A DNA stretch of 64,000 nt from Mesostigma viride (taxonomy: Eukaryota; Streptophyta; Mesostigmatophyceae; Mesostigmatales; Mesostigmataceae), in contig RPFO01000850.1 in the NCBI GenBank assembly GCA_009746045.1, positions 106,001-170,000 on the forward strand, read 5' to 3'. A program made the position numbers and the translations under genes. The notes beneath the pieces are model-generated. The model had not been told where the DNA came from and did no database searches. It was given only the letters and a program-made list of their open reading frames with translations. Positions 1 to 64,000 of the stretch are shown in pieces (the first letter of the stretch is position 1; each line of letters opens with the position of its first letter).

Positions 1-880
1 TCCTCTACTTAACCCTCTGGCGAAAGACGAACGTGACGGAGCTGATCTCAATGCGTTAACGTAAGTGTTACTATAATACGCCATACAACCATTTATCAAA
101 ACCCGTTTACTCCAGGAATAGAGGAAGGAAACACAACTACACTGCCGTGACCCAAGCCTATATGTGTTAATTCATTTAACACACGCCGAGTGCACACACA
201 AGGGGTAGAACGCGCATAAATGGTCACCAACGGTCCAACACGCTCGGGCCGACATGGCCCTCGCCTACAGATGCACGCTGGTCCACTACATCTACTGATG
301 CACGCTGGTCCACTACATTCTACCACAGGATCAGGACCACTAGTAAAGTACGCGGCGCGGCGCCCAACGGCACCCAATGTACCACAGTACTGTTACGAGG
401 ACAATAATGTCCCGGTAGGAGCCTAAACGTAAACCTAGGGACAACCGAGGCAAAAGACCTAATTTACGTCCGTAACTACAACGAATTGTTACGCGACGTA
501 ACATTGCCCCTCGCTTTAAATAATTTATGATAATTATTTAAAAAGAAAGTATGGGAGTTGTGCTCCCGAGTGGCATCTATCCGCTGGCCGGTAGTCGCCG
601 GCCTGGGCGCCTAGTCAGGTGGGCATCAAAGATTGGTGTCTAGATGCTAGTCGGTGCCTAAGCAAGGTACGGAAGCCAGTGCGCGCCGGGACGGTCAGAG
701 AACCGTCGCCCTCGGTAGCACAGATCCGCTGAGTGCCGGTAGTCTCGGGTTAGAGGCTCGAGCATGCACTATCGGGTAGCCTACCGGTAGCCTCGGGTTA
801 GAGGCTCGAGCATGCCTTATCGGTTAGCGCCGCGCCGCTGAGCTCCTTGCGGCCTGGCCAGCAGCAAGGGTTCAATAGCA
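1..880. other. No gene seen; two short tandem direct repeats
   Basis: No convincing coding region. Two small duplications are visible: a 20-bp unit at 271-290 and 298-317 (27-bp spacing), and a 32-bp unit at 736-767 and 784-815 (48-bp spacing). The stretch lies just 3' of the gypsy RNase H domain on the minus strand, where integrase or the 3' LTR would be expected. Neither can be recognised, so this is either the truncated end of the element or unrelated DNA. Confidence 0.5.
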
Positions 881-899
881 ATCAGTGGCGGCTGCGGGC

Positions 900-1420
900 T
901 CAGCCTCCCACAATCGGTTCCCCAAACAACAAAAATCCCGTCTCCATCGCCGGCGTGCTAGCCAGCGGTGAAGGGCATTCAACTGCATTGGAATGGTCCA
1001 CCCCAGCGCGGTGTACAATGGTCATGTTATATTCTTGAATAATCATGGCCCAGCGCGCCAGCTTGCCAGTCAGATTAGCACTTGTCATCAACCACTGCAG
1101 TGGCTGATGGTCGGTGACCAGCGTGAACTGACGCCCGAACAAGTATGGCCGAAAATGTTTGATGGCCCACACCACGGCCAGAGCCTCGCCCTCATACGAT
1201 GAGTACTTGGCCTCAGCCGTGTTGTTGCTCCTGCTGGCATACGCCACCACATGTTCCTTGCCATGCACGTCCTTCTGTGCCAACACAGCACCAAGTCCAA
1301 CCCTGGACCAATCCGTGTATAGCACAAATGGATGGGCATAGTCGGGCTGACCGGAGTATCGGCGCTGAGGTGAGCTCTGCCTTGATGGTCTCAATTGCGC
1401 GTTGCTGCGCCGGACCCCAT
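900..1420 (-). pseudogene. RNase H domain of the gypsy-like pol
   Basis: Degrades the RNA strand of the RNA/DNA hybrid during reverse transcription. The frame shows FVLYTDWSRVGLGAVLAQ (first catalytic Asp in YTD), YSSYEGEALAVVWAIKHFRPYL (catalytic Glu) and LVTDHQPLQWL (second Asp), the standard RT_RNaseH signature of Ty3/gypsy elements. The usual closing motif (NxADALSR) is degraded to SNAVECPSPLA. This domain is in a different frame from the RT just upstream (overlap about 1,213-1,433), so a frameshift separates them. The frame ends near 900 with no integrase behind it. Confidence 0.85.
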
Positions 1421-2208
1421 GCCCAGACTGCACCTTTCTTCAACAGCTCCGTCAGTGGCTTAACCTTGGTGCTGAAGTTGGGGATATAACCTCGGTAATA
1501 CCCCGCCAGCCCCAGGTAAGCCCGCACACCCGCCACATCCGTGGGCGTTGCTGCGTTGACGATCGCTTCCACCTTGGCCGCTTGTGGAGTTCTGCCGCCA
1601 GGAATGATCTGGTGTCCGAGGAAGTCGAGGCTCCGCTGCGCAAACTGACACTTCTCGGGATGCAGCTTTAGGTTGGCTCGCGCCAGTGCCATGCGCACCT
1701 GCTCAAGGTGCTGGAGGTGTTGCTCAAATGTCTCACTGAAGATGATCACATCATCAATGTAACACGCAGCGAATGGCATGCCATTCAACACTTGATCCAT
1801 GGCACGCTGAAAGATGGCACTCGCATTCCTATGCCCGAAAGGCATCATGACCCACTCATAGAGTCGGTGGCCCCCCCAGAACGCGAGCTTGCGTTGGTCA
1901 CCCTCCGCCACTTGGATTTGGTGAAACCCACTGCGGAGGTCTAGGGATGAGATGAACTGCACGCGTGGCGATATCCGGTCAAGCACATCGTCCACTCGCG
2001 GCATGGGGTACCTGTCCATCGGGGTGTGTGCGTTGAGTTGCCGCAGGTCCGTCGCCATGCGCATCACAGTCCATTCACCTGTCACCGCATCCTTCTTGGG
2101 CGCCACGACGGTCGCGGCCGCATAGTTGGATGTGGATGACCGAGTGATGCCAGCAGCCTCCAGCTCCTCGCATTGCTGCTGCACAAACTCCAGCTCAGCT
2201 TGACTCAG
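1213..2208 (-). pseudogene. Reverse transcriptase domain of the gypsy-like pol (interrupted upstream at 2,209)
   Basis: RNA-directed DNA polymerase. Visible in order: GITRSSTSNYAAATVVAPKK (entry to the fingers), RMATDLRQLNAHTPMDRYPM, FISSLDLRSGFHQIQV (motif A Asp), LAFWGGHRLYEWVMMPFGHRNA (motif B region), CYIDDVIIFSETFEQHLQHL (motif C, YIDD in place of the common YLDD) and LGLAGYYRGYIPNFS (thumb/connection). This is the classic Ty3/gypsy order. The coding sequence is cut cleanly at 2,208 by the palindromic element; its N-terminal continuation lies at 6,661 and beyond. It frameshifts into RNase H at its 3' end. Confidence 0.9.
2204..2208. repeat. Target-site duplication CTCAG, left copy
   Basis: CTCAG at 2,204-2,208 abuts the terminus AGTTGTACAAGC; the same CTCAG lies at 6,656-6,660 just after GCTTGTACAACT. 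Removing the element plus one copy restores the RT reading frame (RHRL-SQAELE), so this is a true insertion scar. Confidence 0.9.
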
Positions 2209-2362
2209 AGTTGTACAAGCTACTGCTTATACTTTTTTATGCGGAAACCTTTTTGCTAAGGTTAACGCATATTCTTACATCCTGCGCAGGATGTAAGAAT
2301 ATGCGTTAACCTTAGCAAAAAGGTTTCCGCATAAAAAAGTATAAGCAGTAGCTTGTACAACT
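2209..2362. repeat. 154-bp perfect palindrome (P), left end
   Basis: Two 77-nt arms are exact reverse complements, centred between 2,285 and 2,286 in ATCCTGCGCAGGAT. The arm runs from AGTTGTACAAGCTACTGC through TATGCGGAAACC and AAGGTTAACGC to the centre. As single strand or RNA it would form one uninterrupted hairpin. Confidence 0.95.
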
Positions 2363-2656
2363 TAAAACCTTTGCGCGTTGGGGCGGAATATTAAGCGGGT
2401 CCCTAACTAGGGTTTACTTCCGCATCGAATTACTAATTCGATATCGAATTACTGATTCGATATTAAACCCGGGAAGGTCCGATATCTACCTCGCTTGGCG
2501 ATTAATTAGGTCCGACCGGTGCCCCGGCGGATCCTCCCAAATAAACCCTACTCGGCACTGTCCCCACGAGGTTTCGAACCCATGACTTCCGCGCCGCGCC
2601 GGTTCTAAGTTGTACAAGCTACTGCTTATACTTTTTTATGCGGAAACCTTTTTGCT

Positions 2657-4030
2657 GATAGTCCGGGAATGGGTTTTTGGCATTTTTAGACCCCTGAAAA
2701 TGCAAAAAAATCATAACTCATAGGCCACAACTCCAAATACCCCCAACCAAGGTGCTAGGAGTATCTACACTTCAAGGGCTTTCAGAAAATGCAATAATAT
2801 CACGAGTCCATTTAGTGCTTTGCAAGATATTTACTGCCAAAGTTGGACAAAAGACGATCATTTTCAGGCAAGGGAAATCCCCTTAGTAGTTTACCCCTGC
2901 AGGGAGGGTTCTAAAAAATTATTCTGGGGTTGGACAATGTCAATAGATAGTGCCACCATGATTTCCTTGGGTCAGACCGCACGGATAGCCCATCTGACCT
3001 ATATAATGCGCTCACTTACGTGTGTGGGTTACGCGCGCGTAAGCGGCCATCCATGAAATGCCACACACTTATGCATTGTATACATCCACATAGGACTGTA
3101 AAAAGTGCTGGGAATTAAACAAAGAAGTGCTAAACCAGCACTAACGGAATGGCATCCTCCAAAGAAACACCACAAACTGAGCAGATTTGGGGCTAATAGC
3201 ACTCATACAGCAGGCATGGAAACCTGCTGCAAGAGGCACTGATACACTCGTGTAAAATGGATGTATAAACGACAGATTTCCGTGCAAACAACATGCAAAC
3301 ACGTTGCCGTACCTGGCTTGATCACGACCTTTCCGGGTTCTGCTGGCCGGGACCCTCATATCTCACACTGGCTAATGCTTTCCAGGCATAGGCCGCCATA
3401 GCCGCATAATGCATGTGATCCGCCATGATTACCAGGTTGATGTTCTGTGCAAAGATTACCTATCAACGCATCCGAATTCACAGGGACGCTGCTGCGGATG
3501 TCCCGTACCAAAACTGGGTGCTCGGGCTGGCGCAGACTGCCGGGCCATAAGAAGAAAATCGAAATATGGCATGCCATTACTCATCTGGTACTGACGACCA
3601 ACTGAAAGCATGCAGTAATGTCCTACCTGTATTTTACCAATGCTATACATCAATGCCACCCCTGACCTACGAAAATCACGCATCATCATTCTGAGCAACA
3701 TTCTGAACCATTACAAGCCGCGAGACGCAAAATTTCCTTGATAACGGCACGCTTTAATAGTAGCAGCCATATCTTGTTACGCGCGCGCGAGTGAAAATTT
3801 CCCGCCAAAGTCACGTGCTACTGTCTCAATACACGTTGTATTTACCAGGCTATGGCGAATATTACCCCCAAACCTATGCATCACCTTCGTCCCTAAGTGT
3901 TCCCAGACCCACCGGACCACTGACATCCGTCACGGGTGGCGCGGCGCTCCTGGAATTAAGCGCCGCGCCACCGGGGGTCAAACGGGGCGATATATCGCCC
4001 CGTTTCCGGACCATCCTGCGCAGGATGTAA
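2657..4030. other. Interior of the palindromic element; no gene recognised
   Basis: Only short open frames and no domain I can name. The right part (3,935-4,026) holds three hairpins in a row: a 14-bp stem GGTGGCGCGGCGCT (3,935-3,948) pairing with 3,959-3,972, the perfect 26-bp palindrome 3,980-4,005 (half-site AAACGGGGCGATA), and ATCCTGCGCAGGAT (4,013-4,026), which is the core of palindrome P. Confidence 0.6.
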
Positions 4031-6200
4031 GAATCGGGGTTCTTTGAACGGAGTTTCTTCTATACGTGAATGCGGGAACAAGAGGCCGCTGGATGAGCGG
4101 CTTATAGGTCGTAGTGTTTTCTCGTAGCTGTTTGGCTAGAGCTTTTGTGATTAGTAGATGCAGTATAGTGCATGGTTGAAAAATGAATTAAATAAAATGT
4201 GCGTTCCGCGCTTGGGTTGATTATACCCGGGCGGAACGGGGCGTGAGGTGCAGTGCCCCTGAAAAGAACAACCTACGCATTATTTAATACTAGCCGTGCA
4301 GATTCGGGATATTCTACCCCCGGTCTGTACGGTTAGCGTCTTACTAGCATCACTGAACATAAGGGTTTAATGACGTCAGTTAGCTAGGGATAAGGGAGGT
4401 TTTGCGACTAAAAGCCGCTCTGGCTGGTTTTGTCGGCCTCTTTCTTTGCTCTACGTTGAGGCCTCTAAGTTCCTCGCCCGGTTAACTAAAAGAAAAGAAA
4501 ATGATTACCTCCGGTCCGCACCTTTTCCCCAGCTTGGGGTCTTTGGTGGGCCGGGTGCCGTGACAGGTGCTCAACTGTCGCTTGGTCGGCCCAGTGCGCG
4601 AGCTGGTGCTCCGTACCTGGGGATGCTTGCACCCCGGGTTGGAGCCGGATGGCTGGCACTGGCGACCCGTGTCTCGGTCCGCGGCCTGCGGCTTTTTCTT
4701 CGGAAATTGCTGCTGGCCAGCAAACTTTGCAATTGCCTTCCGCCGAGGGGGGGGTGGTTGGGGCTGGGGACGGCGATGGGAAAAGCGCCTAAGCTAGAAA
4801 TTTTTTCCCCACGCATAGAAACCTCGGGGGGAATGCGGTCTTGGCTGAACGGACTCTCGTTCAGCCAGGTGCCTGGGGCTGTGGCCTCGGGCATCCGGGC
4901 TGGCGGGGCCTGGGCTAGGTCCACGTTTTTTCTCGAAGCACCCCGGGTCTATGGGGAGACGGCCATAGCGGTACCGACTCGGGGCCCCGAGAGGGGTCAT
5001 GATAGGCTGGCCGTGCGCAATCGCAGTGCAAATGCGCTGGGCCTTTTTGGGCCTGGCCATGCATCCACAGCCGCCGGGCACACGCCTCCCGATGTGGGGG
5101 GGCTCCCGTTTTGCGGCAGGGCGGTCACTTGTGACAACGAGCAAGGTGGAGTGCGGCTTCAAGGGAAAGCCAGGGCGGGGGTGATTGGGCAACGTACTTC
5201 ATGAAGGGCCTTGAACGGCGTGCCTCCGGGCATGTCAATAGTGTCACATGTATGCTTCCACTTATTGTTTTAATGAAGATGCTGGTTTTTGTGGGAGCTA
5301 CGTGGGACATGAATCGGGGTTCTTTGAACGGAGTTTCTTCTATACGTGAATGCGGGAACAAGAGGCCGCTGGATGAGCGGCTTATTATAGGTCGTAGTGT
5401 TTTCTCGTAGCTGTTTGGCTAGAGCTTTTGTGATTAGTAGATGCAGTATAGTGCATGGTTGAAAAATGAATTAAATAAAATGTGCGTTCCGCGCTTGGGT
5501 TGATTATACCCGGGCGGAACGGGGCGTGAGGTGCAGTGCCCCTGAAAAGAACAACCTACGCATTATTTAATACTAGCCGTGCAGATTCGGGATATTCTAC
5601 CCCCGGTCTGTACGGTTAGCGTCTTACTAGCATCACTGAACATAAGGGTTTAATGACGTCAGTTAGCTAGGGATAAGGGAGGTTTTGCGACTAAAAGCCG
5701 CTCTGGCTGGTTTTGTCGGCCTCTTTCTTTGCTCCCCACCCACCCACCCTTGTCTTGGTTGCCTCTAGGGCAACGTTCTAGCTGCATGGCGGGGCCTGGG
5801 CTAGGTCCACGTTTTTTCTCGAAGCACCCCGGGTCTATGGGGAGACGGCCATAGCGGTACCGACTCGGGGCCCCGAGAGGGGTCATGATAGGCTGGCCGT
5901 GCGCAATCGCAGTGCAAATGCGCTGGGCCTTTTTGGGCCTGGCCATGCATCCACAGCCGCCGGGCACACGCCTCCCGATGTGGGGGGGCTCCCGTTTTGC
6001 GGCAGGGCGGTCACTTGTGACAACGAGCAAGGTGGAGTGCGGCTTCAAGGGAAAGCCAGGGCGGGGGTGATTGGGCAACGTAGTTCATGAAGGGCCTTGA
6101 ACGGCGTGCCTCCGGGCATGTCAATAGTGTCACATGTATGCTTCCACTTATTGTTTTAATGAAGATGCTGGTTTTTGTGGGAGCTACGTGGGACATGAAT
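4031..6200. repeat. Tandem duplication of a ~1.28-kb unit bounded by GAAT
   Basis: Unit 1 spans 4,031-5,310 and unit 2 spans 5,311-6,196. They are nearly identical over about 4,031-4,430 versus 5,311-5,730 and over 4,897-5,310 versus 5,785-6,196. Unit 2 lacks about 400 bp of the GC-rich middle and carries a short replacement at 5,733-5,784. Every junction reads GAAT (4,031, 5,311, 6,197), and the flanks are two halves of the palindrome arm (..GGATGTAA | GAAT | ATGCGTTAACC..). This suggests insertion into GAAT inside P followed by tandem amplification. No coding capacity was recognised. Confidence 0.8.
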
Positions 6201-6500
6201 ATGCGTTAACCTTAGCAAAAAGGTTTCCGCATAAAAAAGTATAAGCAGTAGCTTGTACAACCGGCGCGGCGCGGAAGTCATGGGTTCGAAACCTCGTGGG
6301 GACAGTGCCGAGTAGGGATTATTTGGGAGGATCCGCCGGGGCACCGGTCGGACCTAATTAATCGCCTAGCGAGGTAGATATCGGACCTTCCCGGGTTTAA
6401 TATCGAATCAGTAATTCGATATCGAATTAGTAATTCGATGCGGAAGTAAACCCTAGTTAGGGAGCCGCTTAATATTCCGCCCCAACGCGCAAAGGTTTTA

Positions 6501-6655
6501 AGTTGTACAAGCTACTGCTTATACTTTTTTTATGCGGAAACCTTTTTGCTAAGGTTAACGCATATTCTTACATCCTGCGCAGGATGTAAGAATATGCGTT
6601 AACCTTAGCAAAAAGGTTTCCGCATAAAAAAGTATAAGCAGTAGCTTGTACAACT
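6501..6655. repeat. 155-bp palindrome (P), right end
   Basis: Same sequence as the left-end palindrome with one extra T in the T-run near 6,530. It ends in GCTTGTACAACT directly before the right CTCAG duplication. Confidence 0.95.
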
Positions 6656-6660
6656 CTCAG

Positions 6661-7250
6661 CCGGTGTTGTCGGCGAAACAGTGGCTGATCGGTGTCCAGC
6701 GGGACCCGCATCTGCCCACCATTGTAGCATCCCAGCTCTTGACTGCTGAATGCAAACGCGTTGCGCGCACCTTCCAGCCACTTGAGCAGCCTCGCACGTT
6801 GCTCAGCTGTGAGGTGCTCACAGACGCTCCATTGATGGTTTGCTGCCGGGTCGCTTGCGCTCGAGACATTGTGCACAGCCACCGTGGGACCGCGCACGGC
6901 CGCCGACTGAAACAGCATGTATGCCGCCGCTCCCGGCGTAATGCCTCGCTCTCCCACCTGCCGTTGTGCCTTCGCCACGAGGAACTGAAAGGCCGGAGCC
7001 GCCGAGAACACACAGCTGGTGAGGAGCGCAGTCATGAGGATGACTGACCATACCTGCCGCCAGGTGTAGGACCACCCTTGGCCCCTGCCGCCTGCACGCT
7101 CCGCCTTAGGCACACCAGCCGGCGCAGCACCGGTGGGTGGAGAAGTGTCACTCTGCGCCTGCGCAGTCGCAGCATGGACGCGGGGAGTGCAACCCGCTGC
7201 ACCCTCCGCACACCTTGCGCTGCTAGCAAGGTGTACCCCACCTGCCAGGC
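6661..7250 (-). pseudogene. Gypsy pol linker leading into RT (N-terminal side)
   Basis: The minus frame reads ..WSVCEHLTAEQRARLLKWL EGARNAFAFSSQELGCYNGG QMRVPLDTDQPLFRRQHRL and stops being pol-like at 6,660. This is the stretch that normally precedes gypsy RT: an inhibitor-like helix, then a short beta region before the fingers. It would continue as SQAELEFVQQQ at 2,208. A hydrophobic run (VILMTALLTSCVFSAAPAF) lies at about 7,000-7,060; whether it is a real membrane segment or spacer is unclear. Confidence 0.75.
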
Positions 7251-8660
7251 TGACATGGCCTGGCCAATCAGCGACCATCGCTCCACCTCCTGGAGCCCTG
7301 GGGCTGCGGATGCACCTTCGGCAAAGCCCATGCTTAGTTCACGAACCCCCGCGGGTGGCTGAACCAAGAGACCTGTGGCACGCTCCCACACAAGCCCCTT
7401 GCCCCGGTCACAATAAGCCTGGGACCCTTGGTAGCTGACAAGGGTGGGCAGTGCTCGCATGGGGGCGCCTGCCTTGTTGACGGGCGCGTAGGGTGCCTGA
7501 TCATCGTGCTCCACATACTGCGCCGTGAGTTGACTGGGCAACACGACATCGACCGGTGGCAGCTCAATCTGGCTAGCGACGTGATGCATCACCGCAGTGC
7601 GTAGAACCTTGGCCAGCGATGTCAACTGGTCCAGAACGCGCGCAGCCGATGGGTATTCCCTCCCAGCCCGGCATTGTCCGACACCACGGGTTCCCCCCAA
7701 ATACCCACAATGGTGCCCCAATCCTCCCGAACAGTGAGGCTGGGACTGTCCACCGCCACTACATTTTCAAATAAGTAGGCGGGTGGCACCTGCTGCAGCT
7801 GCTGGAGCTCGCCCACAATGCGCAGCATTTCCCAAAATAGGCCGCTCCTGCTGTCGGCAAGGCCCCGGCCATGCCCAGCCTGGCTCATGCCTTGGCACTC
7901 CCAGCCAGCAATGACCAACCCTACCTCGCCATGTTGTGAGATGAGGCGGCGCAGCTGCTGCTGCCCAAGGAAGCGCACATCATGAGTGCCCTCGCCGAAG
8001 ACATCAGCCCAGGCGGATGGAGGAAATTGTGCTGGGTATGCTTGCGACAAGATAGCGCAGTGGTGCAAATATGCCGCCCTGGCTGTGAGCGATGCCTCCA
8101 CCGCAATGAGCTTGCTGCATACCCCCCCGCTGCTCAGGAAACCGGCTATGCCGCCACCCATACCTGCGAACAGCTCCAGCACGACGGTGGCACGCCCGAA
8201 GTCCGGGATGCGTTCCAGCACCTCTGCGCTAAAGCCGGGGTACTGCGTGATGGCACCCGGCTGGCGCCGCTTCCCCCCAACATCCTTGGGCAGTGCCTGA
8301 CATGCCGCCATCACCCGTGTGTGCACATCGCGCAGGCGTGGCAGGGGCGCAACCTGGGCAAGCCAACTTTGCCTCTGCGCATCCCGCGCTGGCAACGCCG
8401 CAGGCAGCACACACCGGTGCCTATCGCGCGCGCGCTTGTCGCTAGCCGCTTGCGCCATGTGCGCCGCTTGCGCGTCCGGCCACACGCCCCCCCCCCAGTT
8501 CTCAGCCGCATCCCCTGGCTCCACCTCTATGCTGGCGGGCGACACCACTGCAGCCACACACGCGTCTAGCGACACCACCCCCTGCGGGTTAGGCTCCGCG
8601 TTGCTGCTGCACTGAATGGGAAGAAGCGCCTTTTTGCTTCCCCTCCCCCTGCCAATCACG
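7250..8660 (-). pseudogene. C5 cytosine DNA methyltransferase domain inside the retrotransposon pol
   Basis: Predicted to transfer methyl from S-adenosylmethionine to cytosine C5. Motifs on the minus strand: I = VVLELFAGMGGGIAGFLSSG (AdoMet loop, about 8,126-8,180); IV = VIAGWECQGMSQAGHGRG (about 7,862-7,911; canonical PCQ reads ECQ, with the catalytic Cys kept); VI = YLFENVVAVDS (about 7,750-7,785); VIII-like = HRLRAFWTS (about 7,625-7,650). After a frameshift near 7,690-7,720 come ALPTLVSYQGSQAYCDRG KG, IX = RELSMGFAEG (about 7,315-7,342) and X-like = LIGQAMSAW (about 7,245-7,272). It lies between protease and RT with no stop-start boundary, so it belongs to the polyprotein rather than being a nested host gene. 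The frameshifts and the Glu for Pro suggest this copy is inactive. Known from the literature: some eukaryotic retrotransposons carry DNMT domains. Confidence 0.88.
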
Positions 8661-9004
8661 GCGGTAGGTCGCAACCTCCAGCCAAGGCTCAATTATGAGC
8701 CCGAGGCGATACATGACGTCCATCCCGATAAGTGCCGCATACCCACACCTGTCAACCACCAAGGCCGGCACAGCCACGCAGGCCATCCGCTTTGGGTCCG
8801 TGGGGTTGATGATGACTTTGATCAGCATGGAAGTCATTGCACCGGGTCGCGCCGCTGGCCCTTTCCATCCCTGCACGAGAACGGTGCTGTCGATCTATGA
8901 GCCCGCCGTTCTCACGGGTCGCACCACACATCTTGGCCAGCTCCATGGTGATCACGAGCGGCCCGGCTCCGCCATCCAGCTTGGTGACGGACTTTGCGCT
9001 GGGG
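8650..9004 (-). pseudogene. Retroviral-type aspartic protease remnant
   Basis: Cleaves the Gag-Pol polyprotein in related elements. The minus strand shows KLDGGAGPLVITMELAKMCG (about 8,930-8,982), which aligns with the protease start LxD(S/T)GA; the catalytic triad reads D-G-G here. Farther on come VVDRCGYAALIGMDVMYRLG (the family's LLGMDFL motif, about 8,700-8,760) and LIIEPW. At least two frames are used, so it is broken. The CACTA-type insertion lies immediately upstream at 9,008; the gag half resumes at 23,501. Confidence 0.7.
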
Positions 9005-9007
9005 CAC
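9005..9007. repeat. Candidate 3-bp target duplication CAC, left copy
   Basis: CAC at 9,005-9,007 precedes CACTAGG; CAC at 23,498-23,500 follows CCTAGTG after one extra A. Three bases is the length CACTA elements make, but the extra A and the low information content keep this tentative. Confidence 0.45.
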
Positions 9008-9023
9008 CACTAGGAGTTAATTT
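9008..9023 (+). repeat. CACTA-type terminal inverted repeat, left
   Basis: CACTAGGAGTTAATTT; exact inverse of 23,481-23,496. Confidence 0.8.
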
Positions 9024-9029
9024 GAAGCC

Positions 9030-9350
9030 CCCGTAACCTGTCCGGTAACTTCGACGCCCCCGTAACCTGCCCGGTAACTTCGACGGGCCAGGTTACGGGT
9101 CCGTATTCGTTGGCGGTTTGGGTTACCGGACCGGTTACGGTACCATTCGGAATATTGGCCCCGAGATTCGGTACGGCCCAGTAACTGGGCCGGTTATGTT
9201 TACAGGGGCGTGAACGGCTTCGGTTCAGGTTACGTTGGGGTATACGGGACGGGTCAGGTAGTGGTTACGGCGCCATAGCTGCCCCAATATTAGGTACTGG
9301 GGTGGTTACGGAGCCGTTATCGTTAACTGGATCGTAAACCGCGACATAGC
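9030..9350. repeat. Left subterminal GGTAAC/GTTACC motif array
   Basis: Dense irregular copies of CCGGTAACTTCGACG, CCCGTAACCTG, GGGTTACCGG and GGTTACGG in both orientations. The same motif family fills 22,960-23,465 at the other end. In CACTA elements such subterminal repeats bind the transposition proteins; that role is inferred here. Confidence 0.65.
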
Positions 9351-10640
9351 TGGCTAGCTACGCATGCACACTGTGGAAGACGTAGAAGACGCGTTAATTG
9401 ACTTCTCTGCAGCATCAGCAAAGTATGATGTACATGGCAACCCATGGAAGCGTGCGGCGGGGGCAAAATATATGCTACAGGAATTGAGAAAATGGCATCA
9501 ACAAAATCGCACGCTGTGGAAGAGCCTTAAAGTGGTAAAACAACGCCACAATGGAGGTGTGACCAGTCGGCTTCAGGGAAGAGTAGCGGTGAGTCACTCT
9601 CTTATTTTAGTTGGCGGCAATTCATTGCTGTGATGCAGGCTGCCATGCCAGCAGTCTTCCCTAATGTGTATGGTAGGAGTACAAGACTAAGGCAGTTATG
9701 TTGCTGGCCTCTGCACTGACCCTCCCGCTACATTGTTGGTAATGTTGCAGCTTGGTTGGCTTTCCTTTGACGTGCATATCGTCCAATTCTGTGATGCAGA
9801 TTGAACGCCTAAGCAGCCACATCTATATCTGGAGCAAGGCATGAACGGCAGCAGAAAAGAGAGAGGAAGAGAGGGAAAGAGAGGCTGCGGAGAAGCGCGA
9901 GGAACAGCTAAGATGCAAGAGGCAACGGGTGGAGGAACATGGCAACGAAGCCAGCGGTAGTGGGAGCTGCGAGCAAGCACGTCAACTGCGGTGGATGCAC
10001 ACGTGGGGGAGGCACATGCGGGGCAAGCATGTGTAGGCCTGCAAATCGTGCCAGGGCCCACCGTGATTGCAATTGCCGAGTTCCTGCTGAAGCGAGCACT
10101 GGCCTCCTTTCCGCAGTTGGCAGCCAAGGACGCGACAATCACGCTTGTGGAGAGTTTGTGTAAGGAAGAACCTGGACTCGGCATCGGGCAGTCCAGCGGT
10201 GGACCTGCTGAACAACACAGCCTGTGCCCTTGCGAATGCCGCGCTGCAGTTGGTCTCCAACTCCGTCCATCCATGTTGATGGCAAGGTTAGTTGTGCCAC
10301 ATTTTCTTCCTGTTTTGGGTATGACGCATCAATAATTGCCCCTTGTATGTACGGGTGCGGTCGATTGACCTCCCTCCAGCAACATTGCAACATCCGTTAC
10401 TGACGTCCACTGCGGCGGATGCGTTCCTCCAGCATGTTAGTTGCCTTGTGAGCTGTAATTGTGCAGGGTGTCGTCAGTACATCCGATGAGAAGGATAACA
10501 AGGAGCTCAAGTGTCACTGGTGTTGCCTGGTTGATGGCGCACGTAATATCCATGGGCATCAGCATATGGTCCCAAACACACTCAAACGGCTGGCCGAGTC
10601 GCTGGGAGAGGCAGTCCACATGCAGTTGGAGAGGGTGGGT
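9351..10640 (+). other. CACTA-unit interior; coding-like stretches without a recognised product
   Basis: A plus-strand open frame at 9,364-9,633 starts MHTVEDVEDALIDFSAASAK and contains a basic helix-like stretch LRKWHQQNRTLWKSLKVVKQ. Further stretches (about 9,991-10,260 with IAIAEFLLKRALASFPQLAA; about 10,470-10,640) could be exons of a spliced gene, but no family is recognisable and no splice chain could be fixed. Confidence 0.25.
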
Positions 10641-10641
10641 G

Positions 10642-10862
10642 GGTGGGGTGGCGGGAGGGAGGGAGGGAGGGAGGGAGGGAGGGAGAGGAGGGAGGGAGGG
10701 AGGGAGGGGGAGGAGGGAGGGAGGGAGGGGGAGGGAGGGAGGGAGGGAGGGAGGGAGGGAGGGGGAGGGAGGGAGGGAGGGAGGGAGGGAGGAGGAGGGA
10801 GGGAGGGAGGGAGGGAGGGAGGGAGGGAGGGAGGGAGGGAGGGAGGGAGGGAGGGAGGGGGT
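10642..10862. repeat. GGGA microsatellite with GGA/GGGGGA interruptions
   Basis: Almost pure (GGGA)n on plus with occasional indels. The long Gly/Arg/Glu and Pro/Ser/Leu open frames across it are by-products of a 4-bp repeat lacking stops. G-rich strand is plus; potential G-quadruplex. Confidence 0.95.
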
Positions 10863-11730
10863 GGGTGGGTGGTTATGGTGGGTGGATGGGTGCAAGGGTG
10901 GTTGCTTATAAGTGAATCGCCAGGTGGCTGGGGGATCGACGGGGTTTGGGAACTCCTAGGTGGGTGCATTGTTGGATGCCTGAGTGAAACTGTTTCATGG
11001 GCTGGAGGATTTGCACCGTTGGTTTGTGGCGGGTGGATGTGTAGCTGTGATTAGAAGTGGGTGGGGTGAGCGATGGGGAAGGTAGATGGGTGGGTGGGTG
11101 CACGGATATGGGTGGGTGGGTGGTTTTGTAGTTGGGATCGACTCACCTATCGCGGGTGGAGGGCTGTGCATGTTAGGGGTGAGATGGGTGGGTGACTGGC
11201 TGAGAGGATGTGGATGTGTGAGGGTGAGTGGGTGCAGGTCGGTGGGTATAAGGGTATGGGGGGAAAGAGTGGTCGAGTGGGAAGGGGCGTGGGTGGGTCA
11301 GGGGTGGGCGGCCCGGTGGGCACACATGGGGCCAGCTGGCTGGGTGGTTAGGTGGCTGCGTGGTTTTAGTAATGGGTGCCTGGATAAAAGGATGGGTGAA
11401 TGCCTCCTTATTGCCTAGGTGGGTAGATTGCATATGTGGCTAGCTGGGTGGGTGGATGTCCCAGTGGGTGGGTATGTGGCTGGGTGCCTGGGTGCACGAG
11501 TGGTTAGATAGGTTGGTTTAGTAGGTGCGTGGCTGGCTGGCTGGGTCACCGGGTGGGTGGACCAGTGGGTGGCTGGGTACTCAGGTGCGCAAGTGTATGA
11601 GTACTTGTGTGGGTGGGCCAGGTGGATGCATGGGTGGGTGACTGCATGGGTGACTCGGTACGCACAAAGGGCAACGGATATAGACATGGGGATATGCCAA
11701 TGCCTTGGGGTGAGCATACGTGGATGCCAG
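10863..11730. repeat. Degenerate GGTGGGTG-rich simple sequence
   Basis: Strongly strand-biased (G and T on plus), irregular GTGGGTGG/GGCTGGGTG motifs without a fixed period. No gene seen. Probably a decayed microsatellite grown from the neighbouring GGGA/GGGT tract. Confidence 0.7.
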
Positions 11731-12276
11731 GTGACATGTGCCAGCCTGTCGCAGTTATACTATACCTTGGCGTTTGCTTGGCGTGTCGTTGCCAATAATT
11801 TCACACAGGACGTACATGGTACGTGTTGGTAGCAATCACATGGCTGTGTTAGTGAGTGATGTTGCATGTATTGTTCAGCTTTCTTTCCCATTTTGCAATG
11901 TGCCAAGGTTCTTAAGTAGTTTAGAAGTATGGTGTCATGGGGTATACATCAAGGAGACAACCAGCGCAGGCCAGAAATCGGGAGAATCCGGACCATGGTA
12001 GCTCACATGCATGTGCACTGCACATCACACATTTGTGGCATACTCGCAATGTCTACCTTACATCTTGCATTCTGTTAGGAACAGTCGCCACTCAGGCATT
12101 CACATGCACCAGGGTTTCGCTCACTGTTTGTGCTGTAGTCATCGTTAAATCAAAAATCTTTACAAAGCCTGGCAATTGTCATAATGTTGGGCTCCTTATG
12201 ACATGAGATTTTGCACACGAAGTTTTGCGACCATGCTTCAGATGCTTGCATGATGACGACCAGTTTTGGTTGTAAT

Positions 12277-12450
12277 ATGACATGGTGGTGCAGGTGCCCT
12301 GGTGCACCTAGAGCAGGGGTAGCTTACATTCCCACCCTTGCATGAAGTAGCCTAGAATGTATTAAAAGCCATATGCCCCTTCTCAGGGATATGTGCTACA
12401 TTTACTCCCAACGGAGTGATGTTGATAACTAATTAATTAATTAATGACAT
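12277..12450 (+). mobile_element. 5'-truncated LINE 3' end with AATT tail and 7-bp target duplication
   Basis: Insert 12,284-12,443 is flanked by ATGACAT (12,277-12,283 and 12,444-12,450). It matches the 3' end of the LINE at 39-41.6 kb: GTGCACCTAGAGC.., a CCATATGCCCCTTCTCA block, hairpin ACTCC-caac-GGAGT (12,404-12,417), then an AATT-repeat tail. Target-primed reverse transcription normally leaves such 5'-truncated copies. Confidence 0.85.
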
Positions 12451-12904
12451 CATATTAATTTTTAAAATCATTATTGATAGCAACACTACCTTGTTAGCAT
12501 TTGTTACCATTCAGGGCTCCAAATGCCCTGAGGCGTTGTACAAGGTCTGAACAACCGTAATTCATTGTGGCTGTTAAGTTCCAGCTTCGTCGGGCATAAT
12601 TCGTCTAACTATCTAAGTGCAAACGTTGTTTGGAAGGGACTCATTTTGGCCTTAATTAAGGATCTGGAGCAGGAGCACGTATTCCATGGACTGATGGGGG
12701 TGGGTGCATTAGAACTGAGCCGCGAAGACTAGCTGATCTCACTCTAATCTTATATACCAAGTTGTCTCCTTGATAATATACAAAGTTGTCTCTCTTAATA
12801 CAAAATCCTAACTACTCTACTCAGTCACGCACCCCTTCCTCCTGGCGTGGGGGAGGGGGGGCTCTTACATCGCCATGCGTCCAGGCATGAGTTGTCTCGC
12901 TTCA
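12451..12904. other. No gene seen
   Basis: AT-rich sequence between two LINE fragments; nothing recognised. Confidence 0.5.
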
Positions 12905-13353
12905 TGTACCATTGAATTGAATTGAATTGTAACATAACTCCGTTGGGAGTATATGTAGCACATAGCCCTTGAGAGGGGGCATATGGCCTATCATACATCC
13001 TAAGCTACTTCCTGCAAGGGTGGGGATGTAAAGGACCCTTGCTCTAGGTGCACCAGGGCACTTGCATCCCCATGATCTTCAAGCTATGCCCAGCGAAGGG
13101 GGAGCCTGTCATGGGGGGGAAGATCAGCATAGCTATACAAAAGCTAGGGCATGGCGTCTCAGCAGAGAGTTACTCCCTGCATGGGCACAACATAACTAAA
13201 TAAAGCTAGGCATCATCTGGAGTGTGGCTCATCATAGGCACACATGTACATGATTAAATAAAGCGCATGGCTTAGCTGGGATAGTGCCTCTAGGAGGCGT
13301 ACATGTACATGGCCACAGTCTATCTATGCTACACTACTACTGCCTTGTACCAT
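12905..13353 (-). mobile_element. 5'-truncated LINE copy on minus with 8-bp target duplication
   Basis: Insert 12,913-13,345 lies between TGTACCAT (12,905-12,912) and TGTACCAT (13,346-13,353). On minus it is collinear with the 3'UTR at 40,602-40,917 plus 41,390-41,640 (CATGTACATG.., CTTCCCCCCCATGACA, GGTGCACCTAGAGC) and ends in the hairpin ACTCC/GGAGT (12,937-12,950) and an ATTCA-type tail. The 3' tail unit differs between copies (AATT versus ATTCA). Confidence 0.85.
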
Positions 13354-13371
13354 GATTGCCTTTAATTTGAC

Positions 13372-15523
13372 CATTAATTAATTAATTAATTAATTAATTA
13401 AGAACATCCATCCATCCATCCATCCATCCATCCATCCATCCATCCATCCATCCATCCATCCATCCATCCATCCATCCATCCATCCATCCATCCATCCATC
13501 CATCCATCCTTCCTTCCTTCCATCCATCCATCCATCCATCCATCCATCCATCCATCCATCCATCCATCCATCCATCCATCCATCCATCCATCCATCCATC
13601 CATCCATCCATCCATCCATCCATCCATCCATCCATCCATCCATCCATCCATCCATCCATCCATCCATCCATCCATCCATCCATCCATCCATCCATCCATC
13701 CATCCATCCATCCATCCATCCATCCATCCATCCATCCATCCATCCATCCATCCATCCATCCATCCATCCATCCATCCATCCATCCATCCATCCATCCATC
13801 CATCCATCCATCCATCCATCCATCCATCCATCCATCCATCCATCCATCCATCCATCCATCCATCCATCCATCCATCCATCCATCCATCCATCCCTCCCCC
13901 TCCCTCCCTCCCTCCCTCCCTCCTCCCTCCCTCCCTCCTCCCTCCCTCCCTCCCTCCCTCCCTCCCTCCTCCCTCCCTCCCTCCCTCCCTCCTCCCTCCC
14001 TCCCTCCCTCCCTCCCTCCCTCCCTCCCTCCTCCCTCCCTCCTCCCTCCCTCCCTCCCCCTCCTCCCTCCTCGATCCTCCCTCCCTCCCTCCCTCCCTCC
14101 CTCCCTCCCTCCCTCCCTCCCTCCCTCCCTCCCTCCCTCCTCCTCCCTCCCTCCCTCCCTCCTCCCTCCTCCCTCCCTCCCTCCCTCCCTCCCTCCCTCC
14201 CTCCCTCCCTCCCTCCCTCCCTCCCTCCCTCCCTCCCTCCCTCCTCCCTCCCTCCCTCCCTCCCTCCCTCCCTCCCTCCCTCCCTCCCTCCCTCCCTCCC
14301 TCCCTCCTCCCTCCCTCCCTCCCTCCCTCCCTCCCTCCCTCCCTCCCTCCTCCCTCCTCCCTCCCTCCCTCCCTCCCTCCTCCCTCCCTCCCTCCCTCCC
14401 TCCTCCCTCCTCCTCCCTCCCTCCCTCCCTCCCTCCCTCCCTCCCTCCCTCCCTCCCTCCCTCCTCCTCCCTCCCTCCCTCCCTCCTCCCTCCCTCCCTC
14501 CCTCCTCCTCCCTCCTCCCTCCCTCCCTCCCTCCCTCCCTCCCTCCTCCCTCCCTCCCTCCCTCCCTCCCTCCTCCTCCCTCCCTCCCTCCCTCCTCCCT
14601 CCCTCCCTCCCTCCGGCCTCCCTCCCTCCCTCCCTCCCTCCCTCCCTCCCTCCCTCCCTCCCTCCCTCCCTCCCTCCCTCCCTCCCTCCGGCCTCCCTCC
14701 CTCCTCCCTCCTCCCTCCCTCCCTCCCTCCCTCCCTCCCTCCCTCCCTCCCTCCCTCCCTCCCTCCCTCCCTCCCTCCCTCCTCCCCCCTCCTCCTCCTC
14801 CCTCCCTCCCTCCTCCCTCCCTCCCTCCCTCCCTCCCTCCCTCCCTCCCTCCCTCCCTCCTCCCTCCCTCCTCCCTCCCTCCCTCCCTCCCTCCCTCCCT
14901 CCTCCCCCTCCCTCCTCCCTCCCTCCCTCTCCCTCCCTCCCTCCCTCCCTCCCTCCCTCCCTCCTCCCTCCCTCCCTCCCTCCTCCTCCCTCCCTCCCTC
15001 CCTCCCTCCTCCCTCCCTCCCTCCTCCCTCCCTCCCTCCCTCCCTCCCTCCCTCCCTCCCTCCCTCCCTCCCTCCCTCCTCCCTCCCTCCCTCCCTCCTC
15101 CTCCCTCCTCCCTCCCTCCCTCCCTCCCTCCCTCCCTCCCTCCCTCCCTCCCTCCCTCCCTCCCTCCCTCCCTCCCTCCCTCCCTCCCTCCCTCCTCCCT
15201 CCCTCCCTCCCTCCCTCCCTCCCTCCCTCCCTCCCTCCCTCCCTCCCTCCCTCCCTCCCTCCCTCCCTCCCTCCCTCCCTCCCTCCCTCCCTCCCTCCCT
15301 CCCTCCCTCCCTCCCTCCTCCCTCCCTCCCTCCCTCCCTCCCTCCCCCTCCCTCCCTCCCTCCCTCCCTCCCTCCCTCCCTCCCTCCCTCCCTCCCTCCC
15401 TCCCTCCCTCCCTCCCTCCCTCCCTCCCTCCCTCCCTCCCTCCCTCCCTCCCTCCCTCCCTCCCTCCCTCCCTCCCTCCCTCCCTCCCTCCCTCCCTCCC
15501 TCCCTCCCTCCCTCCCTCCCTCC
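13372..15523. repeat. 2.1-kb compound microsatellite: AATT, CATC, then CCCT
   Basis: Consecutive blocks: (AATT)n about 13,373-13,401; (CATC)n about 13,405-13,893 with a short CTTC run near 13,508-13,520; (CCCT)n about 13,893-15,522, broken at intervals by CCT, CCCC and two CCGG sites (near 14,614 and 14,688). The minus strand of the last block is (GGGA)n and could form G-quadruplexes. All three minus frames stay open for over 700 codons (Met-Asp-Gly-Trp and Gly-Arg-Glu repeats), a by-product of a stop-free 4-bp period, not a gene. Confidence 0.97.
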
Positions 15524-15747
15524 ATCCATCCATGATGAAATTTGGTCGGGTAAATTGCAATAGACTCGCCTTTTGATGACGAACACGCCGATCTAATTTT
15601 TGGCAGCCATTGCCCAGGATTTCGCAAGTTATCGCCAGCGGCCTGCCCAGCAGATCTCGCTATTTTTCTGCACATTATGGCGGCACCACGCACGTGATCA
15701 GTGTGCCTGCGCCCCCTGCCCTCGTCTAGGTGCTATTAAACGTAGCT

Positions 15748-16947
15748 ATGGAGGTCCCCGCATCGTCTTCAGCTCTTGCCGCCAATTCTATTGATGCCCA
15801 GATTGCTGCAAACAAAATCGCCCACGACATTGTCATCGCCAAGAACGCCGCTAACAAGCGATCCAAGACTTCGGAAGCAACTTCGGAAGCAACTCTGATA
15901 GCTGCTGAAACCTCCTTGCCGGACGCCATTTCTTCCTCATCCTACATGCCAGGCCAGCGTTTGAGCCTGGCAGACATCGATACCTTACTCGCCTACAATG
16001 ACGCCGCTGTGACAAGCGTGCTGAAGCTCCGCAACGACAACGACGCCCCGATTCGCCACCCTAAGAGCGGCCAGGTTATGGAGGCTGCTTCGGATGAATG
16101 GCCTCATTGGGATGAGCGCCAGCGTCGGCTTGCCTGTCTTATTTCGTGCTGCCCTGAACTTGTCGAGCTGCCGGCGACGACCATCGCCAGGCCAGCCCCC
16201 GCGACCGATGTTAACGTGCAGCTGCAGGACGTCGCACAGTCTTTTACGACCGTGCAGGGCGACATTAAGGTCCTGACGGAGGCGTCTGCAGCTGCGACGG
16301 CACAATTGCTGGAGCTGAAGAAAGCCATGGCAGCCCCCGCCAAAACTACCACGTTTGCCGACGTCACCGGCAAGCAGTTGACCACCATCGTTCAACAGGC
16401 GGCCAAGTCTGCAGCTACCGCTGCGGTCACCCAGAATGCAGTGCAGCAACGCCAGCGCAATATGGTAATCAAAGGCTTCCAGACAGGCGCGGCGGCACAT
16501 GAGACAGCACACTCACTTGCCGAGGAGCTGCGCGGCCCAGCGTTTCTGGGGAAGATGCAGCTCCAGAACCGTGTTGTCATTGAACGAGCGATTCGGCTGC
16601 CAGGCCCTCCGGGCCTGGTCGTCGTCACCATGGCCTCCATGCACGACAAACGCCTCGTGCTGGGAGCACGTCGTCTGCTCCAGCCCGGCGACTTCAGCCT
16701 CGACGAGGACTACACGCCGGCTCAACTGAAGGCGAGGAGCGCGGTGTGGAACAGCACCATCGTGCAGGGGGAGCGGCGTTGCCACCCTCCATCGCCTGAC
16801 TACGTATGCATTGAGTCGTCCCCCTCTTCTTCCCCCTCTTTTTCAACCTCCACCGGCGGGCTGCTTCGGCCACTTGCCGCTTTCTCTTGGCCTGTTTTTG
16901 CGCGATGTCAACGGGATTTTCCATGGTGGCTGTACTTTCGCTCGTAA
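15748..16947 (+). CDS. LINE ORF1-like protein (RNA-binding, Transposase_22/L1-ORF1p type)
   Basis: An uninterrupted reading frame of 399 codons from ATG 15,748 (MEVPASSSALA..) to TAA 16,947. The first half is Ala-rich and likely helical or coiled coil (KLRNDNDAP.., a long heptad-like stretch around TVQGDIKVLTEASAAATAQL). The second half reads RNMVIKGFQTGAAAHETAHS, then VVIERAIRLPGPPGLVVVTM, DKRLVLGARRLL and FSLDEDYTPAQLKARSAVW. This is the pattern of L1-type ORF1 RRM and C-terminal domains, which bind element RNA as a chaperone. The extreme C-terminus (Ser/Pro-rich after about 16,780) does not match and may reflect a frameshift. No ORF2 (endonuclease/RT) follows, so the element is incomplete. 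Same domain plan as the broken copy at 39.3-40.6 kb. Confidence 0.6.
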   Translation: MEVPASSSALAANSIDAQIAANKIAHDIVIAKNAANKRSKTSEATSEATLIAAETSLPDAISSSSYMPGQRLSLADIDTLLAYNDAAVTSVLKLRNDNDAPIRHPKSGQVMEAASDEWPHWDERQRRLACLISCCPELVELPATTIARPAPATDVNVQLQDVAQSFTTVQGDIKVLTEASAAATAQLLELKKAMAAPAKTTTFADVTGKQLTTIVQQAAKSAATAAVTQNAVQQRQRNMVIKGFQTGAAAHETAHSLAEELRGPAFLGKMQLQNRVVIERAIRLPGPPGLVVVTMASMHDKRLVLGARRLLQPGDFSLDEDYTPAQLKARSAVWNSTIVQGERRCHPPSPDYVCIESSPSSSPSFSTSTGGLLRPLAAFSWPVFARCQRDFPWWLYFRS

Positions 16948-17042
16948 TTACGGGTGGTGCATTAAGCGCAGGCTTTCGACCTTCCCTTTCAACACCAAAC
17001 TACTCCATCATCTTGTGTAAGTTAGGGTCTTAGGGGCAGTGC

Positions 17043-17142
17043 AGCTTGTCTGGACGATGATTACTCTGATGATTACTCTGATGATTACTCTGATGATTAC
17101 TCTGATGATTACGCATGATTACGCATGATTACGCATGATTAC
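17043..17142 (+). repeat. TGATTAC(TC/GC) microsatellite at the LINE ORF1 3' side
   Basis: Runs of GATGATTACTCT followed by GCATGATTAC repeats, about 100 bp. It could be the simple-sequence tail of the LINE whose ORF1 ends at 16,947 (inference). Confidence 0.7.
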
Positions 17143-17146
17143 GCCG

Positions 17147-17583
17147 GTATTACATAGGAAGGAGTGACTATGTACTCCACCCTATGTACTCCAAGAGTAC
17201 ATAGGGTGGCACACTATGTACTCCAAGAGTACATAGTGTGGAGTACATATGATCCGGGATTTCTGAATAGGGGACTGCCGACGCGGTGAGACACGCCCGT
17301 ATTACATAGGAAGGAGTGACTATGTACTCCACACTATGTACTCCAAGAGTACATAGGGTGGCACACTATGTACTCCAAGAGTACATAGTGTGGAGTACAT
17401 ATGATCCGGGATTTCCGAATAGGGGACTGCCGACGCGGTGAGACACGCCCGTATTACATAGGAAGGAGTGACTATGTACTCCACACTATGTACTCCAAGA
17501 GTACATAGGGTGGCACACTATGTACTCCAAGAGTACATAGTGTGGAGTACATATGATCCGGGATTTCCGAATAGGGGACTGCC
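17147..17583. repeat. Three-copy 152-bp satellite built of nested inverted repeats
   Basis: Units start at 17,147, 17,299 and 17,451 (GTATTACATAGGAAGGAGTG..). Each holds the 23-nt arm starting TATGTACTCCACACTATG and its exact complement at the other side, enclosing a second GTACTC/GAGTAC hairpin. The unit ends GGGACTGCCGACGCGGTGAG. Related sequence (ACTATGTACTCGAG, GACGCAGTGAGATACGCC) resumes after 20,051, so the TGTCGCG elements were inserted into this array. Confidence 0.9.
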
Positions 17584-17599
17584 GAACTCGAGGCCCCCA

Positions 17600-19034
17600 T
17601 GTCGCGTCCGTGATCTATCACGTCCGCAATTCAGATTTTAGCGTAATTCTGACGTCCGCAGCCTTGTGCGGGTTGCTATACCGCGGCCCGGTACTGACGC
17701 CGCGGATCTCAATTGTACTCACGCGCCAAGTCCGCTGAATTTGCTGACGGAACTTTTGGGCGGACCTGAATTTCACTGACATTCGTCACAAGGGCAGTTT
17801 GCCGAATGCTGGTACGCAGCAAGCCGGCGAGGCACTGAGCAGATGTGCAATTTCAGGATTTCAACGTGGGACACCAGACACCAGACACAAATGCAAGGAA
17901 GCCCCAGGCGGTGCCTGGCATAGCCGATAGATTTGCCCTTGTATATTTGTGTTCGCTTGACAGATAAAGCTTGAAGTTTAGCTTGTCGGAAATTAGACAA
18001 TGTTATGATTGGCTGATGTCTAAAGTGGCGCTAGTGGCGCCAGCCGCCAGGCTTCAGCTTTGAGCAGTATAGAAGGATGAGCAACGAACCATGGTGGTCG
18101 TTGTTCGTCCGTTTCTCTCCCTCACAACTGGTTTGTTGTCTTCATGGGGTGAAATAGTTCGAGCAGCCCGGAGCAGCCCCCGTGAGTGGTTGCATGCAGT
18201 CAGTTGCCATGAGGATGGACTGACGGATATGACAATGTATTGGTTTTGTTAAGAATGTGTGTAAGACTGAGAACGAGACAAGGGACAGGGCCTTCGGGCA
18301 CCCTGGTCGTCGTTGGCAAGAATGCCAGTAGGAACTAGGTCGGGAACACACGCACTGCCGCCACAAGGGGCCTGCAGTGGCGTCACCCAAGGGGCCGTGC
18401 TCACAGCTGCTCTTATAACTACAACATTACAACTCGACACTCTTTGTAATTCGTCATGTATCTCATTGGAATTGAAATGTCTTTTGGTTGCTTTAATGAT
18501 AAAGCATGGTCTCAAGAATCGGCTGGTTGGGCCGGATTGCCTGTCATGAAGGTGGCGGTGCCATAAAGGACCGCACCTTTCATTCTCATTTTAAACGGAC
18601 GAACAACCCATGATGGGTTCAGTCCGGCCAGCCTGGATGTTCCTCCTGCTTCACCCAGGGAAGCACAAGGAAAAGGTTATTGCTTCGCCTTCAAAAGCAT
18701 CTGAAGAGGTTAGGCTTTTCCCGGTAAAAAGCCATCGAAGGGGTTATTGCTAAGCCTTTAAAAGCATGCATGTTAAGGTTGTTGCTGATCCTGGAAAAGC
18801 ATCTTGGAGCAGCTGGATTTTTTTTTTCTTTTTGCTGCTGCCTGGAATGACGCCCTCTTTGGGCTTCCTTCTTTAGTGTGAGATGCCTTTCTTTCACTTT
18901 TTGCTCTCACGTTGTTGTGAGCTAAATAGTGGGGGGGGAGGTGGCATATCTCACACATGATTACTGCTGATAGTGGATGCATTCCAAGTAGCGGTAATGA
19001 CCAGTCCAGGATGATATGGCACGCAAACGCGACA
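17600..19034 (+). mobile_element. TGTCGCG..CGCGACA element, long copy
   Basis: 1,435 bp beginning TGTCGCGTCC and ending AAACGCGACA, a 7-bp terminal inverted repeat that also gives the TG..CA ends typical of LTRs. A second copy follows head-to-tail after GC. The pair is flanked by CCCA (17,596-17,599 and 20,051-20,054), a candidate 4-bp target duplication. No significant protein. Either a solo-LTR-like repeat or a small TIR element. Confidence 0.65.
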
Positions 19035-19036
19035 GC

Positions 19037-20050
19037 TGTCGCGTCCGTGATCTATCACGTCCGCAATTCAGATTTTAGCGTAATTCTGACGTCCGCAGCC
19101 TTGTGCGGGTTGCTATACCGCGGCCCGGTACTGACGCCGCGGATCTCAATTGTACTCACGCGCCAAGTCCGCTGAATTTGCTGACGGAACTTTTGGGCGG
19201 ACCTGAATTTCACTGACATTCGTCACAAGGGCAGTTTGCCGAATGCTGGTACGCAGCAAGCCGGCGAGGCACTGAGCAGATGTGCAATTTCAGGATTTCA
19301 ACGTGGGACACCAGACACCAGACACAAATGCAAGGAAGCCCCAGGCGGTGCCTGGCATAGCCGATAGATTTGCCCTTGTATATTTGTGTTCGCTTGACAG
19401 ATAAAGCTTGAAGTTTAGCTTGTCGGAAATTAGACAATGTTATGATTGGCTGATGTCTAAAGTGGCGCTAGTGGCGCCAGCCGCCAGGCTTCAGCTTTGA
19501 GCAGTATAGAAGGATGAGCAACGAACCATGGTGGTCGTTGTTCGTCCGTTTCTCTCCCTCACAACTGGTTTGTTGTCTTCATGGGGTGAAATAGTTCGAG
19601 CAGCCCGGAGCAGCCCCCGTGAGTGGTTGCATGCAGTCAGTTGCCATGAGGATGGACTGACGGATATGACAATGTATTGGTTTTGTTAAGAATGTGTGTA
19701 AGACTGAGAACGAGACAAGGGACAGGGCCTTCGGGCACCCTGGTCGTCGTTGGCAAGAATGCCAGTAGGAACTAGGTCGGGAACACACGCACTGCCGCCA
19801 CAAGGGGCCTGCAGTGGCGTATCTCATTGGAATTGAAATGTCTTTTGGTTGCTTTAATGATAAAGCATGGTCTCAAGAATCGGCTGGTTGGGCCGGATTG
19901 CCTGTCATGAAGGTGGCGGTGCCATAAAGGACCGCACCTTTCATTCTCATTTTAAGGTGGCATATCTCACACATGATTACTGCTGATAGTGGATGCATTC
20001 CAAGTAGCGGTAATGACCAGTCCAGGATGATATGGCACGCAAACGCGACA
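19037..20050 (+). mobile_element. TGTCGCG..CGCGACA element, short copy with two internal deletions
   Basis: 1,014 bp, nearly identical to the long copy except for two clean deletions: about 75 bp (equivalent to about 18,381-18,455) and about 350 bp (equivalent to about 18,590-18,938). Neither has GT..AG borders, so they are not spliced introns. Confidence 0.7.
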
Positions 20051-20054
20051 CCCA

Positions 20055-21055
20055 GAGTACTAACTAGGCTGACTATGTACTCGAGTCACGACGCAGTGAG
20101 ATACGCCAAGCCGCCCGAAGCAGATCTCTGCATGCGCCACGTGTAACGAGGGTTCTGCTTGCGAATTCGAATTGCGATGAGCCGTTGCAGACGCGCCGCC
20201 TAGATGTTTGAATTTCATCAACGAGCCTTGAACGAGCTGGTAAAGTTTGCCTGCCCTTGCATCACCTTGCGCTGGCTATGCCGATTGCAGTCCAGCCGAC
20301 TGATAGTGGTGAAAGAATAAGCGCCCCCCTAAACCCGCATGCTCACGATGCTTGAAGAAAAAAAAGCAAAAGGCGCACTAGGATGCATGACAAGCCCTTT
20401 TGGAGCCCCAGTTTAGCATGATTCGGTCATCCGTTTCCAGCCATCGGCAGCGCCAACTCCGATACAGCTTACTATGGCGTAGTCGGTAGCCAGCTACACC
20501 GCTTTTCTTGCCTTTGTTACTACATGCAAACTTCAATTCGTTACATCGTGCGCCTGCGGCATATTTAAGAAAGCGGCTGCAAGCGCACCTTGCTGAGCCA
20601 GGTACACAATGTCTTCAGTCAGCGACCGCGTATGCATGCCACGTTTAGTCGCATCGAGTCGCGTAGACAATGCGTTCCGGATTAAATTGTTCACCGTTCA
20701 ATTGCTCAGCGCTGCCTGAATGCAGCGCGCTTTATTACTGATTCTGTCCTCTTTGCATGCATTGCAGTCGATTGTATGTTATTTTCACGTTGTCCATCTT
20801 TCCACTCGCTTTCATTGTTTACCAGATACCAAAAATCTCCCACCACGAGGTAGGCGACACTTCAATCTCGCTTATTTTACACCTGGCACACCTGGGCTTC
20901 TCTGTATGTGCCGATGCCCATCGTAAGTTGTTGAACGTTTTTTGCCCTCCATGGTTGCCAATTTTACTAGGAGTTCTTAGGAGCTCTCTCTCCATTGACT
21001 TCTCTGTCTCTTTTGCTTTGGCCATGCCATGTTAGTGTAATGTCTTCCTTGCTGC
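20055..21055. other. No gene recognised
   Basis: Unique-looking sequence with only short open frames; starts with a remnant of the 152-bp satellite. Confidence 0.5.
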
Positions 21056-21059
21056 CATG

Positions 21060-22240
21060 CTAGCGGGCCCACGTGCTTGTTCCTTGTCAAAGTAGGGAGG
21101 CTCGCGGGGTGGGTGGCTGGTCATGCTTGTACCTTATCAAGGGAGGGGCCCACGTAGGGTAGGTGGGTGGGCATGCGTGTACCTTGTCAAGGGAGGGATT
21201 CACGTATGGTAGGTGGGTGCACGAGCTTGGTCCTTGTCAAGAGGCACATACGTAGGGTAGGTGAGTGCACGTGCTTGTTCCTGGTCAGGGGAGGCATGGA
21301 TGTGGGGTAGGCATGTGCACGTGCTTATTCCTTGTCAAGGGAGGGACGCACGTAGTGTAGGTGAGTTCATGTGCTTGTTCCTTGTCAGAGGAGGGGTGCA
21401 CATAGGGTGGGTGGGTGCACGTGCTCGTTCCTTGTCAAGGGAGGCATGCATGTGGGGTAGGCATGTGCACGTGCTTGTTTCATGTCAAGGGAGGGATGCA
21501 GGTAGGGTAGGTGGGTGGGCTTGCTTGTTCCTTGTCAAGGGAGGGATGCACGTACGGTAGATGAGTGCACATGCTTGTTCCTTGTCAAAGGAGGGGGGCA
21601 TGTGGAGTAGGAATGTGCACATGGTTGTTCCATGTCAAGGGAGGGATGCAGGTAGGGTAGGTGGGTGGGCATGCTTGTACCTTATCAAGGGAGGGGCGGA
21701 CATAGGGTTGGTGGGTGCACGTGCTTGTTCGATGTCAAAGGAGGGACGCATGTGGGGTAGGCATGTGCACATGCTTGTTCCATGTCACAGGAGGGATGCA
21801 CGTAGGGTAGGTGGGTGCACGTGCTTGTTACTGGTCAGGGGAGGCATGGATGTGGGGTAGGCATGTGCACGTGCTTATTCCTTGTCAAGGGAGGGACGCG
21901 CGTAGTGTAGGTGAGTTCATGTGCTTGTTCCTTGTCGAAGGAGGGGTGCACACAGGGTGGGTGGGTGCACGTGCTCGTTCGATTCTTGTCAAGGGAGGCA
22001 TGCATGTGGGGTAGGCATGTGCACGTGCTTGTTCCTTGTCAAAGGAGGGGTGCACATAGGGTAGGTGGGTGCACGTGCCCGTTCGATTCTTGTCAAGGGA
22101 GCCGCATGTGCATGTGGGGTGGAGCATGTGCACGTGCTTGTTCCTTGTCAAGGGAGGGACACAACAGGGTATGTGGGTGGTTTTGCTGGTTCCTTGCCAT
22201 GGGAGGGACGTAATAGGGTAGGTGAGTGCACGCATCATTT
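21060..22240 (+). repeat. Degenerate ~55-60-bp minisatellite, about 20 copies
   Basis: Consensus blocks CTTGTTCCTTGTCAAGGGAG, GGATGCACGTAGGGTAGG and TGGGTGCACGTG repeat irregularly. Open frames within it (Cys/Gly/Arg-rich) follow the repeat and are not credible genes. Confidence 0.9.
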
Positions 22241-22520
22241 TTTTCCTTATTCTCAGCCCATCAACTAGAACTTTCAGCTGCCAGTCCTCACTAGTCTACG
22301 ACCGTAACTGCATTCGGGTTCATGTGAAATACGTTGCGTTTTTCTTGGACGGCATGGAAGATGCTGTCATTTTCAAGAGAGGGATGCACGTACGTATTGG
22401 TGGTGGTGCACGCATCGTCCCTTTTCTTACTAGTTGCCTGTGTACTAGAAATTTCAACTGCTATTCCTCGCTACCGTATGGCCGTAACTGCATTCGGGGC
22501 ATTTCGCGTTTTCTATGAGT
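22240..22520 (+). repeat. Imperfect tandem duplication of ~170 bp
   Basis: Two related blocks, each with GGTGCACGCATC, CTTATT/CTTACT, AACTAGAA(A/C)TTTCA(A/G)CTGC and GGCCGTAACTGCATTCGGG, starting near 22,225 and 22,405. Confidence 0.6.
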
Positions 22521-22959
22521 GCGTGACAGTTGCTGTCTTACTTGGACAAAGGCGGAATGAACTGCAGGCAATCCGGAATGATTAAGACGGGAAGTTGGTC
22601 AACTCGCACGAAAAGCGGAGCCGCCATATGGACGGCGGTACCTTTCAAATCAACAAGGGCGATTACCCCTGGCCGAGCGGACTTGAGGGTGACAACAGCT
22701 TCAAGACGCCACCCTCATCGGCCAAGGTTCTACTGCCGTAACGGCTTAATTTATTACCTAAGATGTTCCGTGAACTTCATGTGCGTCATCTCCACGATTT
22801 CATCATGAAGCCCACGTTGACAACATCGGATGGAAGTGATTCGTGCAATTGATTATTAATGACTTTTTAAACATTTTAATGAAATGCCTAATTCAAAAAT
22901 GCATCTTGAAAAGCACCATATCATGCAAGCCACTCACCATAGCCGGGGTCAATGCATTT
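22521..22959. other. No gene recognised
   Basis: Short region between the tandem duplication and the right subterminal array. Nothing identified. Confidence 0.5.
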
Positions 22960-23465
22960 TAGAATTCGGGGCCATAACCCGGACAGGCTGCGCTGTACAG
23001 TAGGCATGGGTTACTATTATTACTGGGGCATAACCGGCCCCGTAACCACCGCAGTAGCCAGGGTCAACTACTGGGCCGTAACTACTGCAGGTTACGGGAC
23101 GGTTGACGGACCCGTAACCAGGCCAGTAGCCAGGCCCGGTTATCAGAACTGGTCCCGTAACCATGCCGGTAACCCATCCCGGTTCTCAGAACTGGTCCCG
23201 TAACCATAGTACTGTACCAGTTTACCGCCCGGTAACTTCTACTTGGGCCGTAACCATGACCGTAACCCAGATAGGTTACGGGCATGGTTACGGCTCCGGT
23301 AAAAGTTACCGCCCAGTAAACGTTCCGGTAACTATTACCGCCCGGTAACCATTACCGGCCGGTATTTAGTCTGTTGCATTCCGGGTTACCGGCCGGTAAC
23401 TTGGCCGGTAACCTTAAACGTACATGGTTACTGGCCAGTAACCGCCCCGGTAACCTCAACCGGGG
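22960..23465. repeat. Right subterminal GGTAAC/GTTACC motif array
   Basis: About 25 scattered copies of motifs such as CCCGTAACCA, GCCGGTAAC, GGTTACGGG and CCAGTAACC, both strands. Mirrors the left array, although the two are not a simple long inverted repeat. Confidence 0.65.
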
Positions 23466-23480
23466 CGTTTACGCCCCATA

Positions 23481-23496
23481 AAATTAACTCCTAGTG
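23481..23496 (-). repeat. CACTA-type terminal inverted repeat, right
   Basis: Reads CACTAGGAGTTAATTT on the minus strand. It lies in the reading frame of the gypsy gag/pro transition, which it ends. Confidence 0.8.
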
Positions 23497-23500
23497 ACAC

Positions 23501-26141
23501 CATAGGGCCCCAACAAGTGCCGTCCTCGCTCATTGCCTGGAAAGCGATAGCCGGGGACCCATCAGGGTGCTTTGCCACCGTGACTGTCCTCGGCACCCGT
23601 GACATCCGCTCCTCGGCCAGGTTGCTTCCCGGGGCATGGTTGGTGCTGGGACGTCTGCCGGGTTTGCCGGCATAACTGGCATGGTGACCCGCCGCGCAGT
23701 TTCCGCCACCGGCAATGTGCGTGCGTCTGGGCTGTCGGCGCACCGCTGCAGTGCCGCAGCTGCTTGGTGCACCAACGTGATGCCCCGCTGCCCGCAGCCA
23801 TCAATCACTTGCCTGGCAGAAAACAAGGGAGCATCAATCACTCCATCCACTGGCAAGAATGGTGGCAGCTTGCGCCGCTGCTCGGCGTCGGCGGGGTTCG
23901 GGTGCTCCAGCAGCGATGCCTCACCGCCGGTTGAACCTGCCGGGAACGATGCAGGAAGCTGGGGTGGCCCCCCCTCACCATTGCCCGTGGTTGGTAGGAA
24001 CGACGGCAATGCCCGTGCCTGCTTGCCTCGGGTAGCTGCCTGGACCTCGACGGCATGGATAGGAGCCCAGAACAAGTCGGGTTGCTCCACCAGCGTATAC
24101 GCGTCATACGCTTCCATCCCCGCCGCCTGCCCACTCGGTTGGCTGGGTGACGCCGGCGCTGCCGATACCTCAGCTGCCTGCTCTGTTGGCGTGCTGTCGG
24201 CCGCCACCATGGCCGCTGCATGTGCTTGCACGGTCTTGGTGACCACTGGGTACTTGCACCCTGCCGGAGCATGGGCGGGCGTTCCAGCCGCGTGCTCCTT
24301 CTTGCACTGGGCTGGGCAGGCCCGCTTCACGTGATCTGGCTTCCCGCAGATCCAACATGCCTTGTGCGGGTCAGCCGTCGCCTGGCCGGTGCTGCTGGAG
24401 GCCGTGTTGTCGCCCCCCGCGCTGGCTGGCTTGTCCGCCTGCGACCCAAACTGCCGGCTGCTTGGTCCACCCCTTCCACCGCTGGACCCTCCACCGCCTG
24501 ATTGCGCGCCACCCACCCTGTTACCCTTGTGCGCTTGGGCGACTTCTTGGCGTACCAGCTCCACTAGGTCCGGGAGACCCCGTGCCTGTCGCCGGTTGAA
24601 CGCATGCACTTCCGTGCACAGCTGGGCCAGGTCCCAATGACAACCAAATCTAGGTTGTGGGATCATGGCAGCTTTTGGACCCAACGCCTTGAGCCACTTC
24701 TCACACGCCTCCGCCTCCGTCCATGCCGGGACCTCATCCCGCAAGACCTCCAGGCGGTCCATCGTGGCGTCAGGCGACTCCTTGTCCCCCACCTTGAAAT
24801 CATGCCACTCCGCCTCCGCCTTGGTGGAGGAGTGGGCGTACTTGGCGCGCAGCAGTTCCCACAGCTCCTCGGCAGGGTCGACGTCAAATACCACGTGTTG
24901 GTAGTCCGGCAAGCCTTGTTGGTCGCGCCTGTACCACACATCGGATCTTCCCGTCTTCAGCGCCACCTCATGGTAGCCTGTGACCCACCGCTGCACCAGC
25001 TTTTGCGTGTTGCCCGAGAAAAACATTGGGATGTTGTCCATCTCAAAGGACTTCGGCAGCTGGTTATGCGTGACGATATACTGCTGGTGCAGCCAAGTCT
25101 TATATTTCCAATAGGCTTGGTTGATGTCAACAAGCCCACCGTCAGCAGTATACCTGTCCTTGAGCTCCACCTGCGCTTGCACCGGCATTCCCACCTTGGA
25201 TCCCTCAATCGGCGACCCATTGTAGCCCACCGGCATGCTTGGCGTCCTTGGTAGAGTAGCCACAAACCTCGGCTCCAGCCCATAGCCTCGTTCCACCGTG
25301 TATGGACTGCCTCGCTGCAATCCCGGAATGATGCCTGGCCGCACCCACGGTGTTTGTAGCCGTGGCGTCGCTGGGTTTGTTGGTGCCGGCGCATGCGGCA
25401 CGCCAAAAGAAAACCCAGTTTGTGCACTAGGCATCCCAGGCACATGCTGCCGCGACGCCTGCATCTGTGGCGCTTGCGCCTGTGGCTGCACGGATGGTGC
25501 CTGCGACATTAAAGGCACCTGCGACTGCAACACCTGCGCTTGGGGCTGCCAAACTTGCGCCTGCGGCTGCAACACTTGCGGCTGTGGTGTGGTAGGTGCG
25601 GCGCTGGTGTCAGCGTTGCTTGCGCGGTCCACGTCGCGTGCAGACTTGCAATCTGCGCCGCCAACTGCGCCGTCTGCTGCTGCTGCAACTGCATAGCCTG
25701 CTGTTGCTGCTGCATCTGTTGTTGGGATTGTGCTACATGTTGCAAAATCTGCTGCAACACATCCGCACCCACCCCCTGGCTGGCACTTGGCCCCGGCGCT
25801 AGCCCGGTGCCTGCCAACCCGCTGAGCCGTATCTGCGATGATGGTGTGATGGGAAGTACTGTTCCATCTTGAGGACCTGCCGCGCTGCCACCCAGCCCTC
25901 CGTTGACGACCGATGTGTCACCACCACCACCACCAACGCCACCACTCCGATCGGCGACCCCCCCCCCATTGCCCATCCCGGAACCCGAGGCTGCTGGTGG
26001 GACGAGTGGCCCATTGCCGTTGTCGCCAGTTGGCAAGGATGCCTGCGTGCCTGCAGCATCACCCTGCCGCGGTGCGCCATCCACCACCGTGCCTTGGTTG
26101 GGGTTGGCGCCCCCTTGATGTTGACCATCTTGGTCTGCCAT
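23501..26141 (-). pseudogene. Gag polyprotein of the gypsy-like element, with CCHC zinc knuckle
   Basis: Structural protein that packages element RNA. It starts at ATG 26,141 (MADQDGQHQGGANPNQG..). Order: Gly/Ala-rich N-terminus; Gln-rich segment (QQQMQQQQQAMQLQQQQ, about 25,670-25,740); capsid-like helical region (LVQRWVTGYHEVALKTGRSD.. to ..PRFGCHWDLAQLCTEVHAFN, about 25,000-24,600); Gly/Ser linker; zinc knuckle CWICGKPDHVKRAC (CX2CX4HX4C, about 24,315-24,360); then a spacer to protease ending ..EDGTCWGPMV at 23,501. Frame changes near 25.5-25.6 kb and 23.55-23.75 kb break it. The CACTA-type element begins directly after. Confidence 0.8.
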
Positions 26142-26186
26142 CAAGCTTCGTGCTTGTGCTCTCGTGAGCACCGTTTCTGCAACCAA

Positions 26187-26816
26187 TCACTGGGCTACAG
26201 AGTGAGCAGACGTAGTGCAAAATCAGTATGCACCACAGGGCCACCACTTGGCCCCTTCAACTTGCTGGCACCACACCAGATGCACAGGGCAAGGAGAAAA
26301 AAAACAATTGCCTGAAAGCTGAAAACCAATGCTGCTTCAGGACCTGCTTGCAAGCTGCCTGCCTTGACAGCCTTGCACAGCCAGCTTTACCTCTATTCCT
26401 AGTATTCAGGAAGAGGCCTCAGCCTTGACCAAGCTTACCTACCAACTCTCAGTTAGCTCTGTGTGGATAAGACGAGAAGCCAGTGCCAACTGCACTTCTC
26501 AAAAGGTGAGACCTGAGAGTGAGGTATGACTAGGTTAGGCTTCACACTGTGTTCTTTGTTGCAAATGAAATAACGTTTTATTACCAATACTCTACCTAAC
26601 TTGGCAGCTCTGTTTCAGCAATGGCTGGGCTCGATGAAAGAAAGGAGGGCTGGCCACACTTGCCACGCACCACCATGACCAAGACAGAGTTCAAGGATCC
26701 ACACAGAGCTACATCCAACGCCCTGGTGGAAAACACACTTATCCCAATGAATGCCTCTCACTTACGCAATATCTTGCGTCAGCCTTACCTCGTAGCCACG
26801 CTCAGTATCTGATCCT
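26187..26816 (-). other. Probable 5' leader / LTR region of the gypsy-like element
   Basis: Non-coding on the minus strand upstream of gag; contains an AATAAA-like AT stretch on minus near 26,575. LTR borders and primer-binding site could not be fixed because the 3' LTR partner is missing from the window. Confidence 0.35.
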
Positions 26817-27152
26817 GACGACAACCGCTTTGTCGTCCATACTGCTTCAATTACACCAAAGCTACTCCGTGGCACTCGGCTTTGGTCAGCACCAAGACCT
26901 AAAAGTACACAAAATCCTAAGTCGTTGTCTGCAACGACTCCCTGTTCCGCATATGAAACATATCATCTAGCACTTTCTCTTTAGACGACAAAATCAACTA
27001 GACAACCTGGGTAGGCCAGAAATCCCAGACGACAAAATGCCCTTGTCGCAGATCACTCCAGTGTCGGCTTGCCGACCCCTGAGCTTGCCAAACAACTATA
27101 TCATCAAGCATGTACGACAACTAGCTGGCCCTGACGAGAAAACTGCCTCGTC
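26817..27152. repeat. Degenerate ~105-bp tandem repeat marked by GACGA/TCGTC hairpins
   Basis: Hairpins at 26,817-26,837 (GACGACA..TGTCGTC), 26,919-26,939 (AGTCGTT..AACGACT), 27,028-27,049 (GACGACAAA..TTGTCG) and 27,133-27,152 (CTGACGAG..CTCGTC) recur every ~100-110 bp, each followed by GGCTTGCC- and ATATCA-like motifs. Located where the gypsy 5' LTR/U3 is expected. Confidence 0.6.
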
Positions 27153-28969
27153 GCATTCACAAAAGCGGCTTGCCAGCCTGCCGAATATCAATGCCAATAT
27201 TGCACGACATTATCTACCTGCAGCGGACAGTTCTCGAGATCAATAACGCGCCAGCTTGCGTGCACGTGCATGTTCAGCCTGCACGATCCGCATAATTGCC
27301 AGGCTGGCAGCCTAGCTTGGTCCGTGTTGTAGTCCAGCAGCCAGTGCGTGCTGCTTGCCAGCGTTGGCACTGACCTCCTGGTGACGCATGTCAGTACCGC
27401 TGTCAACTCCCAGTGCTGCGCGTCGCGCTACGGCGCATGCGTTGCTCCCGTAAGGCCCAAATGCCAAAGGCATAACAACTCGCACACGCGCAATGCCTAG
27501 CTGCCTCGCCTCGTCCCCCGGGCCGGCCGCATGGCGGCCCCGCGTAAAGCCAATACTCGTGCGAATCGGAACGGCGCGCAACAGCAGGTGTACCTTCGCT
27601 TATTAACATAGAAGAATTGTTAAACCGTCTTTTGACTACATGATTCATACTGATTGGGATCTCTAAGAAGCTTTGACAGGGTGGTCGATGAGTCCCTCCA
27701 GGGCATGGGTACTCGTCGACCATGGTGACCTTCATGCCGCTTTTACATGCCGAAATGATGGGAAAAGCTGTAGCGAAAATATGAATCCCATGAAGAGAAA
27801 AAACTGCAGAGAACGGTGAACGCCATGCAGCGCATAATAAGGCACGACACACAAATGAAACAAAGAAATGAGTTCAAGCATGTCAGCAACTAGGCTGCTG
27901 CTCAGCATGCCCTAATTCCCCTGAGTAGCGTGTAGAGGCGAGAATTCCGAGCAATATCCACTTAAGCTGTCCAAGGGCACAACCAGAACAGGCCTAGAAT
28001 ATTACAGGGGATCCTAGACACTTCAATGTCCTCTTTCCATGCGATTCAGTACCTTCATGGCTCAAAGGGGGTTCGCACCAACAGTGCAGATTTAAGAGAC
28101 TTTCACAGATCACGAGGTTGAGGCTGAGGTATTGTTTTGTCGGCACCACCTAATGCCTGGCGCGGGCTCAACCCAAGGCCTCCTTAGCATGAAGCTCATT
28201 TTACAAGAACCCTTCCGAGCTTTCAAGACTGGCACATGGTGAGTCCCAACTATTTTGAAAGTAGCCTGCTAGGTCTGCGGGCTTTAGCTGGGATGCCCAT
28301 GATCCGTCTAGTGTCATTGCTAAGCTTCAATGGACCCAATAAATCTTGTCTGTCTGCCAGATGAAGAACTATGATGATGCCAGGCAGAGGTAGCTAGTCA
28401 GCAAGCCAGCTTTGCACGGCGACTCCCCACCCGGGCAGGAGATTGCGCATCTCAAATAGATAGATAAACCTGCTACAGGCTCCATGTCACGAATGGCATG
28501 AAGGGTGAGGTTAGCCGTACTCGTCGCCATCTCTGCATTACAAATTGTCATGCCGTTACACCCCAACGTAGAGGTGCCCTAAACCCTAAACTCCAAACCC
28601 AATGGTGGGGAGAGGATCAGCCGATGACGGTGCCCACATGCTTTGAAATGATACACCAAGTGCTGTGTTCCCAGCTGTGCAGTCCACGCACGAATTCTCA
28701 CGTAACAAGCTTGGAATTCCACTGCGAGAGAGCTGTGTGCCACTTGTGATAACACAACTCCAACATGCTGTCAAGGCAGGCGCAGTCACTCTTCAAAGAG
28801 CTATATCTCTCATCGCATATTATGGGAAATGAGGAAATAAAGGAATAAAACGTAATGAAAATGAAATCACGTGTTAGTACGTGTTATTGAGCTCTTCATA
28901 CCTACGTAGCACACAAATCCATGGTAGGGAGGAAATGGGACCGTCTTTGAGCATGCCTGATGCCAGCAT
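27153..28969. other. No gene recognised
   Basis: About 1.8 kb without a supportable gene. A 149-codon minus frame (27,403-27,852) has no recognisable domain. CCTAAACCCTAAA at about 28,578-28,590 resembles two telomere-type units but is too short to mean more. Confidence 0.5.
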
Positions 28970-28974
28970 TTACA
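28970..28974 (-). terminator. TGTAA polyadenylation signal of the TMEM128-like gene
   Basis: TGTAA on minus 57 nt past the stop codon at 29,031. TGTAA is the characteristic green-algal polyadenylation signal. Confidence 0.55.
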
Positions 28975-29030
28975 ATTCATACTTGCGGCTGCCACGGAAG
29001 AACCCCAAAAGGAAACGTCAGTCGAATTTT

Positions 29031-32000
29031 CTATAGACAATTATACACTGCTATGTTCACGAATATATATGGTCCCTGAGAAACAGAGGGGAAATTCTGC
29101 AAGCATGACAGCCAGCACATCAACATGTGCTTGGCAAGCGTCCCCTCGCAACTTACCAGGACGATCGGCGTGAGAAGCCCGTAGATGGGCCAGAGAGCTA
29201 CCAAGAAGCTGCACAAACGCGATCGGAACACCCCAGGCAGGCGGTGGAAGTGGGGAGCAGCCTGGTTCAGGTGGCACGGCCACAGATGGGCGTCAAAACA
29301 AGTGCAAGACAACGACGAGCAGAGTGCCTGCAATGGTTCTAAACAACGCATAAAATGCCCCATTTGTCCTTTGCAGCCATCTGCCACGGAATCACTACCG
29401 GCAGGCAGCATGTACCGGCTTGATGCCCGAAGGCAGCACTCAGGTAAGGCAGGAGTGGAGCAGGCAGAATGATACAAAATCCCCTCATGCTACCTGGCAG
29501 CAGTATGCACTCGCTTACGTTGCGCACTTACAACATGAAACTATTTGATGTCGCAAACACCTGCACGCAGCGCAAGTAAGTGTCCACGGCACCTCCACGA
29601 TTATTGAGCACACAACCATGCGGACAACCAGGGTACCTTGAGATGGAACGGTGCCCTGTGCTTCTGCATGGCTTCCCTCAAACCCGCACGGCTGCCCGCC
29701 CACCGACGAAACACGCGCTTGGTTGCCCAGCGCGTGCCTACCTGCATGCCCAGCACGCGCTTGGTTGCCCAGCGCGTGCCTACCTGCATGCCCAGCACGC
29801 GCTTGGTTGCCCAGCGCATGCCTACCTGCATGCCCAGCACGCGCTTGGTTGCCCAGCGCGTGCCTACCTGCATCCCCAGCACGCGCTTGGTTGCCCAGCG
29901 CGTGTCGGTAGACCTGCATGCCCACCACGCGCTTGGTTGCCCAGCACGTGCCTACCTGCATGCCCAGCACGGTCTTGGTTGCCCAGCACGTGCCTACCTG
30001 CATGCCCAGCACGCGCTTGGTTGCCCAGCGCGTGCCTACCTGCATGCCCACCACGCGCTTGGTTGCCCAGCGCGTGTCGGTAGACCTGCATGCCCACCAC
30101 GCGCTTGGTTGCCCAGCACGTGCCTACCTGCATGCCCAGCACGGTCTTGGTTGCCCAGCGCGTGCCTAGCTGCACGCCCAACACGAGCTTGGTTGCCCAG
30201 TGCGTGCCTACCTGCATCCCCAGCACGCGCTTCGTTGCCCAGCACGTGCCTACCTGCATCCCCAGCACGCGCTTGGTTGCCCAGCGCGTGCCTACCTGCA
30301 TGCCCAACACGCGCTTGGTTGCCCAGCGAGGGCCTGTAGACCTGCACGCCCAACACGCGCTTGGTTGCCCAGCGCGTGCCGGTACACCTGCATGCCCAGC
30401 ACGCGCTTGGTTGCCCAGCGCGTGCCTGCCTGCATGCCCAGCCAGCGTGAGCCGGGCTCTGCTTCTACTGGCATCCAAAGCAAAGGGCGGCTCGCCGCCA
30501 CCTGACATGGGGACATACAAGACGGTTGCCAGCAGGCCCGCGGCCGTTGCACTTGGAATGGCCCGCGGCGCCGCGACCGTCCAGTCCCGCTGCTCGCGCT
30601 TGGTGCGGGGAAGCCACAGGACGAGGTACAGGAAGATCGCTAGGTTGAGGACGACACACACGCTGCCCAGCCACAGCGGGCGCCTGCAAGGAGGGAAGCC
30701 ACCCATGGGCCAACACGCGCCAACAAGAAGAGCGCAAGTCATCATAGAGCGGAATCATCGGCAGCGCAACATCGAAAGAAAGGTCAGTAAATGTGGCCGC
30801 CGTAATGGTTGAGGTCCTTGTTTCTGTAAATGTATTAGCATGGAAAAAGCATTTAACACATAGCAGAAAAAGAATTATAATGGACGGCCCTATAGTAAGT
30901 GTCACCGCGGACAAAGGCACAACAAATTCTTGCTGGGATGTGAGTCAAGGCAGGGCATCCGGCCATAATGAGCACAGACATGGTGCCCACCATCTCGTCT
31001 GATTGCCACGTACTGTACACCCGGTGGTGCTACTTGGTAGCTTGCAAAACCAGGCAATTGCTTGATCACTGCGCTTGATGGCCTGCAATGCTGGTGAGAC
31101 GGACTTAGCTGGCACTGCTTGTGTGGCAACACTCGGTACTGTGGCTCCCTGGATAGTAGCCCCACACTATCGTTAGCCCCACAACATCTTGATACATAAT
31201 CTTGTTTCCTACTTTCTTTCTCCGTGGTTGTTGATGCTGGCTGTGGCTGCCGGGCAGGCATCAAGCTAACACAAGTTGGGAACAAACCTGACCACGCCCT
31301 TGGTAGGGGAAGTGTGAAAATAAAGTAGGATGGCAGTTTTACTTCAGACGACTTAGATACAAAATCTCTCCATTAAGACATCATTGTACGAGCTAGCGGA
31401 ATAATACTGCCTGCACTTAAAATATGTTACAATGAGCCATACAAATGAGCATTATACTAGTAGACCATCATAATACCGTACAACAAAAGTTTAAAAATTA
31501 AACAGCTCGGCCATCTTGTTTTCACAAGGCCTACGGTTCCCCAGGCTCCCAAGGGCAGCTTGCATTAGGAGCATCTGGTTGGGGTGCAATCTCGCCAATT
31601 TCTCAAGAAGAAACAAAGAAATCGATGTCTGACGTAACCTGGTCAGGAAAGGAGAAGGAAACGCTTACGTCTTGGCTGGCAGGCGGGAGGCGCATACCTA
31701 ATCTCGCTCTTTGACTACCGTGCAATGTCCATGTCAGTACATTGGTTAAACTATAGCGTTGGCGATAGCCTAAGCTGAGAGGAAGGAGTGATGCACAGAG
31801 TTTCCGTCTCATCTCGTCAAGACAATACCATATGACGCAGGTGATCCCCATTTCGCACGAAATAGCTAGCATTAGTCTAAAACGTCAACCCAGGTTACAG
31901 AGGACGTGGTGAGTGACAGTCCGCAATCGCCGCTACCTGCTAATCCGAGGATCGTGAATGATCAAGTCCACAAGATTTCTGTGCCAGTCTCCGAAGTAAA

Positions 32001-32139
32001 CGACTCCCGTCGCCACTAGGCACCACGCCAGCGCTTCCAATTTCCCCAGCAGCGTTTGTCTGACTTCCTCGGTAGAGGTATCATGCAACGGTGTAGTGGC
32101 GGTTTGAAGTTCAGATTCCCGCATGGGAGGGCCACGCAT
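29031..32139 (-). CDS. TMEM128: TMEM128-family multi-pass membrane protein (4 exons)
   Basis: Small ER-type membrane protein of unknown biochemical role. Exons on minus: 32,139-31,937; 30,683-30,519; 29,208-29,157; 29,096-29,031 (a later acceptor at 29,075 is possible). Junctions are AG|GTAGCG, TTGCAG|G, TT|GTATGT, GTGCAG|C and CTG|GTAAGT, with matching phases (2, 2, 0). The product is 161 residues, close to the usual ~165. Visible: LLGKLEALAWCLVATGVVYF (TM1); RPLWLGSVCVVLNLAIFLYL (TM2); DWTVAAPRAIPSATAAGLLA; then ATVFFLVALWPIYGLLTPIV across exons 2-3, matching the family's ..ALWxxWxxxTPLxL signature with the same spacing from the IP motif. The last exon adds a short hydrophobic tail. Intron 2 contains a 0.7-kb minisatellite. 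The gene is transcribed divergently from the oxidoreductase at 32,635. Confidence 0.8.
29715..30445. repeat. 42-bp minisatellite inside intron 2 of the TMEM128-like gene
   Basis: About 17 copies of a 42-48-bp unit (CACGCGCTTGGTTGCCCAGC, GCGTGCCTACCTGCATGCCC, AG). Some units carry an extra GGTAGA-type insert. The 42-bp length is a multiple of three, which keeps frames open on both strands; these are not genes. Confidence 0.95.
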
Positions 32140-32634
32140 GGCGGGTTGAACTGCTCAATACGGACGCCGAAGCCTACTCAGCCCACCTTGCACAACAATT
32201 TCTAAATGGAAGCCCGCCTGTGTAATTTTCTAGCCGATATATGTTGCCTGCCTTATGGCCACTAGTATGATCTTGTGTACCTACTCGTTCATGGTTGTCC
32301 TCGAGCCCGTCTTGCAAGAAAAAGATGAGGCCAAGTGGCAACTGCCCACGAGCCAGTGCTACTGTATTCTTCAGGACGGACCCGGCCGCTCTAAAGAGCG
32401 CATCCTGCCACGTGCCCTGCCACCATCGCTGTTAGTACAACCCTCTCGAGCTCGAGAGAGTGCGATGACAGCTCGATATATGTATTGCCTATGACCGATT
32501 TATGGGCCCATGCCTTCAGCCTGTGTGTAGTTGTTGTCAACAGTAAGCTTAGCAGTTGGGGCAGAATTTCCTGAGCCGCGGCTGTCTGTGGCGTTGCAGT
32601 TGGCCGTTTGAAGCCGCGCGAAACGTAGGCTTCC
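32140..32634. promoter_or_regulatory. Shared intergenic region between divergent TMEM128-like and oxidoreductase genes
   Basis: 495 bp between two outward-facing start codons; presumed to hold both promoters. No TATA box or known motif stands out, apart from a CTCGAGCTCGAGAG dyad near 32,446-32,459. Confidence 0.45.
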
Positions 32635-35600
32635 ATGAATTGGACGCTTTCTTACACGGCATTCCCTGCCCTCGGGCCACTACCGATTGAAGCTCGTGTC
32701 ACTAAGGCAGGAGAGGGGCATCTAAAGCTGAGCTCAGGAATCAGTCAGCGTCTTAATCTTTCCGTTGGTAAGCGCACCTACCCACGGACCCTCGCTGTCC
32801 GGTGCCACATGGATGGAGCTGGGGCGTCGTCTGAGCAGAAGGCTGAGGATGTGGTCGTGCTGGGTGGCGGAATAATCGGCGCCTCAATCGCATACCACTT
32901 AACCCTCCGAGGTTTGCGTCCGCTAGTGGTGGAGAGATGCCAAGTGGCAGCTGCAGCAAGCGGGAAGAGTGGAGGGTTTCTCGCCAGGGGGTGGGGTGAT
33001 GGAGGGGTGACAGCCCAGCTACACCGTGTCAGCTTTGACATGCATGGAGAGGTCCGTTGGCCCTTACCCCCCCCCCCCCCCCCCCCCCTCCCCCCTCTCT
33101 CTGCGCTCGTCGCTGCATGATGCTATCCGTTCCTGTTGTGGGCACCCTTGGTTGTTGTCTAGGGACTCGGGCGTGGGGGGGTGCGTGGGTAGCTCATTAA
33201 TGAAATGTTCTTGTAGGTTTGGTCTGGGCCCCGAAACATGGCGAGTATAATGGAGAACCTTCAGTCCTTTCATGTCGCTACCTATTGCACGTGAGCTTTT
33301 TCTACAGGCATTGCAGGTCTATGTTTGTCATTTCACCATAGCTGTTGCTGTTGATTAGATGGAACTAGGAGGCTCATTGCGCAGGTTTAACTTATCCTCG
33401 AAATCTTTCCTGTGTACATGCTGCATGCCTCTCCTCTCCACAGCTTGCTAAGACGCTGGGCTTGAAGTCATACAGGTGCGTGTAGGCTACTAAACCTAGT
33501 GTAACCTAGTAGTGTTATTAAAATGAAGCCTTCCTTGAACGTGAAGAGAGTCCGTTTCTACTTGTCAGGCATGGCAAGGCATCACAGCAAGCACGACAAA
33601 GCTCATGCTCACGCCGTATGGCACGTGCACATGTCATTATACTTGTAGCTGCTAGTGGAAGCCCGTAGTTGCTGGTTGTTGCCAATGGTAGCTAGTAGGA
33701 CCTCGACAGACACTGGGGGGAGCCGTGATGTGGGGCAGAACATCAAACAGGCTCCGCTCACATCTTGTTGACGTCCAAGTGTTGGCGTAGCCGTGTTCGC
33801 CACCATCCATCGGTCGTGGCTGGATGCTTTGACTGGTTTCTGTGGCACACGGTGGTAGGCCCCGCGCGGAGCACACACGCTGGCACATGTTCTCGTACGG
33901 GGCATGTGCCGGTCCCCCCCGTATTTCTGTGCTTCGCGCGCGTGCGTGCACGTATGAGAATGATGTATGCCTTCGCGTGCATCGGTGGGTCCCTCTCGGC
34001 GCGTCACCACCAGGAAGATACCCACCCTTAGCGTGACAGGTGGCGCACGGGGCGGTCGCAAGGCGAGCCGCGGCAGCATCGCGTGTGATTGGCTGGATGG
34101 CCCCGAGCTCGCCAAAGTGGCGATGCTGGACCCTGACACCGCGCAGGTGACCCCCCTGGAGCTGACCCAGCGGCTCATGGAGGAGGCGGTAGCCAAGGGG
34201 GCGCGCCTGCGCATCGGGTACGGTTTGCAGGCGGGCCACTCGTCGGTATTGCAGGCAGGTGTCGGTGGCTGTGGGTTTGGGTCGAGCATGGCAGCGTTGA
34301 CAAGTGGAGGGGGGGCGGGCGCTGCAACGGGACATTGAAGGCACTGAAAGCAGTGGTGTTTGGTCGGGTGTTGCGCTAGCCACGGTTAGCCAATACGGTA
34401 CTCATCAGCAGCGTGGTAGCCCTGCTACCGTACGTCACCAACGACAAGCCCCGTGTTCCTATCCGAGCGCATGAATGCGCTATGGTGGGAACAAGGCCGC
34501 GCAGCGCAGGTGGCTCTGGCTGTGCCTTTGCGGCCAGGCATGGTGGCCTTTCTGGACAACTGTGGGTTATATACGTGGGCGCGCAGGTCCGAGGAAACCT
34601 CGCTATTGTGCGTCAACAGGCACTATGCACTGGTGCACGCGCGGTTATGGCCCATGGCCCGTGAACCAAGGAGCGCGCTGCGTACATAGCATGTTGCTGC
34701 ACACAGCATGTCGTGAAACGTACAGTATACAGTGTGGTGTGTGCCATGTTCAGTACCATGCACAGTGTGATGTGCGCCGTTAACGCAGTAGAGTACAGTG
34801 CCGGGTTGTGGTAGGGGCATCCGTGCTGCTCTGCCAGGCATGAATATTCCGCTATGTGTTTGTGCCAGTCTTTAATGACAACAACAGCTCAATACTAGTA
34901 CTCGATAATTTTATACTGATATGGCAGTCTCAACATTATTAGTTAGTCACGGTTGTTATTTCCAGGCTTGTGACTTTTGTGTCATGTGATTGTGTTGTAC
35001 AGATGCAAAAAGTGTGCGCGGATGGCACTTGTCGCGGTTTGGTGCACGCATGCACTTGCCTTGTGGCATGCCCAGCAGGATGCGCAGACACGAGTCACTC
35101 TGCAGCTAACGGTTTGGCTTACCAATGCACGTTAATATTGGCCTTTGGGTGGCCAGTCAGCTGCAGGTGAATGCCTGTGAATCATCGCTAACTAAAGTGC
35201 ACGCCTGGCTGTGCACGGCGAACTGGGGTGGGGAATTGTACGTGCGGCACTGACCAGGGTGGTCGAGGGACTGGCTCTGGAGGGCGGGCAGGGGGACTCC
35301 CCGCGGCGCGTGGCGGGGGTGTGCGTGGACGGCCATGTGGTCCCTGCCCGCAAGGTGGTGGTCGCGATGGGTCCCTGGTCTGTCCTGGTGGAGGACTGGT
35401 TGGGCGACTGCCCCGTTCCCATGGAGGGCGTCAAGAGCACCTCCCTCGTCTACCACACGGCTGAGCGTGTACGTGGGCAGTGACGGGTGGCAGTGGGTGA
35501 CATGCATGCATGCGTGGGTGGGGGCGCATCGCGCGTGTGTTGCAGTGGCTGTCACTTCTTACCGGGCCGATGGAGGAATGGGTGGGCCGTAATGGGTGGC

Positions 35601-38430
35601 CATGAGGCATGCACTGTGCTGGGTAAGGCAGCGCAGTCATCAGGTGGTAGAAGTCCATAGGGTTTAAAAGTGGCTTTTTAGTTGTGCCTGTTGTCAGTGC
35701 TGTCATTTGCTTTGTGGAACTGTGTAGGTCCTGGTTTCCTGACTCCTGACACCCTGGCAGTTGGTTCCTGGGCCCAACGGTTCATCGCAGGATGACGCAC
35801 GGGTGATGGACCAGCCCTTTGCGCTCTTCTGTGCAGAGGACACCAACGGCTGCCACCTGGAGGTGTACCCTCGGCCCAACGGAGATGTGAGTTGGATCGA
35901 GTGGGCACCCTGATACTTCATGATCCGCCTTTATGGCACCCTTTGGCACCCTGATGCCACCCTTGATGGTTGCTGGGGAGGCATTCCCATGGCGCTCAGC
36001 AACCAGCATGCACAGGTTTGTCTGAGCAGTCGTGCCCGTCACTGCCCTATTGATGTTATCTCATATCACCGAGCCTTGCCACCCTTCTAAGCGGAAACTT
36101 GCTTAGTCTTATCACTCGTGCTTTCTAGTTCCTATAAGTCGCTCCCGTGTGGAATAGATGCAAGCCTGTACACGTACTCAATTTTTTTTCCAGCGAACAT
36201 GGTGCCGTCTTATGTTTACAAAGTGTGTGTCGATGAGAAGGTTGTAGAAACATACGTCTTGTATCCGCAAGTGTTTTGTGCGTGGTCACACGCCTAACCC
36301 TGGCTTGCTCCTTTCTCGCCCTGCGCCCTGCCTCCTTTTAAGAAACAACTACAGCCACCCATATCAGCAGATGCGCTGTTGATGGGCAGCGGGCTGACAG
36401 TGGGCTGACGGTGGGTGTGCTACGTCATTCATGAAGTCAACGGTTGAAACCTAGTGCCTTTACAGTGTCAATACATGCAAATCTATGTGTGCATATCCAG
36501 GTGTGTGCCCCCATGGTTATTCTGTGAATATGCATACCCGTGTAGCATTTGCATGCCGGGTGCCGTACTTTGTTGTCGCCCTTTTCAGTCTACAAAGTTA
36601 TTATCTCAACGTTAAGACTTTCCATGTCTCCTATGTCTGGATGAATGATTCTCCTGGTATAAAAGGGATCATTTGCGCATTCATTTGCGCGAGGATGATG
36701 TCCGCCCCTCCTGTTCCTCCATGCCCCCACTTTTGTATCCTGCCACTCTACCGCGGATCGTGCAGGTGTACATCTGCGGGTGTGGTGGCAGCGACTACGT
36801 CAGGGGGGCCCGCCTGCGCGCCCAGGGTGACTGCGGTGATCCCAGGGACGTGGACCAGGATCCGAAGCGGACGTCGGCGGCTTCAGCATCGTTCCAAGGG
36901 CTGTCCACGGTCGGCAATGCCCCTCCAGATGTCGCGCAGGTGGGCCCTGCCAGGATGTCGCCAATGCCCCACGACATGGGGCTCTACAGGCCTTGCAATG
37001 TCTTTTGGCCTGGCTGTTGCATCATCACTCCTACTCACATTCGCCCCCATGGGGCTAGCGTATCTTCACTCCACTGGTTCATATTGTGGAATTTCGGACG
37101 CACTTGCACCGCTCTCTGGTAAAGAGCTTTCTCGCAGATGGGCTATAGCTTGGGATGCCTTCAAATCAGGAGACCCCTATAGTCGCGAAATCATGCAAGA
37201 GGTCCTGTGTTTGAATCCAGTATCGTACAAAAATTTTCACTGTTTTTTTACAACTTTGTCACGACATTAGCCAGCGGTGGAAAGTGGAAAGCGACAGCAC
37301 TGCTGATGCATCCCTGAATTTGTCAAGGAATTACCTAGAATTTTCGGGTTCACAGTCTACGCATTCATTTGCTGCTCAAATTTTTCTCTGGTTGCTAATC
37401 TTTTCGCTTCCTTCTTCGTTCTGCCGGGTGGCCTGTCAACCGTGATGTGGCTATCCCTTGGTCATGCCCTGGTGCAGGCGTGCATGCGGCCATGCCCCGA
37501 GGATGGCCTACCCATTATGGGCCCCGTCCCCACCTGCCAGGGTCTGTACATGGCAACCGGCCACAACTGCTGGGGCATCCTGTGGGCCCCTGTAACAGGT
37601 ACTTGGGTGGCCATGGGTGCACCCTCTTTTGTCATGTCATGTCATGTCATGTCATGGTGGCGGGTCTACGACCACAAAGGTTCCCATTTCGTGCGCGTGT
37701 ACTACCGATGGCGTGATGTCGAGTGGAAATTGTGGGCACATCTTTCTCCTTTACTTTATATGTTTGAGGTTTATACTCTTTTGCCAAGTGTCTGTAATCA
37801 GTATATATGCGTTTAGCTTCTGTTGTTCCAGGTTGGAGGTGGTTTTGCCTCGGCATAATCTGTTTTTGAGCTGTCTTTGTCAGCGTTGGGGGCACTGAGC
37901 AGCATCTTATAGTTTCAGGTGCTTTCCTATTCAGGTACGTTCCTATGGACATGATATTCCAAGGTAGAGCCATCATATGAACATGTCACACAACTGTTTG
38001 ATGGATTGTAATCAATTCAATCTAGGTACAGGCACAGCGTAGTTATCCATTTTCAATTACTGTGGTCCCCGTTTGCGTGTCTGGCAGCACACTTGACGTA
38101 GTTGCGGGGCAGGCTCCACGTTGTGGCAAGTTTGGCGTTAGTTTAGCCCACAGCTTGTGGTTGTCCAAAAGTTTGTTACTGTCAGGTTGGGGACCCCTTG
38201 GCCTGGACAAGCCCTGTACAGCCTTGCTCTCATTACTCTTGATGCGACATATGTGGCCCTTGCCTGCTGATTGCCACCTTCGCGTAGGGAAAGCAATGGC
38301 AGAGCTGCTGGTGGATGGGAAGGCATCAGTGGTGGACCTGTCTGCATTTACGCCATCACGATTCATGGCAAAGCCTAAACAAGGTAGAGGGAAGAAGCAG
38401 GGGCAGCTTGCTGTGGGTGAACAATGGTAG
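32635..38430 (+). CDS. FAD-dependent oxidoreductase, DAO family (8 exons)
   Basis: Flavoenzyme oxidising a C-N type substrate; exact substrate unknown. Exons: 32,635-33,051; 33,444-33,475; 34,014-34,217; 35,258-35,468; 35,791-35,886; 36,766-36,939; 37,478-37,598; 38,288-38,430. All introns are GT..AG and phases join (0, 2, 2, 0, 0, 0, 1), giving 465 residues. The Rossmann motif VVVLGGGIIGASIAYHL lies at residues 73-89 (GGGIIG 77-82), with the ribose-binding acid in VVE (100) and ASGKSGGFLA at 108-117. Later: ARKVVVAMGPWSVLVEDWL, LEVYPRPNGD-VYICGCGGSD, PEDGLPIMGPVPTCQGLYMA, TGHNCWGILWAPVTG-KAMAEL and VDLSAFTPSRF. These C-terminal signatures match the plant/fungal DAO subgroup that includes yeast Tda3. 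The ~60-residue N-terminal extension, rich in Ser/Arg/Leu, may be an organelle transit peptide. Two exon joins (into 35,791 and 37,478) rest mainly on phase and homology. Confidence 0.88.
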
Positions 38431-38622
38431 GGCAAGAGATGCTCCATAGTCACAAAAAATCTGGGCAGATCCGCGATTATTCCAACTAGATTTTGAGAAG
38501 GCATTCATATAACACAAGTACTGGGAGGCAAGTGAACTTTTGCCATTTCCCTCTGATCTCACAGGACATGTTAACAATAGTAACAGAATGATTTATTCTC
38601 AGGCATGCAAATGTTTTCTAAT

Positions 38623-38627
38623 TGTAA
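38623..38627 (+). terminator. TGTAA candidate polyadenylation signal of the oxidoreductase gene
   Basis: TGTAA 193 nt downstream of the stop codon on the coding strand, fitting green-algal 3' ends. Confidence 0.45.
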
Positions 38628-38645
38628 TTTACATCAATTAATAAA

Positions 38646-38680
38646 CATGTAACAGCGTTACGTGAGCATAAGTCCTCAGT
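38646..38680 (+). repeat. 35-bp direct repeat with dyad core, left copy
   Basis: Starts CATGTAACAGCGTTACGTGA; repeated with two mismatches at 42,445-42,479 (CACGTAACAGCGTTACGTGA..). The core GTAAC-AGC-GTTAC is a dyad. Confidence 0.85.
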
Positions 38681-38701
38681 ACAGTAGAGAGTGGGATATG
38701 A

Positions 38702-39053
38702 TGGGAGGGGAGGGGAGGGGAGGGGAGGGGAGGGGAGGAGGGGAGGGGAGGGGAGGGGAGGGGAGGGAGGGGAGGGAGGGGAGGGGAGGGGAGGGGAGGG
38801 GAGGGGAGGGGAGGGGAGGGGAGGGGAGGGGAGGGGAGGGGGAGGGGAGGTGGGGTGGGGTGGGGTGGGGTGGGGTGGGGTGGGGTGGGGTGGGGTGGGG
38901 TGGGGTGGGGTGGGGTGGGGTGGGGTGGGGTGGGGTGGGTGGGGTGGGTGGGGTGGGGTGTGGGTGGGGTGGGTGGGGTGGGGTGGGGTGGGGTGGGGTG
39001 GGGTGGGGTGGGGTGGGGTGGGGTGGGGTGGGGTGGGGTGGGGTGGGGTGGGG
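38702..39053 (+). repeat. Compound GGGGA then GGGGT microsatellite
   Basis: (GGGGA)n at about 38,702-38,849 switches to (GGGGT)n at about 38,850-39,053, with a few GGGT/GTGGGT irregularities near 38,937-38,970. The G-rich strand is a strong G-quadruplex candidate. Immediately 5' of the LINE body. Confidence 0.97.
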
Positions 39054-39282
39054 TGCCACGGATGTCATATCTCAAGCCACGAGCCACGAGGTAGCCATGG
39101 CTGACGGCGGAGCTCATAACTTTCACGTTTGAGCACCGAATTTAGCCGTGAATATCACAATCGACGCGTCTTTCTACGACGCACATGCTGGTATAATTTT
39201 CCGAAGCTATTACGCAATATATGACGAGCAAACGCTCCTCGACGCAACGCAGCCTGGCGGCTGCGTTAAGCAATTAATATAC

Positions 39283-40601
39283 GCCTGCAGCTCCGGCTGC
39301 AGCTTCGCCATCAGGTCCGGAAGGCAGCGGTGACACTAGTCGCGCACTGGTGCTCGCCCAGCCCCCCGGGCTTGCCTCGCCATCTGCATTGCCTGAGCCT
39401 AAGCGCAGTCGCTCTGCCGAGCCGCACTGGGACGAGATCGCCTTTGACATCAACGCACCTGGCTACTGGACTCGCCGCCCAGCAGCCTTCATGGAAGACG
39501 TGTTTTTCGGCACGCACGCCTCGCTTGTAGCCCTGTGCTCGCACCTCATTTCCCACAACCGCGGCCGCTGGCCCGGTGGCCAGCCTGCCGACCCCGCCGA
39601 GGCTCTCCTGATAGTTCTCCGCATGAATCGCCCCAAGCTCCAACGCTTCGCCCTCTGCTCCCTCCTCGGGCGCTCTGAGGCCGAGATCTGGGCTTCCCCA
39701 CCGCCCCCCCCCCCCACCTTCCCCACCGAAGCCATCATCCGCACCCTCCTTAAGGAAGCTTTTGAGCAGCACGTTACCCCCCTTGCCACAGATGTGGCGG
39801 CAATGGGAGGCACGCTGGCTGCTGAGCTTCCCTCCATCCCCACCGCCACCGCCACCCTCCTCGCCTCCCCCCCCCCCCCCCCCCCTCTGCCTCCACCAAC
39901 TCCATCACCGCCCAGCTCCGCGACATCAACCAGCGTCACACAATGCCATCGCTATCGAGGTCCTGCAGAACACCGCAGGCCTCACCGCCCAGGCCGTGAA
40001 GGACATTGCCGCCAAGCCAGCCCCTGCCGGCCTGGCCGGCGATGCTCCTCCCATCACGACCTGGGCGGACATGCTTAAGCAACACACCACCTCCACCACC
40101 TCCGCCGTCGCAGCCCAGCTCCAGCGGCAGACGCTTGACCTCCGCGAGGAGGCCGAGCTCGCCAAGCGCAGCCTAACGTCATCGTCAAGAACTTCGACAT
40201 GGAGGAAGGTGAGAATTCTGAGAAGCTTGCACGTGCGTTTGAGAGAGAAATCCTTGCTCGCATGGGCCTTACTGGTGAGATCGAGCTGGTCGCCCACCGG
40301 CCACCGCCTTCCGCGCGCGCGGGGTAAGACAGGGGCGCCCCCGCTCCTAATTCTCACCTTTAAGAACCCGGCGGACAAGATTTCCTTTCTCAGACACCGC
40401 AAGCGGCTCGAGAATACTCACTTCACCGTGGACGACGACTTGACCCTGGCGCAGCAACAACGGTGACGGGAGCTATGGCCGACCTACCTCCAGCTCTGGC
40501 AGACCAAGGCGGGGCAGCCGGTGTACTGGAAGGGGGCGGCCATCTACGTCGGCCACAAGCCCTGGCACGCGACCCCCGCGGCCCCAGTCACCCCAGCTTA
40601 G
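39283..40601 (+). pseudogene. LINE ORF1-like protein, frameshifted
   Basis: Related in plan to the frame at 15,748-16,947. The first part reads ..SALPEPKRSRSAEPHWDEIA.. and MNRPKLQRFALCSLLG, with Pro-rich linkers over poly-C. After a frameshift near 39,870-39,940 comes a helical stretch, ITTWADMLKQHTTSTTSAV. After another near 40,170 comes the RNA-binding part: VIVKNFDMEEGENSEKLARA, PPLLILTFKNPADKISFLRH, NTHFTVDDDLTLAQQQR, an in-frame TGA at about 40,464, then RELWPTYLQLWQTKAGQPVY and WKGAAIYVGHKPW. That C-terminal order is typical of L1-type ORF1p. Confidence 0.65.
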
Positions 40602-40910
40602 GGGAATACAGCAGTAGTAGTGTAGAATAGTTCTAGACTGTGGCCATGTACATGTAAGCCTCCTACAGGCTCTATACCAGCTGATGCACGAGTATTACTT
40701 AGCCATGTACATGTGTGCCTATGATGTGCCACACTCCAGATGATGCCTAGCTTTATTTAGTGCCCAGTCGTGCCCATGCAGAGAGCTGCTCTCTGCTGAG
40801 ATGCCACACTCTAGCTTCTGTATCGCTATGATGATCTTCCCCCCCATGACATGCTCCCCCTTAGCTGGGCATATCTTGATAGATCATGGGGATGCAGGTG
40901 CCCTGGTGCA

Positions 40911-41396
40911 CCTAGAGTTGCAAATAAATGGAATGCGATGTAAATCAGAAAGCATGAAATGAACGTTGTGTTTATTGTTCTCATACGTTATTGTCGTTGT
41001 TGCATAATTCGTCTTCGTTGCGCATATATTCTGTTGCGCTTGGCACCTTCATCAGTCTTGCTGAATATCCTACGTGGACATGCATTCCATGTAGTTCAGT
41101 GCATGCCGCGTGTTAGATACTTCTAGAATCCTCTAGAAGGTTCCAAGGCAGATGCGCATACATGATTGGCCGATAGTCGGCTCAGTCCTCTTGACAGGAC
41201 TACACCGGCCCTAGACCAGCCGGTGACGTGGAGGCCTGGGAGACGCCCTCACATTCTACGTGGCGTTATCCCATTGGCGAGTACTAGTGAAGTACAGGCA
41301 TTGGCTAAAGTATATTGTAGTAATCTGTACAAGATCCTCTATCTCTGACTGAGGACCCATGTGGACCCTAGATGGGTCTCCAACCAACTCCTAGAG
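40911..41396. mobile_element. 472-bp insertion with 7-bp target duplication
   Basis: Insert 40,918-41,389 is flanked by CCTAGAG (40,911-40,917; 41,390-41,396) and splits the LINE 3'UTR, whose uninterrupted form is seen at 12,913-13,345. Ends TTGCAAATAAATGG.. and ..CTCCAACCAACT; no clear TIR. Contains TTCTAGAATCCTCTAGAAGG near 41,120, resembling inverted nGAAn heat-shock elements. Family unknown. Confidence 0.75.
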
Positions 41397-41456
41397 CAAG
41401 TGTCGTTTACATTCCCACCCTGGCAGGAAGTAGCTTAGAATGTATTATAGGCCATA

Positions 41457-41568
41457 TGCCCCTTAGGACTGTTTGCACCCATCCATCCATCCATCAGGGT
41501 TAATGCTCCGTGACTCCCCAACGGGAGCACGAGTCTAATTAATTAATTAATTAATTAATGTGCCCCTT
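41457..41568 (+). mobile_element. 96-bp 5'-truncated LINE 3' end of a second family
   Basis: Insert 41,465-41,560 lies between TGCCCCTT copies (41,457-41,464; 41,561-41,568). It holds a short CATC run, the stem-loop GTGCTCC-type arm GCTCC..GGGAGC (TGCTCCGTGACTCCCCAACG then GGAGCACGAG) and an AATT tail. The same hairpin recurs at about 44,051-44,080 with a TTAATGAATT-type tail. Confidence 0.8.
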
Positions 41569-41650
41569 CTCAATTAAGGGCTATGTGCTACATATACTCC
41601 CAACGGAGTTATGTTCCTAATTAATCAATCAATTAATTAATTAATTAATA

Positions 41651-42915
41651 TGGTAAATCAGCGTACAATTACATAATGCCTTTGGTAAACATCGCAGCCC
41701 AGGCCGTGGCGGCCGCAATGGTACGTCCTACACGGTATCTAGACAGCCATGCATGCATCCCATTCCATCACCACCCTATTCATCACCACCCGCTTCATTG
41801 AGGATTTATGCTCATTTGACACAGTCAATTGCTTGAGATTCAAGTACTCACGTGCTCCCGTTGGGGAATCGCGAATCCACAATAATAGAAGGATCCATTT
41901 CTGGCTTTGCGTTGCTTTGCATGCTTCACCACAAAACGTAAAATTTGTTACAATAGTGTGTGCTAGCTCTATCCGGTGGAATAACACAGACTTTTCTACC
42001 AGATGGCAACATGGCCATCTGTATGCTAGGGTGAGCTAGCACACTATGTGTGAATTTGCAGGGCCAGCCCACAGCAGCTGTGCCTCTGCTCTACCCACAT
42101 CTCCTTACATGGCTAACAGCCAAAAATACGTAGGACATGCAAAAAAGAAAACTACCTAGCTATGGGGGTACTTTGTCCCAACCCAGGTTCACCCTCGGGT
42201 TAGTCAAACCATTTCCCCCCTGACCTCCCACACAAGGGTGAGGTCATTTGATAGCTAAAAGACGAATCGATTATGGGATAGCTTCGACAGCACTTGAAAT
42301 GATATTAGCGCACAGCGCGTTATAGTACCTTCAATTAGCTCTGGCAGGTCTTGTGGCCATCAGCTTGCGCCTTCGCCGACGTCTTGAGCCCACCTCACCT
42401 TTGTAGCATATTAAGCACCTTTGTTACATAAGTGAATTGATTCACACGTAACAGCGTTACGTGAGCGTAAGTCCTCAGTGAATGCCATACTTGGTCACAC
42501 GCAGAGCCCCCACTGACTTGGCCCGGCCGGGTGGTCTCCTTCATCACTGCCTGCCTGCCAGCTATCCTTGCAGACCATCTGCCTCAGATGACACTGAGAC
42601 ATACCAGGGGGTTACCCTGGCGTGAGCCCAATGATTGCGACGTGGGTAACACATATCCATGCCTAGCCTATCCCGGAAGGTCCACGGGTGGCGCCCCCGG
42701 CCGCGCTCGGCCTGGGGCACGCCATGTGAGAACAAAACGCCCAGGCAAGCATAAGCTATTATTCGTCAGCCTACCGATGGTATTGCATTGGTTGCATGGC
42801 ACCCACAGTGTTGCGCCCCCGCACCATGCTGTGCATGGAGAGTCTGAGCGCTCTGTGGCCTGCCCACTTGTGGCAGTGAGAGAAGATAGGGCGCCCTCCC
42901 TCCTTCTCGTTGTGT
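41651..42915. other. No gene recognised
   Basis: Apart from the 35-bp repeat at 42,445, only short frames; a 149-codon plus frame at 42,531-42,980 shows no recognisable domain. Confidence 0.45.
42445..42479 (+). repeat. 35-bp direct repeat with dyad core, right copy
   Basis: See 38,646-38,680. The two copies bracket the GGGGA/GGGGT microsatellite and the LINE. Confidence 0.85.
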
Positions 42916-44470
42916 TTATAGGGTTGAAGGTTCCTTTACTCTGTATTGGCACCCACGTGACGCAGTCACGTTCTTATTAATTAAATTAAAAGACGAGGGA
43001 TGAAAACTGGAAGACGCCAAAACAGGACGCCACCGAAGTGGTGCCCGGAAATGCCGCTGGGTAAAAACCCAGGGCCTGAGCCCTGGCAGAGGGCTGGCGC
43101 GGGATGTCCCGCCCCAGGAGCCTGGCTGCGGTGGAGGCCAATGTACCGCGTGACCGAGAGGGCCGCGGCCCACTGGCCGCGCAGCTGCATGGCTTCCGGG
43201 GACTCGCCAGCGGTGGCGTCGTGCGTGGCCCCCCCATGCATGCCGGAGGCTGTGAAAACAAAACATCCCCGGGATGCCCATGCAAGCCTGTACAGCCTCC
43301 CACTGCTGCCTTAAGCTTGGCTGTACGTTAAATCCCGAAAAAGATGTACATCGGCGGGCCGGGCTGGCCAGCCATGATCAGGCGTCCGCCGTAGGAGCCA
43401 CAATGAAAGTGGATCCCGGACGAGGTTTCGTCAGAGGACGTGCTGGGCCGCCCCCTGCGCAGTTTGGGGGTAGCGCCATGCAACACATTCGCTCCGATCG
43501 ACTGTGGGCCCTGGCTCGAGATCGAAGGGGGTGGGGCCAGGATGGGCCACATCCCGAACCCGCAGCCGCCCTAGTAGCGCCTTGCTAATGCGTAAATACT
43601 GCTAGAAAGCAATGATATCCAACGCACTCAAATGCACCTGTTGACGTGAAAGTAGCAACACGCAGGCCAGCTAGTGAAATAGCCGAGGCGCCAGCCAGGG
43701 CATAGGCGGAGGCCTGACAGCCGGAACAAGCTGCTGCCATCTTAAGAAATTGCAAGCAGGCGGTCCGCCAGCCCATCCAATTCCGAACAGTGTGACGCGC
43801 TCGGGGTAGTACAGGTGCAGACAGGCCGTTGGCGTGCTGTTCCCTCGCTCACATGGGTCTTATTGCACCCACAGATTGCCGGATCGTTAGCGTGTCCGTT
43901 TAGCTAGCGCGCCCGAATGCAGCTGTGGCATGCCTTAAGGCATGAAGGAGACCCCCAGTCTCCTTAGGCATGAAGGAGACTGGGGGTCTCTGCCCTTTCG
44001 CCTGTTGTGCACACACAGCCTGGCCGGGATTAAAAAAGCACTCAGTCGGTGCTCCGTGACTCCCCAACGGGAGCACGAGTTTAATGAATTGGCGTGCTGG
44101 CAAAATTGAGGTACGCCCCCACCCATGCACCTCGGGCATGGTAGACAGCAGAGATTCACTCACAGAAAATGGCTGCTCCGCGTCAGCTGGGTTGACGGGG
44201 CCAGGTGGTGCCCATGCCACGTAGAGAGCCACCGCGCGCCGGTACCGGCTGGCATTTGAAGGTATAGACACATGGTTCACTGTGCCCTCCAAAACTGTCA
44301 AGTCCCGAGGACGTCACGCCCCCTCAGGCCCAGCTGGGTTCAGGGATGCACGTCACCGCCGCATGCATGCACCGGGTAAGTCAGGAATCCAGGCGCCACG
44401 CCGACTGACCTTGTCAAATGGCGGGTTGTGGTCGGTAGCCACCCAGCCCCAGTGGCTGTGCATGTCACTG
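42916..44470 (-). other. Coding-like fragments on minus, product not recognised
   Basis: Several stretches have exon-like composition. About 44,415-44,470: DMHSHWGWVATDHNPPFDK followed by a GTCAGT donor. About 44,110-44,300: LEGTVNHVSIPSNASRYRRA, VALYVAWAPPGPVNP. About 43,335-43,440: SSGIHFHCGSYGGRLIMAGQ, PGPPMYIFFGI. About 43,000-43,250: SPEAMQLRGQWAAALSVTRY. A LINE-type 3' hairpin at about 44,051-44,080 sits between two of them. They may be exons of one disrupted gene; I cannot name the family or join them. Confidence 0.3.
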
Positions 44471-44486
44471 TCAATCACCAGTCAGC

Positions 44487-44491
44487 GACAG
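44487..44491. repeat. Target-site duplication GACAG, left copy of the copia-class element
   Basis: GACAG directly before AGTTAACGCC; repeated at 51,864-51,868 directly after CTTTAACT. Confidence 0.9.
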
Positions 44492-45190
44492 AGTTAACGC
44501 CAAGCGCATTGGCGTGTTCCTGATTCGGCATATCTCTACGATTCCAGCGGCACCGGAACAAGTTCATTCCGACAAGTATCAAGAAAGTTATGGTGTTCCG
44601 ACTTCCCGGTCGCGCGCGAGCGCGAGCCGGCTATTCTTCTAAGTCGTGCGTGAATATGTGCCGACGGCATATGGGGTCGACAGTAATTCCTGGGCTGACA
44701 GGAATTAGGTGCTGAACCTACGACGGTATTGGATTAATACGTCGTACGCAGGAAATAGGAACCTTAACCTGTGGTCTGTTGGTACCGCAGGCTTAGTCCT
44801 GGACTATTGGGTGCAGACGCAATAATCATTGTGGACTGTACACTGTGGTCACTGTGCCTGTATGGCAGACCTACTGTATAGGATCTGGACGCTGTACAGG
44901 TTGTTAATACTGTACCGGGGGTGTTAATACTGAGCAGGCCTACGAGGCTGCTCAGGCCTAGCAAAGCACAGTGCACAAGTATATAAAGAATAGGCCAGTG
45001 CCAACTGGTTAGATCTCTTGCGAGCCCGTCTCACGTGTGTTGCCTTGACTTGGCAAACTCGTGTCTAAGCACTCACGTGCACGAGTGCTGTAAGCCTATA
45101 TTTTTAACCAAGCTCCATTCCAACCATTCTCATGATGAATCTATCCGCGCGCATTGGAATCTATCTATCCCTACACATTGCGCTTTAACT
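44492..45190 (+). repeat. 5' LTR, 699 bp
   Basis: AGTTAACGCCAAGCGCATTG.. to ..TTGCGCTTTAACT. Contains a TATATAA-like box (AGTATATAAAGAATAG, about 44,979-44,994), a plausible promoter. Confidence 0.95.
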
Positions 45191-48100
45191 CAAATTACAA
45201 CGATGTTCCGGTTCCATCAAGGCGGTTTACTGCCTGGGCTTCATCGTCGAGTTTAATCCTGCGCTGGACTGCTGCGGATACTCGCGGAATCGAGACTAGC
45301 GGATAGCTAGAAGGGCGTAGCACTAGCTGATTATCGGTTTATGATGCGTTCCGGGAATGGCTGAGTTCCCAACGACGGCCGAGGCTAAGTTTATCTTGGA
45401 GGTTGTTGGTGGGCGTTTGTACGCCAGGACTAGCTGGATTGGCTGCGTGAAGGTTTCCTGAGCTATCTAGATTGCGGGCACGTTATTGGCGACGAATGAG
45501 TTTCGTTGCTGGCCTGCTACGTGTTGACGAGCGCTCCTGGCTGTTTCGCATTTCCTGATGACAAGATGTTGCGGAATCGGCTTTTAGTGATCCTTGTGGG
45601 TTGCTGGGTTTAAATGGATCGAGTTATCCAGATTTATCAAGAGTCAACTGCGCATGCGGTTCGGCATGGATCGAGTCGATCAGATCATTGGTTGCGTTCC
45701 GGTTTGCGGCATGGCTATGCTTTGCACCTGAGTGAAGCTACGAGTTTCAAGCGTTCGAGATTTGTCGTCAAGCGAAGGCGTTTCGCTGCCATGGGTGGCG
45801 GTCAAGCATGTTGCTGCAGTGTTGGCTACGACAAGCTCGGCTGGTGTTGACTGTCGAGTATGCTGGCGAGTTGTCGCGCATGCATGTAGTCGACATAGCT
45901 GCGAGCTGTGCTGGTCGCGAGCTCGAGGAGCTACGCGAGGCGTCATCTGCAAGGTTGCAGTTTGTGCGGTGTGGAGTTATCCATCGTCAATCTTTCCAGA
46001 TTTATATTGCAAAGCTGCAGATTGCTGTCGAGTTCTCTTTATACCGCTTGATGAGCGATTGTGAACGGCGCTGGTGTGGGCGTGTCGGCAGCTAGAGGGT
46101 GAAGTTGTGTCGACTGCGACGAGAGAGCGTCGGCATCTGGGGAGCAGCGAGGAGAAGTTGTTCCTGGTTAATTTTCCGAGTCGCGGGTGACGGTGTCGAC
46201 AAGCGGCAAGGTCGGCGGTGTTGTTGTAATTAATAATGGCAGTGCTGCGCGACGTGATGATTGCATTGCTGCGACGCGAGGACGTCGGGCATCGACTGCG
46301 GCGAGAGATGGCAGCAAGAAGAGCGGATGGCCAGGCGAAGTATCGCGGGGCGACTAGAATGTCACAGGCGACCTGGCGAGACGCGAGTATGCTGGCGCGA
46401 GTCGCAGGCGACTGGGTATGTCGCGAGCGACTGGGTGTGCCGCAGGCGACTGGGTATGTCGCGAGCGACCGGGTATGTCGCAGGCGGCAGATCTAGAGTA
46501 TGTAGAGCGATGGCAAATGATGGCTGCAGGTTGCAGTTAATTGCATATTTGCTCTCAGCATTCCACTGCTATATGTGGTATGGCGCTATGAGAATCATGG
46601 CATTGAGGCCGTGATTGCAGAACTCGTGGAGTTTGCAAGGAATTAATGGATGGTGCGTCCATCATTAGTTGGCGCGCGTGTACGTGACTGGCAGGCAGCT
46701 CCTACAAGGTCAGCATTTCCTGAGTCAGCGACTGGCAGGCAGGGATGGTTTTGTTGGTCGGGGGTAGCCAGATAGCGTATAAGGCGAGAGCTGAAGGGTT
46801 CCCATAGCCGGAGGTCTCGCTGAAGACGTGCTGTTTCTGGGTCATGTATGCAGTAGCCGAAGCACAGTTGTGCTGTTCTGCGTGTGAAGGGGCTTGAGGG
46901 CCAAGTAACATGCCGTTTTCTCCACCGCTTGTATGTTGAGTGTGTCCCCGAGCGGGTGTTGAGTACATCATTCCTGTTAAGGGATATGTGAGGGACAGCC
47001 CCAGGCTCGGTCTAGCATGGTGTTGCTATTCCTTGAAGCATGAACACACTGGGGGATCAGATGCTGAATGTGTTTCCAAAATTACTGCAATAATTTGACG
47101 GTTGTTGGTGACTGGCCTGTTTGCACAGGGTCAGGTTGAGCTCCCATGTGATCTCTGTATTGATGTGTGAGGGTGGGCAACTCACAGCATTGTGCAGAAT
47201 GCCCCTGGTCTAGTGTATGACAGGGAAGGGCACCCTTATTACAGTTGTATAAGGGTGTGGATAAGGGCCTCGCGGTTGGCCGTTACCACCATGTGCTGGT
47301 GTGTAATTAGTGATCGAGACCCAGGAAGTACCTCTTCTGGATTGAAGTGTGGGAAGGGTCTAACAAGTGTTCGGTTTGATGTTTTGATTTGTGCCAACAA
47401 TCTGAAGTCAAGCATTTGCATCTGATTTTCAAGGTTTAGGCAGCTGGGCTTGGCGTGGTGAGCCAGGTGGAAACCAGTTGGCCATAAATGCTTTGAGTGG
47501 TTTTGGAAACATCACCTTAGCAATAATATGCCTGTTCTGTGATCAGCCATTCAAGGACAGGTAAGCTGATGGGAGTCAGTTATACCTGGGTACCTGAGCT
47601 TTGCCAGCTGCAGGTGTAATGCAGAGGATCAGTTTGCTACAGCTGTATCGAGGCCCCAGGGTGACCCTGGCCAGGCCCCTGGGGTACCTTCATATACGGT
47701 GGTTGGGCAAGCAGACAGGCAGGCTGCACCCCTGGATTGATCGGCCAAACACCAGGCCTGATCGGGTGTGCGCCTATAACTGCGTTGGGAGGATTCCCAG
47801 AGAGATTTTAATGTTGTGGTCTTGGCTAGGCAAAGCACAAGACGGTGCCAAGATGGCTAGCATGCTCATCCAGGTGCTACGTCCTGAGGCTGCTAACATT
47901 AAAGTGGATACCAATGCTCAGGTCTCTGACATGGGATCTTGGTCAGCATACAGGAGAACTGCTGGTCGGTGAGCCAAGTTGCCCCTGGGTGTCTAGCTTT
48001 GTGTTGGGACACACGTGGAAAGGGCCTCAACATGCCTTAGGGGAAAATTAACAGTTGGTTAATAAACCCTAACTTTCCAGTGTTAATGGAAAACTGATGA

Positions 48101-49814
48101 TACCCGATATGCACTGGCAGGTTGCCAGAAAATATAGCCGTTGGCAGCATTGCTCCTCATCCAAGCAGTGTTCATGGTATATTCTGCAATATCACTCCTG
48201 TATTTACAGTTTATCCATAATAGTGTTCCCCCATACTATGTACAAGACCTGCAGGGTCTGTTGCAAGGGGGTTCCTAATCCTGGATTCTCCAATGTGGTA
48301 CGTTGGAGTGTTGCTGGGTCCAGAGTTCTGTGTCTGCAAGTGAACCTGAGATGCTGTCAGCTTCAGCTGCCCAGTGATACCTGTCGAGCTTGAAGGTGAT
48401 GAACCAGAAATCCAGAAATCCAGATTTCCAGAATTCAAGAGTTCCAGAGTTCCAGAGATTCCAGTTTCCAGAGATGCAGACCAGTGTCCTGAGGGGGCTA
48501 ACAATATTGTCAAGTGGATCCAGATTTTCCTGTTGAGTTCAGGCTGTCAGAGTGGCAGGAGGTAACTACCTGAGTGTTGCCAGGGGATACATACATGGCT
48601 GAGTGCCAGATTTATATTTGTCTCCCGTTTTGGCAGTTGCTTACATATATGGTTTCTTGTAGCAACCATGCTGCTTTGGGGAATTATTATGTCCTCAAAA
48701 AGAAAGAAAATGTTGGAACAGTGCAGCATGTTTAAAGTTGGCTACCAGATGGAGAAGAAACCAGATTATGTTTGAAGGGTTGGCACAAGCTTCCTGAAGA
48801 AAATTTCCAGTCTACAAGGTCCGGGACTATGGAGCCTGCAGAGGATGCTTCAAGAGCAATCTGAAACCTGCTGAATGCTGAAGGCCGACTGTGGAGGGTA
48901 TATACAGATCAGCATCTGCATACGTGAGTTGCTGATGATGGATGTGTGATTCCAGTTGACCCTGTCCCTGGCCTGTGCATGTTCAGATTGATTGCTGTAT
49001 GACAATCAGCATATGGAAGTTGTGATGGTTCCCAGGTGTGTTGCTGTAAAACCATAGGATTTGGTTTCCTCCTAGTTTGGAGTTGGCTGGCCTGGAAGTT
49101 ATGATTGATCCCAGATGTGATGCTGTGAAACCATATAGTTTGGTTGTCTCCTCATTATGGAGTTGGCTGGTCTTGGGATGATTTACTCTGTCCACGACTG
49201 TTTTGCTGTAAAACCATGGATTTGGTTTCTCCCAGGGTGATATGGGAGTTGGCTGGTCTGAGGACATGTTTCAGGGACTGAAAAACCTTACTGATGTTTG
49301 ACCTCGGGGTGTTACACTGTCAGATGTGATATGGATCTGTGCACGAGGTAGCCCAAGGTTGGCTCCACGGTGTGGTGCCTTATTCAGCCTGGGTGGGGTT
49401 TTCTTCTCAGTGCCTCTATCATCTGATGCTTATGTGTACCCTGCAATGATGGTTGCTTCATGGTTATCAGTATGGTTGTTCCTGAATGAGTTTCAGCCTG
49501 ACATGTACAGTTTGTATGTGAGGGTTGATCTGTGCTCTGGATAAGGGCATATGTGGCAGGCTGAAGGACCTACGAGAGGGGATCTGGACAATCTAGCCTA
49601 AGAATAACATTACGTTGTTTGCTGGATTTGCTTCAGATATGTATCCCTTGGTCCTTGCCACTAGAGATGTTAGTGCTTATCACGACATGTCCCAAGTTGA
49701 GAGGCATGTGGGCGTGGTTTGTTAGCTGCCACCTGTGGGCCCTATCATTGATGATGCACAGCAGAATGCCTGATGAGGTGCTAAGGATGAGAAGCCTCGA
49801 TCGTCATAGCCCAG
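45191..49814 (+). other. Copia-class element interior without recognised coding domains
   Basis: Only short frames. Local repeats: a ~21-bp unit GCGACTGGGTATGTCGC(A/G)AG at about 46,375-46,495, and a ~85-bp degenerate triplication (GTTGCTGTAAAACCAT.., TTTGGTTTCCTCC, GGAGTTGGCTGGTCT) at about 49,010-49,262. Could be captured sequence or decayed gag-pol. Confidence 0.5.
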
Positions 49815-50357
49815 TTGGTGGAGAGTACCCCTGATCTGATTTTGTCTGGGATTGACTTTGCCCAGCCTAACACCTTGGAGATCTTTGTTGACAGTTCCAT
49901 GGATGCTCGCCAGGTCACTAAGGTCAGGGGGAGATCTGCTGCTCTGTTTGCTTTCTATCAGAGCAGGGCAAGTTTGTTCAGCTGGTACAGCAGACTGCAG
50001 AAGAGGGTCTGTATCAGTTCAGATGTGGCAGAATGCAGGGCCATATGTGAGGGGATCCAGTCCAGCTTGTACATAAAGGAGCTGGCTTCAGTTACCCCTT
50101 GGTCCTTGCAGATGGAGACGTTGTTGCTAACAGACAGCATGGGTATGGTCCAGTTTGTTCACAAGCAGCTGGCCAGGAGCCGGGATCTGGATTATTTGTT
50201 GCTGAAGGAGTTGGCCAGTTTGGTTGACTTGAAGCATATCCCTGGCGAGGAGAACCCTGCTGATGCATTGACCAAGCTGCCACACAAGGCCCCAGCCCAG
50301 TACAATGTACTGAGGAAGCTCATGAATGCTGACTGTCAAGTCGGTCTATCTGTCTAA
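49815..50357 (+). CDS. Copia-type RNase H domain (C-terminal pol)
   Basis: Reads LEIFVDSSMDARQVTKVRG (first Asp), SAALFAFYQSRASLFSWYSR, ISSDVAECRAICEGIQSSLY (Glu region), LLTDSMGMVQFVHKQLARSR (Asp, the family's DNxxAI position), DLDYLLLKELASLVDLKHIP and GEENPADALTKLPHKAP (the ADxxTK ending). This is the typical copia RNase H order. It ends at the TAA after ..DCQVGLSV, 0.8 kb before the 3' LTR. No own start is evident; it is the tail of a polyprotein whose upstream part is unrecognisable here. Confidence 0.8.
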   Translation: MVESTPDLILSGIDFAQPNTLEIFVDSSMDARQVTKVRGRSAALFAFYQSRASLFSWYSRLQKRVCISSDVAECRAICEGIQSSLYIKELASVTPWSLQMETLLLTDSMGMVQFVHKQLARSRDLDYLLLKELASLVDLKHIPGEENPADALTKLPHKAPAQYNVLRKLMNADCQVGLSV

Positions 50358-50976
50358 AAGCTGAGAGCTGGGTGCTTAAGTCTCTGGATATCAGGCTGGG
50401 AGCTTGATTGTACATAATCCTGAGCACACCTTGAGGGGTGAGACATGTCTCTGGTGTGGGAATGTCTGACATTGTCTCTGATGGAGAGATGTCTATCTGG
50501 GGTTTTCATCTCAGTCTGAGGTTTCCCCAGATCTGTGGTTTGTGGGCGGGGTTCGATTCCCTGGTGCCGTCTTAAGGCGGAGTTTCACGGACTGGCTGAC
50601 CCATCCACCATGCTGGTGAGGTGGCGACAGGTCCCCTGATTTTCCACGGTTGGAATGAGTATAGGAGCTTGTGTTTTGCATGTGCTTCGCGTAGATGTTG
50701 TGTCTGGTTCGATAAGGGGCAGCAGACCGGCGCCGACTCCCGTCTGGGGGTCAGCAATGTTTTCTGATGAGCTGTTGTGGGTGATCTGTGGGGTTTCGCC
50801 TAAGGTCCTGAAGGTTGTACATACTTCTCAAGTTCTTCACTGAACACCTATGGGCTGCCACAGTTGGCCAACCTCTTGTACATGGGTAACACAACGAGCC
50901 TCCCGGGAAGGGATAGGGACTCATTGTAATTTGTTTGTGCTCCTGAACCAGTATGGGTGCTATGTACATATAATAA

Positions 50977-51096
50977 GGAATCCAAGCTGACTGTCATGCC
51001 CAGTGGGTTGTGACTTGTAGTCGGGGAGGATGTCCAGGAATCCAAGCTGACTGTCATGCCCAGTGGGTTGTGACTTGTAGTCGGGGAGGATGTCCA
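50977..51096 (+). repeat. Two perfect tandem copies of a 60-bp unit
   Basis: GGAATCCAAGCTGACTGTCA.. at 50,977-51,036 and 51,037-51,096. Confidence 0.97.
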
Positions 51097-51148
51097 GTAC
51101 CCATTGTGTGTGTTTGTATGTAGACTTGTGTGAGCTGCTACAGCTCAA

Positions 51149-51164
51149 GAAAAGAAAGGATTGG
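51149..51164 (+). promoter_or_regulatory. Polypurine tract before the 3' LTR
   Basis: AAGAAAAGAAAGGATTGG immediately precedes AGTTAACG; the usual primer site for plus-strand DNA synthesis in LTR elements. Confidence 0.65.
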
Positions 51165-51863
51165 AGTTAACGCCAAGCGCATTGGCGTGTTCCTGATTCG
51201 GCATATCTCTACGATTCCAGCGGCACCGGAACGAGTTCATTCCGACAAGTATCAAGAAAGTTATGGTGTTCCGACTTCCCGGTCGCGCGCGAGCGCGAGC
51301 CGGCTATTCTTCTAAGTCGTGCGTGAATATGTGCCGACGGCATATGGGGTCGACAGTAATTCCTGGGCTGACAGGAATTAGGTGCTGAACCTACGACGGT
51401 ATTGGATTAATACGTCGTACGCAGGAAATAGGAACCTTAACCTGTGGTCTGTTGGTACCGCAGGCTTAGTCCTGGACTATTGGGTGCAGACGCAATAATC
51501 ATTGTGGACTGTACACTGTGGTCACTGTGCCTGTATGGCAGACCTACTGTATAGGATCTGGACGCTGTACAGGTTGTTAATACTGTACCGGGGGTGTTAA
51601 TACTGAGCAGGCCTACGAGGCTGCTCAGGCCTAGCAAAGCACAGTGCACAAGTATATAAAGAATAGGCCAGTGCCAACTGGTTAGATCTCTTGCGAGCCC
51701 GTCTCACGTGTGTTGCCTTGACTTGGCAAACTCGTGTCTAAGCACTCACGTGCACGAGTGCTGTAAGCCTATATTTTTAACCAAGCTCCATTCCAACCAT
51801 TCTCATGATGAATCTATCCGCGCGCATTGGAATCTATCTATCCCTACACATTGCGCTTTAACT
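51165..51863 (+). repeat. 3' LTR, 699 bp
   Basis: Same length and sequence as the 5' LTR apart from isolated differences; followed by GACAG. Confidence 0.95.
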
Positions 51864-51868
51864 GACAG
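51864..51868. repeat. Target-site duplication GACAG, right copy
   Basis: Matches 44,487-44,491. Confidence 0.9.
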
Positions 51869-52880
51869 AGCGCAGTAGCGCCGTGAACCAGCCATGGTTG
51901 AGGAAGTAGGATTCGAACGCTCTCTGACATGCAACCGCCCCCATCACAGCACTAGAGTCCACGAGCCGGACGACTCCCTTACTTTGACACGGCTTGGTCC
52001 AACACGACCACTCGACCCGGCCTGTGTCACAGCAATCGCCGCCTTGACGTTGATGTGGTTAGGCACTCACTTATGTCGGCTGCCCCAGCCACCTCATAGG
52101 ACAGTGCCGTATGCGCCAGTGGCCACCGACCAGCAGGCTGTAGTCCCCCTACCCCATGCGCTCCACTGTCCCAGTCGTCTTCACCAGTCGTCTTAAAGGC
52201 TGCGCATGTCACCCGCCAACCCCGCGCTTCGCGCCGGGGTGCCAGGAGCTGCCGTGAACATTCGGCCTGAGGTCTAGATCCCCGGTAGACGTACTGATGG
52301 CCCAGTGACCGCCGGAGATGCACGCGTCACTTGCGACGATCTGGTCAGAAAGGGGCCGGGCCCTGGCAGCCTTATAAAAGGGGGCCAGGTCGATCGCCGG
52401 GGCAGGGACTGCCGCCAGCCGCGCCCAGGCAGGGAGGCGTTCATGGCTGCTAACCTGCTAGCATGCAGACGATACCTCTCAGACCACACCGAGAGCAGGG
52501 GGCGGCAAAGCAGATGCATCCACACCCAAGTTCCCAAGCCACGTATGTACAGAACTAAGTTCGCGATAGTATGTCCGCGATCCATCATTCTATGCCTATG
52601 AGTAGTGGCGATAACCGCCACCACACGCTCAGGAACAGGCACCACCTCACCATCTCTCTGGTGATTATGACACCCACCGCCTGCACACCAGTCTGTTCTG
52701 CTGTCGCCCGTACCACCTTGTCAGACTTCTGCACCAGCCCAACAGCGTACGTACTAGGCAGCCTGAACACGAGCTAGCTGCTGATTCACTCCATCCACCG
52801 AAGCAGTGGGTGAAATGGAGATCATCGATCGTCACGGCATGCATACCTTCCAGATCCTGCGGAGATTCGAAACATGGCAA
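51869..52880. other. No gene recognised
   Basis: Contains a tRNA-like stretch on minus (51,893-51,925), a TATAAAAG box at 52,373-52,380 without an obvious downstream gene, and a GC-rich hairpin near 52,223-52,245. Confidence 0.45.
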
Positions 52881-53531
52881 TTATTCCAAGGGCGCAGCAG
52901 GGTCCTCCTCCAGCCTCAACCGGACGGTCTGCCCCGCCTCGTCAGCCTCATGCAGCCATGCACCAGAATCAGCGCTGAGCGCTGACATGTCCATGCTCAG
53001 GCCACGACTAGCCTCCAACAAGGGGGGCTTGGGGCCACAGTGGTACAGCACAGACTGGTGCACGCGCACAGTCTGGGCCACAGCCACGGCCCGAGCTTGT
53101 TTCCCATTGGCCAGCACAACATCCACGTGGCCACACCTTCCGGCGCGGCCCACCAGGCCCACGGCCTTAGATCCGACCACACCGACATCCAGGCACAGTA
53201 CGGTCGCCACAAACCGAGCTAGTGGGCAGGCGGAGTCTGTTGTAGTAGGAATCCAAATCTGATACGCCCCCCAAAAATCCTCCCCAGTGCGCGTGGGCAA
53301 AATGTCGCAAATCACGCCAAGGCCGGGAAAAAAAAGCGGGCATAGGATCTGGTAGCGGCATGTTGCCACGACGGAACTAAGTTGTCCACAATCAGCCGTA
53401 TACGGCCATCGACGGGCTTTCCGACCCCAAAAGTACCATTCACCAGAGGCGGCTGCTCCTAAAAAAATCCACCAACCCCCCCCCTGTCTCCACACGCCGT
53501 GCAAACCCGCGCGAACTCCTCCAGGCTCCAT
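52881..53531 (-). CDS. Hypothetical 216-codon reading frame
   Basis: Open from ATG 53,531 to 52,881. The most protein-like part is ACPLARFVATVLCLDVGVVG, SKAVGLVGRAGRCGHVDVVL, ANGKQARAVAVAQTVRVHQS. The N-terminal third is Trp/Gly-rich and less convincing. No domain recognised and no neighbouring partner; it may be a chance frame or a retroelement remnant. Confidence 0.25.
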   Translation of the reverse strand: MEPGGVRAGLHGVWRQGGGWWIFLGAAASGEWYFWGRKARRWPYTADCGQLSSVVATCRYQILCPLFFPGLGVICDILPTRTGEDFWGAYQIWIPTTTDSACPLARFVATVLCLDVGVVGSKAVGLVGRAGRCGHVDVVLANGKQARAVAVAQTVRVHQSVLYHCGPKPPLLEASRGLSMDMSALSADSGAWLHEADEAGQTVRLRLEEDPAAPLE

Positions 53532-54442
53532 GCTACACCCCCGCGCTGGGTATCGACTTCTGCAAGATTTGCTCTGATGGGCTCAGCGTCCGTACCATTT
53601 TAGTGATTTTGCTCTCATCCACCAACGTTCAGACCGATTCACAATCGCTCCCTGAAGACTGGGGGCTGGTAGTAAGTTCAGCTTATCCACATCTTGGCCG
53701 CCTTCCCCCGGAGTCACCAGGCAAGGCCAAGCGTGCGGCTACTGAAAGGTTCGTACTGAGGGGCTCCTTTGAGCATATTCACGACCATCCTGTCTACAGA
53801 TCCTACCATTGCCACCGTTCTGGTGGACAAAGGACCTGCAAGCATCATCGATCCCATCTATTAAAGGCCGCCTGCTGCAGTACGTGGCCCGCGGCCGGGC
53901 ACATGGCCGGCTGTCAGAGCCCTACAGCAGGCGAGTCTTGCCCCCCCCCCCCCGCCCCATCCAGTTTAAAGCCCTAACCGCTCAATGACAGGCTAGTGTG
54001 CGAGCAATGAACTGAGCTCGACTCATCTGAATCGCGCCTATACGGCCTGAGCGTACCTGCTGCCACCAGTCTTGATCGAACTGGATGAGGCGCTGGAAGA
54101 GGCTGCGAAACTGAGGATGCACCGCTCCCTTACTGCTTCAATGTTGCAGTTGTTGTTGCATCATTGGGGGGGCTGCCCCGCCCTTCTTGCCGGGGCCCTG
54201 CTCCAGCTTGTGCTGAAGCTTCAAGCTTTCCCATGCTCATCGGCGGCCCGGACACCAGCATACATAATGCCCCACCCTCCTGGAATTAACGGCAGCAATT
54301 TGTCGACGGAGTGCCCTTGATCCAGCCCGTCGACCCCACATCCACCACTGAGCTGACATGCCGTGATCAGCTTGGCCAGGTATGTACTCGGCTCATCTGC
54401 CAGCTCCAGAATCACCTCCGAGCGTGGCGTTGCCCAGTAACC
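53532..54442. other. No gene recognised
   Basis: Short frames on both strands, poly-C at about 53,941-53,953; nothing supportable. Confidence 0.45.
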
Positions 54443-54448
54443 GAATTC

Positions 54449-55775
54449 CGCGACCCAGGTTGGCAAATACGTCGGTACGTCAAATACGTCGGCCTCCAAA
54501 ATACGGGTAGTATATATACGTGGAGCCCGGCAGAATATGTCACTAGAATACGGCAGTGTGCAGTTCATGGCCTTATGGGCATCAGGTTATGAATGGGCCT
54601 TTAGGGTTTAGGCCTTCAGGTAGGGCATAGTTATGCATGGATATCACTCATGGCAAGGTGCAGAACACATGGACAATTAACCATTACCATGAATGAGACG
54701 ACCAGCTATCATCTGACTATGTCAAAATGAGGAATCATTTTAACAACCACATAACAGCTCCACTATTGGCAGGCATTGAAAGAGCTGCTCTGAGCCGCAT
54801 GAAAGGAAATTGCGTCTCAACAAAGAAGTTGGCCACCATGCAGGAGATGGCACTTGAATCTCTTCGTTTGTGGGGCTCACCACCCTCGTGATTGTCTGCT
54901 GGCGAGGATCTCCTGCATCGGCCGACCCTGAAGCAAGGCCGTGGCCGCTCTCCGCCAAAGAAAATTAAAGGTGCTGCTGCTTCCTCGCCTTCAGCCTGGC
55001 CTTCTTGCCCCACAACTCCTGGACATTTCTAACCTCCGTTTCTGCCCGGCAATCTTTGCGTCAGGGCAACTAGCATCTATGCCCTGCCCTGCGATGCCCG
55101 CAAAATGTGCGTGCATCCGGGTTGCACTAATAGATCTGCTTACCATCGCCACTGGTAAAATTGTGGCTGCAAAATGAGCATGCAGCTAAACTTCAGCTGC
55201 GAAACCGTTTCAGTCCCCATGCAGAGCATCCTTCAACGTGACAGTTTTTTTTCGCTACAAATTATGCTCCGGCCCTTTTTCTGGCATGGCTGCAAAAACA
55301 TGTTTGCCCTTAGCGCAAAATCCAATGGCACACCGCCATGCAATATTAACAATACAGGCTTAGACATGTATGTTACTTACCACGTTCCCAACTCAACTGG
55401 CATTTTCATCCTGTTGGCACTCTCTCCGTGTAATTTCAGTTAGCTTGCCAAGTCATTATGGACTTGCGAGAATGCATACCCAAAAAAAGCCAAAAGGAGC
55501 TGCTGGGCCTAGTTTGTAGTAATCGAGCCTAGTTCATAGCCATATGTTACTAGTAGAAAATCTTGGTGGACTCGGGTAGGCGCCGCGCCACGGTCTGGTT
55601 GGCCTGGCGCCAAGCGCTGCCCCAGCTCAAACCTCGATAATTTCCAAGTCCAAATCACTTATTCGGGACAAAATACGCGTATAACACGTCGGGACCAAAA
55701 TAACGCGTATTGCCGTATTTATTTTGACAACACGCACGTATTTGCCAACCTGGTCCGCGACCATCGCCAGGATGC
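54449..55775. mobile_element. Possible 1.3-kb TIR element with TACG-rich subterminal motifs
   Basis: An inverted pair CAGGTTGGCAAATACGT (about 54,456-54,474 on plus; about 55,738-55,760 on minus), both preceded by CGCG-type bases. Inside each end are clusters of AATACG/TACGTC motifs. No protein recognised and no target duplication fixed. Confidence 0.4.
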
Positions 55776-55848
55776 CAGGCGCCAGCGATCTGTAGGATCA
55801 ACATGCGCCTCTCCCCTCTGGCTGTGCTGCCCCCCTGCATCGTCAGCA

Positions 55849-56337
55849 TTATCGACGCACCGGGATGAACTTCCCCCCTACGCTCTCCGCATAGTCCAGC
55901 ATCCCCGGCAGCACTGCCTCCAGCATGCTGCTCGGCAGGACCGGCACTGCATTCCCACTCCCTTCGTGGGCGCCAGCCTGCCAGCAGTCGCCGCCGCTGC
56001 GGGGCTTGCAGCTGCTGGAGTCTTTGCCTGGTCCAGCAGCTTCGACATGGCTGCTATCAGGACGTCGCCAATATCTCCTCCAGACTGTGAGGGCATTGCC
56101 CGGCCGGGTTGGAAAGCCACCAGTTGCATAGCCCGTGTCGGTCCCCCTGCCAGCAGCCGACCTATGTTTCGATCTAGGTCCGCCACGTCCTGGTCGGTCG
56201 CCCCAGGGGCGCCATCCGCCTCCCCACCGCCAGCCCCACCATGCCCTGCCCCTCCGCCCCCACCTGCCGGAGGGGCCGGAACAGGTGCTCATGTTCCCAC
56301 CGCACCTATTGACGCTGGACTGGATCCGGCTCTGCAA
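55849..56337 (-). pseudogene. Frameshifted small protein gene, product unknown
   Basis: The coding-like stretch starts in one frame, DQDVADLDRNIGRLLAGGPT, RAMQLVAFQPGRAMPSQSGG, DIGDVLIAAMSKLLDQAKTP, and after a shift near 55,960 ends in another, NAVPVLPSSMLEAVLPGMLD, YAESVGGKFIPVRR, stop. A Gly/Ala-rich linker precedes it. No family recognised. It sits just downstream of, and on the same strand as, the small frame at 56,397-56,603. Confidence 0.4.
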
Positions 56338-56396
56338 TAGCCTCGCCCAGCTGCGCTGCTAGCCCATCGACTAGGTCCTCCTCCCCATCCCAATCG

Positions 56397-56603
56397 CTAG
56401 CTGACAAAACCCCTTTCCTCCAAAAAGTCCATGACATTCTCGGCACGCCCCTTGTTGAGCTTCTTGATTTGCTCTAGCCAACCCCCCGCCCAAAGGATCT
56501 TCTGAACCACAGTGGCGGCCTCCTTCGGGGTGCATCCCACCTTGGCTGCTTGCTTGAGTTTCGCTATGAAATTGCGTTCTGGGGCTGTCACTGTCGTGGT
56601 CAT
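56397..56603 (-). CDS. Small conserved-looking ORF, 68 residues, unknown function
   Basis: ATG at 56,603 (MTTTVTAPERNFIAKLKQAA) to TGA at 56,397 (..NVMDFLEERGFVS); an earlier in-frame start lies at 56,660. Highly charged and helical, with the middle part reading KVGCTPKEAATVVQKILWAG. Looks like a compact helical domain such as those in small viral or mobile-element proteins, but I do not recognise it. Confidence 0.45.
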   Translation of the reverse strand: MTTTVTAPERNFIAKLKQAAKVGCTPKEAATVVQKILWAGGWLEQIKKLNKGRAENVMDFLEERGFVS

Positions 56604-56865
56604 GGTGGGTATTAATGGTTGATGTGTTGCCTTGCGTTTTGTTTTTTGTGATGTGGTCACGAGAGGTTCTCAGGCAAAAGAAACAACCTGTTTCACTAGA
56701 ATGGAAGCCCACCTTTTGTAGCAAGTCCAGCTGTCCAGCCAACCCCTACGTGGGTGGTTGGGGTACAGGTGCATGCTTGCTATTTTCTCTTGGTATATGG
56801 CATTGCATTCTCCGCTCAGCAAGATAGTCATAGATAAAATGAGCATTAAGGCTGCATAGCTCACC

Positions 56866-57604
56866 GATTCATTCATTCATTCATTCATTCATTCATTCAT
56901 TCATTCATTCATTCATTCATTCATTCATTCATTCATTCGTTCGTTCGTTCGTTCGTTCGTTCGTTCGTTCGTTCGTTCGTTCGTTCGTTCGTTCGTTCGT
57001 TCGTTCGTTCGTTCGTTCGTTCGTTCGTTCGTTCGTTCGTTCGTTCGTTCGTTCGTTCGTTCGTTCGTTCGTTCGTTCGTTCGTTCGTTCGTTCGTTCGT
57101 TCGTTCGTTCGTTCGTTCGTTCGTTCGTTCGTTCGTTCGTTCGTTCGTTCGTTCGTTCGTTCGTTCGTTCGTTCGTTCGTTCGTTCGTTCGTTCGTTCGT
57201 TCGTTCGTTCGTTCGTTCGTTCGTTCGTTCGTTCGTTCGTTCGTTCGTTCGTTCGTTCGTTCGTTCGTTCGTTCGTTCGTTCGTTCGTTCGTTCGTTCGT
57301 TCGTTCGTTCGTTCGTTCGTTCGTTCGTTCGTTCGTTCGTTCGTTCGTTCGTTCGTTCGTTCGTTCGTCGTTCGTTCGTTCGTTCGTTCGTTCGTTCGTT
57401 CGTTCGTTCGTTCGTTCGTTCGTTCGTTCGTTCGTTCGTTCGTTCGTTCGTTCGTTCGTTCGTTCGTTCGTTCGTTCGTTCGTTCGTTCGTTCGTTCGTT
57501 CGTTCGTTCGTTCGTTCGTTCGTTCGTTCGTTCGTTCGTTCGTTCGTTCGTTCGTTCGTTCGTTCGTTCGTTCGTTCGTTCGTTCGTTCGTTCGTTCGTT
57601 TATT
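56866..57604. repeat. ATTC then GTTC (TTCG) microsatellite, 0.74 kb
   Basis: (ATTC)n at about 56,866-56,937 changes abruptly to (GTTC)n at about 56,938-57,600, over 160 copies, pure except for one missing T near 57,368 that shifts the frame. The minus translation is Thr-Asn-Glu-Arg repeated; an open-frame by-product. Confidence 0.97.
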
Positions 57605-58375
57605 CATTTGATTCATGCACGCGCCTCCGTTAATTGGGAGAGTCACGGGTGCCGACGTTTGAGTAGGTACATTTCATCCCTGTTTGATGGACAGCAAGAA
57701 GGGGGCATGGGACCCCCCCCCCGCCTTCTCTCGTTGCGTTCCAAGGCAAACCACAGGTTCAGTTAAACTGCTCACTGGGAGAGTACCTATCAACTACTGT
57801 GGGTGCAATAAAGCTTCGACATAGCAAAAGCATAACGGATGCAGTAGGGCTGCCCCATGGTCCAGTGGCCACAGATAGGCAGTAGGCTTGGAACTCGGTT
57901 TAGAGGTGCCGGTTTGGGAGAGAATAAAGGCCTCTCCCGGCGCCTGACAATGAAGGATATTTATGGCAATATCAACGATATCTCTGTGCCACCCACTGGC
58001 TTCATTGTGCTCCAGGACTGGCCATGGAGGCGTGTTGTGAGTAAGTCTTACGTCAACTAATAACTTGAAGGGTTGAATAGATGAGGTACCAGCCGGGACC
58101 CTGCCCTGACAATCTGTGAGAAGCTCAAGGTTTGCACAATGTACGAGCTGCTAGTTATGGCCATAGTTCACCGTATAAACACAGGAAGTTTGTTGTCGTT
58201 CAAAATAACTTAAAATGTTGTACTTATGGGGGAAATTAGCAGAAGGAAACACCGTGCTGCATCGGCTTCCTTTCGGCCTGTCAGGAACAGTCACTGTGCC
58301 ATCCTCTCCAAGAACTCCCAAGGAGGCTCCCCCCCCCCCCCCCTCCCCCCCCAATCTCAGTTTGCCTCAGCAGAG
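57605..58375. other. No gene recognised
   Basis: Probable 3' flank of the ankyrin gene. Contains poly-C runs at about 57,713-57,722 and 58,330-58,352. A short plus frame at 57,857-58,060 (MKDIYGNINDISVPPTGFIV) has no recognised domain. Confidence 0.45.
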
Positions 58376-61300
58376 CTATCTCTTGCTTGACGGGTACGGA
58401 GTCTCCTCCTTGATGGTTACCAAGGGTGGAGAACTTAACCCCTCCGATTCCAGGACCGTGTCCAGTTTGGGGGATTCCACATTCTCCACCTCGGGCCCCA
58501 GGATGCGAGGCGACATGTCCATGTCATCAAGTGGGTATGAGCTCATCGACTGCAGCCGCGGCAGCGTGAGAGCAAACGACTCAATCGGGTTCTCCATCGT
58601 GGTGAAGTCCTCTGCGACGGTGACACTGCGCTTGTGCTTCGCCAGCAGGGCACGCCAGGACCGTGTGGCGGATGCCGATGGCTCCCTGGGGGCAGGCAGT
58701 TGGGACATCACCGCGTCTGCGTCCGCCAGTGCAGCTGGCGCATTCTCCTGGCTCAGCGTGCTACGATGCTTGATGGCGGCCCGGCGCAGCTTCTCGCTGC
58801 CTCGCTTGCCATCGACGGACTTGTTTCTAGGCCTGCCAATCAGGCTGCTGCCGGCCTTGGCGCCCCCTGAAGCAGAGAAGCAAGGAAGTCCAAAGCGTGT
58901 GCCAGTGAGCCGAGCATGCTGCCCAGGCATCTTCAAGCCACAGGAGAATCTCACTTGTGCACGAGGACATGACAAAGCACGCATGATTTACTATGAGAGG
59001 TAAGGGCCCGGGCGGAATCGGTGTGTCAAAGGCATATTGCAAGGCCCATGTGCCCAGGTGTGCATACTACTTTGACCATGATACCACTAAAGACGCGATG
59101 CCTGTCATGTTATCGGCAACATTATTAATCAACTAGACATTTAAGGTAATGAATAGGAATGCTCCTTTCTCCCTCTCTCGCTCACCCACACCAGCTCGCC
59201 TGCGCAGCTTTTCCTGGAAGCCGCCCGCCCAATGCCCGTGCCTACCTGCTCGCCAACGTGCAGAGCCTGATGATGAGCTGGGTGACAGCGTTCCAGGTGT
59301 TGCCACCCCCTGCAGCCTTGTGGGCGCTGCCAGCATGTTGGCGGCCGCGTGGCGCTTGAAGGACTCGGCCACCTCATGCGCGCGCATGCCCGTGGCGTTG
59401 CGCAGCTCTAAGGGCGCTCCGGCCTCCAGCAGAAGGTAGAGGATATCCACACTGCCGCATGCGGCCGCATAGTGGAGCGCGGTGCTGCCGGGGCCTGGTG
59501 CCCAACAAAGGTACACCAAGGATATAAATACACAAAAAAATAGGAACACGAATAATAAAAGTAGAGGGAAAGGTGGTGCAGCATGGCAGTGAATGTTATT
59601 GGTCACGGCTTATCCAAGATGGACTCTATGAGATCGACCCGGTGTGCGCACGAGCCTGCGTCGTGGGCAGCGCCACTACAAAGCTTGATAAGGTACTATA
59701 CAAGCAACCAAAATCCCTCCTACAGCTGGTTTCCCGAAACCCAGAAAGACACAGCTTGAGACATGCAGGTGAAGATCTTGCTACTGTGTCAGTTACCCGG
59801 CAAAGTTACCTTCAACCGGCAATGAGATGTATTGCATTTTATTAGGCTTGTCAGTATGCCCACGCACTTCCCATGCCATTACACGTCTTCTAGATCCATG
59901 ACCCTTGACCTAGAAGGGCATGTGCTGATCAGACCCTGGCGATAAGGTGCACGCACAAGTTTCTTCAGGAGAAAAAAGAACCCGGCTTCACGGGACAAGT
60001 GGCGATGGGGCCTTGAAGTAATTTGCTGTATCAAGGCTCAGACAGGGGACCTTAAACGGCTTAAGCGGGGGGGTGCGTGGATGGCTTCCTTAATGGGGAC
60101 TGCGAGGGTGGCATCACGTGAAGATCGTAATTGTTGTTTTGAAGGCACGCACGGCATGGGACACCCTCACCCATCAAAGAAAAAGTCAGGGATCCAGGGA
60201 TTCTTCAACTCCTTATTGAGTGGTGGGCATCCTTCGGAGCTCCCAAGGCATGCGTGTGCAAATACACACCATCCGCATCGTGCACAACACACGCAATACT
60301 GTGAATTTTTACAAGTCAGTCAACTGCTAGTAGCTGTGTAAATGTACCTAAAGCAAACGTGTGTACATGGATGCTAAACTGGTTTGATCTACGCCTTGTT
60401 TGAATCTGGTACTCTAAGCTGACCCTCACACACAGGAACCACAACACTACAAGACTTATTGGAGTAACCAGCCCGTATGCTCACGTGTGTCCACGCACCG
60501 ATGTTGAACAGGTACTCGGCGCCGACCCTCTCCTCCTCGGTCAGCTTGTCCTTGCTCAGCGGCACGCGCGTAGTCGCGCTGACGTCACCACCGTGCCGCA
60601 GTAACAGCTCCACGGCTGACACATGCCCATGGCCGGACGCCAGCATGAGCGCCGTTTCTCCCGTGCGCGACCGCATGTCGATGAATGGTACACGGCCCCT
60701 GGCGTCCGCCACAACAGGGTGTTGGGGGGTGGCACAATCCGCCACAAACGGTCGTGGGGGGTGGCACAATCATGAACGACGAAATGTGGCGGTGCAACCA
60801 CGGTCAACAGGAGGTGGCATGAACATCCCTGTGACTAGCATGCAACTCGCAACAGGTCATCAGCACGTTCCAAAGCTTGTCCACCACCTTCCCATGGCTA
60901 TCCTGGGCTGCCAGAATAGGAGAGCCTAGCCTTCTGGGCTCTTCTAGACAAAAAGGTTGACCAATTTTTGCTTTTTCTGCAGTGTCCTCCCTTCATGCTT
61001 TCGAACAGAGTGCAGAGGCCAAACCACTGGCCAGAAGCACATTCCTGATTTTGGTAAGTGACTGCTTGGGCAGTGCATTGCAAAAATCTATGTCATCATG
61101 CTTCCTTGTCAGCAGACATGGCCCCCCCCCCCTCCCCCCCCCAAATTATTCTCCTTTTACTGTGTTTCCCCCACATAGTAGCATATACTTTCTTTTTTTG
61201 CCTTCTTTCTCCCTTGGCTTGCAGGCCATGCACGGAATGTAAGGATTTCAGATTGCTGATACAGGTCTGCTGCGCACACAGTTTGAGGCTAAAGTACGCG

Positions 61301-62816
61301 TCGCTCAAAGGCAAAGCATGAGGTACTTCACTAGATGCCATCATTGCAGGCGGTGGCACTCAGCCCAGCCGCCCATGCTCCCATCTGGATCATCCACCTG
61401 ATAGGCCCTGCAGCCACAGGAGAGGCTGCTTGTGCCCTTGAAAACAAGTGCCAGGCATGCCTGTTTCTAGACGCATGGGTGAGCAGCAGGCCCCAAGGCG
61501 AGCCGCGCAGCTGTGAGACCCACCAGTGATCCTTCCCCCCCAGCGTCTTCATAGCCCGGAACAGCAGCTGTGCGCCATTGTCCACTGCCATGTCACCCCT
61601 CTTCTTTTTCTTTGGCTTGGGCTGGCGACGCAGCACCATGCTCTCTGAGGGCACCGTGCCCATAAGCATGCCCAGCAATGCCACCTCGGACTCATCGGCA
61701 GCCCCTGGAGCCTGATGATGTACAAGGGGTGAGTGGGACCACAGGAAGCAGCGCTCGTCGGTGGTTGAAGGAGCTCACAGCCAGCGGGTGCTTATATGTG
61801 TTGAAACGGCAGGCTTGCTTTGCTTGCAGCACTCACAGACTGGCATAGGTCTTGCATGTGTAGCATCCATGGATTGATACCCTTACCTTACCTGTAAGGC
61901 CCACCAACTAACAAACTTGCTTTATCCATCACCAGGTACCGGCCGGTTATGGTTTCGATCCGCACGCCTGGGTACAATAAGCATCCTTGGTGCTGCCTCA
62001 CGGGACGCAGGGCAGGCCTTGCAACTAGCTTCTAAACCCGACATCAGCTACTAAACCAATTGGAGCTGCAAAACAGCAAGTGTCAATTCAGGCGCCCCAA
62101 AGGCCAGGCTCATCTCAGGAATCTGACACTACAGCCTCACTCCTGTTTCTCTTGCCAATGACTTCTGAATATAACCCTGCACAGGAGGATGTTGACAGAT
62201 CAGCATGTTAAAAAGAAGGCATCCCGCAAGTAGCGAGCGGTGGCCCCACAAGAGAGGGCAAGGGAGAGAGGACAGGGAGCACCAACAGAGCGCAGTCGAG
62301 GGCAATGCAGCAGCTGTGGCAGCAAGGTATACCAAGCAAATGACACCAGCAATCAAAAACAGACATGATGGGAAACCACATCAGGGGAAGACCCTGAAAA
62401 CCCGGCCTATGGCTGCCATCGTACCGCAGCTACCCCCAATGGGGGTGTCAGCATGCCGTCCCCGCCACGAGAGGACTCGCTCCCCTGCGGGATATCCGGT
62501 AAGTTGGGCAGGGTCAGACCTCCGAGCGAGACCAGATGCGCCTCCTCCAACTGGCGCACATCACCCTCGTCATCCTCCTCCTGCAGCGCAAACACCAAGT
62601 TGGTCATGCTGCGGTACGTCACCACGTCGCCATAGCCGTCTTCCAGGTGGCTGTCACCCTCCGTGCCGGCATCATCCCCCTCGTCCCCCCGCTGCTCGCT
62701 GCCATCATGTTTGTGGTTGCTGCCGCCCATAGCCGGAGCCTCGACGGGTCGCACGTGTGGATCTGAACGCGATCGCCGGTGCCGGGGCTTGGAGCCATGG
62801 TAGAACGCGGGCGCTG
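58376..62816 (-). CDS. Ankyrin-repeat protein (5 exons visible; 5' end uncertain)
   Basis: Ankyrin repeats mediate protein-protein contacts; the specific role is unknown. Exons on minus: 62,816-62,434 (start unresolved); 61,711-61,524; 60,698-60,499; 59,494-59,246; 58,866-58,376. Borders are GT..AG and phases join (0, 2, 1, 1). Exon 1 is acidic (DDAGTEGDSHLEDGYGD..). Exon 2 has a basic cluster QPKPKKKKRGDMAVDNGAQL, a possible nuclear signal. Exon 3 carries RSRTGETALMLASGHGHVSA, VELLLRHGGDVSA; across the next junction YLFNIG-PGSTALHYAAACGS, VDILYLLLEAGAPLELRN gives the second clear repeat. The last exon is a 162-residue basic, Ser/Pro-rich tail ending ..TPYPSSKR. Upstream, two phase-compatible exons are possible (63,610-63,581 and one ending at 63,701 with RS/HS repeats), so the gene may start beyond 64,000. 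Confidence 0.75.
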
Positions 62817-64000
62817 CTAGCGACCAGCAAGGGGTTCATGGCAACCAATCCCGAGTTGACCGCAATCGCAGTTGCGGCATGGGAGCAAGCATCCACCACA
62901 CAGAAGCAGACACATGCGTGCATTGAGATGTACGATCTGGCGGTCTTGTTGACGCATGCCTTCCTCAGATGGCCATCGGCAATGAGCACGACGGATGGCA
63001 GTGCGTACACGTGCGAGTTCTAAGATAATAGCGATAGATAATATGCACAAAATGAAACCTGATATGCACCAATCAGCCGAGGGAACTACTGTCCAGGGCT
63101 TACACATAGCCTGTCTGCCTAGGCAGACGAATGCAGCAAACGCATGGGGCATTAGGGAGAGCTTTAGAGGATCAAGGTGTGTTGAAAACACAAGGAAGGA
63201 AAACTGCTGAGTTTTCTGGCATCATCACACACACAAGGGAGCGCACATAGCATCACGTGCTACCATCTTGCGCTCCCTTGGAACAATGAGGCCGAATCCG
63301 CAGGCGCACCGACCATGGCAGGGTCACCAGCAGGGTCACCAGCGCGTTCTGGTCTCAACAATATCTATTGCTACCCACAAATCTAGCCAACATGCTTCAA
63401 GCAGGCCCCTCATCTAACCTGTTAACCTATTTGGTTACTATCTGACCCACCCCCTGTTCCAGCTGCTTATTGCCTACAATACGCCTACAGTAAGCCTATC
63501 ATAAGCCTCTCTGCCAACTTGCAGACTACGCAGACAGGCAGTGATGATGAGGGCACCTGCGGTTTGACCGAGCCACACACCTTGCCTCTGTTCATCCTGG
63601 CCAGCACCATCTGTAACAACAAGCTTATTTTGCCATGTTATGCTGGCACAGTACTTGATGGCGCGCCCTCAGGCATGCATTCAGGTCCATGCTTAACTAC
63701 CTCCATCGGATGCCAGTGATGCAGGATCGGGATCGCCACGCAGCAAGGCATCTCCTTGCCCTTCACTGCCTTTCCTCAGCCTCGATTCCACGCCAGCTGC
63801 ATTCGACACTTGGCCATTTCCACTGTGCAGTTCCTGGCGCGATTCCTCCCTGCTGTGGCGGCGGCTGTGAGGGCGGCTGCGGGGGCGGCTATGGGGCCGG
63901 CTGCTGGGTTGGTTCTGGGGCAAGCTGGGTGGCTTGACCAGCGAGGGGGCAGTACGGTAGGCAATTGGCTCTTCCAGGGACGTCCTTCCAGAGAGTGATT
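62817..64000 (-). other. Probable 5' part or upstream region of the ankyrin gene
   Basis: The minus strand offers a 30-bp candidate micro-exon (63,610-63,581, CAG|ATGGTGCTGG..GGCAAG|GTGTGT) and a candidate exon ending at 63,701 with Arg/Ser/His-rich SRPHSRPRSRPHSRRHSREE. Both are phase 1, matching the exon at 62,816. No initiating ATG was fixed. The remainder shows nothing else. Confidence 0.3.

Follow-up and report, generated by a model that had tools for sequence, protein, structure and literature searches.

Layout of the element in the window

The window, i.e. the whole 64-kb stretch of DNA that was analysed, contains a decayed relic of a Ty3/gypsy LTR retrotransposon on its minus strand, to which the coordinates of all the element's own domains refer. 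The copy is damaged by frameshifts and two nested insertions, and its end is lost beyond position 985; judging by ORF phases, there are five frame changes between the protease and RNase H. The gag ORF (23533–25917; 795 aa) includes a CCHC zinc knuckle (PF00098, E = 0.0026, under the cut-off of that profile), and the N-terminus of gag runs on in another frame (ORF 25512–26186). Residues 158–766 of this gag are 99.5% identical to the gag that adjoins the protease and methyltransferase (MTase) at two other loci of the genome, L127 and L128.

Between gag and the protease lies a CACTA-like element of 14.5 kb (9008–23496), bounded by perfect 16-bp terminal inverted repeats (CACTAGGAGTTAATTT) and a 2-bp target repeat, AC. 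With up to two mismatches allowed, CACTAGGAGTTAATTT has only two matches in the window, in inverted orientation, and these are the ends of the insert. Excision joins the flanks as GTCWGPMV/CPSAKSVTKLDGGAG (the slash marks the junction), which is open into the protease frame. The joined frame differs from that of the 795-aa gag ORF, which ends just before it; likewise, in the second family of copies described below (family B), gag and pol overlap in different frames. The insert itself shows GTAACC-type subterminal repeats, microsatellite blocks and an ORF at 15730–16944; no transposase was recognised among its scanned ORFs.

The retropepsin-like protease (8592–9007) was identified by its motifs, DGGAG and ALIGMDVMYRLG, and by similarity to other copies, being 42–55% identical to the corresponding family B region; it has one internal frame change, and a Pfam search of this region gave no match. 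It is followed by a C5 cytosine MTase (7622–8692) that comprises an N-terminal extension and motifs I, IV (WECQ), VI (ENV) and VIII, with the C-terminal part, including motif IX- and X-like sequence, in the next frame (7236–7621). Between the MTase and the reverse transcriptase (RT), there is a hydrophobic segment, VILMTALLTSCVFSAAPAF (6988–7044), possibly membrane-spanning, with a similar segment in family B. The linker into RT (6656–7338, ending in QPLFRRQHRL) was delimited by ORF reading and comparison with other copies.

The second insertion, located before RT, is an inverted-repeat (foldback-like) element of 4.4 kb (2209–6655) with arms of about 450 nt. It is flanked by a 5-bp target repeat, CTGAG (2204–2208 and 6656–6660), and its excision joins the flanks in frame (..LFRRQHRL/SQAELEFVQQQC..). 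The long arms are internally palindromic, and the insert contains internal exact repeats of at least 300 nt. Next come RT (1440–2203), with a YIDD motif (RVT_1, E = 1.1e-30) and the Ty3 RT (4ol8, E = 5.2e-44) as the closest solved structure, and RNase H (985–1439; PF17917, RT_RNaseH, E = 1.3e-39). In a blastn comparison of window positions 1–1600 with another copy, L137, the match stops at 985 (99.2% identity over 985–1600). Because similarity to other copies ends there, we conclude that the integrase and the PHD finger described below are missing from the window copy; for the same reason, a candidate 3' LTR starting at about position 503 was ruled out.

In-frame joins alone would occur by chance in one third of cases, so the firm proof that these pieces form one element comes from locus L134, which has neither insert and, despite frame slips, contains all the domains in order (identity to the window copy 96.8% in gag, 98.6% in RT and 99.1% in RNase H). 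Because L134 has gag beside the protease, the gag ORF at 23533–25917, although 14.5 kb away from the protease in the window, belongs to the same element. L134 also carries a direct repeat of 1151 nt (its positions 7224–8374 and 8751–9901; 99.7% identity) right after RNase H.

Identification of the methyltransferase domain

The ORF at 7622–8692 matches PF00145 with E = 1.2e-11 (45 bits, cut-off 22), TIGR00675 with E = 2.1e-10 (40.8 bits, under the curated cut-off of 100.65) and phrog_116 with E = 3.2e-18. A profile made from 36 viral-contig MTases detected the same ORF at 2.9e-17, the runner-up among the 962 six-frame ORFs of the window having E = 2.2. A single frame holds motif I (LELFAGMGGG), motif IV (AGWECQGMS), motif VI (FENV) and motif VIII (HRLRAFW). 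The above-cut-off match, together with motif I, the catalytic Cys and ENV, assigns the domain to the PF00145 family. The C-terminal part (ORF 7035–7766) gave no match to Pfam or to the viral-MTase profile; over 119 codons, its motif IX- and X-like sequence shares 63% identity with an open copy of family B.

The original prediction, a C5-MTase between protease and RT on the same strand of a Ty3/gypsy-like pol, is thus borne out by the profiles and by an uninterrupted copy elsewhere in the genome. Among the motifs it named, I, IV, VI and VIII are recovered by profile in one frame, and the IX- and X-like motifs only by similarity to family B, in another frame. The pol of the window copy, with its five frame changes, is not a single open frame. 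The span given for the feature, 7250–8660, omits gag, RT and RNase H, and the 4.4-kb insert separates MTase and RT in the window copy.

Copies and families in the genome

The assembly from which the window comes (440 Mb, 2243 contigs) contains at least 117 matches to the MTase ORF (114 of 495 candidates were scored, with a few elements giving two matches). The matches divide into two families. In family A, to which the window copy belongs, the MTase is 79–96% identical to that of the window where the frame is kept. Family B is 56% identical to the window MTase over the ORF and 67% in the catalytic core; it accounts for 74 of the MTase matches listed, 28 of these in a frame of 2074 aa. Five further matches (58–69%) with four or five TAG stops resembled a third family; the four that were fetched turned out to be frame-slipped family A copies.

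A search with RT, in which 102 of 3759 candidates were scored, yielded only near-identical family B sequences, 39 of the 102 in the 2074-aa frame, 26 in a frame of 1041 aa and the rest in frames of other lengths. Nine family B regions were read, and four of them encode the full 2074-aa pol, with the order CCHC, protease, MTase, RT, RNase H, integrase and PHD finger. Thus, intact copies with the order protease-MTase-RT, called for as a check of the prediction, exist elsewhere in the genome, many inside the 2074-aa frame. In one family B pol, Pfam detected the CCHC knuckle (under the cut-off), MTase (residues 550–690), RT, RNase H, H2C2, rve and a C-terminal PHD finger (E = 8.5e-9), and no reader domain besides the PHD finger. 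The integrase and PHD finger (E = 1e-8) are also present in L137, a family A copy. Family B has the features that define Ty3/gypsy elements, i.e. gag, the order protease-RT-RNase H-integrase and a Ty3-type RT, the protease being assigned solely from its motif and its similarity to other copies. At one family B locus, on contig C1579, the only one measured, two direct LTRs of 1140 bp are 99.74% identical. A target-site duplication was sought at three family B loci and was resolved at none, one of these having masked letters on the 5' side.

As to copies without the domain, many of the 102 RT matches scored retain the MTase within the 2074-aa pol. For five RT copies in shorter frames, the upstream sequence was inspected: four contain MTase sequence (one complete, three truncated), and the fifth, L155, is rearranged and has no MTase within the 2.8 kb read. 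The 1041-aa frames found in 26 of the 102 RT matches reflect a break of the frame that recurs between MTase and RT, exemplified by L132, where ORFs of 1042 and 1041 aa result. Given these frames and the break in L132, many copies make no continuous Pol as read; the break is perhaps a shared mutation or perhaps an expression signal.

Judged by its sequences, family B has spread recently through the genome. This spread would be overstated if the identical copies were partly assembly duplicates, an explanation that could draw on the many matches on short contigs, several of which measure less than 45 kb, and on the 100% identity, as printed, of all 102 RT matches. We consider it unlikely, given that many other matches lie on different multi-megabase contigs and that small indels, inserts and truncations distinguish the nine family B copies that were read.

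Selection on the methyltransferase and the WECQ loop

For the analysis of the catalytic core, we used 42 loci of the genome (L093–L134, the window copy included), a set that favours well-kept copies. A complete in-frame core was found in 35 of the 42 loci, representing 10 distinct sequences; the remaining 7 were partial and were excluded. Motif I, WECQ, ENV and motif VIII are kept in all 35 complete cores, with no stop codons. The unusual ECQ motif noted in the original prediction is therefore a fixed trait: the Pro-Cys dipeptide of motif IV is absent, and Glu-Cys takes its place in 35 of 35 complete cores. This proline is part of the canonical catalytic loop, and it precedes the catalytic Cys in all 94 motif-IV-like matches from 87 phage and viral loci. 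Exact DNA matches to WECQ patterns (two in IMG/VR and five, for another pattern, in species genomes) were attributed to chance, none lying in an MTase.

Synonymous (pS) and nonsynonymous (pN) divergence between families A and B amount to 0.796 and 0.21 for the MTase core, 0.795 and 0.092 for RT-RNase H, 0.796 and 0.174 for the integrase, and 0.82 and 0.156 for the PHD finger. In the C-terminal part of the MTase, pS is 0.642 and pN is 0.251. Synonymous sites are thus saturated and nonsynonymous sites are not, indicating that selection has maintained the MTase domain; from the equal saturation across MTase, RT-RNase H, integrase and PHD finger, the MTase appears to have been part of the element for as long as the core enzymes. 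By these values, the MTase appears constrained, albeit less so than RT. Within family A, eight pairs of copies with pS above 0.04, seven of which include L117, gave dN/dS of 0.27–0.78, as expected of decaying copies.

These comparisons leave us nearly certain that the MTase is a selected, built-in domain of Pol. A host gene or gene fragment that landed by chance in one copy, as the single copy in the window might suggest, has practically no probability left: dozens of copies in two families, which already refute it, carry the domain in the same position and order, both families have it, with synonymous divergence between them at saturation, and the C5-MTase genes L149 and L150 of the same genome are distant from it. 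The refuting condition named with the original prediction, a recent chance insertion of a host gene, can accordingly be dismissed. A different question is whether the enzyme is active. Glu instead of Pro next to the catalytic Cys is what one might find if catalysis had been lost and the domain had survived within Pol in a structural or DNA-binding role; because a dead enzyme should drift at its catalytic residues, and the Cys, the ENV Glu, the Arg residues of motif VIII and motif I are kept across synonymously saturated families, we regard such a loss as quite improbable.

Affinity of the methyltransferase and other methyltransferases of the genome

The MTase of the element looks DNMT3/DRM-like, the sequence comparisons placing it weakly. 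In a tree that was built without eukaryotic DNMT3 and without DNMT2, it groups, on a long branch, with DNMT3-like phage enzymes at 89/95 (below the program's star). A PDB sequence search with the family B domain gave a plant DRM first (4onj, E = 7.6e-5) and DRM2 at 1.4e-3, and the window piece gave HhaI first (E = 0.014); DNMT2 was absent among the PDB matches up to E = 0.1. For the modelled structures, fold comparison with VIA-align resulted in a tie between M.HhaI and DNMT3A, and two Foldseek lists placed DNMT3A/B on top; these lists may lean to DNMT3 because the alignments behind the models hold many DNMT3-like viral sequences. A Dcm/HhaI-type enzyme is a possible alternative to a DNMT3-like one.

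A close phage or bacterial origin was rejected: two protein queries and RT, searched against IMG/VR, found no encoded relative. The alignment with phage sequences drew on 171 distant relatives, of which 80 were kept, with identities of 25–45% in the best segments. Tblastn identities reached 30–45% at the best places among the 20 phage matches listed and about 31–36% among the 20 plasmid matches listed.

The domain also appears unlike the other methyltransferases examined in this genome. L149 (G000:C1562:57800-60500), a second C5-MTase gene, and L150 (G000:C1402:3168500-3171000), a DNMT1-like gene whose BAH match falls slightly short of the cut-off, are both far from it in the tree; with these two genes, the host probably has maintenance methylation of its own. 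In addition, the genome contains multiple copies of HhaI-like C5-MTase ORFs (e.g. L142–L148, L151 and L152), many of them 304–364 aa long, with a GFPCQ motif. This family comes in repeated identical matches on short and long contigs, and five members that were included in the tree branch apart from the MTase of the element; candidate carriers are a virus-like insert, a DNA transposon or another vehicle. Elsewhere in the window, there is a 700-nt direct repeat (44491–45190 and 51164–51863; 99.86% identity) whose units lie 6.7 kb apart and have termini other than TG..CA, and no pol was recognised among the ORFs scanned between its units.

Possible role of the methyltransferase in retrotransposition

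The architecture, the open frame in many copies, the recent spread of family B and the long-term selection on the MTase are established at the level of sequence. The explanation we favour, and consider likely overall, is a Ty3/gypsy Pol with a built-in C5 MTase and, in the better copies, a PHD finger, which marks new copies of the element. The MTase would be made with every Gag-Pol and packaged in the particle, and up to or during integration it would methylate the freshly synthesised cDNA or the DNA around the insertion site. A new copy would then enter the genome bearing 5mC, which could keep the cell from sensing or mutating it as if it were naked foreign DNA, and the host maintenance methylase would keep the mark, leaving the element quiet enough to spare the host. 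The PHD finger would probably steer integration to, or anchor the complex on, chromatin with a given state of the histone H3 tail; its sequence resembles the LLCDxC type, which we take to be a reader of unmodified H3K4.

Methylation of DNA by this enzyme seems fairly likely. Alternatively, the MTase fold could have been kept to act on RNA (the genomic RNA, the tRNA primer or an RNA-DNA hybrid) instead of double-stranded DNA, which would be in keeping with the altered motif IV in 35 of 35 complete cores, with the position of the MTase next to RT, and with the suggestion of RNA methylation in PMC5890265 for SymbioLINE-Dnmt, whose DNMT gave no DNA signal in yeast. The sequence and the tree (built without DNMT2) are nearest to DNMT3/DRM and DNMT3-like phage enzymes, and we hold action on RNA to be about as improbable as the loss of catalysis. 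The chances are even that the main target is the element's own DNA. When ten of the thirty family A loci (4 kb each, with flanks) were compared with one another, CpG sites showed 6.3 times as many transitions as other sites (0.0139 vs. 0.0022 per column) and 2.4 times as many transversions, a counting bias that affects both accounting for part of the excess. The CpG excess fits past CG methylation of these copies, whichever enzyme was responsible.

A more specific version, which we put forward tentatively and consider doubtful, holds that a single polyprotein both writes DNA methylation and reads histone tails. Chromatin would be picked by the PHD finger according to its H3 state, and the DNMT3-like domain with its altered catalytic loop would pre-mark the new copy, amounting to self-installed heritable silencing at integration. 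If this is true, the element imitates in a single protein what host DNMT3 enzymes do by coupling a methylase to a histone reader. Cytosine methylation is usually a host weapon against transposons, and an element with a selected MTase and recent multiplication reverses this picture. Dozens of near-identical copies, a relic family, an odd conserved loop and a PHD finger make self-marking of cDNA directly testable.

Comparison with known systems

Among chromatin-related systems, chromoviruses are Ty3/gypsy elements with a chromodomain after the integrase. In both cases, a domain of the histone-reader type ends Pol; here, it is a PHD finger instead of a chromodomain, and an MTase is present in addition. 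Plant DRM2/NtDRM and animal DNMT3 have a similar fold, and a plant DRM is the best solved sequence relative of the family B domain; however, the motifs of DRM are rearranged, whereas those of the element run from I to X, with Glu for Pro before the catalytic Cys.

In the literature searched, C5 MTases of retrotransposons are described in PMC5890265 (de Mendoza et al. 2018) and works citing it. Passages found on transposable elements of Ectocarpus and land plants mention no gypsy element with a C5-MTase. According to the passages seen of a 2019 opinion article (PMC6338049), Ty3/Gypsy and DIRS elements that encode DAM and DCM have been found in charophytes, green and red algae and stramenopiles, which speaks against regarding the mere presence of such an element in a green alga as novel. 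A 2025 survey (PMC12344493) cites, in the part consulted, de Mendoza et al. for retrotransposon DNMT3s (LTR Copia, DIRS) and lists ChloroDNMT and orphan groups.

SymbioDIRS-Dnmt3 and SymbioLINE-Dnmt of Symbiodinium, as presented in the text of PMC5890265, are likewise retroelements bearing C5 methyltransferases. The DNMT of SymbioDIRS is in the same ORF as RT and methylates CG in yeast. These are DIRS (tyrosine recombinase) and LINE elements, in contrast to the Ty3/gypsy element with an rve integrase described here.

The closest published case that we found is KnitGypsy-Dnmt3 of Klebsormidium nitens, with a DNMT3 in a Gypsy Pol (de Mendoza et al. 2018, PMC5890265). Its expression in yeast yielded no methylation, a result that the authors consider inconclusive. 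The main text of PMC5890265, on the descriptions in which, figures and supplements aside, our comparison is based, does not contain the words 'PHD' or 'protease', and the text gives neither motif IV nor the position of the DNMT relative to the protease. By these descriptions, the two elements share the Gypsy domain composition, a DNMT within the Pol polyprotein ORF, relationship of the domain to DNMT3 and selection on it. They differ in their repeats: KnitGypsy-Dnmt3 is arranged as in DIRS elements (legend to Fig. 4 of that paper), whereas the present element has two direct 1.1-kb LTRs, at one locus. Because of the direct LTRs, the PHD finger and the WECQ loop, we consider the element a variant, rather than a member, of the KnitGypsy-Dnmt3 type.
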